DNA from: Falsirhodobacter sp. 20TX0035
GTDB taxonomy: Bacteria > Pseudomonadota > Alphaproteobacteria > Rhodobacterales > Rhodobacteraceae
Direction of reading: 5' to 3'
Assembly: GCF_028307215.1 (NCBI RefSeq)
Contig: NZ_JAQMHV010000019.1
Location: forward strand, 1-42,248
Length of the DNA: 42,248 nucleotides
Part shown: positions 1-42,248 of the stretch, piece by piece
Position numbering within the stretch: position 1 is the first letter of the stretch
Layout of the letters: each line of letters begins with the position of its first letter
The notes under the pieces: model-generated
What the model was told of the DNA's origin: nothing
The model's input: only the letters and a program-made list of their open reading frames with translations
Database searches by the model: none
Position numbers and translations under genes: made by a program

Positions 1-2
1 GG

Positions 3-122
3 CAGGACGTGTTCGATTACATCGAGATGTTCTACAACCCGAAGCGAAAGCACGTGAGAAACGGGATGCTGTCGCCCACCGAGTTCGAGCGGCAGCAAAT
101 GATGAGACGTGAAGGCGTCTAA
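3..122 (+). CDS. IS3-family transposase, C-terminal end (cut by window edge)
   Basis: Reading frame 3 is open from the window edge to a TAA at 120-122. It gives the usual tail of an IS3-family OrfB integrase: a FDYIEMFYNPKRKH stretch followed by LSPTEFE. In this family that segment follows the last catalytic Glu of the DDE domain. The gene is cut only by the window edge, so whether the element is intact cannot be judged. Its last codons overlap the next gene on +, which starts with GTG at 109. The insertion sequence therefore abuts or has replaced the left part of the phage early region. Confidence 0.8.
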   Translation, partial: QDVFDYIEMFYNPKRKHVRNGMLSPTEFERQQMMRREGV

Positions 123-345
123 GAAACTCGGGGCTATTCAGGGTGCCCTGCGCCGGTATCGCTCCGCGCTGTTCTTCTCGATGAAGGAGACCTGGGGAGA
201 GGACAAGGCCCGCCGCGTCGAGGCTGACCTGATCCGCCGGCATGAGGAAGCGGAGCAGCTTCATCGCCAGACGCAATCTCGCCGAAGGGGTGCCTTCGCG
301 ATGCCGGACAAGCGCGTGGCGCCCAATACCGAGGTGTTCGCATGA
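109..345 (+). CDS. Small early phage protein, unknown function
   Basis: A 78-residue, very basic protein starting with GTG and overlapping the transposase 3' end by 14 bases. It ends in an ATGA overlap with the next gene at 342, the junction style used throughout this early operon, which supports it being translated. It is rich in Arg, Lys and Glu and probably helical (YRSALFFSMKETWGED, then a charged EADLIRRHEEAEQ stretch). I recognise no domain. Because the IS element overlaps its start, the first residues may have been changed by the insertion. Confidence 0.55.
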   Translation: MKASKKLGAIQGALRRYRSALFFSMKETWGEDKARRVEADLIRRHEEAEQLHRQTQSRRRGAFAMPDKRVAPNTEVFA

Positions 346-911
346 CCAAGAGCCGGAACATCGGGGCAGGGTCGCCCAACATCTCTCGCTCCATGAAGGT
401 CAGCCACGCCGAGGCCGAGCGCCTGCTGCGTCAGTGGTGGCCCGACCGGACCGTCACAGTGCGCGACATGGCCGAGCGTCTCGGGATCAGCCGCGCTTGG
501 CTCACCAAGCTGGCGCTGCGCTGGAACCTGCCCGACCGCCGGGGCGTCGCCTTCCGCGTCGGTATGCCGGTCCGGGTCCGGGACATGGATTTCATCGACG
601 CCGCCGCGTGCGCCGCGCACTTCGGCCTCCACGTCCAGACGGTCCGTTCCATGGTCTGCCGCGGCGATGCCGACCGGATCGGCCTGAGCGTTTCCCGCGC
701 CCATGCGAACAGCCACTACAAGTCGGTCCCGCTGATCCTAGGCCCCTTCCACTGGCCCAGTCATCGGCAGGCTGCGGCGGAACTGGGCCTTCGTCCCGAG
801 AAGATATCACTGCTCAAGAAGCAGGGGCGCACCGACGAACTGCTGGGCCGCGCCATGGCGGTGCAGAGTCAGAAGGACATGAAGGCCTACAAGGCGAGGG
901 CATCGGCATGA
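342..911 (+). CDS. Phage protein with several helix-turn-helix segments
   Basis: A 189-residue protein with three segments that look like helix-turn-helix units: about residues 38-62 (VRDMAERLGISRAWLTKLAL), about 88-112 (AACAAHFGLHVQTVRSMVCR), and about 137-160 (RQAAAELGLRPEKISLLKKQ). Each has the A-x-x-L/F-G-[ILV] turn pattern. A triple-HTH layout suggests a DNA-binding regulator or site-specific organiser of the phage early region. It overlaps both neighbours by 4 bases (ATGA), so it is co-translated in the early operon. Specific function is not known. Confidence 0.65.
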   Translation: MTKSRNIGAGSPNISRSMKVSHAEAERLLRQWWPDRTVTVRDMAERLGISRAWLTKLALRWNLPDRRGVAFRVGMPVRVRDMDFIDAAACAAHFGLHVQTVRSMVCRGDADRIGLSVSRAHANSHYKSVPLILGPFHWPSHRQAAAELGLRPEKISLLKKQGRTDELLGRAMAVQSQKDMKAYKARASA

Positions 912-1150
912 CCGACCTGATCAACCATCCGCCCCACTACACCAGCGGCCCCGCGGTGTGCGCCCAGTGCGGCTGCCCCATCGAGTGCATCGACGTGACT
1001 TCCCACATGGGGTTCTCTCTCGGGAACGTGGTGAAATACGTCTGGCGCGCGGACTTGAAGGGCGCGGCGCTGGAGGACTTGCAGAAGGCAGCGTGGTATC
1101 TCCAGCATGAGATTGAGCGCCGGCACAAGGCAGCGCAGGTGCCGCTATGA
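908..1150 (+). CDS. DUF3310 family protein
   Basis: An 80-residue protein with the features of DUF3310 (SaV-like) phage proteins: an N-terminal NHPPHYTSG motif, then IECIDV, and GFSLGNVVKYVWRADLKG followed by a LEDLQKAAWYLQHEIE helix. These proteins are common in the early regions of tailed phages and are often grouped near nucleotide-metabolism genes, but their role is not established. A CxxC pair (CAQCGCPIEC) sits between the two conserved parts and may bind metal. It overlaps its neighbours by 4 bases on each side. Confidence 0.85.
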   Translation: MTDLINHPPHYTSGPAVCAQCGCPIECIDVTSHMGFSLGNVVKYVWRADLKGAALEDLQKAAWYLQHEIERRHKAAQVPL

Positions 1151-1422
1151 CGGACCTTCGCACCATCGCCAACGCTCCGCGCGCCCGCTTCATGGCCTTG
1201 GCTGACGAGGTGGCCGAGGCCTACCAGATCGACCGCGCCGACCTGCTGGGCAACCGGCGGCTTCGGCTCTGGGTGGATGCCCGCCAGCATCTCTACCTGC
1301 TCGCCAAGGAACGGTTCGGCTGGTCCACCACCCGTATCGGCAACCTCACCGGCCGCGATCACTCCACTGTGGTCTACGGCATCCAGCAGGACCGCGCCCG
1401 TATCGCGAGGGATCTGGCATGA
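1147..1422 (+). CDS. Stand-alone DnaA domain IV-like DNA-binding protein
   Basis: A 91-residue protein corresponding to the C-terminal DNA-binding domain of DnaA with no AAA+ part. The signature GRDHSTVVYGI at about 69-79 is the conserved domain IV motif that reads the DnaA box, preceded by a helix (ARQHLYLLAKERFGWSTTRIG) equivalent to the basic-loop helix. In DnaA this domain binds TTATNCACA-type sites. A protein with only this domain could compete with host DnaA, recruit it, or act as a local regulator. It sits mid-operon with 4-base overlaps at both ends. Confidence 0.85.
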   Translation: MTDLRTIANAPRARFMALADEVAEAYQIDRADLLGNRRLRLWVDARQHLYLLAKERFGWSTTRIGNLTGRDHSTVVYGIQQDRARIARDLA

Positions 1423-1634
1423 CCGAACGCGAGGCCATCTTCCTCCGCCACCACGGTCTGCCGGTCTGCAAGACGGCCCTGCGCTCCACCGACTTCAACG
1501 AGTGGATCCGCCCGATCATCTGCCGCGCCCGCCGCACCGAGCCGCACCTGTTCGACGCCAGCGGCCGCATTCGCAACCACGACACATTCACCCGGTGGCT
1601 GGACGAGAACCACCCGCCGAAGGAGGCAGTATGA
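1419..1634 (+). CDS. Small early phage protein, unknown
   Basis: A 71-residue protein between two ATGA overlaps (1419 and 1631). It has two Cys and a C-terminal TFTRWLDENHPP segment, but no motif I can assign. Its place in an unbroken chain of co-translated genes is the main support. Confidence 0.6.
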   Translation: MTEREAIFLRHHGLPVCKTALRSTDFNEWIRPIICRARRTEPHLFDASGRIRNHDTFTRWLDENHPPKEAV

Positions 1635-1834
1635 GCACCCTAGTCAAGATGATGGACCGCTTTGCCCTCGCCGTCCCGGATGGCCACGAGCACTGCATGT
1701 CCTACAGCGACGACCGCGCTTTCATGTTCAACCGCGCCGGGGATCTTGTTTCGACCAAGCTCCGCAACGGCGAGAACGACGACACGCTGCGCTTCCGCCT
1801 TCACGCCGCCATCACCGCACTGGAGATCCAATGA
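1631..1834 (+). CDS. Small early phage protein, unknown
   Basis: A 67-residue protein starting at ATG 1631, preceded by an AGGAGG ribosome-binding site inside the preceding gene and overlapping that gene by 4 bases. The frame is open further upstream, but the strong site and overlap fix this start. It contains a compact SYSDDRAFMFNRAGDLVS segment that looks like short beta strands, then a FRLHAAITALEIQ helix. No family is recognised. Confidence 0.6.
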   Translation: MSTLVKMMDRFALAVPDGHEHCMSYSDDRAFMFNRAGDLVSTKLRNGENDDTLRFRLHAAITALEIQ

Positions 1835-1938
1835 CCGACCGTATCCTTCCCTCCGGCTGGTGGCTCATCCCCTGCATCCTCGGCGGCGCCTGCATCTGGG
1901 CCGCGATCATCCGCGCAATCATCCGGGGGCTGGCATGA
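1831..1938 (+). CDS. Very small single-pass membrane protein
   Basis: A 35-residue ORF with ATGA overlaps at both ends (1831 and 1935). After a short polar start (MTDRILPSG) the rest is one hydrophobic helix (WWLIPCILGGACIWAAIIRAI) with a basic C-terminus, so a single membrane-spanning peptide is expected. Its role is unknown. Confidence 0.55.
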   Translation: MTDRILPSGWWLIPCILGGACIWAAIIRAIIRGLA

Positions 1939-2147
1939 CGGAACCCCATCGCTTCACCACTCGCAGCCGCCATGTCGGAGCCGTAGGCCACGTCGACGAC
2001 TCCTGGAAGGTCGACATGCGGCGCATCGTCGTCGGCCTGCCGTCGGACATGTTCGACCGGATCAATCGGGAAGCCAAGGACCGCAACCTGCCGTTTACGG
2101 AGGTCGTGCGGCAGAGACTGGCGAAAGAGGAGGCAAGCCATGGCTGA
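1935..2147 (+). CDS. Ribbon-helix-helix-like DNA-binding protein
   Basis: A 70-residue protein starting at ATG 1935 (4-base overlap). The C-terminal half has the Arc/MetJ-type pattern: a short strand (MRRIVVGLP), then helix DMFDRINREAKDRN, a turn, and helix PFTEVVRQRLAKEEA. Such proteins bind DNA as dimers through the strand, so this is a candidate early transcription regulator. The N-terminal 25 residues are polar and basic. It overlaps the next gene by 8 bases. Confidence 0.65.
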   Translation: MTEPHRFTTRSRHVGAVGHVDDSWKVDMRRIVVGLPSDMFDRINREAKDRNLPFTEVVRQRLAKEEASHG

Positions 2148-2736
2148 CACATCCCCTGCCGCTGTGCTGGAACGCGCGGCCTATGATGACGCCCTCGGCA
2201 ACCGCCGCACCGCCGACATGCTGCGGGCGTTGGTGGCCCGCGCCACCCCCGAGGCCGAGACGCCCGCCGTGCGGGTGAAGGCGCTGGTGTGGTATTGCTT
2301 TGGGAAAGAGTGCGAGCGCGCAGAGAGTGGCTTTGGCTTGATCAACGTTGTTTGGGGCTTCCAAGACGGATGCGCCTTCATGATGCACGGGGCCAAGAGC
2401 CAAGCATATCCATCAGCCGACGCCGCCAAAGCCGCTGCCCAATCCGACTACGAGGCCCGCATCTTGGCCGCCCTTGAGCCTGCGCCCGTGCAGGGGTGGC
2501 GGACGGACATGGACGCGATCCCTAAGGGGTTGGCCGTCTTGGCCGCTCTGTCGAATGGCTGGCACGAGATCATCACCGATCGCTCGGAAGAAGGCGACTA
2601 TGCCAGGTGGTATGTTTCGCAGGGCCGAACGTCGTTGCCGATCGAGCGCACCCATCCCCGAGACACGGACTGGGGCAATACCCTACGCGTCGTGGCATGG
2701 ATGCCCCTACCTCCCGCCCCACAGGAGGACGCATGA
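2140..2736 (+). CDS. Phage hypothetical protein with DUF551-like C-terminus
   Basis: A 198-residue soluble protein. The N-terminal third is helical (LERAAYDDALGNRRTADMLR). The middle has aromatic strands around VWYCFGKEC and YPSADAAKAAAQSDYEARIL, typical of composite phage proteins that carry such a segment. The C-terminus ends in VVAWMPLPPAPQ, matching the WMPLPxxP end seen in DUF551-type phage proteins. Function is not known. The first ATG lies 8 bases inside the preceding gene. Confidence 0.65.
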   Translation: MADTSPAAVLERAAYDDALGNRRTADMLRALVARATPEAETPAVRVKALVWYCFGKECERAESGFGLINVVWGFQDGCAFMMHGAKSQAYPSADAAKAAAQSDYEARILAALEPAPVQGWRTDMDAIPKGLAVLAALSNGWHEIITDRSEEGDYARWYVSQGRTSLPIERTHPRDTDWGNTLRVVAWMPLPPAPQEDA

Positions 2737-2813
2737 TGCGCCTCCGCTGGATCCACGCCTTCGGCATCGGGCTGGTTGTCTTCGTCGCCCTTATCGCAAT
2801 CCAGTGGGGGTGA
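2733..2813 (+). CDS. Very small single-pass membrane peptide
   Basis: A 26-residue ORF in a 4-base overlap with the preceding gene and ending 1 base before the next start. It has a basic start (MMRLRWIHA) followed by one hydrophobic helix (FGIGLVVFVALIAIQWG). This is the second short membrane peptide in the early operon; see also 1831-1938. Confidence 0.5.
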   Translation: MMRLRWIHAFGIGLVVFVALIAIQWG

Positions 2814-2814
2814 C

Positions 2815-3339
2815 ATGAACGCCATCCACAAGGAGATCATGGCACTGCCCGCCGCGGAACGGCTGCCTTACGCGCTGGAACTCCTCCAGCAGCTGACGGG
2901 GCAGTCTGCGGAGGACGTCGTTCGCGTCCGCAAGCAGCTGGGCGTCTCCAAGAAGCACGCGCAGATGCTTTTGGCGCGCAACGCGGCGTTCCCCCGCACG
3001 CTGACGAAGGAGCAGATCATGACTGCGATCCACGGCCCGGGGTGGGAGCAGGACATACGGTCGGTCGCCGTGATGGCCAGCAAGGTCCGCGAAAAGCACC
3101 CGGACCTGATCGAAACAGTCTGGGGGACCGGCTACCGCCTGACCCGCAAGCTGGACGTCGGCACGGATCCGGTGGCCGGCCGCGAGAACTCCGGCGACCC
3201 CTGGACGGAGCAGGACGACGAGGATCTGCGCCGCATGATGGAGAACGGCTCCGAGCTGCACGTCATCGCCGACGAGATGGACCGCAGCGAGCGTTCGGTG
3301 GCCGACCGGTGGCGCCGCATCCGCGGGAGGAAGGCGTGA
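2815..3339 (+). CDS. PhoB-type winged-helix plus Myb/SANT-like DNA-binding protein
   Basis: A 174-residue protein; ATG 2815 is chosen because a GGGGG ribosome-binding stretch lies just upstream and the previous gene ends at 2813. Residues about 28-111 look like an OmpR/PhoB winged helix: LTKEQIM, then IRSVAVMASKVREKHPDLIE and the wing TVWGTGYRL, matching the IETVRGVGYRL hallmark of response-regulator output domains. Residues about 129-170 (DPWTEQDDEDLRRMM, then IADEMDRSERSVADRWRRI) match the Myb/SANT three-helix pattern. There is no receiver domain. It is a candidate phage early regulator with two separate DNA-binding modules. Confidence 0.75.
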   Translation: MNAIHKEIMALPAAERLPYALELLQQLTGQSAEDVVRVRKQLGVSKKHAQMLLARNAAFPRTLTKEQIMTAIHGPGWEQDIRSVAVMASKVREKHPDLIETVWGTGYRLTRKLDVGTDPVAGRENSGDPWTEQDDEDLRRMMENGSELHVIADEMDRSERSVADRWRRIRGRKA

Positions 3340-3536
3340 TGGGCATCCACAGCGTTCCCCAGTCCGCAGAGGCCATCCTCGCGCAATGCGTTGGGAAGGA
3401 CCGCCTGACTCCGGCGCAGGCGCACGAGATCGCCCGTCGGCCCGGCAAGCAGATCGGTGTCTATCGCTGCAAGCATTGCGGCCAGCATCACGTCACCCAC
3501 GCCTACGCCAAGCCATTCCGCAGGAGGAAGCACTGA
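3339..3536 (+). CDS. Small zinc-ribbon protein
   Basis: A 65-residue protein overlapping its upstream neighbour by 1 base (TGATG). The C-terminal half carries CKHCGQHHVTH, a CxxC plus two or three His cluster expected to bind zinc, in a basic context ending RRRKH. Such small ribbons usually bind nucleic acid or bridge proteins. The N-terminal half (ILAQCVGKDRLTPAQAHEIA) is helical. Confidence 0.65.
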   Translation: MGIHSVPQSAEAILAQCVGKDRLTPAQAHEIARRPGKQIGVYRCKHCGQHHVTHAYAKPFRRRKH

Positions 3537-3979
3537 TGCAGGATCAACATCTACATGTGCCTGCGCCATGCTTCAAATACGCTGCGGCGCACCACACATT
3601 TGATAACGCAGAGAGCGTCGCCACCAGCATGAGCGGATTAGAGATCGCACCGCCCAAGCCTGAGCAGAGGACAACAACAATGAGCGACCTGAGGAAGCTG
3701 ATTGAGATGGTGGAGGCGGACTACTTCGAGGTGCAGGTGATGGAAAAAGCAATTCCCTTGCGCCAGTGGGGGAACTTCATCGCTGCCTATCACGGGTCTC
3801 TTGATGCTGCGCGAGCATTGCATGACGCACTGGTGCCCGGATGGACCTTCGACATTACGAATGGCAGCGCCTTCGTCTGCGATGTAGCCAAAGCCACACC
3901 GCAGTATTCAGGCCAATGCAGGGTTCATGCGGCAGCGTGGCTCATCGCCATTTTGAAGGCCTACGAGGCGCGGCAATGA
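3536..3979 (+). CDS. Phage hypothetical protein
   Basis: A 147-residue protein from ATG 3536, which has an excellent AGGAGGAAG ribosome-binding site and overlaps the previous stop. A second in-frame start at 3680 also has a good site (AGAGGA) and would give 99 residues beginning SDLRKLIEMVEAD. That shorter form matches the common phage proteins that start with a LIxxxEA helix and carry LHDALVPGW and an AAAWLIAILKAYE end. Both forms could be made. Function is unknown. Confidence 0.6.
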   Translation: MQDQHLHVPAPCFKYAAAHHTFDNAESVATSMSGLEIAPPKPEQRTTTMSDLRKLIEMVEADYFEVQVMEKAIPLRQWGNFIAAYHGSLDAARALHDALVPGWTFDITNGSAFVCDVAKATPQYSGQCRVHAAAWLIAILKAYEARQ

Positions 3980-4020
3980 CCACCAGCGCGGACGGAGCGG
4001 GTCAGCCCTACGCGTTGCGA

Positions 4021-4302
4021 TCAGCTTGCCGAACGCCGCCGCGGATCAACGGCTTCTGGCAGGCGATCAAGCAAGCCGGCACTGATCAGCGCGGCCAAGA
4101 ACGCATCGCGCGCATCGTCTTGGCACTCGCTCGCTTCGAACGCAGCAGTGCACCGAGCCACAGCGTCGTAATAGGCCGTGGATCTTCCCCAGAGCCAGCT
4201 CTCGGTGAGGAAGATCAACGCATGGCCTGTCGCGCGGATGATGTGGAACGTGCCTGTCTCCGGGTTTGCGAACGCAATCGGCTCTTCCCAAACGTGGCTC
4301 AT
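4021..4302 (-). CDS. DUF982 family protein
   Basis: A 93-residue protein on the minus strand inside the + early region. It has the DUF982 pattern: VWEEPIAF near the N-terminus, TGTFHIIRATGHALIFLTESW, then AYYDAVARCTAAFEASE and DDARDAFLAALISAGL. DUF982 proteins are plentiful in alphaproteobacterial genomes and plasmids; their role is unknown. ATG 4302 is chosen because GGAG lies about 6 bases upstream and the homologous part starts there; the frame is open further upstream. Being opposite to its neighbours suggests separate expression, as for a lysogeny-expressed gene. Confidence 0.7.
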   Translation of the reverse strand: MSHVWEEPIAFANPETGTFHIIRATGHALIFLTESWLWGRSTAYYDAVARCTAAFEASECQDDARDAFLAALISAGLLDRLPEAVDPRRRSAS

Positions 4303-4502
4303 AAGTGGCTCCGACCAGACTCTCTTACCAAGAGACAGGACGGTGAAAGAACATATCCAGCATTTCATCGATTAACCACCAAACTAATTTTCTGCTTAAC
4401 GAGTAATCTGTTGATGGAAAGCGTAAGAATTATGCAACGCAGCCTGACCGAGTGTCGAAGCGGAAAAATCCAGCGCGCCGATATGCGTCAGGAGGCAAGG
4501 CA
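4303..4502. other. AT-rich intergenic region between divergent genes
   Basis: About 200 bases between the DUF982 gene (on -) and the next + gene. The stretch from about 4365 to 4440 is clearly richer in A and T than its surroundings and probably holds divergent promoters. I could not fix a convincing -35/-10 pair. The + strand reading frame crossing it is not considered coding. Confidence 0.4.
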
Positions 4503-5132
4503 ATGAGCAGCATCGCAGAGCGCAAGCGCCGGAAGAAGGCGCGGATCGCGGGCTTTGACCTCGCACCGGTGCCGCGCCGTGAGAAACAGGCCAGGGAGAA
4601 GGGACGCTTTGTGAAAGCCGAGGAAGATCCGCGCAACGCCGCGCTGAACATCCGCTGCATCCGCTTCGGGCTCAGCCCCAACCGCAGCAACCGCCACAAG
4701 GTCAGCGGCCAGCACATGGCCTGCGACATCGGCTTTGTGCTGGAGGCCCGCTGCGGGGATGCCGAGGTGTCGCGCCTCTGGCAGGTCTGGCAGTCGTGGG
4801 GCGCGGCCGAGCGGACGTATCGGCTGCGGTATCTGGGGCAGAGCGAGACGGCGCAATCCTCGGCCATCGCGATGGTGCCGGAACCCATGCAGGCGGACGA
4901 CGGCCACAGCGTCGACACCCGCACGCCGGACGAGCGCGATCGGGATGCGGTGAATGGCTGGATGCGGTGGCGGGGCTATCTCGGCCACCTGTCGTCGGTG
5001 GATCAAGCGGCGCTGCACGCGGCTCGGCGTGAGACGGGGCCGGCACTTTGGCAGGATGGAAATCCCACGGGGCAGGGGATCGCGACACTCGATGCCTTGC
5101 GCCACTTGGCAGATATGGCGGAAAAGGGTTGA
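4503..5132 (+). CDS. Phage hypothetical protein, basic N-terminus
   Basis: A 209-residue protein starting at ATG 4503 after a strong AGGAGG site; a GTG at 4452 would add 17 residues. The first 60 residues are very basic (RKRRKKARI, RREKQAREKGRF), suggesting nucleic-acid binding. The central part has KVSGQHMACDIGFVLEAR and AERTYRLRYLG, and the C-terminus is a helical region (QAALHAARRE, TLDALRHLADMAEKG). Last gene of the early cluster on +. Its position before the control region would suit a replication or late-regulation role, but no domain supports that. Confidence 0.6.
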   Translation: MSSIAERKRRKKARIAGFDLAPVPRREKQAREKGRFVKAEEDPRNAALNIRCIRFGLSPNRSNRHKVSGQHMACDIGFVLEARCGDAEVSRLWQVWQSWGAAERTYRLRYLGQSETAQSSAIAMVPEPMQADDGHSVDTRTPDERDRDAVNGWMRWRGYLGHLSSVDQAALHAARRETGPALWQDGNPTGQGIATLDALRHLADMAEKG

Positions 5133-5232
5133 CACCCCTACAATCTGTGGCATCGTGGTTATAATGAAGGGGCACGATTGTGCTTGAGTACGCGCACGGG
5201 CCTTCGGGTGCCGCGCCTTTCCTTAGGGTCAC

Positions 5233-5358
5233 ATGGACAGCCGAAGCCTCATCTCCGCCGCGCATCAGATCGGAGACATGGCCGTCCGCCTTCACGATCT
5301 GCACGCCTCGCTGTCATGGTTAGGCAAGCTGCGGGTGTGGTGGCGCGGCTACCTCTGA
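5233..5358 (+). CDS. Small hypothetical protein
   Basis: A 41-residue ORF with a weak AGGG site 5 bases upstream of ATG 5233. It is amphipathic then aromatic (QIGDMAVRLHDLHASLSWLG, ending VWWRGYL). The well-behaved composition favours a real gene, but there is no family evidence. Confidence 0.4.
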   Translation: MDSRSLISAAHQIGDMAVRLHDLHASLSWLGKLRVWWRGYL

Positions 5359-5376
5359 CGGTGCCGCGCTTCCGCC

Positions 5377-5502
5377 TTACCGCCCCTTCGCAACCGCTTT
5401 GGACACGGCGTCCTTCAAGCTCGGCGCTGCGGCGATTACCTTTGGCACTTCCTTCTTGGGCTTCTTTTCATCGCGTTTACGCTTGTTCATGCCCTTGGCC
5501 AT
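5377..5502 (-). CDS. Small Lys-rich protein (MAKGxNK type)
   Basis: A 41-residue minus-strand ORF with AGGAG about 8 bases upstream of its ATG at 5502. It begins MAKGMNKRKRDEKKPKKE and continues VPKVIAAAP, closely resembling a widespread class of tiny basic bacterial proteins with a KKPKKEKPK core and no known function. It converges with the ORF ending at 5358. Confidence 0.6.
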   Translation of the reverse strand: MAKGMNKRKRDEKKPKKEVPKVIAAAPSLKDAVSKAVAKGR

Positions 5503-5777
5503 GGTCTGGCTCCTGTATGGTCCGACGAGGATCGACGGGTCGCCCACACTACGCCTTTGCCGCAGGATAGATACACAATTCGCGTGGTCACCTAGTGCCG
5601 CGCTCTCGATGCCGCCTTCTGGTGGGTGACGTTCTCGAGCCTCAGGTGCACCTTAAGGGTTCGGGCCACGCGATGTGCGGCGTCATCCTCCCGAGGACGG
5701 ATCGTACGCTTACCAATCGTCGTTGCATAGGATGCGAACTAACCCCGCTATCAATCGTTGACTGACAAGAAACGAAC
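5503..5777. other. Gene-poor stretch
   Basis: About 275 bases upstream of the MAKG-type gene (on -) and before the short membrane ORFs. I see no convincing coding frame on either strand, no tRNA and no clear terminator. It presumably contains the promoter for the minus-strand gene. Confidence 0.35.
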
Positions 5778-5867
5778 GTGCGAGAGTGGCTTATGGTGTG
5801 GGTATGGGTTCTGGGCGCTTTCTTCGCCATAACTGTGATTGGTTGCGCAGTGATAATTTGCGGGTAG
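5778..5867 (+). CDS. Tiny membrane peptide (GTG start)
   Basis: A 29-residue ORF: short N-terminus MREW, then a hydrophobic helix (VWVWVLGAFFAITVIGCAVI). The ribosome-binding site is weak (ACAAGAA). It resembles the other tiny single-pass ORFs in this control region but is uncertain on its own. Confidence 0.3.
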   Translation: MREWLMVWVWVLGAFFAITVIGCAVIICG

Positions 5868-5936
5868 CTAAGGTTCAGCTTTCCGGAACCAAACAAGAAC
5901 GTTGATGCGGCAACGTACCTGCGCTAGGGTCGGCGC

Positions 5937-6011
5937 ATGATCGATAAAAAGATGTTAGCTCTCATCGTGCTGATCTACGTAAGTGTGTTTGCTTACGTCT
6001 TGATCGCGTAG
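5937..6011 (+). CDS. Tiny membrane peptide
   Basis: A 24-residue ORF (MIDKKMLALIVLIYVSVFAY and a few more residues), a single hydrophobic helix with a charged start. AGGGT lies about 9 bases upstream of the ATG. A real gene is plausible, but size limits the evidence. Confidence 0.35.
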   Translation: MIDKKMLALIVLIYVSVFAYVLIA

Positions 6012-6092
6012 GAAGGGCACTTGAGGTTAGAGCCGCCGCCGCGATGCTGACCCGGTGGAGTTGATCGCCACCGCCGCGTTCACATGAAGGGC

Positions 6093-6116
6093 GGGCCCCC
6101 GGCGAACCGGAGGCCC
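6093..6116 (-). terminator. GC-rich hairpin with UUCG loop, end of - operon
   Basis: Read on the minus strand, a 10-bp stem starting GGGCCTCCGG closes on a TTCG loop and pairs with CCGGGGGCCC; the single non-Watson-Crick position is a U-G pair only on the minus-strand RNA. It lies 7 bases beyond the stop of the last minus-strand gene. No U-tract follows, so termination may be inefficient or Rho-assisted. Confidence 0.55.
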
Positions 6117-6122
6117 CGAGGG

Positions 6123-6206
6123 TCACTGAACCGCGAAGTTCACGGCCAGCAATACGAGCGTGACCAGAGACACCGCAATGGATGCGTAGGCGAGACGGTC
6201 GGACAT
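6123..6206 (-). CDS. Tiny membrane peptide
   Basis: A 27-residue minus-strand ORF, MSDRLAYASIAVSLVTLVLL then AVNFAVQ: a charged start plus one transmembrane helix. Its AGGAGG site overlaps the stop codon of the upstream HTH gene, giving translational coupling. A UUCG hairpin follows it. Such coupling makes it more credible than an isolated ORF. Confidence 0.55.
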   Translation of the reverse strand: MSDRLAYASIAVSLVTLVLLAVNFAVQ

Positions 6207-6210
6207 CGGA

Positions 6211-6423
6211 CTACCTCCTGTATTCGTCCCAAGGTTTCAGACCTTGCGAATAGGCTGACATCGCAAGAGACATATAGCGAGGAATATCGACGGACCGCCC
6301 AACCTTTGCGGATGCCACATGGCGCGCGGCAGCATTGCGCCCCCATCCAAGCGCCTCCTCGACCTGCTTGGCCGTCTTGAGGCCGCAGTGGTCCATCCAG
6401 GCGAGAAAGTCTTGAGCGGTCAT
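6211..6423 (-). CDS. Small HTH protein, candidate repressor or Cro-like regulator
   Basis: A 70-residue protein with a perfect AGGAGG site upstream of ATG 6423. It reads as a compact helix-turn-helix fold: MTAQDFLAWMDHCGLKTAKQ leads into VEEALGWGRNAAARHVASAKVG, followed by a final helix and KPWDEYRR. Size and position beside operator-like repeats at 6631-6706 fit a Cro- or CI-like role, but lambda-type specificity residues are not evident. It is translationally coupled to the downstream membrane peptide. No separate larger CI-type repressor is visible in the window. Confidence 0.6.
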   Translation of the reverse strand: MTAQDFLAWMDHCGLKTAKQVEEALGWGRNAAARHVASAKVGRSVDIPRYMSLAMSAYSQGLKPWDEYRR

Positions 6424-6453
6424 CGAGAGCCTCCTATATTGAAGGGAGAGAGC

Positions 6454-6479
6454 GCCAGCCCCGCGTCACCGAGGCTGGC
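6454..6479 (-). terminator. Hairpin between minus-strand genes
   Basis: Perfect 7-bp inverted repeat GCCAGCC (6454-6460) and GGCTGGC (6473-6479) between the membrane peptide gene at 6489-6569 and the HTH gene. With a 12-base loop and no T-tract it is more likely an RNA-processing or attenuation element than a full terminator. Confidence 0.4.
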
Positions 6480-6488
6480 ACCTTCAGA

Positions 6489-6569
6489 TCACCAGTGGTG
6501 GATGATGTTGACGATCAACGCCATTGCCACGATGACCTGAAGGATGAAGGCAAGGTGTGGTAACTTCAT
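6489..6569 (-). CDS. Tiny membrane peptide, first gene of - operon
   Basis: A 26-residue ORF starting at 6569 with an AAGGAGA site upstream. MKLPHLAFILQVIVAMALIV then NIIHHW is one hydrophobic helix flanked by Lys and His. It heads the minus-strand operon that also carries the HTH protein, so it would be produced from the same promoter next to the operators. Confidence 0.5.
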   Translation of the reverse strand: MKLPHLAFILQVIVAMALIVNIIHHW

Positions 6570-6592
6570 GCCTTTCTCTCCTTGCTAGGTTA

Positions 6593-6615
6593 GGGGCGGG
6601 TCATTCCGCCCCTTT
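6593..6615 (+). terminator. Intrinsic terminator-like hairpin
   Basis: A perfect stem GGGGCGG (6593-6599) and CCGCCCC (6606-6612) with a 6-base loop, followed by TTT. It is oriented to stop + transcription before the operator region, or acts as a structured leader for the minus operon. Confidence 0.5.
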
Positions 6616-6630
6616 CGTATGCTCAATATG

Positions 6631-6706
6631 CACCAATTGGTGAATGTTGGCAATGGATAAATGCACCAATCAGTGAGATAAATTGGCATCTAGTGCCTGA
6701 TTGGTG
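6631..6706. promoter_or_regulatory. Three operator-like repeats (CACCAAT/ATTGGTG)
   Basis: Site A is a perfect 12-bp palindrome CACCAATTGGTG at 6631-6642. Site B is CACCAATCAGTG at 6664-6675. Site C is GCCTGATTGGTG at 6695-6706, which matches the reverse complement of site B at 10 of 12 positions. Centres are about 33 and 31 bp apart, close to three helical turns each. They lie between the minus-strand HTH operon and the + packaging and head operon. This is the classic layout for a switch operator. The binding protein is likely the HTH protein at 6211-6423, but that is inferred. Confidence 0.7.
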
Positions 6707-6746
6707 AAAATCGCAATCGCCGCTGGCTGCGATACAGGGTGAAGCA

Positions 6747-7100
6747 ATGGCCAAGCTGACCACGCTGCGCCCCAAGGTCCAGATGCTCGCCCCGCGCCTT
6801 GGCCGCCTCCCTGCCGACGAGACCGCACGTCATCGGGAGCGTGATGAGACGCAGGACTGGCGCCGCTGGTATAAGACCAGCCGCTGGCAGAAGCTGCGCT
6901 GGTCCGTCCTCGTCCGCGACACCTTCACCTGCGGCATGTGCGGCAAGATCGAGAGCGACACCTCCAAGCTGGTCGCTGACCACAGGACGCCACACCGGGG
7001 CAGCGAGCCGCTGTTCTGGGATGCAGGCAACCTCTGGTGCGTGTGCAAGGGCTGCCACGACAGCGCGAAGCAGCGGATGGAACGGCGCGGCCATGCCTGA
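6747..7100 (+). CDS. HNH endonuclease, packaging-associated
   Basis: A 117-residue protein with a complete HNH zinc-ribbon fold: CGMC (62-65), VADH (D78, H79) as the metal and catalytic part, N95, and CVCKGCH with C100, C103 and H104. HNH proteins of this size, encoded directly upstream of the terminase genes, assist terminase in specific cleavage at cos in HK97-type phages. First gene of the + late operon, just downstream of the operators. Confidence 0.9.
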   Translation: MAKLTTLRPKVQMLAPRLGRLPADETARHRERDETQDWRRWYKTSRWQKLRWSVLVRDTFTCGMCGKIESDTSKLVADHRTPHRGSEPLFWDAGNLWCVCKGCHDSAKQRMERRGHA

Positions 7101-7230
7101 CGTGCCGGGGGGGGTAGGTCAAGATCCCGAAGGGGCAGGCCGCCTAGACCCGCGTCCCAAACATTCGCACTTTAAACCCGGGTCTTTGATTTCCGGGCCC
7201 CGCAATCAATCCGAAATCAGAGGTAATTAA
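7101..7230. other. HNH-TerS intergenic region, candidate cos/pac site
   Basis: About 130 bases between the HNH and small terminase genes with no ORF. It contains a run of seven or more G around 7107-7115, AAACCCGGGTCTTT around a CCCGGG palindrome, and TTTCCGGGCCCCG. Packaging sites of HNH-carrying siphoviruses often lie here, but no cut site can be read from sequence alone. Confidence 0.35.
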
Positions 7231-7593
7231 ATGGCCCGTGGTGGATATCGCCCTGGGGCTGGTCGGCCACGCAAGGAGGCCGGAACGGTCCCGGTTGCAA
7301 AGGGAACGGCGGCGAAGCCGGTCGAGACCAAGGATAACGCCGTGATTGAGGATGGGGCGGCGGCTCCAAAGCAGAAGACCCCGCTGGAATACATGCTCGG
7401 CGTGATGAACGACGCGACAGCCGATGAGGCGCGGCGTGACCGGCTGGCCATCGCGGCGGCGCCGTTCATGCATGCCCGGGCTGAGGCCGCGGCGTCCGGC
7501 AAGAAGGAACAGAAGCAAGAGGCCGCCGAGAGGGTCGCCGCCGGCAAGTTCGCGCCGCGGGGCGGGCCCAAGCTGGCGGTCAATAACGGCTGA
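7231..7593 (+). CDS. Terminase small subunit
   Basis: A 120-residue protein beginning MARGGYRPGAGRPRKEAG, the AT-hook-like N-terminus typical of one class of phage small terminases. It is followed by a helical middle (LEYMLGVMNDATADEARRDR, AAPFMHARAEA) and a basic end. The small subunit recognises the packaging site and loads the large subunit. It ends one base into the large subunit gene (TGATG). Confidence 0.85.
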   Translation: MARGGYRPGAGRPRKEAGTVPVAKGTAAKPVETKDNAVIEDGAAAPKQKTPLEYMLGVMNDATADEARRDRLAIAAAPFMHARAEAAASGKKEQKQEAAERVAAGKFAPRGGPKLAVNNG

Positions 7594-9266
7594 TGCTGGA
7601 CTGGTCCACCGCTTGCCCGGATTGGGAGGATCGGATCGTCCGGGGGCAGGGGCTGATCCCGCTCCGCCCGCTGTTCCAGTCGGAAGCCGATTATGCCCTC
7701 GGCGTGTTCAAGTCGCTACGGGTGCCGGATCTGCCGGGCAAGCCGACATTTGGGGAATGCACCGAGGAGTGGGTCTTCGACTTCGTGGCCGCGATCTTCG
7801 GGGCAAATGATCCCGAGACGAGCGATCAGCTGATCTCGGAGTTCTTCCTCTGCATCTCAAAGAAGAACACGAAATCGACGCTGGCCGCCGGGATCATGCT
7901 GACGGCGCTGATCATCGGCTGGCGTGAGGAAGAGGAGCTGCTGATCCTTGCCCCTACGGTCGAGGTCGCAGGGAACAGTTACAAGCCGGCGGCTGCGATG
8001 GTGCGAGCAGATCCGGAGCTTTCGGACCTGCTGCATGTGCAGGACCATGTGCGGACGATTACTCACCGTGTCAACAAGTCGGCGCTGAAGGTGGTGGCCG
8101 CTGACACGGACACGGTAGGCGGCAAGAAGTCAGGCCGCATCCTGATCGACGAGCTGTGGATCTTCGGCAAGCGGCCCACAGCCGACGCGATGCTGCGCGA
8201 GGCGACAGGCGGGCTGGTATCGCGGCCCGAGGGCTTCGTGATCTACCTGACGACGCAATCGGACGCGCCACCGGCGGGCGTGTTTAAGGACAAGCTGGAT
8301 TATGCACGTGACGTGCGGGACGGCCGGATCAACGACCCCAAGTTCCTGCCGGTGATCTACGAGTTCCCGAAGGCGATCATCGCCGGAGAAGGCTATCTGG
8401 ACCCCGCGAACTTCTACATCACCAACCCGAACATGGGCCGGTCGGTGTCGAAGGAATGGCTGGAGCGCGAGCTAAAGAAGGAGCTCGGGAAGGACGCGGC
8501 AACGCGCGCCACCTTCTTCGCCAAGCACCTGAACGTCGAGATTGGGATGAACCTCCGGGCCAACCGGTGGCCGGGTGCGGACTTCTGGGCGTCGCGCGGA
8601 GACAAGAGCCTGACGCTGGAGGCCGTTCTGGAGCGCAGCGAGGTCGTCGTGGTCGGCATCGACGGCGGCGGTCTGGACGACTTGTTCGGATTGTCCGTGG
8701 TTGGCCGGGAGCGCGGCAGCCGGGACTGGCTCGCATGGTCCCACGCCTGGTGTCACAAGGGCGTTCTGGAGCGGCGCAAGACGATCGCCACGAAGCTGGA
8801 AGGGTTCGCCGGGAACGGGGATCTGACGATCGTGGATGACGAGCTGCAGGACATCTCGGCCATCATCGAGATCATCGGCGACGTGAAGGCCCGCGGTGTT
8901 CTGGCGTCGGTCGCGGTTGACCCGGCCGGATTGGGAGAGTTGATCGAGGCGCTGGCGGAGATCGAGGTCACGCAGGAGGCCGGACTGCTGGTCGGCGCGC
9001 CTCAGGGCTACGCCATGATGAACGCCATTAAGACGACGGAGCGGAAGCTGGCTAACGGCACGCTGCGGCACTCTGGGGCACCGCTCATGGCTTGGTGCGT
9101 GGGCAACATCAAGATCGAGCCCACCGCAACCGCGATCCGGGCCACGAAGCAGAACGCAGGCGACGCCAAGATCGACCCAGCCATGGCGCTGTTCGACGCC
9201 GTGACCGTGATGAGCCGCAACCCGGAAGTGGCGCGCGCGCCCGAATACCAGATGATCTTCGTCTGA
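7593..9266 (+). CDS. Terminase large subunit
   Basis: A 557-residue packaging motor of the HK97 (Terminase_1) type. The ATPase has a deviant Walker A SKKNTKST (about 89-96), and Walker B ILIDEL with D186 and E187. The nuclease half begins VVVGIDGGGLDD, where D357 should be the first metal-binding acid, and ends near a DPAMALFDAVTVM segment. It translocates DNA into the prohead and cuts at packaging ends. Length is normal for the family. It directly follows the small subunit with a one-base overlap. Confidence 0.95.
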   Translation: MLDWSTACPDWEDRIVRGQGLIPLRPLFQSEADYALGVFKSLRVPDLPGKPTFGECTEEWVFDFVAAIFGANDPETSDQLISEFFLCISKKNTKSTLAAGIMLTALIIGWREEEELLILAPTVEVAGNSYKPAAAMVRADPELSDLLHVQDHVRTITHRVNKSALKVVAADTDTVGGKKSGRILIDELWIFGKRPTADAMLREATGGLVSRPEGFVIYLTTQSDAPPAGVFKDKLDYARDVRDGRINDPKFLPVIYEFPKAIIAGEGYLDPANFYITNPNMGRSVSKEWLERELKKELGKDAATRATFFAKHLNVEIGMNLRANRWPGADFWASRGDKSLTLEAVLERSEVVVVGIDGGGLDDLFGLSVVGRERGSRDWLAWSHAWCHKGVLERRKTIATKLEGFAGNGDLTIVDDELQDISAIIEIIGDVKARGVLASVAVDPAGLGELIEALAEIEVTQEAGLLVGAPQGYAMMNAIKTTERKLANGTLRHSGAPLMAWCVGNIKIEPTATAIRATKQNAGDAKIDPAMALFDAVTVMSRNPEVARAPEYQMIFV

Positions 9267-9275
9267 GAGGACACC

Positions 9276-9875
9276 ATGAAGAACAGAGCCCACAGCCTCC
9301 TGACGGTGAAAGCCGTCCGGGAGGGCGATCGCGTGCTGCGCGGCATCGCTACGACGCCCACGCCGGATCGCGAGGGCGACGTGGTCGAACCGCTTGGCGT
9401 CAAGTTCTCCAACCCCATGCCGCTCCTCTGGCAGCACCGGCACGACAAGCCGGTGGGCACGGTCAAGTTCAGTGCGCCGACGGCGGCCGGCATCGAGTTC
9501 GAGGCGACGCTGCCGCGGATCGATGAGCCGGGCGTGTTGAAGGATCGCGTGGATGAAGCCTGGCAGTCCGTGACGCATGGCCTTGTTGCCGGTGTCTCGA
9601 TCGGCTTCCGCCCTCTGGAATACTCGCTGATGGAAGGGGGCGGTTACCGCTTCCTCGAAAGCGAGATCTACGAACTGTCGCTGGTGACGATCCCGGCCAA
9701 TGCCGAGGCGACGCTCCAGCTTGTGAAATCCCTCGATGTCGACCTCGCCCCGTCGGGCCGCCTGCCGTCGCCGTCGAACCCCGCGCCCTCCGCCGAGGGG
9801 CAAGCCGTCCGTGTGGTGAAGCTGCACAAGGAGCCGAAGGCGCAACCCTTCGTCATCCGCCGCATCAACCGCTGA
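9276..9875 (+). CDS. Prohead maturation protease, HK97 family
   Basis: A 199-residue serine protease of family S78. Visible hallmarks are DREGDVVEP, PLLWQH with the likely catalytic His54, and GLVAGVSIGFRP with the likely nucleophile Ser108, followed by ELSLVTIPANAEA. It processes the scaffold part of the major capsid protein during head maturation. A GAGAGGAC site lies upstream. The capsid gene follows, as is usual. Confidence 0.93.
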   Translation: MKNRAHSLLTVKAVREGDRVLRGIATTPTPDREGDVVEPLGVKFSNPMPLLWQHRHDKPVGTVKFSAPTAAGIEFEATLPRIDEPGVLKDRVDEAWQSVTHGLVAGVSIGFRPLEYSLMEGGGYRFLESEIYELSLVTIPANAEATLQLVKSLDVDLAPSGRLPSPSNPAPSAEGQAVRVVKLHKEPKAQPFVIRRINR

Positions 9876-9951
9876 CGGCCCCGTCCTCATCCTGCCCTTG
9901 GACAAGGCCAGCGGGTCGCGACCGCGTCCCAACCCCTCATGGAGAACCACA

Positions 9952-11355
9952 ATGGCAACCTATGCCGAACAGATCGCCGCATTCGAGGCGAAGCGCGCGG
10001 CCAACGTCGCGTCGATGAAGTCGCTGATGGACGCGTCCGCCGAGAAGGGCGAGACGCTGGACGCGGAAGGTCAGGAGCAGTTCGACGAGCTGCAGGCCGA
10101 GAACGAAGCCGTCGACAAGCACCTGTCCCGCCTGCGCGCGATGGAGAAGGCGGCCATGGACACCGCCAAGGCGGTCGACGGCCAGAACCCCACGGCAGCA
10201 GGCCAGTCGCGCGATCCCCGCGTGCCGGCGCAGGTCAAGATGACCGAGAAGCTGGAGAAGGGCGTCGGCTTTGCCCGTCTGGCCAAGGTCAAGGCGCTGG
10301 CCAAGCTGGATGGCGAGAGCGTCCGCACCGTGGCCAAGGAGCTCTACGGCGAGAACTCCGCCGTCTACGGCATCGTCAGCAAGGCCGCTGTGTCCGCAGG
10401 CTCCACCCAGGACGGCAACTGGGCCGCGCCTCTGTATGGCGAGGGCACCGATGTCATCGCGGACTTCGTCGAGTTCCTGCGTCCCCGCACGATCCTCGGG
10501 CGCTTCGGCCAGAACGGCATCCCGGCACTGCGTCAGGTCCCGTTCAATGTCCCGCTGGTGGGCCAGACCGACGGGGGCGAAGGCTACTGGGTCGGGGAAG
10601 GTCGTGCGAAGCCCCTGACCAACTTCGGCTTCGAGCGCAACATCCTCGACATCTACAAGGTGGCCAGCATCGCCGTCGCGACCGAGGAGCTGCTCCGCCG
10701 CTCCAGCCCCGCGGCGGAAGGCCTGCTGCGCGACAGCCTTGCCGCCGCCATCATCGCACGCCTCGACACCGACTTCGTGAACCCCGCCAAAGCGGCCGTG
10801 GCCGGCGTCTCCCCGGCGGCTATCACCAACGGCGTGACCCCTGTGGCCTCCACCGGTGGCGACGCTGATGCGATCCGCGCGGACATCCGTGCGCTGATGG
10901 CGACCTTCATCGCGGCCAACAATGCCCCGACCACGGGCGTCTGGCTTATGGGCTCCACCACGGCTCTGGCCACGTCGATGATGGTCAACCCGCTGGGGCA
11001 GGCCGAATTCCCGGGCATCACCATGACGGGCGGCACCTTCGCGGGCATGCCGGCCATCGTGTCCGACTACATCCCGGCCGGCACGGTGATCCTCGCCAAC
11101 GCCAGCGACATCTATTTGGCGGACGAGGGCGGCATCCAGGTCGACATGTCCCGCGAGGCTTCGCTGGAGATGGCCGACAACCCGGTGCACAACTCCACCA
11201 CGCCCACCGGTGCGACGTCGCTGGTCTCGATGTTCCAGACGAACTCGGTTGCGTTCCGGGTCGAGCGGTTCATCAACTGGTCGCGGCGTCGTCCGTCCGC
11301 CGTGGCGATCCTGACCGGCGCCACCTGGGGTGCGGCCGCGGCCCCGGCCGTCTGA
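9952..11355 (+). CDS. Major capsid protein, HK97 fold
   Basis: A 467-residue protein starting at ATG 9952 after GGAGAACCACA; the frame extends upstream but without such a site. The first ~110 residues form a charged coiled coil (the delta/scaffold domain, AAFEAKRAANVASMKSLMDA). The mature part contains GEGYWVGEGRAKP and VASIAVATEELLRRS, then WLMGSTTALATSM, GMPAIVSDYIPAG and IYLADEGGIQVDMSRE, all typical of HK97 capsids. It is cleaved by the protease upstream. A UUCG hairpin follows the stop. Confidence 0.95.
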   Translation: MATYAEQIAAFEAKRAANVASMKSLMDASAEKGETLDAEGQEQFDELQAENEAVDKHLSRLRAMEKAAMDTAKAVDGQNPTAAGQSRDPRVPAQVKMTEKLEKGVGFARLAKVKALAKLDGESVRTVAKELYGENSAVYGIVSKAAVSAGSTQDGNWAAPLYGEGTDVIADFVEFLRPRTILGRFGQNGIPALRQVPFNVPLVGQTDGGEGYWVGEGRAKPLTNFGFERNILDIYKVASIAVATEELLRRSSPAAEGLLRDSLAAAIIARLDTDFVNPAKAAVAGVSPAAITNGVTPVASTGGDADAIRADIRALMATFIAANNAPTTGVWLMGSTTALATSMMVNPLGQAEFPGITMTGGTFAGMPAIVSDYIPAGTVILANASDIYLADEGGIQVDMSREASLEMADNPVHNSTTPTGATSLVSMFQTNSVAFRVERFINWSRRRPSAVAILTGATWGAAAAPAV

Positions 11356-11365
11356 TAGTCCGGGC

Positions 11366-11385
11366 GGGGCGGCTTCGGTCGCCCC
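11366..11385 (+). terminator. UUCG-capped hairpin after capsid gene
   Basis: An 8-bp stem GGGGCGGC (11366-11373) and GTCGCCCC (11378-11385) closes a TTCG tetraloop 10 bases after the capsid stop. There is no T-tract, so it may stabilise the abundant capsid mRNA or lower read-through rather than fully terminate. Confidence 0.55.
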
Positions 11386-11407
11386 CTCCCTCTGACGGAG
11401 GCGGGAC

Positions 11408-11656
11408 ATGAAGAAATCGACGTATATGGACCGCGCGCTGCGTGCGGCCGATCCGCGCTACGCCCGCGTTCTCGGTAAGCTTGGCTACCAGCGGTCGGAT
11501 CTGGCCGCGGCAGTGCAGGCTCACGAGGAGGAGGACGCGTTGTCGGAGCTGCGCGCCGAGTATCAGGACGTGGTTGGCAAGAAGGCCTATCACGGTTGGG
11601 ACGCAGACACGCTGCGCGCGAAGATCGCCGAGGCGACGAACACCGGCGAGGAATAA
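11408..11656 (+). CDS. Small head-region protein with HeH/LEM-like segment
   Basis: An 82-residue protein between the capsid and portal genes. Residues about 50-77 (EYQDVVGKKAYHGWDADTLRAKI) match the helix-extended-loop-helix pattern found in small phage head proteins. The N-terminus is basic and helical. A role as a head accessory or DNA-binding protein is possible, but not shown. Confidence 0.6.
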   Translation: MKKSTYMDRALRAADPRYARVLGKLGYQRSDLAAAVQAHEEEDALSELRAEYQDVVGKKAYHGWDADTLRAKIAEATNTGEE

Positions 11657-11659
11657 CGC

Positions 11660-13003
11660 ATGCTCCGGCTGTTCCGGCGCAAGGCGCGCGAGAAGGCGCT
11701 GCGACAGCCCGCGACCGGCGGGGGCTGGCGTTCCATGATCCACGAGGCCGCGCCAGGCAACTGGCAGCGCAACGTCGAGATCGACCAGACCGCGGTGCTG
11801 GCCTTCCACGCGGTCTTCGCCTGCATGACGCTGATCGCCCGCGACATCGCCAAGCTGCGGGTCAAGCTGGTGGTCCGGGACACTTCGGGTATCTGGTCGG
11901 AGACGTCCAACGCGGCGTATTCGCCGGTGCTGCGGAAGCCCAACAGCTACCAGACCCGCATCCAGTTCTGGGAAAGCTGGATCCTGTCGAAGCTGTCCCA
12001 CGGCAACGCCTACATCCTGAAGGTTCGCGACAACCGCGGCGTCGTGATCCAGATGCACGTGCTTGACCCCCACCGGGTCCGGCCGCTGATCTCCGACGAC
12101 GGGCAGGTCTTCTACGAGATCCAGCCGGACAACCTTGCCGCAGGCACTCAGCAGGTTGTCGTGCCGGCGCGCGAGATCATCCACGATCGGTTCAACACCC
12201 TGTTCCACCCGCTGGTTGGCCTGTCGCCGATCTATGCGAGCGGACTGGCCGCAACGCAGGGCCTGAACATCCAGAACAACAGCGCAGCCTTCTTCGGCAA
12301 CGCCTCGACCCCCGGCGGCATCCTTTCGGCGCCCGGTGCGATCACCGACGAGACAGCGCAGCGTCTGAAGTCCCACTGGGAGACGAACTACTCCGGCCGC
12401 AGCGCGGGCAAGATCGCGGTGCTGGGCGACAACCTGAAGTTCGAGCGCCTTGCCGTGACGGCCAAGGACGCCGAGATGGTGGACCAGCTGAAGTGGACGG
12501 CCGAGGTGGTGTGCAGCACCTTCCACGTCCCGCCCTACAAGATTGGGGTTGGGGCGCTGCCGTCGTACAACAACGTCCAGGCGCTGAACGTCGAATACTA
12601 CACTCAGTGCCTCCAGTCGCTGATCGAGGAGGCCGAACTGTGCTTGGACGAAGGGCTGGCGATGTCCGACGGCATCGGCACGGAGTTCGACCTGGACGGC
12701 CTGCTGCGGATGGACAGCGTGACCCAGATGGACGTGCTGGAGAGATCCAAGAATGTCCTGACGCTGGACGAGCGCCGCGCGCGGCTGGACCGCAAGCCGA
12801 TCACCGGCGGCGCCACCGTCTACATGCAGGAGCAGGATCACAGCATCGAAGCCATTGCGGCCCGCGACAAGCTGCTGATCGCGCAATCTGAAGCCCCGGC
12901 ACCGGTGGCGCCTCCCGCGCCTGAGCCGGAACCCGACGACACCGACGAGGCCCTCTGGATGCTGGAAGCGAAGATGATGAGGGCCGCCGATGCTCGACAT
13001 TGA
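11660..13003 (+). CDS. Portal protein, HK97 gp3-like
   Basis: A 447-residue portal protein. Diagnostic parts are AVFACMTLIARDIAKLRVKL near the N-terminus, LLxxPNSYQTRIQFWESW-type core, GNAYILKVRDN, LDPHRVRP, EIIHDRFNT, and STFHVPPYKIG near residue 290. Portals form the dodecameric ring at the packaging vertex. It lies after the capsid gene, not between TerL and protease as is usual. The C-terminus is Pro/Ala-rich (APAPVAPPAPEPEP) and overlaps the next gene by 14 bases. Confidence 0.93.
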   Translation: MLRLFRRKAREKALRQPATGGGWRSMIHEAAPGNWQRNVEIDQTAVLAFHAVFACMTLIARDIAKLRVKLVVRDTSGIWSETSNAAYSPVLRKPNSYQTRIQFWESWILSKLSHGNAYILKVRDNRGVVIQMHVLDPHRVRPLISDDGQVFYEIQPDNLAAGTQQVVVPAREIIHDRFNTLFHPLVGLSPIYASGLAATQGLNIQNNSAAFFGNASTPGGILSAPGAITDETAQRLKSHWETNYSGRSAGKIAVLGDNLKFERLAVTAKDAEMVDQLKWTAEVVCSTFHVPPYKIGVGALPSYNNVQALNVEYYTQCLQSLIEEAELCLDEGLAMSDGIGTEFDLDGLLRMDSVTQMDVLERSKNVLTLDERRARLDRKPITGGATVYMQEQDHSIEAIAARDKLLIAQSEAPAPVAPPAPEPEPDDTDEALWMLEAKMMRAADARH

Positions 13004-14006
13004 GAAGCTGACCGACGCGATGGTCGTCCACACGATGAAGGCGATTGATCGCGCGACGGCGCCTTTGCTGGCGCGGCTGTCCGAGATGGAGAAGCGCCTG
13101 AAGGATATCCCGCAGCCGCAAGATGGGAAGGACGGAGCGCCCGGCACAGATGGTCGTGATGGTCAGAGCGTGACTATCGAAGATATCGCGCCGTTGATCG
13201 CCACAGAGGTTGCCCGCGTGGTTGCGGCGCTTCCGCCGGCGGAGAAGGGGCAAGATGGCGCCAAGGGCAAGGACGGCAGGGACGGTGCCAGTGTCACGGC
13301 CGAGGACGTTGCCCCTCTTATCGCGGCAGAAGTTGCCCGTACGATGGCCGAGTTGCCTGTGCCCCAGAACGGCAAGGACGGGGCTGACGGCAAAGACGGT
13401 CGCGACGGTAAAGATGGTCTGAGCATTACCATCGAGGACATGGCCCCTCTGATCGAGGAGCATGTCGGGAAGGCCATAAAGGGCGTTCCTATGCCCAAGG
13501 ACGGCCGCGACGGGGCCGATGGCAAGGATGGCGCGAACGGGCGTGATGGCGCCGGCATCGCTGACTTGATCATTGATCGCGACGGCGCGCTCATCGCTTC
13601 CATGACGGACGGTCGCATGAAGAACCTCGGCCGGATCATCGGCAAAGACGGAGCCGACGGTCGACATGGCCATGACGGCAAGGATGGCCGCGATGGCGCG
13701 GACGGGGCCTCGCTGCAGGACTTCACCGTCGACATCAATGGCCCGCGCCCGGTCCTTCGCTGCATCACCGCTGGCAAGGTGAAGGAAATCCCGATCCCCG
13801 GCTTCGTCGATCGCGGCGTCTTCAAGGACGGCTCAGGCTACCTGCCGGGCGACGGCGTTACCTTCGGCGGCAGCTTCTGGATCTGCCAGAAGGACACGAA
13901 CGCCAAGCCGGGCGAGAGCGAGGACTGGCGCTTGGCAGTCAAAAAGGGCCGCGACGGTAAAGACGGCGCTATGGTGCCGGCCAAACTCTCCAAGAGCGGA
14001 GGCTGA
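12990..14006 (+). CDS. Collagen-like head protein with alternating helical and DGxDG modules
   Basis: A 338-residue protein. After a helical start (KLTDAMVVHTMKAIDRATAP) come three module copies, each a helix of the form S[VI]T[IA]EDxAPLI followed by a short Gly-x-Asp tract such as GKDGADGKDGRDG. Another collagen-like tract follows near residues 218-240. The C-terminal ~60 residues (VFKDGSGYLPGDGVTFGGSF, then WICQKDTNAKPGESEDW) resemble a CBM5/12-type carbohydrate-binding domain. Position between portal and connector suggests a head or neck fibre. The strand, frame and portal overlap are clear; function is inferred. Confidence 0.75.
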   Translation: MLDIEKLTDAMVVHTMKAIDRATAPLLARLSEMEKRLKDIPQPQDGKDGAPGTDGRDGQSVTIEDIAPLIATEVARVVAALPPAEKGQDGAKGKDGRDGASVTAEDVAPLIAAEVARTMAELPVPQNGKDGADGKDGRDGKDGLSITIEDMAPLIEEHVGKAIKGVPMPKDGRDGADGKDGANGRDGAGIADLIIDRDGALIASMTDGRMKNLGRIIGKDGADGRHGHDGKDGRDGADGASLQDFTVDINGPRPVLRCITAGKVKEIPIPGFVDRGVFKDGSGYLPGDGVTFGGSFWICQKDTNAKPGESEDWRLAVKKGRDGKDGAMVPAKLSKSGG

Positions 14007-14007
14007 C

Positions 14008-14331
14008 ATGCCTGACCTTGTCGATCTGGACGAAGCCAAGAAGATGCTGCGCATCGACGGTGAGGATGACAATGCGGCCCTCGCCTTGCTCATCAGCGCC
14101 GCCAGCGCGTCCGTGCTTACCTACCTGAAGACGGCCGCCGATCCGTTCGTCGGGGCTGATGGCAAGCTGAAGGGTGAGGTCCCGTCGCAGGTGAAGGTGG
14201 CGACGCTGCTGCTTGTCGGGATGCTCCGCCGGAACCCTGACAACGACGTGGAGCGTGCGTTCGAGCCGGGATATTTGCCGACGCCCGTGATATCGCTGCT
14301 CTACCCGCTGAGGACCCCGACCCTTGCATAA
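14008..14331 (+). CDS. Head-tail connector, gp6-like
   Basis: A 107-residue protein with the Phage_connect_1 pattern: DLDEAKKMLRIDGEDDNAAL at the N-terminus, an ISAASASVLTYLK helix, then VKVATLLLVGMLRRNPD, and PVISLLYPLRTP at the end. Connectors of this type bind the portal and extend the neck. It begins right after the collagen-like gene and overlaps the next gene by 8 bases. Confidence 0.88.
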   Translation: MPDLVDLDEAKKMLRIDGEDDNAALALLISAASASVLTYLKTAADPFVGADGKLKGEVPSQVKVATLLLVGMLRRNPDNDVERAFEPGYLPTPVISLLYPLRTPTLA

Positions 14332-14674
14332 CCGTCCCAAGTCCTTCTCGGCTGGCGATCTGACGAGACGCGCCACGCTGCTGGAGCCCGTGCAGCGGCG
14401 GGACAAGGACGGCCAGATCATCCAGGGCTATGCCGACCGTGGCACTGTCTGGGCGAACCTCCTTCCCCTGCGCGGCGGGGAGAGCGTTATGCAGGCGCGC
14501 ATGGAGAGTCGCAACCCAGCGATCGTGACCGTGCGGGCTTCGCCCCTGACACGATCCGTCACGAGCGAGTGGCGCGTGACGATCGACGGGCGCGAGTATG
14601 ACGTGAAGGAAGACCCCCGCGAAACGCAAGACCGCGCATTCCTTGAGTTTCTGGTGGAGGCGCGAGACCGATGA
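14324..14674 (+). CDS. Head closure protein
   Basis: A 116-residue protein matching head-closure (SPP1 gp16-like) proteins: AGDLTRRATLLEPVQRRDKD, then GTVWANLLPLRGGE, a central EWRVTIDGREYDVK, and a FLEFLVEARDR end. The start taken is TTG at 14324, overlapping the connector gene; residues from SAGDLTRR onward are secure. It seals the head between connector and tail. Confidence 0.82.
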   Translation: MHNRPKSFSAGDLTRRATLLEPVQRRDKDGQIIQGYADRGTVWANLLPLRGGESVMQARMESRNPAIVTVRASPLTRSVTSEWRVTIDGREYDVKEDPRETQDRAFLEFLVEARDR

Positions 14675-15054
14675 GGGCAGGGCGCACCCTACGACGGATC
14701 GTGATGGACCGGATCATCGCGCAGGTGCCGGCACTGGAGGGACGGGTCTATGACCGTGCGACGGAAGGAACAAGCTTTCCGTCGTGCACCCTCGGACCCA
14801 GCTACTGGACCGATGCCAGCGTGGAATGTGTCACGGCACGCCAGATGACACTGCAGATCGACATTTGGCACAGCCAAGCGAACAAGGGCGTGGTCGAGGA
14901 TCTGGTTGACGATGTGACTGCGGCATTGGCCGGCTGGAGCGATCCTGTCCGGATCACTATGAGACCGCTGGTCATCAGCTTGGTGCGCGTCTTGGACGAG
15001 CCTGGCGATAGGGTGCATGGCGTGGTGCAAGTGGAGGCGCTGCTGGAGGGCTAG
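14671..15054 (+). CDS. Tail terminator / completion protein, DUF3168
   Basis: A 127-residue protein with the DUF3168 layout: an RRIVMDRIIAQVPALEGRVYD helix region, LGPSYWTD, a TLQIDIWHSQANKGVVEDLV core, and a final VHGVVQVEALLEG strand. It overlaps the head closure gene by 4 bases. In most relatives an HK97 gp10 gene comes just before this one; here gp10 is about 7 kb downstream at 22183, on the far side of a block of cell-type genes. Confidence 0.82.
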   Translation: MRAGRTLRRIVMDRIIAQVPALEGRVYDRATEGTSFPSCTLGPSYWTDASVECVTARQMTLQIDIWHSQANKGVVEDLVDDVTAALAGWSDPVRITMRPLVISLVRVLDEPGDRVHGVVQVEALLEG

Positions 15055-15188
15055 CAGATCTAAATCAGCATGCTGAGTGACCATGGCTGAGCAGGGGCAG
15101 AGGTGACTATGAGCCCGAAGCTGCCCTTCCTGTGCCATTGCACAAGAAGGACTAGTCGTGGATCCTCCGGCGAAAAAGGAGCTTCCCC

Positions 15189-15686
15189 GTGCCTGACATA
15201 GAAATCCGCCAGCTCACGAAGGATGATGTTTCCGCGTTCAAGGCGATACGGCTGGAAGCGCTTCAGATGGAACCAGCGGCATATGCCAGCGGCGTGGAAG
15301 ACTGGGTATCCCTGTCTGATGACGAATGGGCCAGCAGGTTGCAGTTGCCTGTGTTCGTAGCTTTTCAGTCTGGGGAGCCTGTGGGTGTCATGGGCTTGCT
15401 TCGCCAGCAGGCAAGCAAGATGAAGCACCGGTCCACGCTCATCATGGTCTATTTGCGTAGCAGCTCACGGGGACAAGGGCTGGCAGAGGGGCTTATGGAC
15501 GCTGTAGCCAAGTTCGCTACGGAATGCGGGATTTTGCAGATCGAGTTGAATGTGAGCAGCCAGAACAGCCGGGCAATCCGCTTCTACGAGCGGAACGGCT
15601 TCCGTGCCATCGGCCTCATTCCAGCCGGGATGATCCACGAGGGTGAAGAGGTCGATGAAGTGATCATGGCCCGTCGTCTTATATGA
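15189..15686 (+). CDS. GNAT-family N-acetyltransferase
   Basis: A 165-residue acetyltransferase starting at GTG 15189 with AGGAG nine bases upstream. The GNAT fold is visible: EIRQLTKDDVSAFKAIRLEA (strand 1 and helix), VFVAFQSGEPVGVMGL, then the acetyl-CoA loop YLRSSSRGQGLAEGLMDA (motif A, R-G-x-G-L/x), and LNVSSQNSRAIRFYERNGF near the end. The substrate cannot be told. First gene of the cargo block, about 135 bases after the phage gene. Confidence 0.88.
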   Translation: MPDIEIRQLTKDDVSAFKAIRLEALQMEPAAYASGVEDWVSLSDDEWASRLQLPVFVAFQSGEPVGVMGLLRQQASKMKHRSTLIMVYLRSSSRGQGLAEGLMDAVAKFATECGILQIELNVSSQNSRAIRFYERNGFRAIGLIPAGMIHEGEEVDEVIMARRLI

Positions 15687-15793
15687 CTGAAGGTCGGTTA
15701 AGTTCCTCCTCGGCGTTCAGAGCCCATAGCTGCCCTTGGTCACGACCACGCAATGCGTCATAGCTTAGGCGTAAACAACATGCCGGTTTCGAC

Positions 15794-16537
15794 TTGGACA
15801 GCCCAACGATTCTACTCTCGATAGCATTTCTGATCACCGCCATGGTTTACGCAGCGGTCGGGCAGGCCGGGGCATCGGGTTACATCGCCATTTTGGGATT
15901 GGCAGGCTTTAGCCCCCTTGCCATGAAAACGACTGCGCTCTCTCTGAACCTTTTGGTTGCCGCCATAGGCACCGCTCTGTTTCTGAGGGCGGGGCGGTTA
16001 TCGTGGCGGAATGTCTGGCCATTTGCCTTACTGGGATTTCCTTTTTCGATGCTGGGAGGCGCGCTTCACCTGCCTGAGAGCATATATTTTCCGCTAGTCG
16101 GGGCGGTTTTAATCCTTTCTGGATTTCAAATGGCTCGCACAGCGCTCTTTGACACGAGAATGGAGGCGGAGGCGCCTGTCACACCTCCCTTCACAGCAGC
16201 CTTGGCTGTCGGGGCAGTGATCGGGTTCGTTTCGGGAACGACGGGAACCGGGGGCGGCGTCTTCCTTGCGCCAGTTATCCTGACTATGCGGTGGGCTACA
16301 GCCCGCCAAGCTGCTGCCACCACGGCGGTTTACAACCTTATGAATTCCTGCGCAGCGCTGCTTGGCGCCTATGCCGCTTGGGGTCATATCCCATCAGCGC
16401 TTCCAGCGTGGCTGGTTGCTGTTGCGGTAGGCGGCACCATTGGTGCCTATATTGGAAGCCGCTATCTTTCTGACCTCTGGTTGCGTGGGATATTATCGAT
16501 CCTTTTATTCATGTCGGGCGTCAAGCTTGTCTGGTGA
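15794..16537 (+). CDS. TauE/SafE-family membrane exporter
   Basis: A 247-residue membrane protein with about eight predicted helices and the repeat hallmarks of TauE/SafE transporters: GQAGASGYIAILGLAGFSP in the first half and GFVSGTTGTGGGVFLAPVI in the second. Family members export sulfite, sulfoacetate or other sulfur anions, but many have unknown substrates. The start used is TTG 15794; an internal ATG at 15841 would cut into the first helix. No clear ribosome-binding site is seen. Confidence 0.85.
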   Translation: MDSPTILLSIAFLITAMVYAAVGQAGASGYIAILGLAGFSPLAMKTTALSLNLLVAAIGTALFLRAGRLSWRNVWPFALLGFPFSMLGGALHLPESIYFPLVGAVLILSGFQMARTALFDTRMEAEAPVTPPFTAALAVGAVIGFVSGTTGTGGGVFLAPVILTMRWATARQAAATTAVYNLMNSCAALLGAYAAWGHIPSALPAWLVAVAVGGTIGAYIGSRYLSDLWLRGILSILLFMSGVKLVW

Positions 16538-16732
16538 AGGTCGGATCCGTCCCATGATCAACGCAAAGAGCCCTAAGCTGACCTAGACGGCTGCCGTCGG
16601 AAACCATGTGGGATTACCGCACGGCTCAAACGTCAGACAATGCGTTCGGACACGATCTTTGAAAATGCTCTCTCGACCATGGATCAAAGGGGCACCGCGA
16701 AAAGTTGGCTCCCGTTATGTAGTGGAGCTCTC

Positions 16733-17146
16733 ATGTCGAACGACCTTATCCCCTTCGCACTGATCGCTGACGATGACGCTCTGATCCGCATGGATGTGGT
16801 TCATATTCTCGAAGACGCAGGGTTCCGTGTTCACGAAGCAGCCAATGTCGAAGAAGCCCTGTCGATCCTTGATCATGCGGGCGACAGCATCCGACTCCTG
16901 TTCACCGATGTGCAGATGCCACCAAGCAAGCGCGACGGCTTGGAGCTGGCACGGGAGTGTGCAAAGGGTTGGCCGCACATTAAGATACTGGTCGCATCAG
17001 GACGCGCGAAACCTGGCCTCGGCGACATGCCGAAGGGCGGGGTGTTCATTGGCAAGCCGTTCAGCGCGGATGTCGTCTACGACCGGCTGCAGGAGCTTCT
17101 GCCCGATGGCGAGAAGCCCGAAACTCTGAAGCACCGGGTGCGGTAG
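16733..17146 (+). CDS. Single-domain response regulator
   Basis: A 137-residue receiver domain with no output domain. ATG 16733 has GGAG about 7 bases upstream. Key residues are ADDDALIR (acidic pocket), the phospho-acceptor in LLFTDVQMP, a VASGR switch segment and the conserved Lys in FIGKPFS. It converges with the LOV kinase gene, overlapping its 3' end by about 86 bases. The pairing recalls Caulobacter LovK-LovR, in which a single-domain regulator tunes a LOV kinase feeding the general stress response. Confidence 0.88.
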   Translation: MSNDLIPFALIADDDALIRMDVVHILEDAGFRVHEAANVEEALSILDHAGDSIRLLFTDVQMPPSKRDGLELARECAKGWPHIKILVASGRAKPGLGDMPKGGVFIGKPFSADVVYDRLQELLPDGEKPETLKHRVR

Positions 17147-18623
17147 ACGCTTCGTCGCCATTCATCATCGGGATCGGCGCTTCCAGCTTGAACTCCACAC
17201 CAGCCGGCTCGAACAACAGGCGTGCCGTGCCGTTCATGTCCGCGGCCGCCACCCTCTCGATGATGGTGGACCCGAACCCCTGCCGCGTGCGGGGCTTGAC
17301 TTTCGGGCCGCCCATCTCCGACCAGTGGAAGATGAAACGATCACGGTCCTCGCCGACGATCTCCCACGAAATCGAAACCGATCCGCCCTCGACACTAAGG
17401 GCACCGTATTTGAGCGAGTTCGTCGCCAGCTCAAAGAGGGCGAGCGTCAGGGCAGACACGCCACGCTCGTCCAGAACGAGCCGAGGACCGTCGTAGCGGA
17501 TGTCGTAGGTCTTGAAGGGTTCGAGAACCTGCTCGATGACGCCGCGAAGATCGGCACTGGTCAAACTGTCGTTGGTCAAGGTGTCCTGCGCGGCGGACAT
17601 GGCCTGAATGCGCCCGGACACCCGTTCCAGCGCGTCCTTCATGTCCACAGAATTTTTCAGGGAATGCACCACCACGGCCTTCACGGTCGCAAGGGTGTTC
17701 TTGACGCGATGCGCCAGTTCCCGCGCCAGAAGCTTGCGATGTTCTTCGGCTTCCTTGCGCTCGGTGATGTCCTGGCACACGCCCACCATGGTCAGGGCCA
17801 CATCCCCCTTGTCGGATGATACCTCGCCCCGGCAATCGATCCAGCGCCGCTCGCCGGTGGGTGTATGGATGCGATACTCGATTTCGAAACTGGACCGATC
17901 CTCAATGGCCTTGCCAAGGGTCGCCTCCCAACAATCCCGATCCTCGGGGTGGATGGACGACAGCACATCCTCAGGCTCGAACCTGTCTTCGGGATTTCGA
18001 CCGAAGATGGCACGACATCGAACGGAACTGACGAGACGCTTCGTGGCGATCTCCAATGTCCACGTGCCCATCTTTGCGCCGCTCAGGATGAAGTGCAGCC
18101 GAGCTTCGCTCGCGGCAACATCATGCATCCGGCGCTCGATCTCAACCTCCAACTCCCCCTGCGTGCGAGTCAGCTCCGCCACGCGGTTGCGCTCAGGCGA
18201 CACTTCGAACTGCGAAGCGAAGAAATGGGTCAACTCGCCGGTCTTGCTGAATACGGGCGACACCAGAAGCCGGTTCCAGAAGGACGATCCGTCTTTGCGG
18301 TAGTTCAGCAGGTCGATCTCGATGCTTTCGCGACGGGCGATGGCATCACGGAGTCGGGTGATGTCATTGACGTTGGTGCCTGGACCTTGAAGGAAGCGGC
18401 AGTTGCGCCCCAGAAGATCTTCCCGACTGTAGCCCGTCAATTTCGTGACGGCGTCGTTCACGAACACGATGGGATTGTCCGGCAGCCGCGGGTCGGTGAC
18501 GATTATCGGCATCCGCGTGGCCACGACGGCAGCGGCGAAAGGGTCATCAAGGTTCGGCAGCATGGGTTCCGCCCCGGTGGTATTGCTTGGCAGATCCACG
18601 AATGTAACCTTTCTTTCCTTCAT
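17061..18623 (-). CDS. LOV-domain blue-light histidine kinase, HWE type
   Basis: A 520-residue kinase. Residues about 28-140 are a LOV domain with GRNCRFLQG, whose Cys forms the flavin adduct on blue light, plus N/Q positions in DLLNYRKDGSSFWNRL. A second PAS/PAC domain lies at about 165-295 (EDVLSSIHPEDRDCW, MVGVCQDITERKEAEE). The kinase core has ELAHRVKNTLATVKAVV with the phospho-acceptor His, and an HWE-type ATPase with LALFELATNSLKYGAL and FHWSEMGGP. The tail is Ala/Arg-rich and overlaps the response-regulator gene. Soluble, likely cytoplasmic. Confidence 0.92.
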   Translation of the reverse strand: MKERKVTFVDLPSNTTGAEPMLPNLDDPFAAAVVATRMPIIVTDPRLPDNPIVFVNDAVTKLTGYSREDLLGRNCRFLQGPGTNVNDITRLRDAIARRESIEIDLLNYRKDGSSFWNRLLVSPVFSKTGELTHFFASQFEVSPERNRVAELTRTQGELEVEIERRMHDVAASEARLHFILSGAKMGTWTLEIATKRLVSSVRCRAIFGRNPEDRFEPEDVLSSIHPEDRDCWEATLGKAIEDRSSFEIEYRIHTPTGERRWIDCRGEVSSDKGDVALTMVGVCQDITERKEAEEHRKLLARELAHRVKNTLATVKAVVVHSLKNSVDMKDALERVSGRIQAMSAAQDTLTNDSLTSADLRGVIEQVLEPFKTYDIRYDGPRLVLDERGVSALTLALFELATNSLKYGALSVEGGSVSISWEIVGEDRDRFIFHWSEMGGPKVKPRTRQGFGSTIIERVAAADMNGTARLLFEPAGVEFKLEAPIPMMNGDEASTAPGASEFRASRHRAEAPAAGRRRHPR

Positions 18624-18773
18624 ATCTCATGGACCGAAACGGCATCCATGTCACCTTCAAAAGACAGCCGATGGCATCACCGTGATCCGAGCTACTAGAC
18701 AAACAAGAACTTACCAACCCGCACTTTGGCCTCTTAACGAGAACCAATCTTCGCCGCTCCATCTCGGCAAGAC

Positions 18774-18816
18774 GTCGAACGTCCGCTTCGTCCCAGAAGC
18801 AGACGCCAAGGCGGGT
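18774..18816. repeat. Intergenic repeat unit (NVRFVPEADA-type)
   Basis: Between the LOV kinase and DedA genes lies a short stretch (GTCGAACGTCCGCTTCGTCC onward) that in one frame reads SNVRFVPEADA. Near-identical spurious peptides (NVRFVPKADI and similar) occur many times in intergenic regions of alphaproteobacteria, the mark of a dispersed non-coding repeat. One copy is seen here. Confidence 0.5.
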
Positions 18817-18855
18817 AGTCCGGCAGCGTAAGCGGCTTCCAAGACCTTTACCGCC

Positions 18856-19446
18856 TCAAGTATCCACCTTACTCACATCCGGTGTCGCCCTGCGGCGGGT
18901 TCTGCGAGTGACGACAGTGATCAGCACGACGATGAAGATGATGCCCGTGCCGGCGATCAGGTAATGCAAAGCTGCATGGAGATGACCGAACATCCCCTCG
19001 ATCGCCTGACCGCACAGGTAGCCGATCGTCACGAAGAGGGACGCCCAGATCAGCGCGGCCAAGGCGTTCAAAAGGATGAGACGACCCCACGGATACGTCG
19101 TGGTGCCGATCGTGATCGCGCTTGCAATCCGCAGGCCGTAGAGGAAGCGGAACGCGAAGACGAACAGATCCGGGCGCCGTTCGAACGTCCTCAACACCTT
19201 GGCACCCGCTGAACTGGCCTGGACAGACCGCACCCGTGGATGGCCGCGGTAGCGCCGCCCCAACAAGAAGAACAGCTGGTCTATAAGGAAGGATCCCGAC
19301 GCCACGGACAGGATGGCCAGCCAAAAGTGCAGCAGGCCGCGATGGGACAGAACGCCACCCATCATTGCGACGCCTTCGCCCTCGAACCCCGCTCCTAGGA
19401 ACAGCCCGACCGCACCAAAATCCGTCACAAGCTGTTCAAGCGCCAT
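18856..19446 (-). CDS. DedA-family membrane protein
   Basis: A 196-residue membrane protein of the DedA/VTT family. Features are GLFLGAGFEGEG at the N-terminus (the E-G-x-G of the re-entrant loop), ASGSFLIDQLFFLLGRRYRG, FAFRFLYGLRIASAITIG with the conserved F-x-R-x(3)-G-x-R pattern, and a C-terminal double helix. The family contributes to undecaprenyl-phosphate or phospholipid translocation and envelope homeostasis. It has the same orientation as the LOV kinase downstream; the 232-base gap suggests separate promoters. Confidence 0.85.
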   Translation of the reverse strand: MALEQLVTDFGAVGLFLGAGFEGEGVAMMGGVLSHRGLLHFWLAILSVASGSFLIDQLFFLLGRRYRGHPRVRSVQASSAGAKVLRTFERRPDLFVFAFRFLYGLRIASAITIGTTTYPWGRLILLNALAALIWASLFVTIGYLCGQAIEGMFGHLHAALHYLIAGTGIIFIVVLITVVTRRTRRRATPDVSKVDT

Positions 19447-19557
19447 GTGCCGCCTCGTCTATCGCCACTCGTGGAATGGTCTGACAATCGTGCACGCCCG
19501 TCTACGGGAACGTTCCACTAACCGGAGGATCTTGACTGAAAGACGCTGACGCAAAGT

Positions 19558-19582
19558 GGAACGGAATGACCCCGCTGTTGTT
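19558..19582 (+). promoter_or_regulatory. Possible EcfG (general stress) promoter
   Basis: GGAAC at 19558-19562 is separated by 16 bases from TGTT at 19579-19582, one base from the EcfG consensus GGAAC-N16-CGTT. It lies just upstream of the PRC-barrel gene. A GGAACGTTCC palindrome is at 19507-19516 between this gene and the divergent DedA gene. Confidence 0.4.
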
Positions 19583-19605
19583 TGTGTGCCAGAAGGAGAC
19601 AATCC

Positions 19606-19953
19606 ATGTCACATGAACACGTTATCCTGACGGGCGCTGAACTGACGATCGAAAACCTGACGGGGGTTTCCGTCTATGGTCCGGAACACGAGAAGGTGGG
19701 CGTTGTTGGCGATCTGCTGCTGTCGGCAGATGAAATGATCCGTTCCGCGGTGATCGATGTCGGAGGCTTCCTAGGCATCGGCGCCAAACACGTCGCCGTT
19801 CCGTTCGAAGCGCTTCAGTTCGTACATGACGGTGTGGGTGGTGACATCCATGCGCACATCGGCTGGACGAAAGAAGAGCTCAAGGAACGGCCGGAGCACG
19901 TGAGGACCGATGACGACGTGGGCTTTACGGTCTACGCGCCGCCGCTCGTCTGA
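19606..19953 (+). CDS. PRC-barrel domain protein
   Basis: A 115-residue protein starting at ATG 19606 after a strong AGAAGGAGA site. It matches the PRC-barrel fold: ENLTGVSVYGPEHEKVGVVG, then DLLLSADEMIRSAVIDVGGFLGIG and HVAVPFEAL. In alphaproteobacteria such small PRC-barrel proteins are often stress-induced. A possible EcfG promoter precedes it and an intrinsic terminator follows. Confidence 0.85.
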   Translation: MSHEHVILTGAELTIENLTGVSVYGPEHEKVGVVGDLLLSADEMIRSAVIDVGGFLGIGAKHVAVPFEALQFVHDGVGGDIHAHIGWTKEELKERPEHVRTDDDVGFTVYAPPLV

Positions 19954-19992
19954 ATGTAGATCAGGCTCAAGTCCTGAAACCTGAGAGTACCA

Positions 19993-20012
19993 AGCCCCGC
20001 CAGTGCGGGGCT
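19993..20012 (+). terminator. Intrinsic terminator after PRC-barrel gene
   Basis: Perfect 8-bp stem AGCCCCGC / GCGGGGCT with a CAGT loop, followed by TTCTAT, 40 bases after the stop. Confidence 0.8.
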
Positions 20013-20138
20013 TTCTATATCATCCGTCTATGGCTCGGCCAGCAAAGCCAAGCAGGGGGTGATCTTCCACTGGCTGGGACACGAGGTGCCGCAGGCTTGG
20101 GCGGTGGGCTATAGGGTTTAGGCGCAGGTTTGGCAGGC

Positions 20139-20300
20139 CTACTTATCGCTCGCCAGCTTGCCCTTTACCTCCCGGCGGCACCGTTCGGAGCAGTAGACGA
20201 CCTGATCCCAGTCGCGTTCCCATTTCTTGCGCCACGAAAACGGACGACCACAGACCGGGCAGACCTTACTTGGCAGCTCGGACTTCTTCTTCATCTTCAT
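20139..20300 (-). CDS. DUF2256 family zinc-ribbon protein
   Basis: A 53-residue minus-strand protein with the full DUF2256 signature: basic start [34 protein letters not shown] and [14 protein letters not shown]. Four Cys (CxxC and CxxxC) should hold one zinc. The family is often encoded beside photolyase or cryptochrome genes, but none is visible here. A LOV kinase in the same block makes the light connection worth noting. The region on its 3' side (20030-20120) shows only a short unassigned open stretch ending at 20120. Confidence 0.85.
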
Positions 20301-20356
20301 GCGAGAGCACCTATCATCCCCACATGACCGTTATACGAATCTGCGTAGGGAACGAC

Positions 20357-20518
20357 ATGCTCGATCATCTGGCCACCAAGCGATTCATCGGGGCCGCACT
20401 TGTATCCGGTGTGGTGGCGTTGTCGCTGGTGATCTTGTTCCGTGAGGGGATCATAGATCGAGTCCACGGGATGGTGCAGGTCGAAGGGTTGAGGAAGGAC
20501 ATCTTAATAAACCGTTAA
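20357..20518 (+). CDS. Small single-pass membrane protein
   Basis: A 53-residue protein from ATG 20357, which has AGGG 7 bases upstream; an in-frame ATG at 20324 would add 11 residues. One transmembrane helix (FIGAALVSGVVALSLVILF) is followed by a charged tail (EGIIDRVHGMVQVEGLRKD). No family is recognised. It starts divergently from the DUF2256 gene. Confidence 0.5.
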   Translation: MLDHLATKRFIGAALVSGVVALSLVILFREGIIDRVHGMVQVEGLRKDILINR

Positions 20519-20584
20519 CCATTGGCGTTGACTCTACCTAAGGTTGTGAAGAGGCTTCTTGGACATTGTCCTTTGGAGCACCCC

Positions 20585-20809
20585 ATGAAGCGTGTCCTTT
20601 TTCTTCTTCCCTTGCTGATCCCATCGGCCGGATGGTCACAAGAATGCCACCCCAGCTATCAGGGCGCTTGCGTCCCCATCGCTAGCGACGTTGATTGCGC
20701 CGGTGGCAGCGGGAACGGCCCTGCGTACGTCCGCGGCCCGGTCAAAGTTGTCGGACCGGACGTCTATGGCTTGGACCGCGATGGCGATGGGATTGCTTGC
20801 GACCGGTGA
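20585..20809 (+). CDS. Secreted Excalibur-like calcium-binding protein
   Basis: A 74-residue precursor: signal peptide MKRVLFLLPLLIPSAGWSQ with cleavage likely after SAGWS or WSQ, then CHPSYQGACVP and DVDCAGGSGNGPAYV. The final DRDGDGIACDR is the Excalibur motif (DxDxDGxxCE-like), a small Ca-binding fold fixed by two Cys. Such domains occur in surface and nuclease-associated proteins. ATG 20585 fits the signal peptide. Confidence 0.75.
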   Translation: MKRVLFLLPLLIPSAGWSQECHPSYQGACVPIASDVDCAGGSGNGPAYVRGPVKVVGPDVYGLDRDGDGIACDR

Positions 20810-20847
20810 CCTAGCCTGAGGTCAAGGTTGCCACCGGAAGCAACTCA

Positions 20848-20867
20848 ACGGTCCCTTAAGGGGCCGT
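20848..20867 (+). terminator. Hairpin after Excalibur-like gene
   Basis: An 8-bp stem ACGGTCCC / GGGGCCGT (one U-G pair) with a TTAA loop, 39 bases after the stop. No T-tract follows. Confidence 0.5.
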
Positions 20868-20974
20868 ACTCATATGCGCGGTCATGGTGCTGTCGCTGGT
20901 GATCGTGTTTGGGGCCGTGGGCGGACCAGTGGGCGGAAATCACCGCGGAAGGACGTGAGGTCCAAGAAGCCGCG

Positions 20975-21058
20975 ATGATCGAGCCGCAATGCGCGGATCT
21001 TGATACCGAGGAGCTGTTCGACATGCTTCGCGAGGAACGTCAGCGGAGGGCCAGCTAA
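20975..21058 (+). CDS. Short ORF, possibly the end of a broken gene
   Basis: A 27-residue ORF (MIEPQCADLDTEELFDMLRE and REERQRRAS-type end) whose TAA overlaps the next ATG. The same frame is open upstream as WADQWAEITAEGREVQEA. The sequence just before, in another frame, encodes a hydrophobic MVLSLVIVFGAV. One frameshift would join them into a membrane-anchored helical protein, so this may be a pseudogene remnant. Confidence 0.35.
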   Translation: MIEPQCADLDTEELFDMLREERQRRAS

Positions 21059-21558
21059 TGGCCTTCACCAAGACGGACCGGCAGAAGATCATCGACGGCT
21101 ACCTTGCGGCGACTGGCAGCAATCAGTTCGTGCCCAGTGAGTTCATCGACTGGCTGGGCGAACATCCCGAGCACGAAGCACACGAGTGGTTCTTCGGGCA
21201 GGGGGATGAGGCCGCGGCGCGCGAACACCGGATTGCCATGGCGCGGCAGATGGCTAGCGGCCTACGGATCGTTGCGCGCGTAAACGCCATGCCTGAGGCC
21301 ACGTCGACGGTCAACGTTCGGGTGCGCGAGTTTCCGGCTCTGGTCTCACCGGTCGCCGGACGGAAGGAAGGTGGTGGCTACTCGCACTTTCATCCAGACG
21401 ATCCGGAAATGGTCGCTGAACTACGGCGTCAGGGCGCAGTTGCCCTGCGCGGCTGGCTGGCTCGCTTCGGCGGGGTGGCTGATGTGGCAGGTGTCGACGT
21501 GACGCCGATCGAAGAAATCGCGGCGTCCTTGGATGGCCGTGTGGTGGATGCGGCTTAG
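21058..21558 (+). CDS. Hypothetical protein
   Basis: A 166-residue protein. The first half has KIIDGYLAATGSNQFVPSEF, IDWLGEHPEHEAHEWFFG and AAREHRIAMARQMASGLRIV, a pattern I associate with hypothetical proteins recurring in Rhodobacteraceae genomes and prophages. The second half has FPALVSPVAGR and a QGAVALRGWLARFGG helix. Function is unknown. Good codon and domain regularity make it a confident gene. It is followed immediately by the ~5-bp repeat tract. Confidence 0.7.
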   Translation: MAFTKTDRQKIIDGYLAATGSNQFVPSEFIDWLGEHPEHEAHEWFFGQGDEAAAREHRIAMARQMASGLRIVARVNAMPEATSTVNVRVREFPALVSPVAGRKEGGGYSHFHPDDPEMVAELRRQGAVALRGWLARFGGVADVAGVDVTPIEEIAASLDGRVVDAA

Positions 21559-21830
21559 GCTGCGCCCGCTGGTCGAGGTAAGGCGGTCTTGGCAACGCGA
21601 GCCGTGGCTAGGCCCGGTAAGGCGGGGTATGGCGGTCTAGGTTAGATAAGGCGCGACTTGGTTAGGTACGTCGAGGCGGTCATGGTGAGGCACGGCGCCG
21701 CAAGACGAGGCTAGGCAGGGCACGGTCGGGCTAGGCGGTCGAGTTGAGGCGCGCTCAAGAAAGGTGCGGCTTGTCCAGGAAGGCGGTCGTGGCGTGACTA
21801 GTTAAGGCACGGCGCTTCGAGTTCAGGCGA
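21559..21830. repeat. Degenerate ~5-bp (NGGCN-like) repeat tract
   Basis: About 270 non-coding bases built from imperfect pentamers such as AAGGC, TAGGC, TGGCG, CGGTA and GAGGC, all G-rich on the + strand. Longer units recur: AGGCGGTC at about 21581, 21674, 21733 and 21781, and GGCACGGCG twice. GGC/GGT spacing is mostly 5 or a multiple of it, with occasional phase slips. Both strands lack an extended ORF with normal composition. Similar AGGCA-type pentamer arrays occur in some phages with no known role. Confidence 0.7.
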
Positions 21831-21846
21831 TCAGTTACTTCCCACG

Positions 21847-21875
21847 GCAGGCGCCCCCCCAGCGGGCCGCCTTTT
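21847..21875 (+). terminator. Possible terminator after repeat tract
   Basis: GGCGCCC and GGGCCGCC can pair with one bulged base around CCCCAGC, and TTTT follows at 21872-21875. A weak but plausible intrinsic terminator. Confidence 0.35.
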
Positions 21876-21898
21876 GATCTTCGGGTGATAGTAGAAAC

Positions 21899-22165
21899 CT
21901 AATCAGCCCCGCAGATTTCTTTGATACGCGCGAACTGAGCTCTGCTCTGGAAAAGCATTAATTCCGATGACGAAAGGACACCTTTTTCCTGTTCGCCTCC
22001 ATCGCCATAGGCTTGGGTCAAGCCCCGAAAAAGCAACTCTTGTGAACCCAGCATGAAGTCAGCGGCCGCAACTATTTCGCGGCACTCGGTCGGCTCCGGT
22101 GTTGGCATTTGACCGAATGAGGGAGTTGCGATGACGGCAATGGCTGCGGCGATACGAAATCTCAT
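21899..22165 (-). CDS. Small secreted protein
   Basis: An 88-residue precursor starting at ATG 22165 with AAGGAA upstream. Signal peptide MRFRIAAAIAVIATPSFGQ, then MPTPEPTECREIVAAADFML, a helical middle and a CGAD end; the two Cys may form a disulfide. It is likely periplasmic. The start lies only 17 bases from the divergent gp10 start, so there is almost no room for separate promoters. Confidence 0.65.
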   Translation of the reverse strand: MRFRIAAAIAVIATPSFGQMPTPEPTECREIVAAADFMLGSQELLFRGLTQAYGDGGEQEKGVLSSSELMLFQSRAQFARIKEICGAD

Positions 22166-22182
22166 GAAGGTTCCTTTTCCGA

Positions 22183-22614
22183 ATGGCACAACTATCTCCT
22201 CGCATTGTCGCCAAGCTCAAGCGAATTCCTGACGTCGCAGTCGAGGCCGCCCGGGCCGCGATGGAAGAGGCCGCGCAGGATGTGGTCGACGAGATGCGCC
22301 GCCTGGCGCCCAAGGAGAGCGGCGATCTAGTCCGCAGCATCTCCTGGACCTGGGGTGAGGTGCCACCCGGGTCGTTCATGATCGACGAGATCCGGAGCGG
22401 GAAGAACCAAGGCGACCAGTACGCCACCCTGCGCATTAAGATCTACGCTGGCGACAAGGACGCTTTCTACGCCCGCTTTCAGGAGTTCGGCACCGTCGAC
22501 ATGCCGGCGCATCCCTTCTTCTTCCCGGGGTGGAAGGCGAAGCGAGCTGCCTTCCGCAAGAAGATCCGCGACCGCGTCCGCGCGGCCATTCGGGAGGCAT
22601 GGCGCAATGGCTAA
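22183..22614 (+). CDS. HK97 gp10-family neck/tail protein
   Basis: A 143-residue protein of the HK97-gp10 family: AAMEEAAQDVVDEMRRLAP followed by ESGDLVRSI (the P-x-x-[ST]-G-x-L-x-x-S-I hallmark), FQEFGTVDMPAHPFFFPGW (E-x-G-x-x-x-x-P-A-x-P-F), and a basic C-terminal helix. It acts at head-tail joining. It resumes the phage operon after the cargo block. It has no strong ribosome-binding site; GAAGG is 11 or more bases away. Confidence 0.9.
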   Translation: MAQLSPRIVAKLKRIPDVAVEAARAAMEEAAQDVVDEMRRLAPKESGDLVRSISWTWGEVPPGSFMIDEIRSGKNQGDQYATLRIKIYAGDKDAFYARFQEFGTVDMPAHPFFFPGWKAKRAAFRKKIRDRVRAAIREAWRNG

Positions 22615-22810
22615 GGCCCTGTTCACCCGCCGCTTCGATGCGACCGACACGAAAAAGGGCGTGTCGATACGGATCGAAGCCTCCGACCGCCCTCAGACAT
22701 TCCCGGCGTGGGTCATCGACCGCGCCGTCGAAGCCGGTGCCGCCACGCGCGTTCCCCGGAAACGATCAACCCGCACCGCAACTGGAGACCAACGACATGG
22801 CGATTCCTGA
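22607..22810 (+). CDS. Small tail-region protein
   Basis: A 67-residue basic protein overlapping gp10 by 8 bases and the tail tube gene by 14. Its start, KALFTRRFDATDTKKGVSIR, and PAWVIDRAVEAGAA match a common short ORF between gp10 and tail tube genes in related phages. The last ~15 residues are low complexity. Role unknown. Confidence 0.6.
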   Translation: MAKALFTRRFDATDTKKGVSIRIEASDRPQTFPAWVIDRAVEAGAATRVPRKRSTRTATGDQRHGDS

Positions 22811-23255
22811 ACTTTCCTACCGTGGCGATGTGGTCGTCATGGCTGCCCTCAACCCGGCCGCGCCGGCGACCTTCACCAACTTCTGCGGTGCGACCGGTAT
22901 CACACTGGCGATCGAGAACAGCGTGACCGAGGAGACGGTCGGCGACTGCGATGACTGGTCGCTGCCGTCGAAGGTGGTCGTGGCCTACGGCGCGCAGAAC
23001 GTGACGATGACGATCAACGCCCAGTTCGCCAAGTCGAACCGGGACAAGCTGATCCGCTGGGCGGCCGACCAGCTGCTGATCCCGCTGCGCCTGCACATGG
23101 TCGACGCCGCCGCAGGCGAGGTCGAATATATCGACGGCATCGGCATGCTGCCCAGCTTCAACATCGACGGCATCGGCAACACCACGGGTGCCGCGCTGAC
23201 CTCAACCTTGAACATTCGGTTCAAGGAAGGCGTCGAATTCACGAACGCCGCCTGA
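22797..23255 (+). CDS. Major tail tube protein
   Basis: A 152-residue protein from ATG 22797 (GGAG nine bases upstream). It begins MAIPELSYRGDVVVMAALNP; the core has LAIENSVTEETVGDCDDWSL, then VTMTINAQFAKSNRDKLIRW and GIGMLPSFNIDGIGN. This pattern and its place directly before the chaperone genes fit the tail tube subunit of siphoviruses with GTA-like tails. It forms the inner tail tube that surrounds the tape measure. Confidence 0.8.
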   Translation: MAIPELSYRGDVVVMAALNPAAPATFTNFCGATGITLAIENSVTEETVGDCDDWSLPSKVVVAYGAQNVTMTINAQFAKSNRDKLIRWAADQLLIPLRLHMVDAAAGEVEYIDGIGMLPSFNIDGIGNTTGAALTSTLNIRFKEGVEFTNAA

Positions 23256-23605
23256 TGCAGCCGATCGTTCTGAATTGGCCGGGCGGGGAGCATCCTTTCC
23301 GCCTCGGCATCGCCGATCTGGAGGCGCTTCAGCAGCGGACCGACTGCGGGCCCGAGCACCTGCTGAACCGCATCAACGCGGGCCAGTGGTATCTGAGCGA
23401 CCTGATCCAAGTCCTGCGCCTCGGGCTGATCGGCGGAAGCATGCCGCACGTCCAGGCGCTGAAGATGATCCAAGGCGCGTTCGAGGATCATCCGGGCATC
23501 GCGTTCAAGGTGCCCGCGCAGGCCGTGCTGGCCCATTGCCTCTACGGCCCTCCGGAGGATCAGCCGGGGGAGCCTTTGCCGGTGACGCCGACACCGGAAG
23601 ACTGA
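23255..23605 (+). CDS. Tail assembly chaperone, GTA-gp10-like
   Basis: A 116-residue protein with the GTA TIM-like pattern: LNWPGGEHPFRLGIADLEAL, QQRTDCGPEHLLNRI, then WYLSDLIQVLRLGLIGG. The end is Pro-rich (PPEDQPGEPLPVTP). It binds tape-measure protein before tail polymerisation. One base overlap with the tail tube gene. The next short ORF, in the -1 frame, may be expressed separately or by frameshift. Confidence 0.82.
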   Translation: MQPIVLNWPGGEHPFRLGIADLEALQQRTDCGPEHLLNRINAGQWYLSDLIQVLRLGLIGGSMPHVQALKMIQGAFEDHPGIAFKVPAQAVLAHCLYGPPEDQPGEPLPVTPTPED

Positions 23606-23652
23606 ACAACGGCAAGTGGCGCTTCAGCACCTATTACGGGCTGGGCGCCGCC

Positions 23653-23808
23653 ATGGGCTTTGCGCCCGAACAGGTGGGGCGGATGACGCCCTGGCATTTC
23701 ATGGCCTGCCTTGAAGGATTTGGTCGCGCGAATGGCTGGAAGGCCGAGTCGCGCGGAAAGCCGATGAGCGACGAGCGCATGCGCGAACTGGGGATTGAGG
23801 GTATCTGA
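23653..23808 (+). CDS. Second tail assembly chaperone component
   Basis: A 51-residue product if started at ATG 23653, but the frame is open from far upstream and the homologous part seems to begin earlier (WRFSTYYGLGAAMGFAPEQV). GLGAAMGFAPEQVGRMTPWH and FMACLEGFGRANG fit the small Phage_TAC type (W-x-x-T-P-x-E-x). The frame is -1 relative to the upstream chaperone and overlaps it, so a programmed frameshift is possible. It ends one base into the tape measure gene. Confidence 0.6.
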   Translation: MGFAPEQVGRMTPWHFMACLEGFGRANGWKAESRGKPMSDERMRELGIEGI

Positions 23809-26291
23809 TGGCACAAGGGCAAGAACCCGACCTGATCGTATCCGCCGGGTTCTCCGACGCCCAACTGGTGAAGGAGGCCGACAAGGTCGTCGCTTTCTAC
23901 CGCAGGCGGGGGGAAGAAGCCCAGAAGGCGTTCCAGGACGCGCAGGGCCGCGTGATTAACACGCAGGCGGCCCGGGCCCACGCCAAGGAATTGGACCGCC
24001 TGTCCCGGTCCTACGACCCGGCCTATCGCGCGGCCAAGCAATACGAGGACGAGGTGAAGCGCCTCGATCGCGCGATGGACGTCGGCGCCATCTCGCAGGA
24101 GCAGTATGCCGCCAAGGTCACGCAGGCGGCTGGTGCCCTGCAGGCCGCCACGACGACCACCCGCTCTGCCAACAACGAGTTGCTGGCGTCCTTCCGCCGC
24201 ACGGAGACCAGCGCGCAGGCGCTGGAACGCGGCACGGATCAGGCCGGCGGGGGCATGGCGGCCCTGCGCGGTCAGGTGCAGAACACCGCCTTCCAATTCC
24301 AGGACTTCGTGGTTCAGGTGCAAGGCGGGACCGCCGCCACCACGGCGGCCGCGCAGCAGCTTCCCCAGCTTCTGGGGGCATTCGGTGCCTTGGGCGCGGT
24401 TCTGGGCCTTGTCGCGGCCCTTGCCATCCCGGTGGGCGCAGCGCTGTTCCGGGCCGGCCGTGACAGCGAAGAGGCGGCCAACAAGTCCAAGACCTTCGAC
24501 GACGCGCTGTCAGAGGTCCGCGCGGCAATGGCCGATTTCGCGGACGTGGCCGACACCCGGGGGGCCGAGGCCACCGAAGCGATGATCGAGCGGTTCGGGC
24601 GCGCGGACGCTGCCGTGCGTGGCTTGATGGAGCGTCTGCGGGAAGCGTCCCAAGAGGAGGCTTTCGAGGGATTCGAGCTGTCGATCGACAAGGCGATGGG
24701 CGGTTTGGGGAATGCCCAAGATCGCGTTGCGGAGATCTTCGGCCGCTTCAACCAGATGCGCGCCGAACAGGAGGCCGCGCAAAGCCGGCTGACCGAGCTT
24801 GAAGCTCGGCCGAAGATCAATGATCGCACCGTCTTCGGTGCGCAGGAGGCAACCGAGCGCCTGAACCTGATGGACCTCCAGGAAGAGGCGCGCCGCTTGA
24901 ACGAGGAAGTGGCGCAGTTCGGGATCAAGCCGGCGCAGATCGAAAGCGTCAACGAATATTGGCGCGCCTTGGATGCAGCTCTGGACGCCAAGAACTTCAC
25001 GGAAGCTGCAGATCAACTGGAGCACATCCAAGCCATCTTCCGGTCGACGGGCAGCAAGGAGTTGGCCGACGTTGCGGACGGCTTGGATGAAATCACGGTC
25101 GAGCTGCGCGAAGGCGCAGAGGTCGCCGGTGAGGTGGCGCTGCGCGTGGAGGACATCTCTCTCGCCGCCGGTGGGATCAGCTTTGACGGGGCCGTGGACG
25201 GCGCTCTCAATCTAGCGGACGCCCTCTCCACAGCGGCACGAAAGCTGGCTGATCTGGAATCCAGCCAGGCGCGCCAACTGGCCCGCGCGCGGATCCGGCA
25301 GGAGTTTTTCAACAACCCGGTCGGAGAGGCCGAGGCGCTGGCCCGCGACGAGTTCCGCAGCACGTTGCCGGAAGATGTCACCCTGACGCCGGAGCAGCAG
25401 GCCGACTTTGCGGAACGAGAGGCCACCTATGCCGCCAATGCGGCCGAGGAGGAGCGGATCAACCAGCAGCGCATCGCGGCCGAGCGCGCGGCGGCCGAGG
25501 CGTCCCGGTCCGGGCGCAAGGGCACCAGCGACGCGGCCAAGGAGGCAAAGAAGAAGGACGAGAAGCTCGCCGACATCCTGGACGGGGACGACATCACGGC
25601 GCTGGAGCGGCAGATCGAGCTGATCGGCAAGAACAGCGTCGAGACCGCCCGGATGCGCGCCGAATGGGCGATGACGGATGAGGCCCGCCGCGCCGGCATC
25701 CCGCTGACCGACGAGCTGACGGCCAAGATCGCCCAGCAGGCGGAGGAGGTCGGACGCCTGACCGGAGAGCTGGAACGGGGCCAGCTGGAACAGGCGCAGT
25801 TCGACCAGGCGGTCGACGGCATCGCCGGTTCCATCAGCAATGTGCTGGTCCAAGGTCAGAGCCTGCGTCAGGGGCTGGCCGGGATCTTCAAGGGGATCGC
25901 GGCCGACATCCTGAACAGCGGCATCCGCAACGCCCTGAAAGGCACGCTGGCTGGCATGGGCGGTGGGTCGGGCGGCGGCATCTGGGGATCAGTCCTGGGC
26001 GCGGTCACCAAGGGCTTCGGCGGCTTCCGCGCGGACGGCGGGCCGGTCCAGGCCGGCAAGGCGTATGTCGTGGGAGAGCGCGGCCCGGAGGTCATCGTGC
26101 CGGGCGCGGTGGGGACGGTCATCCCGAACCATCGCCTCGGCGGGGGCAAGGGCGGCGCAACCTTCGCCCCGGTCTTCCACATCGGTGGGCAGGTGACCCA
26201 AAGCGACATCGACCGGCTGAACGGAGCGATGGGCAAGCTGCGGGCTGATGTGCCCGCGATCATGAGCAACCATCAGGCGCGGTACGAGTGA
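23808..26291 (+). CDS. Tail tape measure protein
   Basis: An 827-residue protein, the longest gene of the window. The N-terminus is coiled coil (KVVAFYRRRGEEAQKAFQDA). A hydrophobic segment lies at about 185-225 (LLGAFGALGAVLGLVAALAI). Long Glu/Ala/Arg-rich helices follow, and the C-terminus has FKGIAADILNSGIRNALKG then ADGGPVQAGKAYVVGERGPE and VIVPG, the usual end of tape measures. Its length sets tail length, and it is ejected during infection. It overlaps the following gene by 4 bases. Confidence 0.93.
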   Translation: MAQGQEPDLIVSAGFSDAQLVKEADKVVAFYRRRGEEAQKAFQDAQGRVINTQAARAHAKELDRLSRSYDPAYRAAKQYEDEVKRLDRAMDVGAISQEQYAAKVTQAAGALQAATTTTRSANNELLASFRRTETSAQALERGTDQAGGGMAALRGQVQNTAFQFQDFVVQVQGGTAATTAAAQQLPQLLGAFGALGAVLGLVAALAIPVGAALFRAGRDSEEAANKSKTFDDALSEVRAAMADFADVADTRGAEATEAMIERFGRADAAVRGLMERLREASQEEAFEGFELSIDKAMGGLGNAQDRVAEIFGRFNQMRAEQEAAQSRLTELEARPKINDRTVFGAQEATERLNLMDLQEEARRLNEEVAQFGIKPAQIESVNEYWRALDAALDAKNFTEAADQLEHIQAIFRSTGSKELADVADGLDEITVELREGAEVAGEVALRVEDISLAAGGISFDGAVDGALNLADALSTAARKLADLESSQARQLARARIRQEFFNNPVGEAEALARDEFRSTLPEDVTLTPEQQADFAEREATYAANAAEEERINQQRIAAERAAAEASRSGRKGTSDAAKEAKKKDEKLADILDGDDITALERQIELIGKNSVETARMRAEWAMTDEARRAGIPLTDELTAKIAQQAEEVGRLTGELERGQLEQAQFDQAVDGIAGSISNVLVQGQSLRQGLAGIFKGIAADILNSGIRNALKGTLAGMGGGSGGGIWGSVLGAVTKGFGGFRADGGPVQAGKAYVVGERGPEVIVPGAVGTVIPNHRLGGGKGGATFAPVFHIGGQVTQSDIDRLNGAMGKLRADVPAIMSNHQARYE

Positions 26292-26944
26292 TGCAGGCGG
26301 ACTTTCCATATCTGGCGCTGGCGCAGACGGCCCAGTTCTACCTGGTCGGCCAGTCGCTGGACCCCGAGCAGGGCATCACCGGCGTGGAGACCATCGTTCC
26401 CGTCCCGCGGGGCCGGTGGGTGGCCAGCGCCTCGTTTGTGCTCAGCGGCGAGGCGGCCCGCCTGCAGTGGGAGGCGTTCCTCGCGCGGATGGAGGGGCGG
26501 ATCGGCACCACGCTGGTGCCGGCCCGGACCCGCCTGCGCCCCCGCGACCGGTTTGGGCGCGCCCTGTCGGGTGCCCCGGCGGGCGTTCCCGACCGGAACG
26601 GGGTGATCCCCCCTGCCTTTCCACCGCGGGTCACCGTGGCCAGCGCGGCCGTATTGCGCCAGCGCTGGCTGGATGTCGTCTATGAGGACACGACCGGGAT
26701 CCTGCCGGGGCATTCGTTCAGCGTCGGCGACCGGCTGCACAAGGTGCAGGCGGTACAGGCCTTGGGCGGCGTGCATCGCATCAGCTTCAACCCGCCCCTT
26801 CGGGCGGCCGTGGCCGCCGGCGCGGCTGTCGAGATCGACCGGCCGGTGTGCCGGATGCGTTTCACCACGGAAACGGAAGGGCTGTTCGATCAGGCCCTGT
26901 CGGAGCTGCCGGCCGTGAACGTCAACTTTGTGGAGGCGATATGA
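26288..26944 (+). CDS. Distal tail protein
   Basis: A 218-residue protein directly after the tape measure, in the place of the distal tail subunit. It is rich in strands: FYLVGQSLDPEQGITGVETI, PVPRGRWVASASFVLSG, and a middle PPRVTVASAAVLRQR. The end MRFTTETEGLFDQALSELPA then VNVNFVEAI is typical of this position in Rhodobacteraceae siphoviruses. No enzymatic motif. Role assigned mainly by synteny. Confidence 0.65.
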   Translation: MMQADFPYLALAQTAQFYLVGQSLDPEQGITGVETIVPVPRGRWVASASFVLSGEAARLQWEAFLARMEGRIGTTLVPARTRLRPRDRFGRALSGAPAGVPDRNGVIPPAFPPRVTVASAAVLRQRWLDVVYEDTTGILPGHSFSVGDRLHKVQAVQALGGVHRISFNPPLRAAVAAGAAVEIDRPVCRMRFTTETEGLFDQALSELPAVNVNFVEAI

Positions 26945-27549
26945 CCGCGCGCGACGATCTTCTTGCGATCCCGGACGAGGTTCTTCGGTCCGGGATGATC
27001 CAGCACGCGGTCTTCGTGCACATGGATTTCCGCGATGCCCCGCGGCGCTGGTGGACCGGCTACGCGGACATGGCCTACGACGGCCATCTGTGGCAGGGCG
27101 TCGGGGACGTCATCTCGATCAGCAACCTGACCAGTGCCTTCGCACTGTCGGCGCAGAAGGTCACCTTCCAACTGGCCGCGACGCCGGAGATGGTGGATCT
27201 GGCCTTGGAGGCCAAAGGCCGCGTGCGCGATCGTGCCATCACCATCTATCAGACGCTGTTCGCATTGGAGCCGGTCACGATCGGCGGCGTGACCTACCGA
27301 TCCGATCTGGATGGCCCGATCGCTGCCTTCTCCCTGTTCTCGGGAACGATGCAGCGCATGACGTGGGGTGGCAAGGGGCCGACCGAACGGTCGCTGAGCC
27401 TGGAAAGCGAAGGCCTGTTCTTCCGCCGAAACGCGGCGCCGCGCGGCCGCTGGACCGACGCGGACCAGAAGGCCCGCTATCCCGGCGATCGGGGGTTGGA
27501 GCGATTGCCGCTTTTCGCGAACGGGTACGAGACCAAATGGCGGGGGTGA
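26941..27549 (+). CDS. Tail tip/baseplate protein
   Basis: A 202-residue protein starting at 26941 in an ATGA overlap. It starts with ARDDLLAIPDEVLRSGMIQH and has RRWWTGYADMAYDGHLWQGV, SNLTSAFALSAQKVTFQLA and TMQRMTWGGKGPTERSLSLE. This is typical of a tail-tip protein with a DUF1833/2163-like first domain. It probably joins the tail tube to the tip complex. Confidence 0.65.
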   Translation: MTARDDLLAIPDEVLRSGMIQHAVFVHMDFRDAPRRWWTGYADMAYDGHLWQGVGDVISISNLTSAFALSAQKVTFQLAATPEMVDLALEAKGRVRDRAITIYQTLFALEPVTIGGVTYRSDLDGPIAAFSLFSGTMQRMTWGGKGPTERSLSLESEGLFFRRNAAPRGRWTDADQKARYPGDRGLERLPLFANGYETKWRG

Positions 27550-27935
27550 ACCCGGCCCGCCGGGCCGACATTCCCCGCATCGTGGACATGATCGTGGCGC
27601 TGCGGGCCTCCGTGCAGGGTCCGGTGGAGGTCGACCGAGACTGGACCGCACGAACGGTCGCGCAGCTGATGGTGTCGCCGTCCGCCTGCGTTTTTGTCAC
27701 GCGCACGGGATTCATTGCCGGGCTGCTGCAGCCCACGCTGGTCAGCCCCAAGCCGGTGGCGAAGGAACTGGGATGGTGGTCGGGAGATCGCCGCGACGGG
27801 GTCCGCCTTCTGCGGGCCTTCGAGGCATGGGCCGAGGAGCGCGGCGCGACGCTGGTGCAGCTGTCAACCGCTCCGGACGGCCCGGATCTGACACGGCTCG
27901 GCTACGCCCGGGCAGAACTGGCATGGGTGCGTTGA
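27537..27935 (+). CDS. GNAT-like protein in tail operon
   Basis: A 132-residue protein overlapping the previous gene by 13 bases. It shows a reduced acetyltransferase-like layout: VNPARRADIPRIVDMIVALR, VFVTRTGFIAGLLQPTL, ELGWWSGDRRDGVRLLRAFE, then ATLVQLSTAPDGPDLTRLGY and ARAELAWVR. The classical acetyl-CoA loop is not intact, so it may be non-catalytic. Such genes recur before the tip attachment gene in related phages; the role is unclear. Confidence 0.6.
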   Translation: MAGVNPARRADIPRIVDMIVALRASVQGPVEVDRDWTARTVAQLMVSPSACVFVTRTGFIAGLLQPTLVSPKPVAKELGWWSGDRRDGVRLLRAFEAWAEERGATLVQLSTAPDGPDLTRLGYARAELAWVR

Positions 27936-29963
27936 ATGGCTGTCTTTTCCGCGATCGCGGCAACCGCATGGTTTGCCAGCCTGTCGGGCTTTGCGGCCGT
28001 GGCCGCCGGCGCCGCCGTGGCCCTTGGTCAAGCTGTCGCTTGGTCTCTGGCCTCGGCCGCCTTGTTCCGGCCCAAGGTGGACCGGCAGCAGGTGCAGGCC
28101 AACCTGACGCAGTCGGATCAGCCCCGCATCCGCGCCTATGGCCGGAACCTGTTCGGCGGCGTCCGCGCGTTCTTCGACGCGAAAGACGACAACCTGTACC
28201 AGGTCGTGGTCTTTCATCACGGTCCGGTCGACGGGCTGATCCGGTTCTGGTGGGACGGTGAGCCGAAGCCCTACGGGATGGAGGGCCGACTTGCCGATTA
28301 CAAGCGAGCCTACTTCCGGGACGGCAGCGGGGTCGGCGGGGATTACGAAACGCTAGATCGCTTTGGCGATCTCTGGACCTCGGAGCATCGGCTTCAGGGA
28401 CAAGCGACCTTCTGCACGAACTTCGGCGATCCTTCCGACGAAGACTTCGCCAAGCGGTTCCCGAAAGGTCCGCAGACGGTGGTCCAGGTGGAGGTTCGGG
28501 CGTCGCGCGTGCCCGATCTGGACGGGGCCCCGGTCTATTCCGAGAACTCCGGCCTGTGCCTGCGCGACCTGATGACCCACGCTGATGGATGGAACATCCC
28601 GATGGAGCGGCTGGACCCGGACAGCTGGGCCCGCTTCACCTCCCTTTGCGCCGAGCCTGTCGCACTTAAGGGGGGTGGTTTTGAGCCCCGGTATCGCCTG
28701 TGCGGCTACTACACGCTGGAGGATCCGCTGAAGGAGGTTGCGGGCCGCATGCTCGCGACGTGCGATGGACAGGTCTATGAGACGGCCGAAGGGCGCATCG
28801 GCATTCTTGGCGGGGCATGGTCGGAGCCGGACGTGACGATCACCGGCGACGACATCCTCGAGATCGAGATGATGGACGGATACGATCCCCTCAAGGTCTA
28901 CAACGTGCTGACCGGTTCATTCGTCAGCCCGGCCCATGCTTACCAGCCGGTGGATGTGGCCGAGCTGCGGGACGACGCGGCGCTGGCGACGGAGGACCGC
29001 CGCCCCGATCGGCTGGAGGTGGAGATGTGCCCCTCCGGAACGCAGCTGCAGCGTCTGATGAAGATCAAGATGGGGAAGGACCGGCGGGAGTTTACGGGGA
29101 AGATCCGCACGAGCCTTGTTGGCCTGAAGGCGCGGTTTCCGAAGGGGGATGGCCTGCACACCATCCGGATCGTGGCGGAGGAGTTCAGGCTCGACGGCAT
29201 CTTTGAGGTGACGTCGCACACTTACAGCATCGAGGGCGCTTGGTGTGAGATCGGGATTGCCAGCATCGAGAACCCCTATGGGTGGGACCCGGCCACGGAG
29301 GAAAAGCCGCTGCCGCCCACCTATGCCGCGATCGGGACGCCGAACAATCCGCAGCCCCCGCCGCAGAACCCGGTGATCGCGCAGTCCTACGTGACCATCA
29401 ACCAGAACGTCCAGGCAGTGAAGCTGGTCGTGACGGTCGATGACCCCGCCAAGGACAGCCTAACCTTCCAGGCGCAGGTCGCTCCCGGATACATTGATGA
29501 TCCCGAGGCAGGTGCGGCGTGGGTCGACATGCCGGCGGCAAGAGCGCGCGCGGAAACCGGCCTTCTGGACGATGGAGAGACCTACACGATCCGGATTCGA
29601 TGGAAAGGCCGGACGGAGTGGGTTTTGGCGGGATCGGTGGAGGTCATCGCAAACCCGGATGTGCCGGATGGTCCCGGTCGGTTCTCCGGTCTGGGCCTTG
29701 GCGGGGACGCGGCCTTGGACTGGACCAACGCGGCCGACGACTTCTACCGGACGCAGTTGCGCTGTGGCACCACGAACCAGTTCAGCAGCGCCGTCTTCCT
29801 GGCCAATGTGGCGGGGGTGGCCGGGGCCGTGTCAGACTACACCGACACTCCGGCGGCCCCCGGCACCTACTATTACTGGGCCCTGACCATCAACCCGTCG
29901 GGGGTTCCCTCGGCCCCGGCCGGGCCGGTGGCCGTGACCCTGTCGGCGTCCGCCTCAGGCTAA
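27936..29963 (+). CDS. Tail tip attachment / host specificity protein (J-like)
   Basis: A 675-residue protein. It opens with a hydrophobic stretch (FASLSGFAAVAAGAAVALGQ), then PKVDRQQVQANLTQSDQPRI and RAYGRNLFGGVRAFFDAKDD, which fit the hub of the tail tip. The centre has VTITGDDILEIEMMDGYDP and KVYNVLTGSF (hub domain). A Pro-rich linker near residue 470 leads to two FN3-like domains (SYVTINQNVQAVKLVVTVDD; DFYRTQLRCGTT and APGTYYYWAL). It contacts the host receptor or holds the fibres. A strong terminator follows. Confidence 0.82.
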   Translation: MAVFSAIAATAWFASLSGFAAVAAGAAVALGQAVAWSLASAALFRPKVDRQQVQANLTQSDQPRIRAYGRNLFGGVRAFFDAKDDNLYQVVVFHHGPVDGLIRFWWDGEPKPYGMEGRLADYKRAYFRDGSGVGGDYETLDRFGDLWTSEHRLQGQATFCTNFGDPSDEDFAKRFPKGPQTVVQVEVRASRVPDLDGAPVYSENSGLCLRDLMTHADGWNIPMERLDPDSWARFTSLCAEPVALKGGGFEPRYRLCGYYTLEDPLKEVAGRMLATCDGQVYETAEGRIGILGGAWSEPDVTITGDDILEIEMMDGYDPLKVYNVLTGSFVSPAHAYQPVDVAELRDDAALATEDRRPDRLEVEMCPSGTQLQRLMKIKMGKDRREFTGKIRTSLVGLKARFPKGDGLHTIRIVAEEFRLDGIFEVTSHTYSIEGAWCEIGIASIENPYGWDPATEEKPLPPTYAAIGTPNNPQPPPQNPVIAQSYVTINQNVQAVKLVVTVDDPAKDSLTFQAQVAPGYIDDPEAGAAWVDMPAARARAETGLLDDGETYTIRIRWKGRTEWVLAGSVEVIANPDVPDGPGRFSGLGLGGDAALDWTNAADDFYRTQLRCGTTNQFSSAVFLANVAGVAGAVSDYTDTPAAPGTYYYWALTINPSGVPSAPAGPVAVTLSASASG

Positions 29964-29985
29964 GCCACCCGCTTTCTTGTCATAC

Positions 29986-30007
29986 GCCCCGCCTGCGCGG
30001 GGCTTTT
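29986..30007 (+). terminator. Strong intrinsic terminator after tip gene
   Basis: Perfect 7-bp stem GCCCCGC / GCGGGGC with a CTGC loop and TTTT at 30004-30007, 22 bases after the tip gene. It separates the core tail operon from the fibre genes, which start at 30024. Confidence 0.88.
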
Positions 30008-30023
30008 CTACATGGAGACGCCG

Positions 30024-31241
30024 ATGGCGCTGCCGAAAACCCGGGTCACGGGGCGACTGCCCTTGCCCGATGATCAGATCTGGCTGGGGAGCTACGTCGA
30101 GTTTCAGCTGACGGGCGTCGACACCGACAAGGCCAGCAATGATGTTGTGATGCCGGCGGCGCTTCCGGTTGCGCTGAATGGCGAGGGTCGGATCGACACC
30201 ACCCTGTGGCCGAACACCCGAAGCGAACAAGGCACCAGCTACCGCGTGACCGTGCACCTGATGTCCCCGGTCACGCGCCGCACGTCGCCCTTCCTTCTGG
30301 GCAAGATCGTGGTGCCGGCCGTGGTCAGCAGCGCGTCCGTGGATCTGACGGACCTGCTGGCGATGGAGGCCCCGGAGCCGACCGTTCCGGACCTGCTGGC
30401 CCAGACCTTGGCGGCCGCCGCCCGTGCCGTCGCTAACGCCGACTCGATCGACGACAACGCCGAGAAGGCCGCCGCCAGCGCATTGGCGTCACAGGGCAGC
30501 GCGTTGCGGGCTGACGGCAGCGAGAAAGCGGCCGCGGCCAGCGCGAAGCAGGCGGCGGACACCGCGTCCTCCGTTGGCATCGTCATCGCCACGCAAGTCG
30601 ACGCCGAGGTGGGGTCCGACAACGGCAAACTGATGACCCCGCTCCGGTCCTATCAGTCCTTCCTGAAGCACTATGGCGACCGGCTGGCCACGGCCGCCCA
30701 GGTGATCGCGGGCACGGCCACCAATCTGATCGTGACCCCGGCCAGCCTGCCGGCGTGGCTGTCGAGCCGGCTGGCCACCCGGGCCGAGGCCGAGGCGGGC
30801 ACCGACGCCGAGAAGCTGATGACCCCGCTTAAGGTCGAGCAATACGTGACCAAGTTTCTGGGCACGTGGCTCACCGGCAAGACCGCGACTGCCGCGCAGG
30901 CCGCGGCGGGCGCGGCGACGGATCGGCTCATGACGCCGTTGGCCACGGAGCAGCACATGCTGGCCAACGCCCTCGGCTGGGGGCAGACCTGGCAAGATAT
31001 GACAGACCAGCGGCTGTACGGGACCATTTATCAGAACACCACGGGACGTCCCATTCAGGTCAGCACCTACGGCGGCGGGGACTTCGAGGTGTCGCCTGAC
31101 GGGTCTGTATGGGTCGTGGTGCGGCAGTCCCAGACCATCAACGACGGCAACCGCAACTTCGTGGCGGTGATCGTTCCGCACAACCACTTTTATCGCATGT
31201 CAGGCAGTGGGTCCGCCCGCAGCTGGTCGGAGCTTCGCTAA
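30024..31241 (+). CDS. Tail fibre 1
   Basis: A 405-residue fibre. ATG 30024 has GGAG nine bases upstream; ATG 30012 has none and abuts the terminator. Residues 1-85 form an adaptor domain (MALPKTRVTGRLPLPDDQIW, TDKASNDVVMPA, IDTTLWPNTRS) nearly repeated in the next gene. An Ala-rich coiled coil follows (AAAARAVANADSIDDNAEKA). Then three repeats contain GxxxxxLMTPLxxxQ (SDNGKLMTPL, TDAEKLMTPL, ATDRLMTPL). The last ~90 residues (GRPIQVSTYGGGDFEVSPDG) are a probable receptor-binding tip. Confidence 0.82.
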   Translation: MALPKTRVTGRLPLPDDQIWLGSYVEFQLTGVDTDKASNDVVMPAALPVALNGEGRIDTTLWPNTRSEQGTSYRVTVHLMSPVTRRTSPFLLGKIVVPAVVSSASVDLTDLLAMEAPEPTVPDLLAQTLAAAARAVANADSIDDNAEKAAASALASQGSALRADGSEKAAAASAKQAADTASSVGIVIATQVDAEVGSDNGKLMTPLRSYQSFLKHYGDRLATAAQVIAGTATNLIVTPASLPAWLSSRLATRAEAEAGTDAEKLMTPLKVEQYVTKFLGTWLTGKTATAAQAAAGAATDRLMTPLATEQHMLANALGWGQTWQDMTDQRLYGTIYQNTTGRPIQVSTYGGGDFEVSPDGSVWVVVRQSQTINDGNRNFVAVIVPHNHFYRMSGSGSARSWSELR

Positions 31242-33433
31242 TGGCACTCACGAAAACCACCGTCACCGGCCGCGTGCCCCTGCCGACCGATCTGGTGCTG
31301 CCCTATGGGCAGATCTGGTTCACCCTGCGCAGCCTGGATGTGGACAAGGCCAGCAGGAACGTCCTGATGCCCGTCACGGTCACGGCCGCCGTGGGCAAGG
31401 ATGGCACCTTCCGCATCGACCTGTGGCCGAACGCGCGCGGCGATCGCGGCACGGTCTACGACGTCTCCGCTCACCTGAAGGTTGGAGCGGGCCGGCCTGA
31501 CCTTGCTGTTCCGATGGGGCCTGTCGTCGTTCCTGAAGCCGGGCCGGTAGATATTTCAGCCCTGTTGCAGATCCCGGTCAGCGCCCCCACTCCGCCGGAT
31601 GTCTTGGCGCAGGTGCTGGCCGCCGCGGCCGTGACCGAGGGGGTGCAGGCGAGTGCGGCGCAGGTGCGGCAGGATCGGATTGCGACAGAAAACGCGGCCG
31701 CGGCGGCTGGCAATGCGCTGCCCGCCAAATACACCCGTGCCACCAAGGCGCTTCTGGATGCTGTTCAAGGAGCCGCCGCCAACGACATCGGCTTCGTGAC
31801 GGCCCCGGAGGCCAGCGGGGGCGGCTACTACAGCTACAGCGGGACGGCGTGGGTCTACATCGGGCAGGGAGCGCTGGCCGGGAAGGCCGATGCCATCGCT
31901 CTCACTGCGCTGGAGAAGAGCATCGAGCAGCAGTTCCGGCCCAAGGTCGACCCCGGGAAGATCGGACTGATCCTCGCCACCGATGCCGCGAACAAGCCGC
32001 TGCTGGCCATCGACCAGAATGGCCGCATTCTCGGTGACTTCGTGATCCCGGAAAGCGATGAGCCGGAAGTGCCGCCGGTGGAGTTTCCGGTATCCGGCGA
32101 CCCGGGCGAACATCTGGTCGATCTGTTCGTGGACGAGTCGGGCCATACTCTTCTAGCGATCGATACGCGGACCGGTACGCTCTGGCCGCCCACAAGCCCG
32201 GATGAGGAGGAAACGCCACCTCCCGTCGGCGGCACGACGGTCGAGTTCTACGAGCCTGCGTGGCTTGGGAATGCATGGCAGGCCATCAAGAGCGACGGTG
32301 TCGGCCGGTTCCTGTCGGATGCATGGCGCGGCAAGACCATCGGCTATGAAGATCGCAACGGGAAGATCCTGGCGCAGACGCCGTCCGTCGCGGTCGGCGT
32401 GGCCGCCTTCGGCGGTGGCGCGTCCGGGGTGGCCGCTTCCACGAAGGAACCCTACCGCTGGCACCTCGTGAACGAGGCTCTGGCACAGCCGGAGCGGCCG
32501 GGGGCGGCTCAGGCCTCGGCCGCCGCATGGCTGGACCGGCAGGGTGCGCTAGCCCGGGCGTGGCACACCATGATCGCCGTGACCGAGGCGGTGCCCAGCA
32601 CGGTCGAGGCAGACGCGCTGGAAGGCTCGGCAAAACGGACAGCCCTCATGACGCGGATCGCTGCGGCCGTGGCTGCGGCGGAAGCCTTCGGCAAGACGGT
32701 GGTGTTCGATCGGCTGCACCTTTCCCTTTTGGAGGGGGCGCCGGCCACGTTAGAGCTGACGGCCGACAGCAACTACGCGGCGGTTGGGAACAGCCTGCGG
32801 CTCGCCATCGCGGAGACGACCGGGCAGGGCGAGGCCCCCGCCGTCGTGGTGTCCCAATCGGCCGGCACCCGGAGCAATGGCGCCAGCGAGGTCATCCTGG
32901 CCGAGGGGCGGCTGCACATTCGGCACTTCAGCCTTGGCTTCCTTGTCACGACACCGCGCTACCCTTTCGCTCTGCAGGCGGGGACGGCGGGCACCCTGAC
33001 AGCGGACGCCGCTCTGCGCCTGGCAGAGATCGAAGCACATGCCTTGGAGGCCGTGCAGGCGGGCGGAGAATGGTATCCTCCGTCGCTGGAGACGGCCACT
33101 CGGGCCGGGGCGGTCATCACCGCGCGGTTCTACACCCTGTCGTCGCTGGTGTTGGACGATCCGACCAAACACGGCTTCGCAGTGGATGGCGTGACTAACG
33201 GCGCCACGATCACCAGTGTAACCGTCAACGGCGATCTGGCGACCATCACCATGTCGGCCGTGCCGACCGGCACGCTGACGCTCCGCTACGCCTTTGGTGA
33301 AACTGCCGACCGCGGCGACGGCTTCCCGGCCAACCGTGGCTCGCTGCGCGACAGCTGGTCGGCGCCGTCCGCCAATTTCCCGAACGAAACCCTCTATCGC
33401 CGCGCCCTCTCGGGCCGGGTCGCTGTGCAATAA
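31241..33433 (+). CDS. Tail fibre 2 with esterase-like C-terminus
   Basis: A 730-residue protein from ATG 31241, one base inside the preceding stop. Residues 1-90 repeat the fibre 1 adaptor (MALTKTTVTGRVPLPTDLVL, DKASRNVLMPV, IDLWPNARGDRGT). A helical region (YSYSGTAWVYIGQGALAGKA) and a Pro/Glu-rich linker lead to a C-terminal ~370 residues (RWHLVNEALAQPERPG, VVVSQSAGTRSNGASEVILA, SLGFLVTTPRYPFAL). That part resembles phage domains of the sialate O-acetylesterase/SGNH type, but no catalytic triad is sure. It may deacetylate surface glycan. Confidence 0.7.
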   Translation: MALTKTTVTGRVPLPTDLVLPYGQIWFTLRSLDVDKASRNVLMPVTVTAAVGKDGTFRIDLWPNARGDRGTVYDVSAHLKVGAGRPDLAVPMGPVVVPEAGPVDISALLQIPVSAPTPPDVLAQVLAAAAVTEGVQASAAQVRQDRIATENAAAAAGNALPAKYTRATKALLDAVQGAAANDIGFVTAPEASGGGYYSYSGTAWVYIGQGALAGKADAIALTALEKSIEQQFRPKVDPGKIGLILATDAANKPLLAIDQNGRILGDFVIPESDEPEVPPVEFPVSGDPGEHLVDLFVDESGHTLLAIDTRTGTLWPPTSPDEEETPPPVGGTTVEFYEPAWLGNAWQAIKSDGVGRFLSDAWRGKTIGYEDRNGKILAQTPSVAVGVAAFGGGASGVAASTKEPYRWHLVNEALAQPERPGAAQASAAAWLDRQGALARAWHTMIAVTEAVPSTVEADALEGSAKRTALMTRIAAAVAAAEAFGKTVVFDRLHLSLLEGAPATLELTADSNYAAVGNSLRLAIAETTGQGEAPAVVVSQSAGTRSNGASEVILAEGRLHIRHFSLGFLVTTPRYPFALQAGTAGTLTADAALRLAEIEAHALEAVQAGGEWYPPSLETATRAGAVITARFYTLSSLVLDDPTKHGFAVDGVTNGATITSVTVNGDLATITMSAVPTGTLTLRYAFGETADRGDGFPANRGSLRDSWSAPSANFPNETLYRRALSGRVAVQ

Positions 33434-33444
33434 GGATCCGCCTC

Positions 33445-34218
33445 ATGGCCTTCGTGCTTCCCTTCACCGTTCCGAACCCGCCCATCAACCTCGTGGACAT
33501 CGATGCCATTCTTGGTGCGGTTCCGGGCGTGGTGTCTTTTCACACGGTCTACCAAGCCAAGGCGGTGATCTCGGCGACGGCCTCCCGTGTTCCTGCGCGC
33601 ATTGGCGGCGTGGACATGGTGCTTGACCTGACTGCGAACGCGGGCACCGCGACAGCGGCCGCCGCCCGCTGGGTCAAAGACGGGCCCTGCAATATCGCCG
33701 ACTTCTTGCGCGGGGTGGACCGGTACAAGGCGGTGCTTCCGACGCCCGGCAACGTGTTCACGATCTTGGAGCGCGGCTACTGCGGCCGGGTTGGACAGAC
33801 CGATAACACCGGCGGCGTCAGCTGGGCCATCAACTTCGGCACGTTCCAGATCAGGGGAGTGCCTCTGTTCAACGGCGCGTCTGGGGTCGCCGTCGGCACG
33901 TCGGGCTTCACCAGCATGGTGACCGGTGCCGCGATCGACGAGAAGCTCTACTACGCCGCGACTGTTGTGGATCTGACCAACAAAAAGGTGAGCATGTGTG
34001 TGAACGCTTCCGCAACAACCGCGTGGGTGACGAAGGACGTGGCCGCATTGGCGACACAGACGGTGACGTCGGTGACCTTGGACTTCGGGGGGGCGGCGAA
34101 CCAGGTGGTCGCGGGGCCTGTCAGCGATCTTGCGCTCTTTGCCGGCGATATCCGCACGACAGCACCGAACCTGATGGCGCGGTGGGAGAACTACGCCAAG
34201 ACAGCGTACGTGGGGTGA
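33445..34218 (+). CDS. Tail-associated protein, possible lectin-like fold
   Basis: A 257-residue, strand-rich protein. Segments GGVSWAINFGTFQIRGVPLF and KLYYAATVVDLTNKKVSMCV, and a RWENYAKTAYVG end resemble the jelly-roll (LamG/concanavalin-like) proteins that end with an A-R-x-x-x-Y motif, as also seen in the gene at 40634-41392. It lies between the fibres and the sulfatase. No signal peptide. Likely a glycan-binding virion part, by inference. Confidence 0.55.
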   Translation: MAFVLPFTVPNPPINLVDIDAILGAVPGVVSFHTVYQAKAVISATASRVPARIGGVDMVLDLTANAGTATAAAARWVKDGPCNIADFLRGVDRYKAVLPTPGNVFTILERGYCGRVGQTDNTGGVSWAINFGTFQIRGVPLFNGASGVAVGTSGFTSMVTGAAIDEKLYYAATVVDLTNKKVSMCVNASATTAWVTKDVAALATQTVTSVTLDFGGAANQVVAGPVSDLALFAGDIRTTAPNLMARWENYAKTAYVG

Positions 34219-34222
34219 GCCA

Positions 34223-36448
34223 GTGAACCACCTTTTCATCGCAACGGACGACCTGTTCCAGTACCTGGACTTCCTGCGTCCCAACGGCCGATTTGGCGTG
34301 GCGCCCTTCGGGGTGACGCCGGACCTGCCGAACCTCGCGCGTCTGGAAGCCCGGTCCACCATCTTCCGCCGCGCCTCGGCCGTGGTGCCGGTCTGTGGCC
34401 CGAGCCGGGCAGCCATCATGTCCGGTTATTCGCCCGCCGAGAGCGGCGTCCTGTCCAACGAGACGCCTTGGGACACCTTCCTCGGGCCGCACCGCCTCTG
34501 GACCTACGACCTAAAGCGCGCGGGCTACTACATGGGCACCGTGGGCAAGATCTTCCACGGATACGAGCCGGAGAGCCAGAGCACCTACCGCGTGCTTTAT
34601 GACAACGAGCGGTACGTGAACACGTCACATCCCGGCGGAGCTTGGACGGAGAACGGCGGGATCGACGGGCGCGGCTATGTCGGAAACGAGGACGCCTTCT
34701 TCGACAGCATGGTCGCGCGCCACACGGTCCAGTTCCTCTCGACCTATGACGGGTCCAAGCCCTTCCACTGGGAGGTCGGCTTCCGCGCGCCGCACGTGCC
34801 TTGGTACGCGCCACAGCGGATCTACGACGCCTTCGACACCAGCCAGATCATCAAGCCGCAGGACTGGCCGCTGTCTTGGACCCTGCTGCCGTTCACGCAG
34901 GAACAGATGCGCGGCGACTTCGCCGCCGGCCTCAACGTCGGCTTCGATCTCGTGACGGCAAACCCCTCGACGTGGACCGCTTCCATGACGACGGCCTGGC
35001 GCAACTCCGTCCGCAACTACATCGTCAACATCCTCTGGCTGGACGAGAAGCTGGGCGAGGTGCTGGATGCGCTGGAAGCCAGCCCCTTTGCCGACAACAC
35101 CATGATCACGCTCTGGTCGGATCACGGCTACCATCTCGGCGACAAGGGCAAGTTCCACAAGATGGACCTGTGGGAGGAGGCCTGCAACGCCTGCTACATG
35201 GTGTCGATGCCCGGTCAGACGACGCGCCGGGACGTGTTCGATCCGGTCAGCCTGATCGACATCGGGCCCACGGCCATGGACTGTCTCGGCCTGCCGGTGC
35301 GGGAAGGCCTACGGGGTGAAAGCCTCAAGCTCTATCTGGACGGCGGCAGCCTTCCGGTGCGGACGATCCCGTCCTTCTGGTTCGGGTCGGCCTCGGCCGC
35401 GATCGGCGACTACCGGATCACGGTCTACCAGGACGGCTCGGCCGAATACTTTAACATCAAGGCCGATCCGTGGCTGGCGAACAACCTCGCCGGCAAGCAC
35501 GCCAGCTATGCGGCCGCGCGCGAGGCGCTGCTGGCCTGCTGCTTCGACTGGGGCATGCAGCTGGTGGAAGAGGGCGTGTCCATCATCGCAGGCTCCCCGC
35601 TGGCCTCCTATCTCGGCTATGATGTCGATGTGACCAGCCCGACCACCAGCTTCGTCGTGGCGGGAGATGTGGAGGTCCGCGCGAAGTCGCCCGGCTATCA
35701 GAAGCTGTGGAAGGTGTCGAAGCGCGGCACCCAGAACCTGATGCGCCTCTCCGAGGGCGTTGAGGATGTGGAGTTCGTCAACCCGGTGGGCAACCACACG
35801 CTCTATGCCAACGGCCTGAACAACACGGTGATCGTCAGCCTCGGCTTCGAGGTCGACAGCGCGATCACCCTGCACCTGGGTGACGGTGACGACGTGGTGC
35901 GCCAGCACGAGGGCCATTACGACGACGTGGTGCCCGCCTTCCTTGGCAACAAGGTCCGGGTCATCGCCTATGGCGGTGCCGGCAATGACATCCTGCGGTC
36001 GGGCATCCGGCGGGGGGCGCTGCTCTATGGCGAGGAGGGAGACGACACGCTCTACGGCTCGCAGGAGGCGGACACCCTCTACGGTGGTGCCGGAAACGAC
36101 GTGGTGGAGGGGTTCGACGGGAACGACCTGATCTACGCCGAGGCGGGCAAGGACACGATCCGGGGCGGAAACGGAGCGGACACCATCACTGTCACCGGCG
36201 GCGAGCACCTGATCAGCGGGGGCGCGGGCAACGACACGTTCGCGATCCATCGGACGGGCCACGTCCAGACGATCACCGACTTCGCGGCCGGGGACGTTCT
36301 CAGCTTGGCAGATTGGTCCGGCATCGCTCCGGCGACGGTCGCTCAGGTCGGCGCGGACGTGGAGGTGACGGCAGCGATGGAGAAGATCGTCTGCTGCAAC
36401 ACCACCGTCGCCGTCGTAAAGGCCGCCATCACGGGGGTAGGCACATGA
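34223..36448 (+). CDS. Sulfatase with C-terminal RTX calcium-binding repeats
   Basis: A 741-residue protein from GTG 34223. Residues about 1-470 are a type I sulfatase: FIATDD (metal ligands D9, D10), CGPSRAAIMSG with C58 as the residue turned into formylglycine (C-x-P-S-R), GTVGKIFHGY, and SDHGYHLGDKGKFHK with D300, H301 and the Lys expected at K310 or K313. The order matches iduronate-2-sulfatase-like enzymes. Residues about 584-680 hold RTX nonapeptides (GGAGNDILR, YGEEGDDTLYG, GGAGNDVVEG, GGNGADTI, GGAGNDTF), then a TDFAAGDVL motif. Activity needs a host formylglycine-forming enzyme. No signal peptide, so virion-borne or type I secreted. Confidence 0.88.
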   Translation: MNHLFIATDDLFQYLDFLRPNGRFGVAPFGVTPDLPNLARLEARSTIFRRASAVVPVCGPSRAAIMSGYSPAESGVLSNETPWDTFLGPHRLWTYDLKRAGYYMGTVGKIFHGYEPESQSTYRVLYDNERYVNTSHPGGAWTENGGIDGRGYVGNEDAFFDSMVARHTVQFLSTYDGSKPFHWEVGFRAPHVPWYAPQRIYDAFDTSQIIKPQDWPLSWTLLPFTQEQMRGDFAAGLNVGFDLVTANPSTWTASMTTAWRNSVRNYIVNILWLDEKLGEVLDALEASPFADNTMITLWSDHGYHLGDKGKFHKMDLWEEACNACYMVSMPGQTTRRDVFDPVSLIDIGPTAMDCLGLPVREGLRGESLKLYLDGGSLPVRTIPSFWFGSASAAIGDYRITVYQDGSAEYFNIKADPWLANNLAGKHASYAAAREALLACCFDWGMQLVEEGVSIIAGSPLASYLGYDVDVTSPTTSFVVAGDVEVRAKSPGYQKLWKVSKRGTQNLMRLSEGVEDVEFVNPVGNHTLYANGLNNTVIVSLGFEVDSAITLHLGDGDDVVRQHEGHYDDVVPAFLGNKVRVIAYGGAGNDILRSGIRRGALLYGEEGDDTLYGSQEADTLYGGAGNDVVEGFDGNDLIYAEAGKDTIRGGNGADTITVTGGEHLISGGAGNDTFAIHRTGHVQTITDFAAGDVLSLADWSGIAPATVAQVGADVEVTAAMEKIVCCNTTVAVVKAAITGVGT

Positions 36449-36909
36449 AGGCCGTACGCTTTCTCTTCAGCATGATCGCCGACTTCTTCTCGGTCATGGA
36501 CCGAGAGGGACGGGGGATCGAATACCACATGAGCAAGGTCATGTTCTTCATGGGGCTGATCCTGATCCTGCCCGAGAACACGCTTATGCTTCCCACCTAC
36601 CGCCAGATGTACGAGAGCGGACTGTCCGAGACCCTCGCCGCGGCCGTCCTGTGCGGCTTCGGGGGCTGGAGGTTCCTCGCTCTCTACGTGAATGGCTTCC
36701 ACTTCCGGACGCCTCGTTGGCGCGCGGCCATGTCCTTCTGCTCGTGCATGTTCTTCGGGATGCTGTCGTACAACGTCTGGTTCGACTACCTGTCAGGCGT
36801 CTCCGTCGCGCCCGGCTTCCTTCTCGCCATCTATCCTGCCTTCGTCATAGCCGAGTTCCGCGCGGCTTCTCGCCTGCGTTGGGAGCGCATCCACTATGCC
36901 ACCCATTGA
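36445..36909 (+). CDS. Multi-pass membrane protein
   Basis: A 154-residue protein in an ATGA overlap with the sulfatase gene. About four hydrophobic helices are visible (SKVMFFMGLILILPENTLML, LAAAVLCGFGGWRFLALYV, AAMSFCSCMFFGMLSYNVWF, SGVSVAPGFLLAIYPAFVIA), with a basic C-terminus. Its place at the end of the late operon would suit a holin-type protein, but I recognise no family. Confidence 0.6.
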   Translation: MKAVRFLFSMIADFFSVMDREGRGIEYHMSKVMFFMGLILILPENTLMLPTYRQMYESGLSETLAAAVLCGFGGWRFLALYVNGFHFRTPRWRAAMSFCSCMFFGMLSYNVWFDYLSGVSVAPGFLLAIYPAFVIAEFRAASRLRWERIHYATH

Positions 36910-37219
36910 TGCCTTGACGGAACAATCCTTGCGCGAATACGGCCTGATCGGAACGCTGGCGCTGCTCGGCTTCATCTTCGCCATCGTCTACATGTGGAAG
37001 CGTCCGCCGCCGGAGCCGCACGCCTCGCCGATGGAGGCGGTGAAGGAGAACGCCAAGCTGATCCCCTTCGTTCTGGAGGAGGTGCGGCAGCTCGGCCGGA
37101 AGCTGGACGATGTAATGCGCAGGATCGATCAGATGGAGCGCCGCTTCGACCAGCTGGAGGAGCGATCCGAGCGCATGGAGCGATTGGGCGAGGTCATCAA
37201 GGACCGGCTGCCCCGATAA
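36896..37219 (+). CDS. Membrane-anchored coiled-coil protein
   Basis: A 107-residue protein overlapping the upstream gene by 14 bases. One transmembrane helix near residues 18-35 (LIGTLALLGFIFAIVYMWKR) is followed by a long charged coiled coil (LGRKLDDVMRRIDQMERRFD, QLEERSERMERLGEV). The topology resembles spanin or holin-accessory proteins. Together with the preceding gene it is the only candidate lysis unit seen; no endolysin is present. Confidence 0.6.
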   Translation: MPPIDALTEQSLREYGLIGTLALLGFIFAIVYMWKRPPPEPHASPMEAVKENAKLIPFVLEEVRQLGRKLDDVMRRIDQMERRFDQLEERSERMERLGEVIKDRLPR

Positions 37220-37252
37220 CGGCAATCGATCGGTTGATTATTGCACATCGAG

Positions 37253-37906
37253 TTAGCGAAGGGTGGATTGGCCCTTCGTCGTGATGCTTATAGAGAGCCA
37301 CTTCCTCCACTTGGTTTCTTCCTCCACTTCCGGATTAACAAACCCGTCGGTCTTGAATTCAGATATTTCTTTAAGACGGAATTTGGGAAAAACCTCATTA
37401 AGAATTTTAGCCAGTCTTAAGGCTGACTCGGTTCTTACGTAGTTGATTTGTCCCCAATCTGGATCTGTATATGTGTGTATGACCGTGAAGCTCCCTGTGA
37501 CTGGACCGACATTCATTCCGGATGCAATTAAAGCGTCTCGCAATGAGTTCGCGAAATCTGCGGTTTCCTGACCGCTAGCCTTTGTTATCTCAATCACTGC
37601 CCCCCTAAGACGCGGATCATCTAATCGCGATATCAAATCTGAGCGTTGTTTGCCTGAAAGAACGCGTGATCCGATGGTTCGATAGACCTCCCCCAAATCC
37701 TGCTGTGCTTTCGTAAGCTCCTGCTCTTTCTGCTTCTGCAAGCGGTTAGACATCAAGTCCGCCCTTACCGCCAACAAAACGCTAAGGACCGAAAAAGCAG
37801 CAACAACAAGACCCCAAGTTCTGTTGTCCTCAAGAAGAAGGAACGCAAGTATGGCGCCGATGGCAGACGCTGCATAGGATGCAAGTTTCATTATCCAAGA
37901 ATTCAT
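37253..37906 (-). CDS. Membrane protein of unknown function (accessory gene)
   Basis: A 217-residue protein on the minus strand, converging with the late operon. Two transmembrane helices lie near the N-terminus (ASYAASAIGAILAFLLLEDN; LVVAAFSVLSVLLAVRADLM), then a coiled coil (NRLQKQKEQELTKAQQDLGE) and a cytoplasmic alpha/beta domain with ALRLAKILNEVFPKFRL. Its base composition is clearly richer in A and T than the structural genes. A two-helix anchor with a cytosolic sensor-like domain is a layout also used by anti-phage membrane effectors, but no known family is recognised. Confidence 0.7.
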   Translation of the reverse strand: MNSWIMKLASYAASAIGAILAFLLLEDNRTWGLVVAAFSVLSVLLAVRADLMSNRLQKQKEQELTKAQQDLGEVYRTIGSRVLSGKQRSDLISRLDDPRLRGAVIEITKASGQETADFANSLRDALIASGMNVGPVTGSFTVIHTYTDPDWGQINYVRTESALRLAKILNEVFPKFRLKEISEFKTDGFVNPEVEEETKWRKWLSISITTKGQSTLR

Positions 37907-37943
37907 TGCAGATCCTAAAAACGCAAACGACGCGTATCAGTTT

Positions 37944-38348
37944 TCACTTACACTCATGCCAAATTCGTATTTCGTCGCAGAGTAGACTTATGAAGTGCCC
38001 AGAAAATATCGGATCGGATGCGCCATTAGGATAAAAGTCAACGCAATCCAGTTCTTCTAAAACCGGGTCAAAGCACCAGCGCCCGATGACCTCACCGTCC
38101 CTAGTTACGACGTCGCCTTCAGGTTGACTAGGATACCCTATCAGGTTGATTGGAAAGCGATAGGGGTTAGTCTCTAGCTTGTCGATCACGGCACGCGCGG
38201 CAGCTAGTGCTTCTAAAGGCGTGATACTGTCACCAGAAGCGTGCTCCCGCCCATAGCCAGTGATCTTCCAAGTGGATAGTGGATGCAGCTGTGAGGCCGG
38301 ATCGTCCAAGTGGATCACGTAGCCACGGTATTCCTGCTGAAATGGCAT
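37944..38348 (-). CDS. Soluble hypothetical protein (accessory gene)
   Basis: A 134-residue protein starting at ATG 38348 with AGAGG seven bases upstream. It has EYRGYVIHLDDPASQLHPLS, WKITGYGREHASGDSITPLE and ALAAARAVIDKLE: a strand-rich start and a helix. The second half has GDVVTRDGEVIGRWCFDPVL. It is 37 bases upstream of the membrane protein gene in the same orientation, so the two may be co-expressed. No family recognised. Confidence 0.65.
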   Translation of the reverse strand: MPFQQEYRGYVIHLDDPASQLHPLSTWKITGYGREHASGDSITPLEALAAARAVIDKLETNPYRFPINLIGYPSQPEGDVVTRDGEVIGRWCFDPVLEELDCVDFYPNGASDPIFSGHFISLLCDEIRIWHECK

Positions 38349-38373
38349 TTTGACCTCTGAGATAGTGCAGGCG

Positions 38374-38402
38374 GCGGGGGTCGCCGGACCGCCCCCGCTT
38401 TT
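38374..38402 (+). terminator. Intrinsic terminator, + orientation
   Basis: Perfect 7-bp stem GCGGGGG (38374-38380) / CCCCCGC (38392-38398) with an 11-base loop that can extend pairing, followed by TTTT. It sits just upstream of the minus-strand gene at 38348 and would stop + read-through coming from the late operon. Confidence 0.65.
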
Positions 38403-38467
38403 GCCCGTATGTTGCCTGCCTCAGTCACTCAAATTTGACGGTACTGTATTTGCGTTCAATGGGTTGG

Positions 38468-38731
38468 TTAGCGAACTGCAACATGCACTTCGGCCGGATC
38501 GGAGGCCGTCGTCGCGGGGGTACCGACTTTCTTAGGGTACCTGCGCCTCCTCATATTAAGGTACGGCGGAGCGGCCGGGAGCGGCCTTTGCGAGAGACAG
38601 GTGTCATCCGGGGTAGGGAGGCGCTTGATAAGCTCCTCAAGAGCGGCGGCAACTTCCGTGAAACCGTCGCTGCGAGCGCACGCACTCAAGCTCAGCAGGG
38701 GATTCGCCATCAGGTTTGCTCGATCGATCAT
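38468..38731 (-). CDS. Small accessory protein, LSLSACA family (copy A)
   Basis: An 87-residue protein from ATG 38731, which has GGAGG eight bases upstream. Residues 10-42 (PLLSLSACARSDGFTEVAAA then LEELIKRLPTP) are clearly related to the protein at 39067-39294. The rest is basic and probably disordered (LNMRRRRYPKK). The conserved part is one amphipathic helix pair. Function unknown. Confidence 0.6.
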   Translation of the reverse strand: MIDRANLMANPLLSLSACARSDGFTEVAAALEELIKRLPTPDDTCLSQRPLPAAPPYLNMRRRRYPKKVGTPATTASDPAEVHVAVR

Positions 38732-38914
38732 ATTGGATCCTCCATATGACAGACTTGCGACACCAAGGTTCACAATGCATCAATAGGCAAGATCCCGTAG
38801 GCTGCCACACTTCCAGCGTGCGCAAAACTGCCGATCAACCGTCAATACTTAATAAGAAGCTGGACGACGCACATGCTTCAAGTACAATTCCACAACCGCA
38901 AGTGGAGTTGCGTC

Positions 38915-39157
38915 ATGGACTACATCTACGGCTTAGAAGACCAGGTAGTGGCAGTCCGTCGAGCTGGCTCTCTGGCACTTCTCAAGCTGGCTCACATGCT
39001 GGAAGAGCAGGGTGTTCCGCGCTCTGTCCTAGTTGCCGCGTTGGGCGAACTTCGGACTGATTCTGATCAGGAAACGGCCCGCATCGCGCAGTGTTCATGC
39101 ACCGCATTTTTGCGGACGAGCGATGAGGTGTGCACGAGTTTCACGGGAGCGGCTTGA
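38915..39157 (+). CDS. Small accessory protein
   Basis: An 80-residue ORF from ATG 38915 (GGAG nine bases upstream). It starts MDYIYGLEDQVVAVRRAGSL, then ALLKLAHMLEEQGVPRSVL, faintly similar in layout to the LSLSACA proteins. Its 3' end overlaps the minus-strand copy B by about 90 bases, so at least one of the two may be shorter than drawn. Confidence 0.45.
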   Translation: MDYIYGLEDQVVAVRRAGSLALLKLAHMLEEQGVPRSVLVAALGELRTDSDQETARIAQCSCTAFLRTSDEVCTSFTGAA

Positions 39158-39294
39158 ACCTCATCATGCAAAGGCGTCGGAATGATGCCGATCAGTCGGA
39201 CGAGTTCCTCCGCCAGCTTCGGCAGCCCAGCGGCATAGGCACAGGCGCTTAGGCTAAGAAGCCCGCCCTGCAATCCCTTGTGGCGTTCGTCCAT
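39067..39294 (-). CDS. Small accessory protein, LSLSACA family (copy B)
   Basis: A 75-residue protein from ATG 39294 with GAGGG about six bases upstream. GLLSLSACAYAAGLPKLAEE and LVRLIGIIPTP align with copy A at 38468-38731. The C-terminal part overlaps the + gene ending at 39157. Upstream at 39349-39362 is a palindrome that may control it. Confidence 0.6.
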   Translation of the reverse strand: MDERHKGLQGGLLSLSACAYAAGLPKLAEELVRLIGIIPTPLHDEVQAAPVKLVHTSSLVRKNAVHEHCAMRAVS

Positions 39295-39803
39295 ATCGTC
39301 CCTCATGCGCTTCTCGGCGATTTTGTGCGCATATATGCAGAAACGTCATTACCATTTGGTAAAAGTTTGCAGGGTCGTCAATCCCGCGTTGAACCTTGGC
39401 TTATTTGCCACACTTGGCAGGCGTCTGTCACAAGGCTGATTCAAGCCAAGAACACACCTGTGTCTAGGATGTCCTCCACCCAACCTTTTGACCACACACA
39501 TATTCCTTTGCTTCAGATCATCGAGGTCTAGGAGCAGCGGTTGCCGGGCAGGATCGAATTCGACTCATCATGCACAATTAATTTTCCGTTAACGCCGCGC
39601 TGGCACTCTGCTCGTGGGTCCGCTGTGATGCCGTTAGGTTTGCACCGGGCCGCAGGATGCAACCACGACGATCCTCTTTAGCGCCAACGTTCATATGTCG
39701 GATCGAGTGCACTTCGCATCCGGTCGGCTTCCTTATCTCTGGAGAACATCATGCAGGTATCGGACCAGCGTCGGGTGGCGCTGCACGAGCGGGGATGCCG
39801 CAC
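39295..39803. other. Intergenic region between accessory genes and second fibre cluster
   Basis: About 510 bases with no convincing gene; open frames here have poor composition and no ribosome-binding site. It is AT-richer than the phage operons and contains one notable palindrome (see next entry). It probably holds the promoter for the minus-strand gene at 39294 and the promoter for the fibre genes from 39804 (around 39540-39600, with ATTAATTTTCCGTTAAC). Confidence 0.45.
39349..39362. promoter_or_regulatory. Operator-like palindrome TTACCATTTGGTAA
   Basis: A 14-bp inverted repeat, TTACCA and TGGTAA around TT, 55 bases upstream of the minus-strand copy B start. Its core ACCATTTGGT differs at one base from ACCAATTGGT of the perfect operator at 6631-6642. 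Confidence 0.5.
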
Positions 39804-40634
39804 ATGAACATCACCTTGAAGCAGGGCAACACCGCCCCGGCGCTGCGCCACAAGCTGGAAGTGGCGGGCGATCTGGCCGGAGCCTCGGCCGTCTTCACCA
39901 TGACCCACAACGACCGCGTCATCGTGAACCGTGCCGAGGCGACCATTGAGGACGGGCATGCGGTCTATCAGTGGCAGGCGGGCGATACGGGCGTGTCGGG
40001 GGTGATGCGGGGCGAGTTTACGATCCTCTACGCGGACGGCACCTCGGAAACAGATCCCGAGAGCGGCTACATCCAGATTACCATCGAGCGCGGGCTCCAG
40101 TCTGCCAGCGGAACGGCGCCGGTACCGACCTATCCCGGATCGGGAGAGGCGGGCCGCGGCATTGCCTCCACCAGCTACGATCCTGACACGGGGATCGTGA
40201 CCTTCGCCTACACTGACAACACCATGTCGCGGACGGGGGATCTTCGCGGGGCACCCGGAGCCGCTGGATCCGCGGGCCCTCAAGGTGTGCCGGGGCCAAA
40301 AGGCGATGTCGGCGCGCAGGGGCCTCAAGGGGAAAAGGGCGATGCGGGCGATGTAGGCCCGACCGGCTCCCGAGGCCCTAAGGGGGATGCCGGAGCAACG
40401 GGCGCTGTCGGTCCCAAAGGCGATGCTGGTGCCACGGGCGATGTCGGACCAGTCGGGCCGAAAGGCGACAGCGGGGCGACTGGTCTGAAAGGTGACACAG
40501 GCGCGACAGGGCCCAAGGGCGATACTGGCGCAACAGGCGCGGCCGGCGCCAGCGTGACCATCACGACCGTGACGACGCAGGCGGCCTATGACGCGGCTGT
40601 GCCAGGGCCCACCGAACTGATCGTGAGGGTCTGA
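39804..40634 (+). CDS. BppU-like fibre with collagen repeats
   Basis: A 276-residue protein from ATG 39804 (an in-frame ATG at 39795 is possible). Residues 1-100 fit the BppU N-terminal domain: MNITLKQGNTAPALRHKLEV, FTMTHNDRVIVNRAEATIED, AVYQWQAGDTGVSGVMRGEF. About 149-248 is an unbroken Gly-X-Y collagen tract with KGD and GATG repeats (GPKGDAGATGAVGPKGDAGA). A short strand-rich end (VTTQAAYDAAVPGPTEL) follows. It is expected to be a trimeric fibre shaft attached to the tail. One base overlap with the next gene. Confidence 0.85.
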   Translation: MNITLKQGNTAPALRHKLEVAGDLAGASAVFTMTHNDRVIVNRAEATIEDGHAVYQWQAGDTGVSGVMRGEFTILYADGTSETDPESGYIQITIERGLQSASGTAPVPTYPGSGEAGRGIASTSYDPDTGIVTFAYTDNTMSRTGDLRGAPGAAGSAGPQGVPGPKGDVGAQGPQGEKGDAGDVGPTGSRGPKGDAGATGAVGPKGDAGATGDVGPVGPKGDSGATGLKGDTGATGPKGDTGATGAAGASVTITTVTTQAAYDAAVPGPTELIVRV

Positions 40635-41392
40635 TGCCGAAGCTGGACCTGACGACGGCGAAGCAGATCAAGGGCGCGGCGGGCGAGGTGCTGGCCCTGA
40701 AGGGGTCGGGCTTTGCCTGGGCCAAGCCGATGGCGTGGACGCCGGCCAGCATCGCCGACGCCTCGTGGGTCGACATGACGGACGCCAGCCGCCGGACACT
40801 GACGAACGGTCGCGTGTCGCGCATCTCGCCCAGATCCGGGACGATCGGGCTGGCGCAGACGGTCGTCGAGCGGCAACCTGGCCTCGATGGCGTGATCGCC
40901 GGAAAGGCGGTGCCCCGGTTCGCGACGTCGCCCCACCAGCTGGCGTTCGACGCGGTCCTGCCCAATGAGGCGACAATCGTCGCGATCCTGCAATGTGTCG
41001 CGGGCTTATCGCCCTTGCGGGCGCTGGTCGGCTTCGGGCTGGACGACACGACGTCGCCGGACACCGTCCCGATCGTGCCCATCGGCGGGCAGAACTCCAC
41101 CAGCACGGCCTGGCAGCGATACCGGGGTGTTCTGACATGGCGCGTCAACGGTGTGCTCGTGTCACCCGCAACCCGGGCCGAAGCGCACGACGCGCTGTTC
41201 GCCAGCGGCAAGGCGTGCCTGCAGGAAATGCACTTCACCGACACGTGGCTGATCCGCGCCCTTGGCGGGTCGCGCTTCGATTACCGCTTGGGTGGCGACA
41301 TCGCCGAGGTCGTCATCGTGCCCCGTGCCCTGACCGCCGCGGAGCGCTCCAATCTCTCGACTTACGCCCAACGTTACATGATTGGTACCTAG
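40634..41392 (+). CDS. LamG/lectin-like tail protein
   Basis: A 252-residue protein from ATG 40634. It begins KLDLTTAKQIKGAAGEVLAL, then a concanavalin-like jelly roll: ADASWVDMTDASRRTLTNGR, LAFDAVLPNEATIVAILQCV, LTWRVNGVLVSPATR, and the typical final segment DIAEVVIVPRALTAAERSNL followed by STYAQRYMIGT. It likely forms the glycan-binding tip that works with the collagen-like fibre upstream. Confidence 0.72.
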   Translation: MPKLDLTTAKQIKGAAGEVLALKGSGFAWAKPMAWTPASIADASWVDMTDASRRTLTNGRVSRISPRSGTIGLAQTVVERQPGLDGVIAGKAVPRFATSPHQLAFDAVLPNEATIVAILQCVAGLSPLRALVGFGLDDTTSPDTVPIVPIGGQNSTSTAWQRYRGVLTWRVNGVLVSPATRAEAHDALFASGKACLQEMHFTDTWLIRALGGSRFDYRLGGDIAEVVIVPRALTAAERSNLSTYAQRYMIGT

Positions 41393-41483
41393 CGATGAGC
41401 AATCTATAGAAGATTTTACCTTTACCCAGTCGCCTTGCGCGTGTTTCATTCTAGTGGATAAGCCAGCAACGCGAGGGACATGG

Positions 41484-42116
41484 ATGCCGATCTTCAAGGT
41501 AGGTGAGCAGGTGTGCTTCTTCGCACACGTTCCTAAGTGCGCCGGCACGAGCATTGAGGATTACCTTGCGAAACGTTTCGGGCAGCTGGCGTTCCAGAAC
41601 CGCAAATTCAAGCCGGGCCACAGCAAGAACTGGCTCGCGAACTCGCCGCAGCATATCCCCGCGCCGCAACTGTCTACCCTGTTCCCGCAAGGGTTCTTCG
41701 ACGCTGGCTTTGCCTTTGTGCGCAATCCTGTCGACCGCTTCCTGAGCGCTTTCAACTTTCACCAGGTGAAGCGGGGGAAGATCGCGGCAAACGTCACGCC
41801 GCAGCAGTGGTTGACGGATTTGCCGAAATTCGATCCCGAGCGCCATGCTCTCTATGATAACCACTTCCTCCCACAGGTGACGTTCGTTCCCGAGTGGTGT
41901 GAGGTCTTCAAGCTGGAGGACGGCTTTGACGGCTTCTATGCCTGGCTTGAGGCGCTGACGGGCGAGCAGACGTCTGCCCAGGTGGGTCAGAAGCTTGCGG
42001 GCAAGTATGAGAACCCCGAACTGAATGCTGAATTCGTGGCGAGCATTGAGCGGTTATACACAGAGGACTACGACGCGTTTGGATACGAAAAGCGGGGAAG
42101 CATGAAGCTGGCCTGA
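41484..42116 (+). CDS. PAPS-dependent sulfotransferase
   Basis: A 210-residue enzyme of the Sulfotransfer_2 type. ATG 41484 has GAGGG eight bases upstream. FFAHVPKCAGTSIEDYL (PKCAGTS at 17-23) is the 5'-phosphosulfate loop; FAFVRNPVDRFLSAFNF (R80 and S88) is the 3'-phosphate-binding part. It transfers sulfate from PAPS to a carbohydrate hydroxyl. No signal peptide or membrane helix, so cytoplasmic. It is the last gene of the window and follows a lectin-like tail protein by 92 bases. Nucleotide composition is slightly lower in GC than the structural genes. Confidence 0.88.
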   Translation: MPIFKVGEQVCFFAHVPKCAGTSIEDYLAKRFGQLAFQNRKFKPGHSKNWLANSPQHIPAPQLSTLFPQGFFDAGFAFVRNPVDRFLSAFNFHQVKRGKIAANVTPQQWLTDLPKFDPERHALYDNHFLPQVTFVPEWCEVFKLEDGFDGFYAWLEALTGEQTSAQVGQKLAGKYENPELNAEFVASIERLYTEDYDAFGYEKRGSMKLA

Positions 42117-42248
42117 CCAGCAGGCATCAGGCGCGAGGATGATCAACACGCGACCTTCTTCCCGAATCAACTAAAGTTCTGCAAATGTTCATGCATGTGG
42201 ACACGCAAGCTAACATGGCCCGGCGAGGGAAATCACACCGACTGGCTG

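Follow-up and report, generated by a model that had tools for sequence, protein, structure and literature searches.

A tail-cassette sulfatase and a variable-slot sulfotransferase in a Falsirhodobacter prophage as candidate modifiers of sulfated surface polysaccharide

Introduction

A prophage that encodes both a sulfatase and a sulfotransferase close to tail fibre genes raises the question of whether a phage can edit the sulfated glycans of its host in both directions, stripping sulfate at entry and adding it in the lysogen, as the original prediction for this locus proposed. Here, the window is the whole stretch of DNA analysed, the 42,248 nucleotides of an entire 42-kb contig of Falsirhodobacter sp. 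20TX0035. It encodes HK97-type phage genes, including those for terminase, portal, major head protein, tape measure, distal tail and J-type tail proteins; given this head and tail gene set, calling it a prophage is fair, with integration and borders lying outside the view. Because of an apparent 7.1-kb insertion at 15055-22182, the prophage may be defective. In this article, we describe the two enzymes, the modules that carry them and the extent to which they belong together.

The sulfatase and its tail cassette

The sulfatase is the last gene of a three-gene cassette:

31241..33433, + strand, fibB tail fibre (PHROG 4201 tail fiber, 48.1 bits)
33445..34218, + strand, fibC, fibre-like, 257 aa, lying after fibB and before the sulfatase (same-position homologues in phage-type cassettes)
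34223..36448, + strand, sulfatase (aa ~1-450) with C-terminal RTX repeats and a catalytic-type Cys58 in CGPSR (PF00884, PF00353)

The sulfatase ORF (34223-36448, 741 aa) looks intact and is of the Cys type. The predicted sulfatase with a CGPSR motif was confirmed by a match to Pfam Sulfatase PF00884 (98.8 bits, E 4.6e-28), above the gathering score of 25, and by the presence of the motif VCGPSRAAIMSG. The protein also carries C-terminal RTX repeats (PF00353, 60.4 bits), a part that had gone unmentioned. Among 11 aligned sulfatases, C58, P60, R62, D9, K109, H112, H191, D300, H301 and K313 are invariant and D10 is nearly so; we take these residues, which include the C-x-P-x-R signature and the conserved D, K and H positions, to be catalytic. 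The predicted structure has a model pLDDT of 79.7.

The gene order fibB-fibC-sulfatase recurs in seven distinct phage-borne loci (the window, L075, L076, L099 from a P. onubensis prophage, L212, L214 and L216), so that the sulfatase, rightly described as lying beside fibres, directly follows fibre genes and is part of a tail-fibre module. Homology of fibC links six of the seven, the fibC of L212 being the one not linked. A gene of fibC size also lies on the same-strain contig C5. The cassette is associated with at least two tail types, J-type with PHROG 5616 in the window and L216, and one with tail proteins of PHROGs 28, 76 and 52, presumably P2-like, in L214. The C-terminal part of fibB (aa ~383-773, counted in the ORF from 31109) is a domain that recurs beside sulfatase genes, a fibB homologue being found near a sulfatase in 20 of the 95 loci searched and in L212, L214 and L216. 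No match to fibB was found among PDB sequences, nor to its C-terminal part (fibB-C) in INPHARED, and an esterase fold considered for fibB-C, having neither match, was dropped.

In a tree that included four phage copies, and two host sulfatases only as long-branch outgroups, the four phage sulfatases and two orphan chromosomal P. onubensis copies form one clade with a support of 100/98. The dN/dS ratio is 0.18 for the L075/L076 sulfatases and 0.09 for L097/L098; together with the C14/C44 sulfotransferases described below, these ratios indicate that three gene pairs of relatives are under purifying selection. The window and L076 sulfatases give 0.65, a value left unused because the simple method does not suit a pair at 48% identity; it lends strong constraint no support. 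Scans of IMG/VR with the window sulfatase, the window sulfotransferase or the five-sequence alignment A1 returned no relative, while alignments A2, A5 and A6 did find relatives; the earlier negatives therefore reflect a limit of the search patterns. The predicted tail cassette ending in a sulfatase, carried by several different phages, is a new observation.

Sulfatase maturation in the hosts

A formylglycine-generating enzyme (FGE, PF03781) is encoded in the host genome (202 bits), where no match to an anaerobic maturase was found. FGE is also present in the genome of the related host G003, and an FGE gene adjoins related sulfatases in two Thioclava records. Among seven examined genomes holding chromosomal-type relatives, FGE was found in G016 and not in the other six (G005, G106, G110, G117, G123 and G135), of which only G117 has an anaerobic maturase above the cut-off. 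Since six relatives' genomes thus lack FGE and five of these also lack the maturase, some members of the family may be matured by another route, or may not be sulfatases.

The sulfotransferase and its variable slot

Downstream of the cassette, the contig continues through small membrane protein genes into a variable region and ends near the lysis genes:

36445..36909, + strand, small membrane protein between the tail and lysis parts (ORF 36313-36909; 72% DNA match to same-strain contig C14)
36896..37219, + strand, membrane/coiled-coil protein of 107 aa, holin-like only in its position (PHROG hemolysin, weak match, E 0.022)
37223..42122, no strand, variable, GC-poor moron slot, GC 0.58, between two stretches conserved among same-strain prophage ends
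39657..40634, + strand, collagen-repeat fibre protein (PF01391 58.5 bits; PHROG tail and tail fiber matches)
40634..41392, + strand, 252-aa protein whose position alone suggests receptor binding (C14 homologue L010, 40% over 218 aa)
41484..42116, + strand, PAPS sulfotransferase (PF03567) with PKCAGTS and VRNPVDRFLSAF motifs (Pfam, PHROG and alignment; paralogues in C14 and C44)
42195..42248 (contig end), + strand, beginning of a 94-aa gene found ahead of the endolysin in contig C44 (matches L011 and L199 at the DNA level)

The slot flanks are 95% identical on the left and, on the right, 92% (C44 right) or 99% (C44 left), and what lies between them differs among C10, C44 left and C44 right. The slot lies outside the structural genes and beside the lysis genes: the 107-aa protein has copies 97-99% identical at both C44 ends (61% in C14), and an endolysin (PF00959) was found in L011. 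The original prediction did not mention this location of the sulfotransferase.

The sulfotransferase ORF (41382-42116) looks intact, and its true start is probably at 41484 (MPI...), common to eight aligned sequences. Its identity, as well as both predicted motifs, held up: PF03567 matches with 48.1 bits (E 2.1e-12; gathering score 22, passed), as does PHROG 3347 'Galactose-3-O-sulfotransferase', of the category moron, with 68.6 bits. Within the alignment of eight, P17, K18, C19 and G21 as well as V79, R80, P82, R85, S88 and A89 are invariant, and the two motifs presumably bind the 5′-phosphosulfate and the 3′-phosphate. A structure model built from two sequences was poor (pLDDT 44.2), and a profile search of the PDB gave weak matches, the best to SULT1C3 (E 0.079). 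The gene had been placed beside fibre or lectin-like genes; the collagen-repeat protein and the 252-aa gene do lie directly upstream, while 'lectin-like' was an impression, the 252-aa protein having no Pfam match.

Paralogues are carried by the same-strain contigs C14, where an Acyl_transf_3 gene adjoins the sulfotransferase, and C44, where it occupies the sibling slot. The dN/dS ratio is 0.10 between these two; the value of 0.25 between the window and C44 copies was set aside, since the simple method does not reach pairs as far apart as this one (48% identity). C14 also has a second sulfotransferase-like gene (L009 8622), left uncounted because its PKCAGTS loop is gone and its main match is to RgpF; nor were genes counted that were judged sulfotransferase-like by eye beside the sulfatase in L098, L103 and L108, which have no Pfam or NCBIfam match. 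Elsewhere, several relatives are found in rhamnose or capsule loci or fused to glycosyltransferases: in the two plasmid records examined, of 23, they lie between rfbB and rfbD or between rfbD and rfbA, one adjoins Glyco_transf_61, and in a viral record one is fused to Glycos_transf_2 and RgpF; the relative L080 (37%) sits among apparent central-metabolism genes, not polysaccharide genes. The sulfotransferase is likely a moron-type gene of lysogenic conversion, with a predicted change of the host surface.

Are the two enzymes a pair?

The possibility that best survives as an alternative to a functional connection, though still on the unlikely side, is coincidence: the sulfatase would serve the tail, and an unrelated moron, the sulfotransferase, would happen to fill an exchangeable slot. 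The two belong to separate modules of different GC (0.655 versus 0.575), and the sibling slot at the left end of C44 holds an RTX and a Hint protein instead. A sulfotransferase is nearby in two of the six assessable phage sulfatase loci, the window and the prophage L076 of G003, where a PF03567 gene lies 0.9 kb from the sulfatase; L216, whose record stops at the sulfatase, was left out. In the other four of the seven distinct phage loci, none was seen in the 5.9-10 kb in view downstream of the sulfatase, and PF03567 was absent from all five viral records with cassette parts, which are fragments. Contig C44 has a sulfotransferase with no sulfatase in view, the contig stopping there. Against coincidence, two in six exceeds the genome-wide expectation of ~0.005 per locus (P ~4e-4; 24 hits, the strongest per genome set aside, in 61.7 Mb of 17 genomes), although this control is too kind because morons gather in prophages.

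The co-occurrence search did not support the single two-way system first proposed. Relatives carrying the genes independently and away from fibres had been named beforehand as evidence against it; such relatives turned up for the sulfotransferase, but the sulfatase showed no such pattern. Each predicted activity is likely taken singly, tail-linked removal of sulfate from surface polysaccharide as well as its addition in the lysogen. With a sulfotransferase near two of six assessable sulfatases, however, the two enzymes do not form an obligate pair, and strip-and-restore coupling is a plausible hypothesis.

It is improbable that the sulfatase-RTX protein acts outside the virion, as an enzyme secreted by the lysogen through type I secretion via its RTX end for sulfate scavenging or the breakdown of algal polysaccharide. 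The RTX C-terminus would suit such a role, as would chromosomal relatives with no phage genes in view and a P. liaowanqingii plasmid on which an orphan cassette adjoins a GH16 gene; the phage copies, however, come after fibre genes on different tails, and fibC belongs to phage-type cassettes and was found in none of the chromosomal-type loci searched. Very unlikely is another formylglycine hydrolase, such as a phosphodiesterase, or an enzyme resembling choline sulfatase with a small-molecule substrate, for although choline sulfatases are the closest solved folds to the model, a weak Phosphodiest match falls under its cut-off and several relatives' hosts lack FGE, the NCBIfam choline-sulfatase profile scores 129 against a cut-off of 433 and the gene is linked to fibres.

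Proposed mechanism and significance

The reading that we favour, and consider about evenly balanced between right and wrong, is that sulfated surface polysaccharide is the target of two phage devices, each evolving on its own. What the sequence shows is the gene content, the motifs, the conserved cassette, the clade, the purifying selection in three gene pairs of relatives and the host FGE. The sulfatase-RTX protein would be produced late, together with the tail, and either be anchored at the tail tip together with fibB and fibC or be released beside virions, its RTX part folding with calcium outside the cell. Host FGE would convert Cys58 to the formylglycine site, which would then remove sulfate esters from capsule or exopolysaccharide, allowing the fibres to bind or the phage to pass. 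The sulfotransferase, from its exchangeable slot close to the lysis genes, would serve lysogenic conversion: with PAPS as donor, it would sulfate a polysaccharide of the lysogenic host, probably a rhamnose-containing one. This would alter both the receptor and the surface charge, and perhaps keep out other phages. We infer virion location, substrate, expression timing and exclusion. The sulfatase might even let a phage's own progeny cope with the decoration added by its own lysogens. A bolder version, which we regard as doubtful, makes sulfate a reversible lock in Rhodobacteraceae phages: the virion sulfatase of a mobile cassette would desulfate the receptor at entry and the prophage sulfotransferase re-sulfate it in the lysogen, such that sulfotransferase prophages would exclude cassette-less competitors while cassette phages still enter.

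If the favoured reading is true, sulfate removal would join the known ways in which phage tails handle surface sugars, and phages of marine bacteria, for which sulfated polysaccharides and attachment by way of rhamnose are important, might use sulfation as a currency when they compete. The cassette also offers a supply of sulfatases, predicted to depend on calcium, along with their defined partner genes. Phage sulfotransferases would gain a testable role in surface conversion; the function in phages of another such family, PF13469, is called unclear in one paper (PMC10580990).

Comparison with known systems

A literature search by title yielded, among the matches listed, no tail-linked sulfatase and no phage system of sulfatase and sulfotransferase. 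The nearest genes are of three kinds. Unannotated gut 'Bacteriophage sp.' records match the sulfatase domain in eight of the nine found (21-29% identity) and only the RTX part in the ninth, with no full-length match to the window sulfatase. The sulfotransferases of the Synechococcus phage ACG-2014f group (45 records; 29-33% identity in the best 40 of 45) are of the same family, PHROG 3347, and no sulfatase match was found in these records. Chromosomal Rhodobacteraceae loci hold fibB-C and sulfatase-RTX genes, the same two domains close together, at 30-36% identity to the window sulfatase in aligned examples; these loci differ in forming a separate clade with no fibC found and no phage genes seen, and in the two cases tested the part ahead of fibB-C has an Esterase match below threshold.

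Phage tailspike depolymerases and deacetylases are tail-module enzymes that alter surface polysaccharide at entry. The window sulfatase is likewise encoded in the tail module and has a predicted action on surface polysaccharide, but it is a predicted formylglycine enzyme that would remove sulfate, has an RTX end and is encoded by its own gene after the fibre genes. Serotype-converting prophage genes encode O-acetyltransferases and glucosyltransferases that decorate the polysaccharide of the lysogen. Like them, the sulfotransferase is a moron in a variable slot, predicted to decorate lysogen polysaccharide; unlike them, it would do so by PAPS-dependent sulfation, which may or may not change phage sensitivity.

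Two sulfate genes on one phage contig

The draft genome of Falsirhodobacter sp. 20TX0035 amounts to 3.23 Mb in 54 contigs, one of which is, in its entirety, the window; we infer the host to belong to the Rhodobacteraceae in the wide sense. The window carries genes for a terminase, portal, major head protein, tape measure, distal tail and J-type protein, and profile matches beside these structural genes confirm that, as first proposed, one prophage encodes both a sulfatase and a sulfotransferase, each a clear member of its family:

34223-36448, sulfatase (PF00884, 98.8 bits) with RTX repeats (PF00353, 60.4 bits)
41484-42116, sulfotransferase (PF03567, 48.1 bits)

In PHROGs, the sulfotransferase is assigned to a moron family; the sulfatase's family there is one of unknown function.

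The contig also holds a 7.1-kb insertion of non-phage genes (15055-22182), some on the minus strand, encoding a GNAT acetyltransferase, a TauE-type exporter, a response regulator, a PAS-HWE histidine kinase, a VTT-domain protein and a PRC barrel. It stands between the tail terminator and gp10, two genes that are neighbours in viral record L213, and its GC content is 0.59 versus 0.66 in the surroundings; the prophage may be interrupted, the segment may be a cargo island, or the assembly may have joined separate stretches here. On a second prophage-like contig of the strain, C5 (L210, L226), stretches of the early region match parts of window 1307-6085 at 85-93% identity; the contig also has a homologue of the tail-fibre gene fibB (48% over 581 aa) and, at its extreme end, a 264-aa gene the size of fibC, the fibre-like gene between fibB and the sulfatase. 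No close second copy of the window portal was found in the strain's own genome.

A fibre-fibre-sulfatase cassette

The strongest new result is a common cassette of fibB, fibC and sulfatase. Sulfatase relatives were drawn from the matches listed for 293 related genomes, from GTDB contigs (at least 79 loci) and from IMG/VR, whose six rows represent five records, four with a sulfatase (L211 and L215 are one record, matching the Paracoccus onubensis locus L099). Of the 95 loci searched, 20 have a homologue of the C-terminal part of fibB (fibB-C) close to the sulfatase; three of the 95 are sulfotransferase loci, and two pairs (L078/L101, L079/L109) are identical places. Most loci that lack this homologue hold more distant sulfatases.

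Seven distinct sulfatase loci are phage-borne (the window, L075, L076, L099, L212, L214 and L216), L075 being a remnant in which a tail gene, fibB, fibC and sulfatase are flanked by host genes. In all seven, the space from fibB to the sulfatase gene is taken up by fibC, an open frame of ~256-294 aa, and phmmer connects these frames, directly or via a P. liaowanqingii gene, in every locus except L212. The tails themselves differ: the tape measure and two tail proteins of L214 fall in PHROGs 28, 76 and 52 and are taken to be P2-like, while L216 and the window share PHROG 5616 proteins, the window's also matching central tail fiber J. A tree of 22 sulfatases, built without L212, L214 and L216, groups its four phage copies and the two orphans from P. 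onubensis in one clade (support 100/98). The proposed tie between sulfatase and tail fibres is supported, and the best account of a cassette retained behind fibres on different tails is that it serves at the tail or in phage release.

The trio is also present on a P. liaowanqingii plasmid (unnamed4; L222 8798-14139), where a gene for a 510-aa hypothetical protein, a relative of fibC (262 aa) and the sulfatase come immediately after a gene for a family 16 glycosyl hydrolase (GH16). The chromosomal-type loci that were searched, with limited sensitivity, yielded no relative of fibC. Two P. onubensis isolates (L097, L098) carry fibB-C and sulfatase in two different chromosomal surroundings with no phage genes in sight, the sulfatases being 95% identical, as if the pair were itself mobile. 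Among chromosomal sulfatase loci, that of Celeribacter halophilus has sulfate-activation-type genes (an APS_kinase fusion and a PAPS_reduct domain; L103 17295-20249), and that of a Thioclava MAG has a gene for formylglycine-generating enzyme (FGE; L108 5588-6589).

Predicted catalytic fitness of the sulfatase

Across 11 aligned sequences, Cys58, Pro60, Arg62, Asp9, Lys109, His112, His191, Asp300, His301 and Lys313 are invariant, and the C-x-P-x-R motif is kept in all 23 sulfatases listed. The AlphaFold model (pLDDT 79.7) has choline sulfatases as its closest PDB folds (TM-score by target length ~0.66); in BFVD, seven matches have E up to 0.001, of which six are giant-virus proteins and the seventh comes from a tailed phage, with a description that refers to RTX repeats. 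Two pairs of relatives are under purifying selection (dN/dS 0.18 and 0.09). FGE, predicted to convert Cys58, has one match in the strain's own genome and is present in 6 of 13 genomes tested; of the seven that carry chromosomal-type relatives, six lack it. An anaerobic maturase exceeded the cut-off only in G016 and G117 among 10 genomes. This distribution makes sulfatase activity plausible in the prophage hosts (the window strain and G003, the related host of prophage L076) and less certain for the chromosomal relatives.

The sulfotransferase and its likely substrate

The sulfotransferase, with a GC content of 0.575 versus 0.655 for the sulfatase, lies in a slot between a 107-aa and a 94-aa gene. 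Contig C44 of the same strain has the 107-aa gene at both ends, and its bounding DNA is 92-99% identical to the window, with different contents:

Window: collagen fibre, 252-aa protein, sulfotransferase
C44, right: sulfotransferase 48% identical to the window's
C44, left (L199 1538-6768): 979-aa RTX protein and 366-aa Hint_2 protein, without sulfotransferase

A further sulfotransferase (46%) adjoins an Acyl_transf_3 gene on contig C14, and the C14 and C44 copies are under purifying selection (dN/dS 0.10). Judged by sequence, the window sulfotransferase is a moron. Another C14 gene (L009 8622-9911) is a fusion in which a rhamnan synthesis F domain accompanies a sulfotransferase-like N-terminus that has lost its phosphosulfate loop.

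The protein search matched 35 of 293 genomes; matches also came from 23 plasmid records, the surroundings being examined for two of these. The G003 relative (55%) adjoins a Glyco_transf_61 gene near genes read as dTDP-rhamnose genes; on a Tateyamaria plasmid the relative (41%) is flanked by rfbB and rfbD, near capsule genes and an Stf0 sulfotransferase, and on a Thioclava plasmid the relative (31%) is flanked by rfbD and rfbA, with an Stf0 sulfotransferase and an acyltransferase. The L093 relative has a Wzy_C-like neighbour scoring just under the cut-off, and a protein in IMG/VR record L095 combines the family with Glycos_transf_2 and RgpF. PMC8224337 describes the rhamnose operon as crucial for Phaeobacter inhibens biofilm formation and locates one in a Shimia haliotis prophage. 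The neighbours of the L080 relative, read as central-metabolism genes, count against a polysaccharide substrate; our best guess nonetheless is that the enzyme would sulfate a rhamnose-containing surface polysaccharide.

Pairing of the two genes

Prophage L076 provides a second case of co-occurrence, with a diverged PF03567 gene (47.5 bits) 0.9 kb from its sulfatase. No sulfotransferase was found within 5.9-10 kb downstream of the sulfatase in L075, L099, L212 or L214, and the L216 record stops at the sulfatase, so the pair is seen at two of six assessable loci; viral records L211, L212 and L214 had no PF03567 match, and a local profile of the family, run over a set of other sulfatase loci, detected no sulfotransferase there. 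Taking 41 PF03567 hits in 17 genomes (61.7 Mb), reduced to 24 by removing the strongest per genome, chance would give ~0.005 per locus and P ~4e-4 for two of six, a figure that overstates the case because morons gather in prophages. The pairing is recurrent and not obligate. The original prediction of two-way editing of surface sulfate is partly supported: the sulfatase side gains from the shared fibre cassette, and the link between the two genes is weakened by the presence of a sulfotransferase near only two of six assessable phage sulfatases. The boldest reading sees sulfate as a possible lock, which lysogens would close and virions would open.

Comparison with known phage systems

Among the matches listed in the open-access literature (titles and abstract openings), no tail-borne sulfatase cassette was found, the one paper listed for both enzymes in connection with prophages deals with Salmonella polyphosphate, and the sulfatases mentioned in the accessible part of PMC9853417 are bacterial, not phage. 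Phage sulfatases are not unheard of: tblastn retrieved nine gut 'Bacteriophage sp.' records, eight of which match in the sulfatase part at 21-29% identity. No record is annotated, and no match extends over the full length. In Burkholderia, the cases reported carry the name PAPS reductase/sulfotransferase (PMC10269572, PMC2920897). Phage sulfotransferases are likewise reported in PMC11309003 and PMC10580990, the latter from a family different from that of the window.
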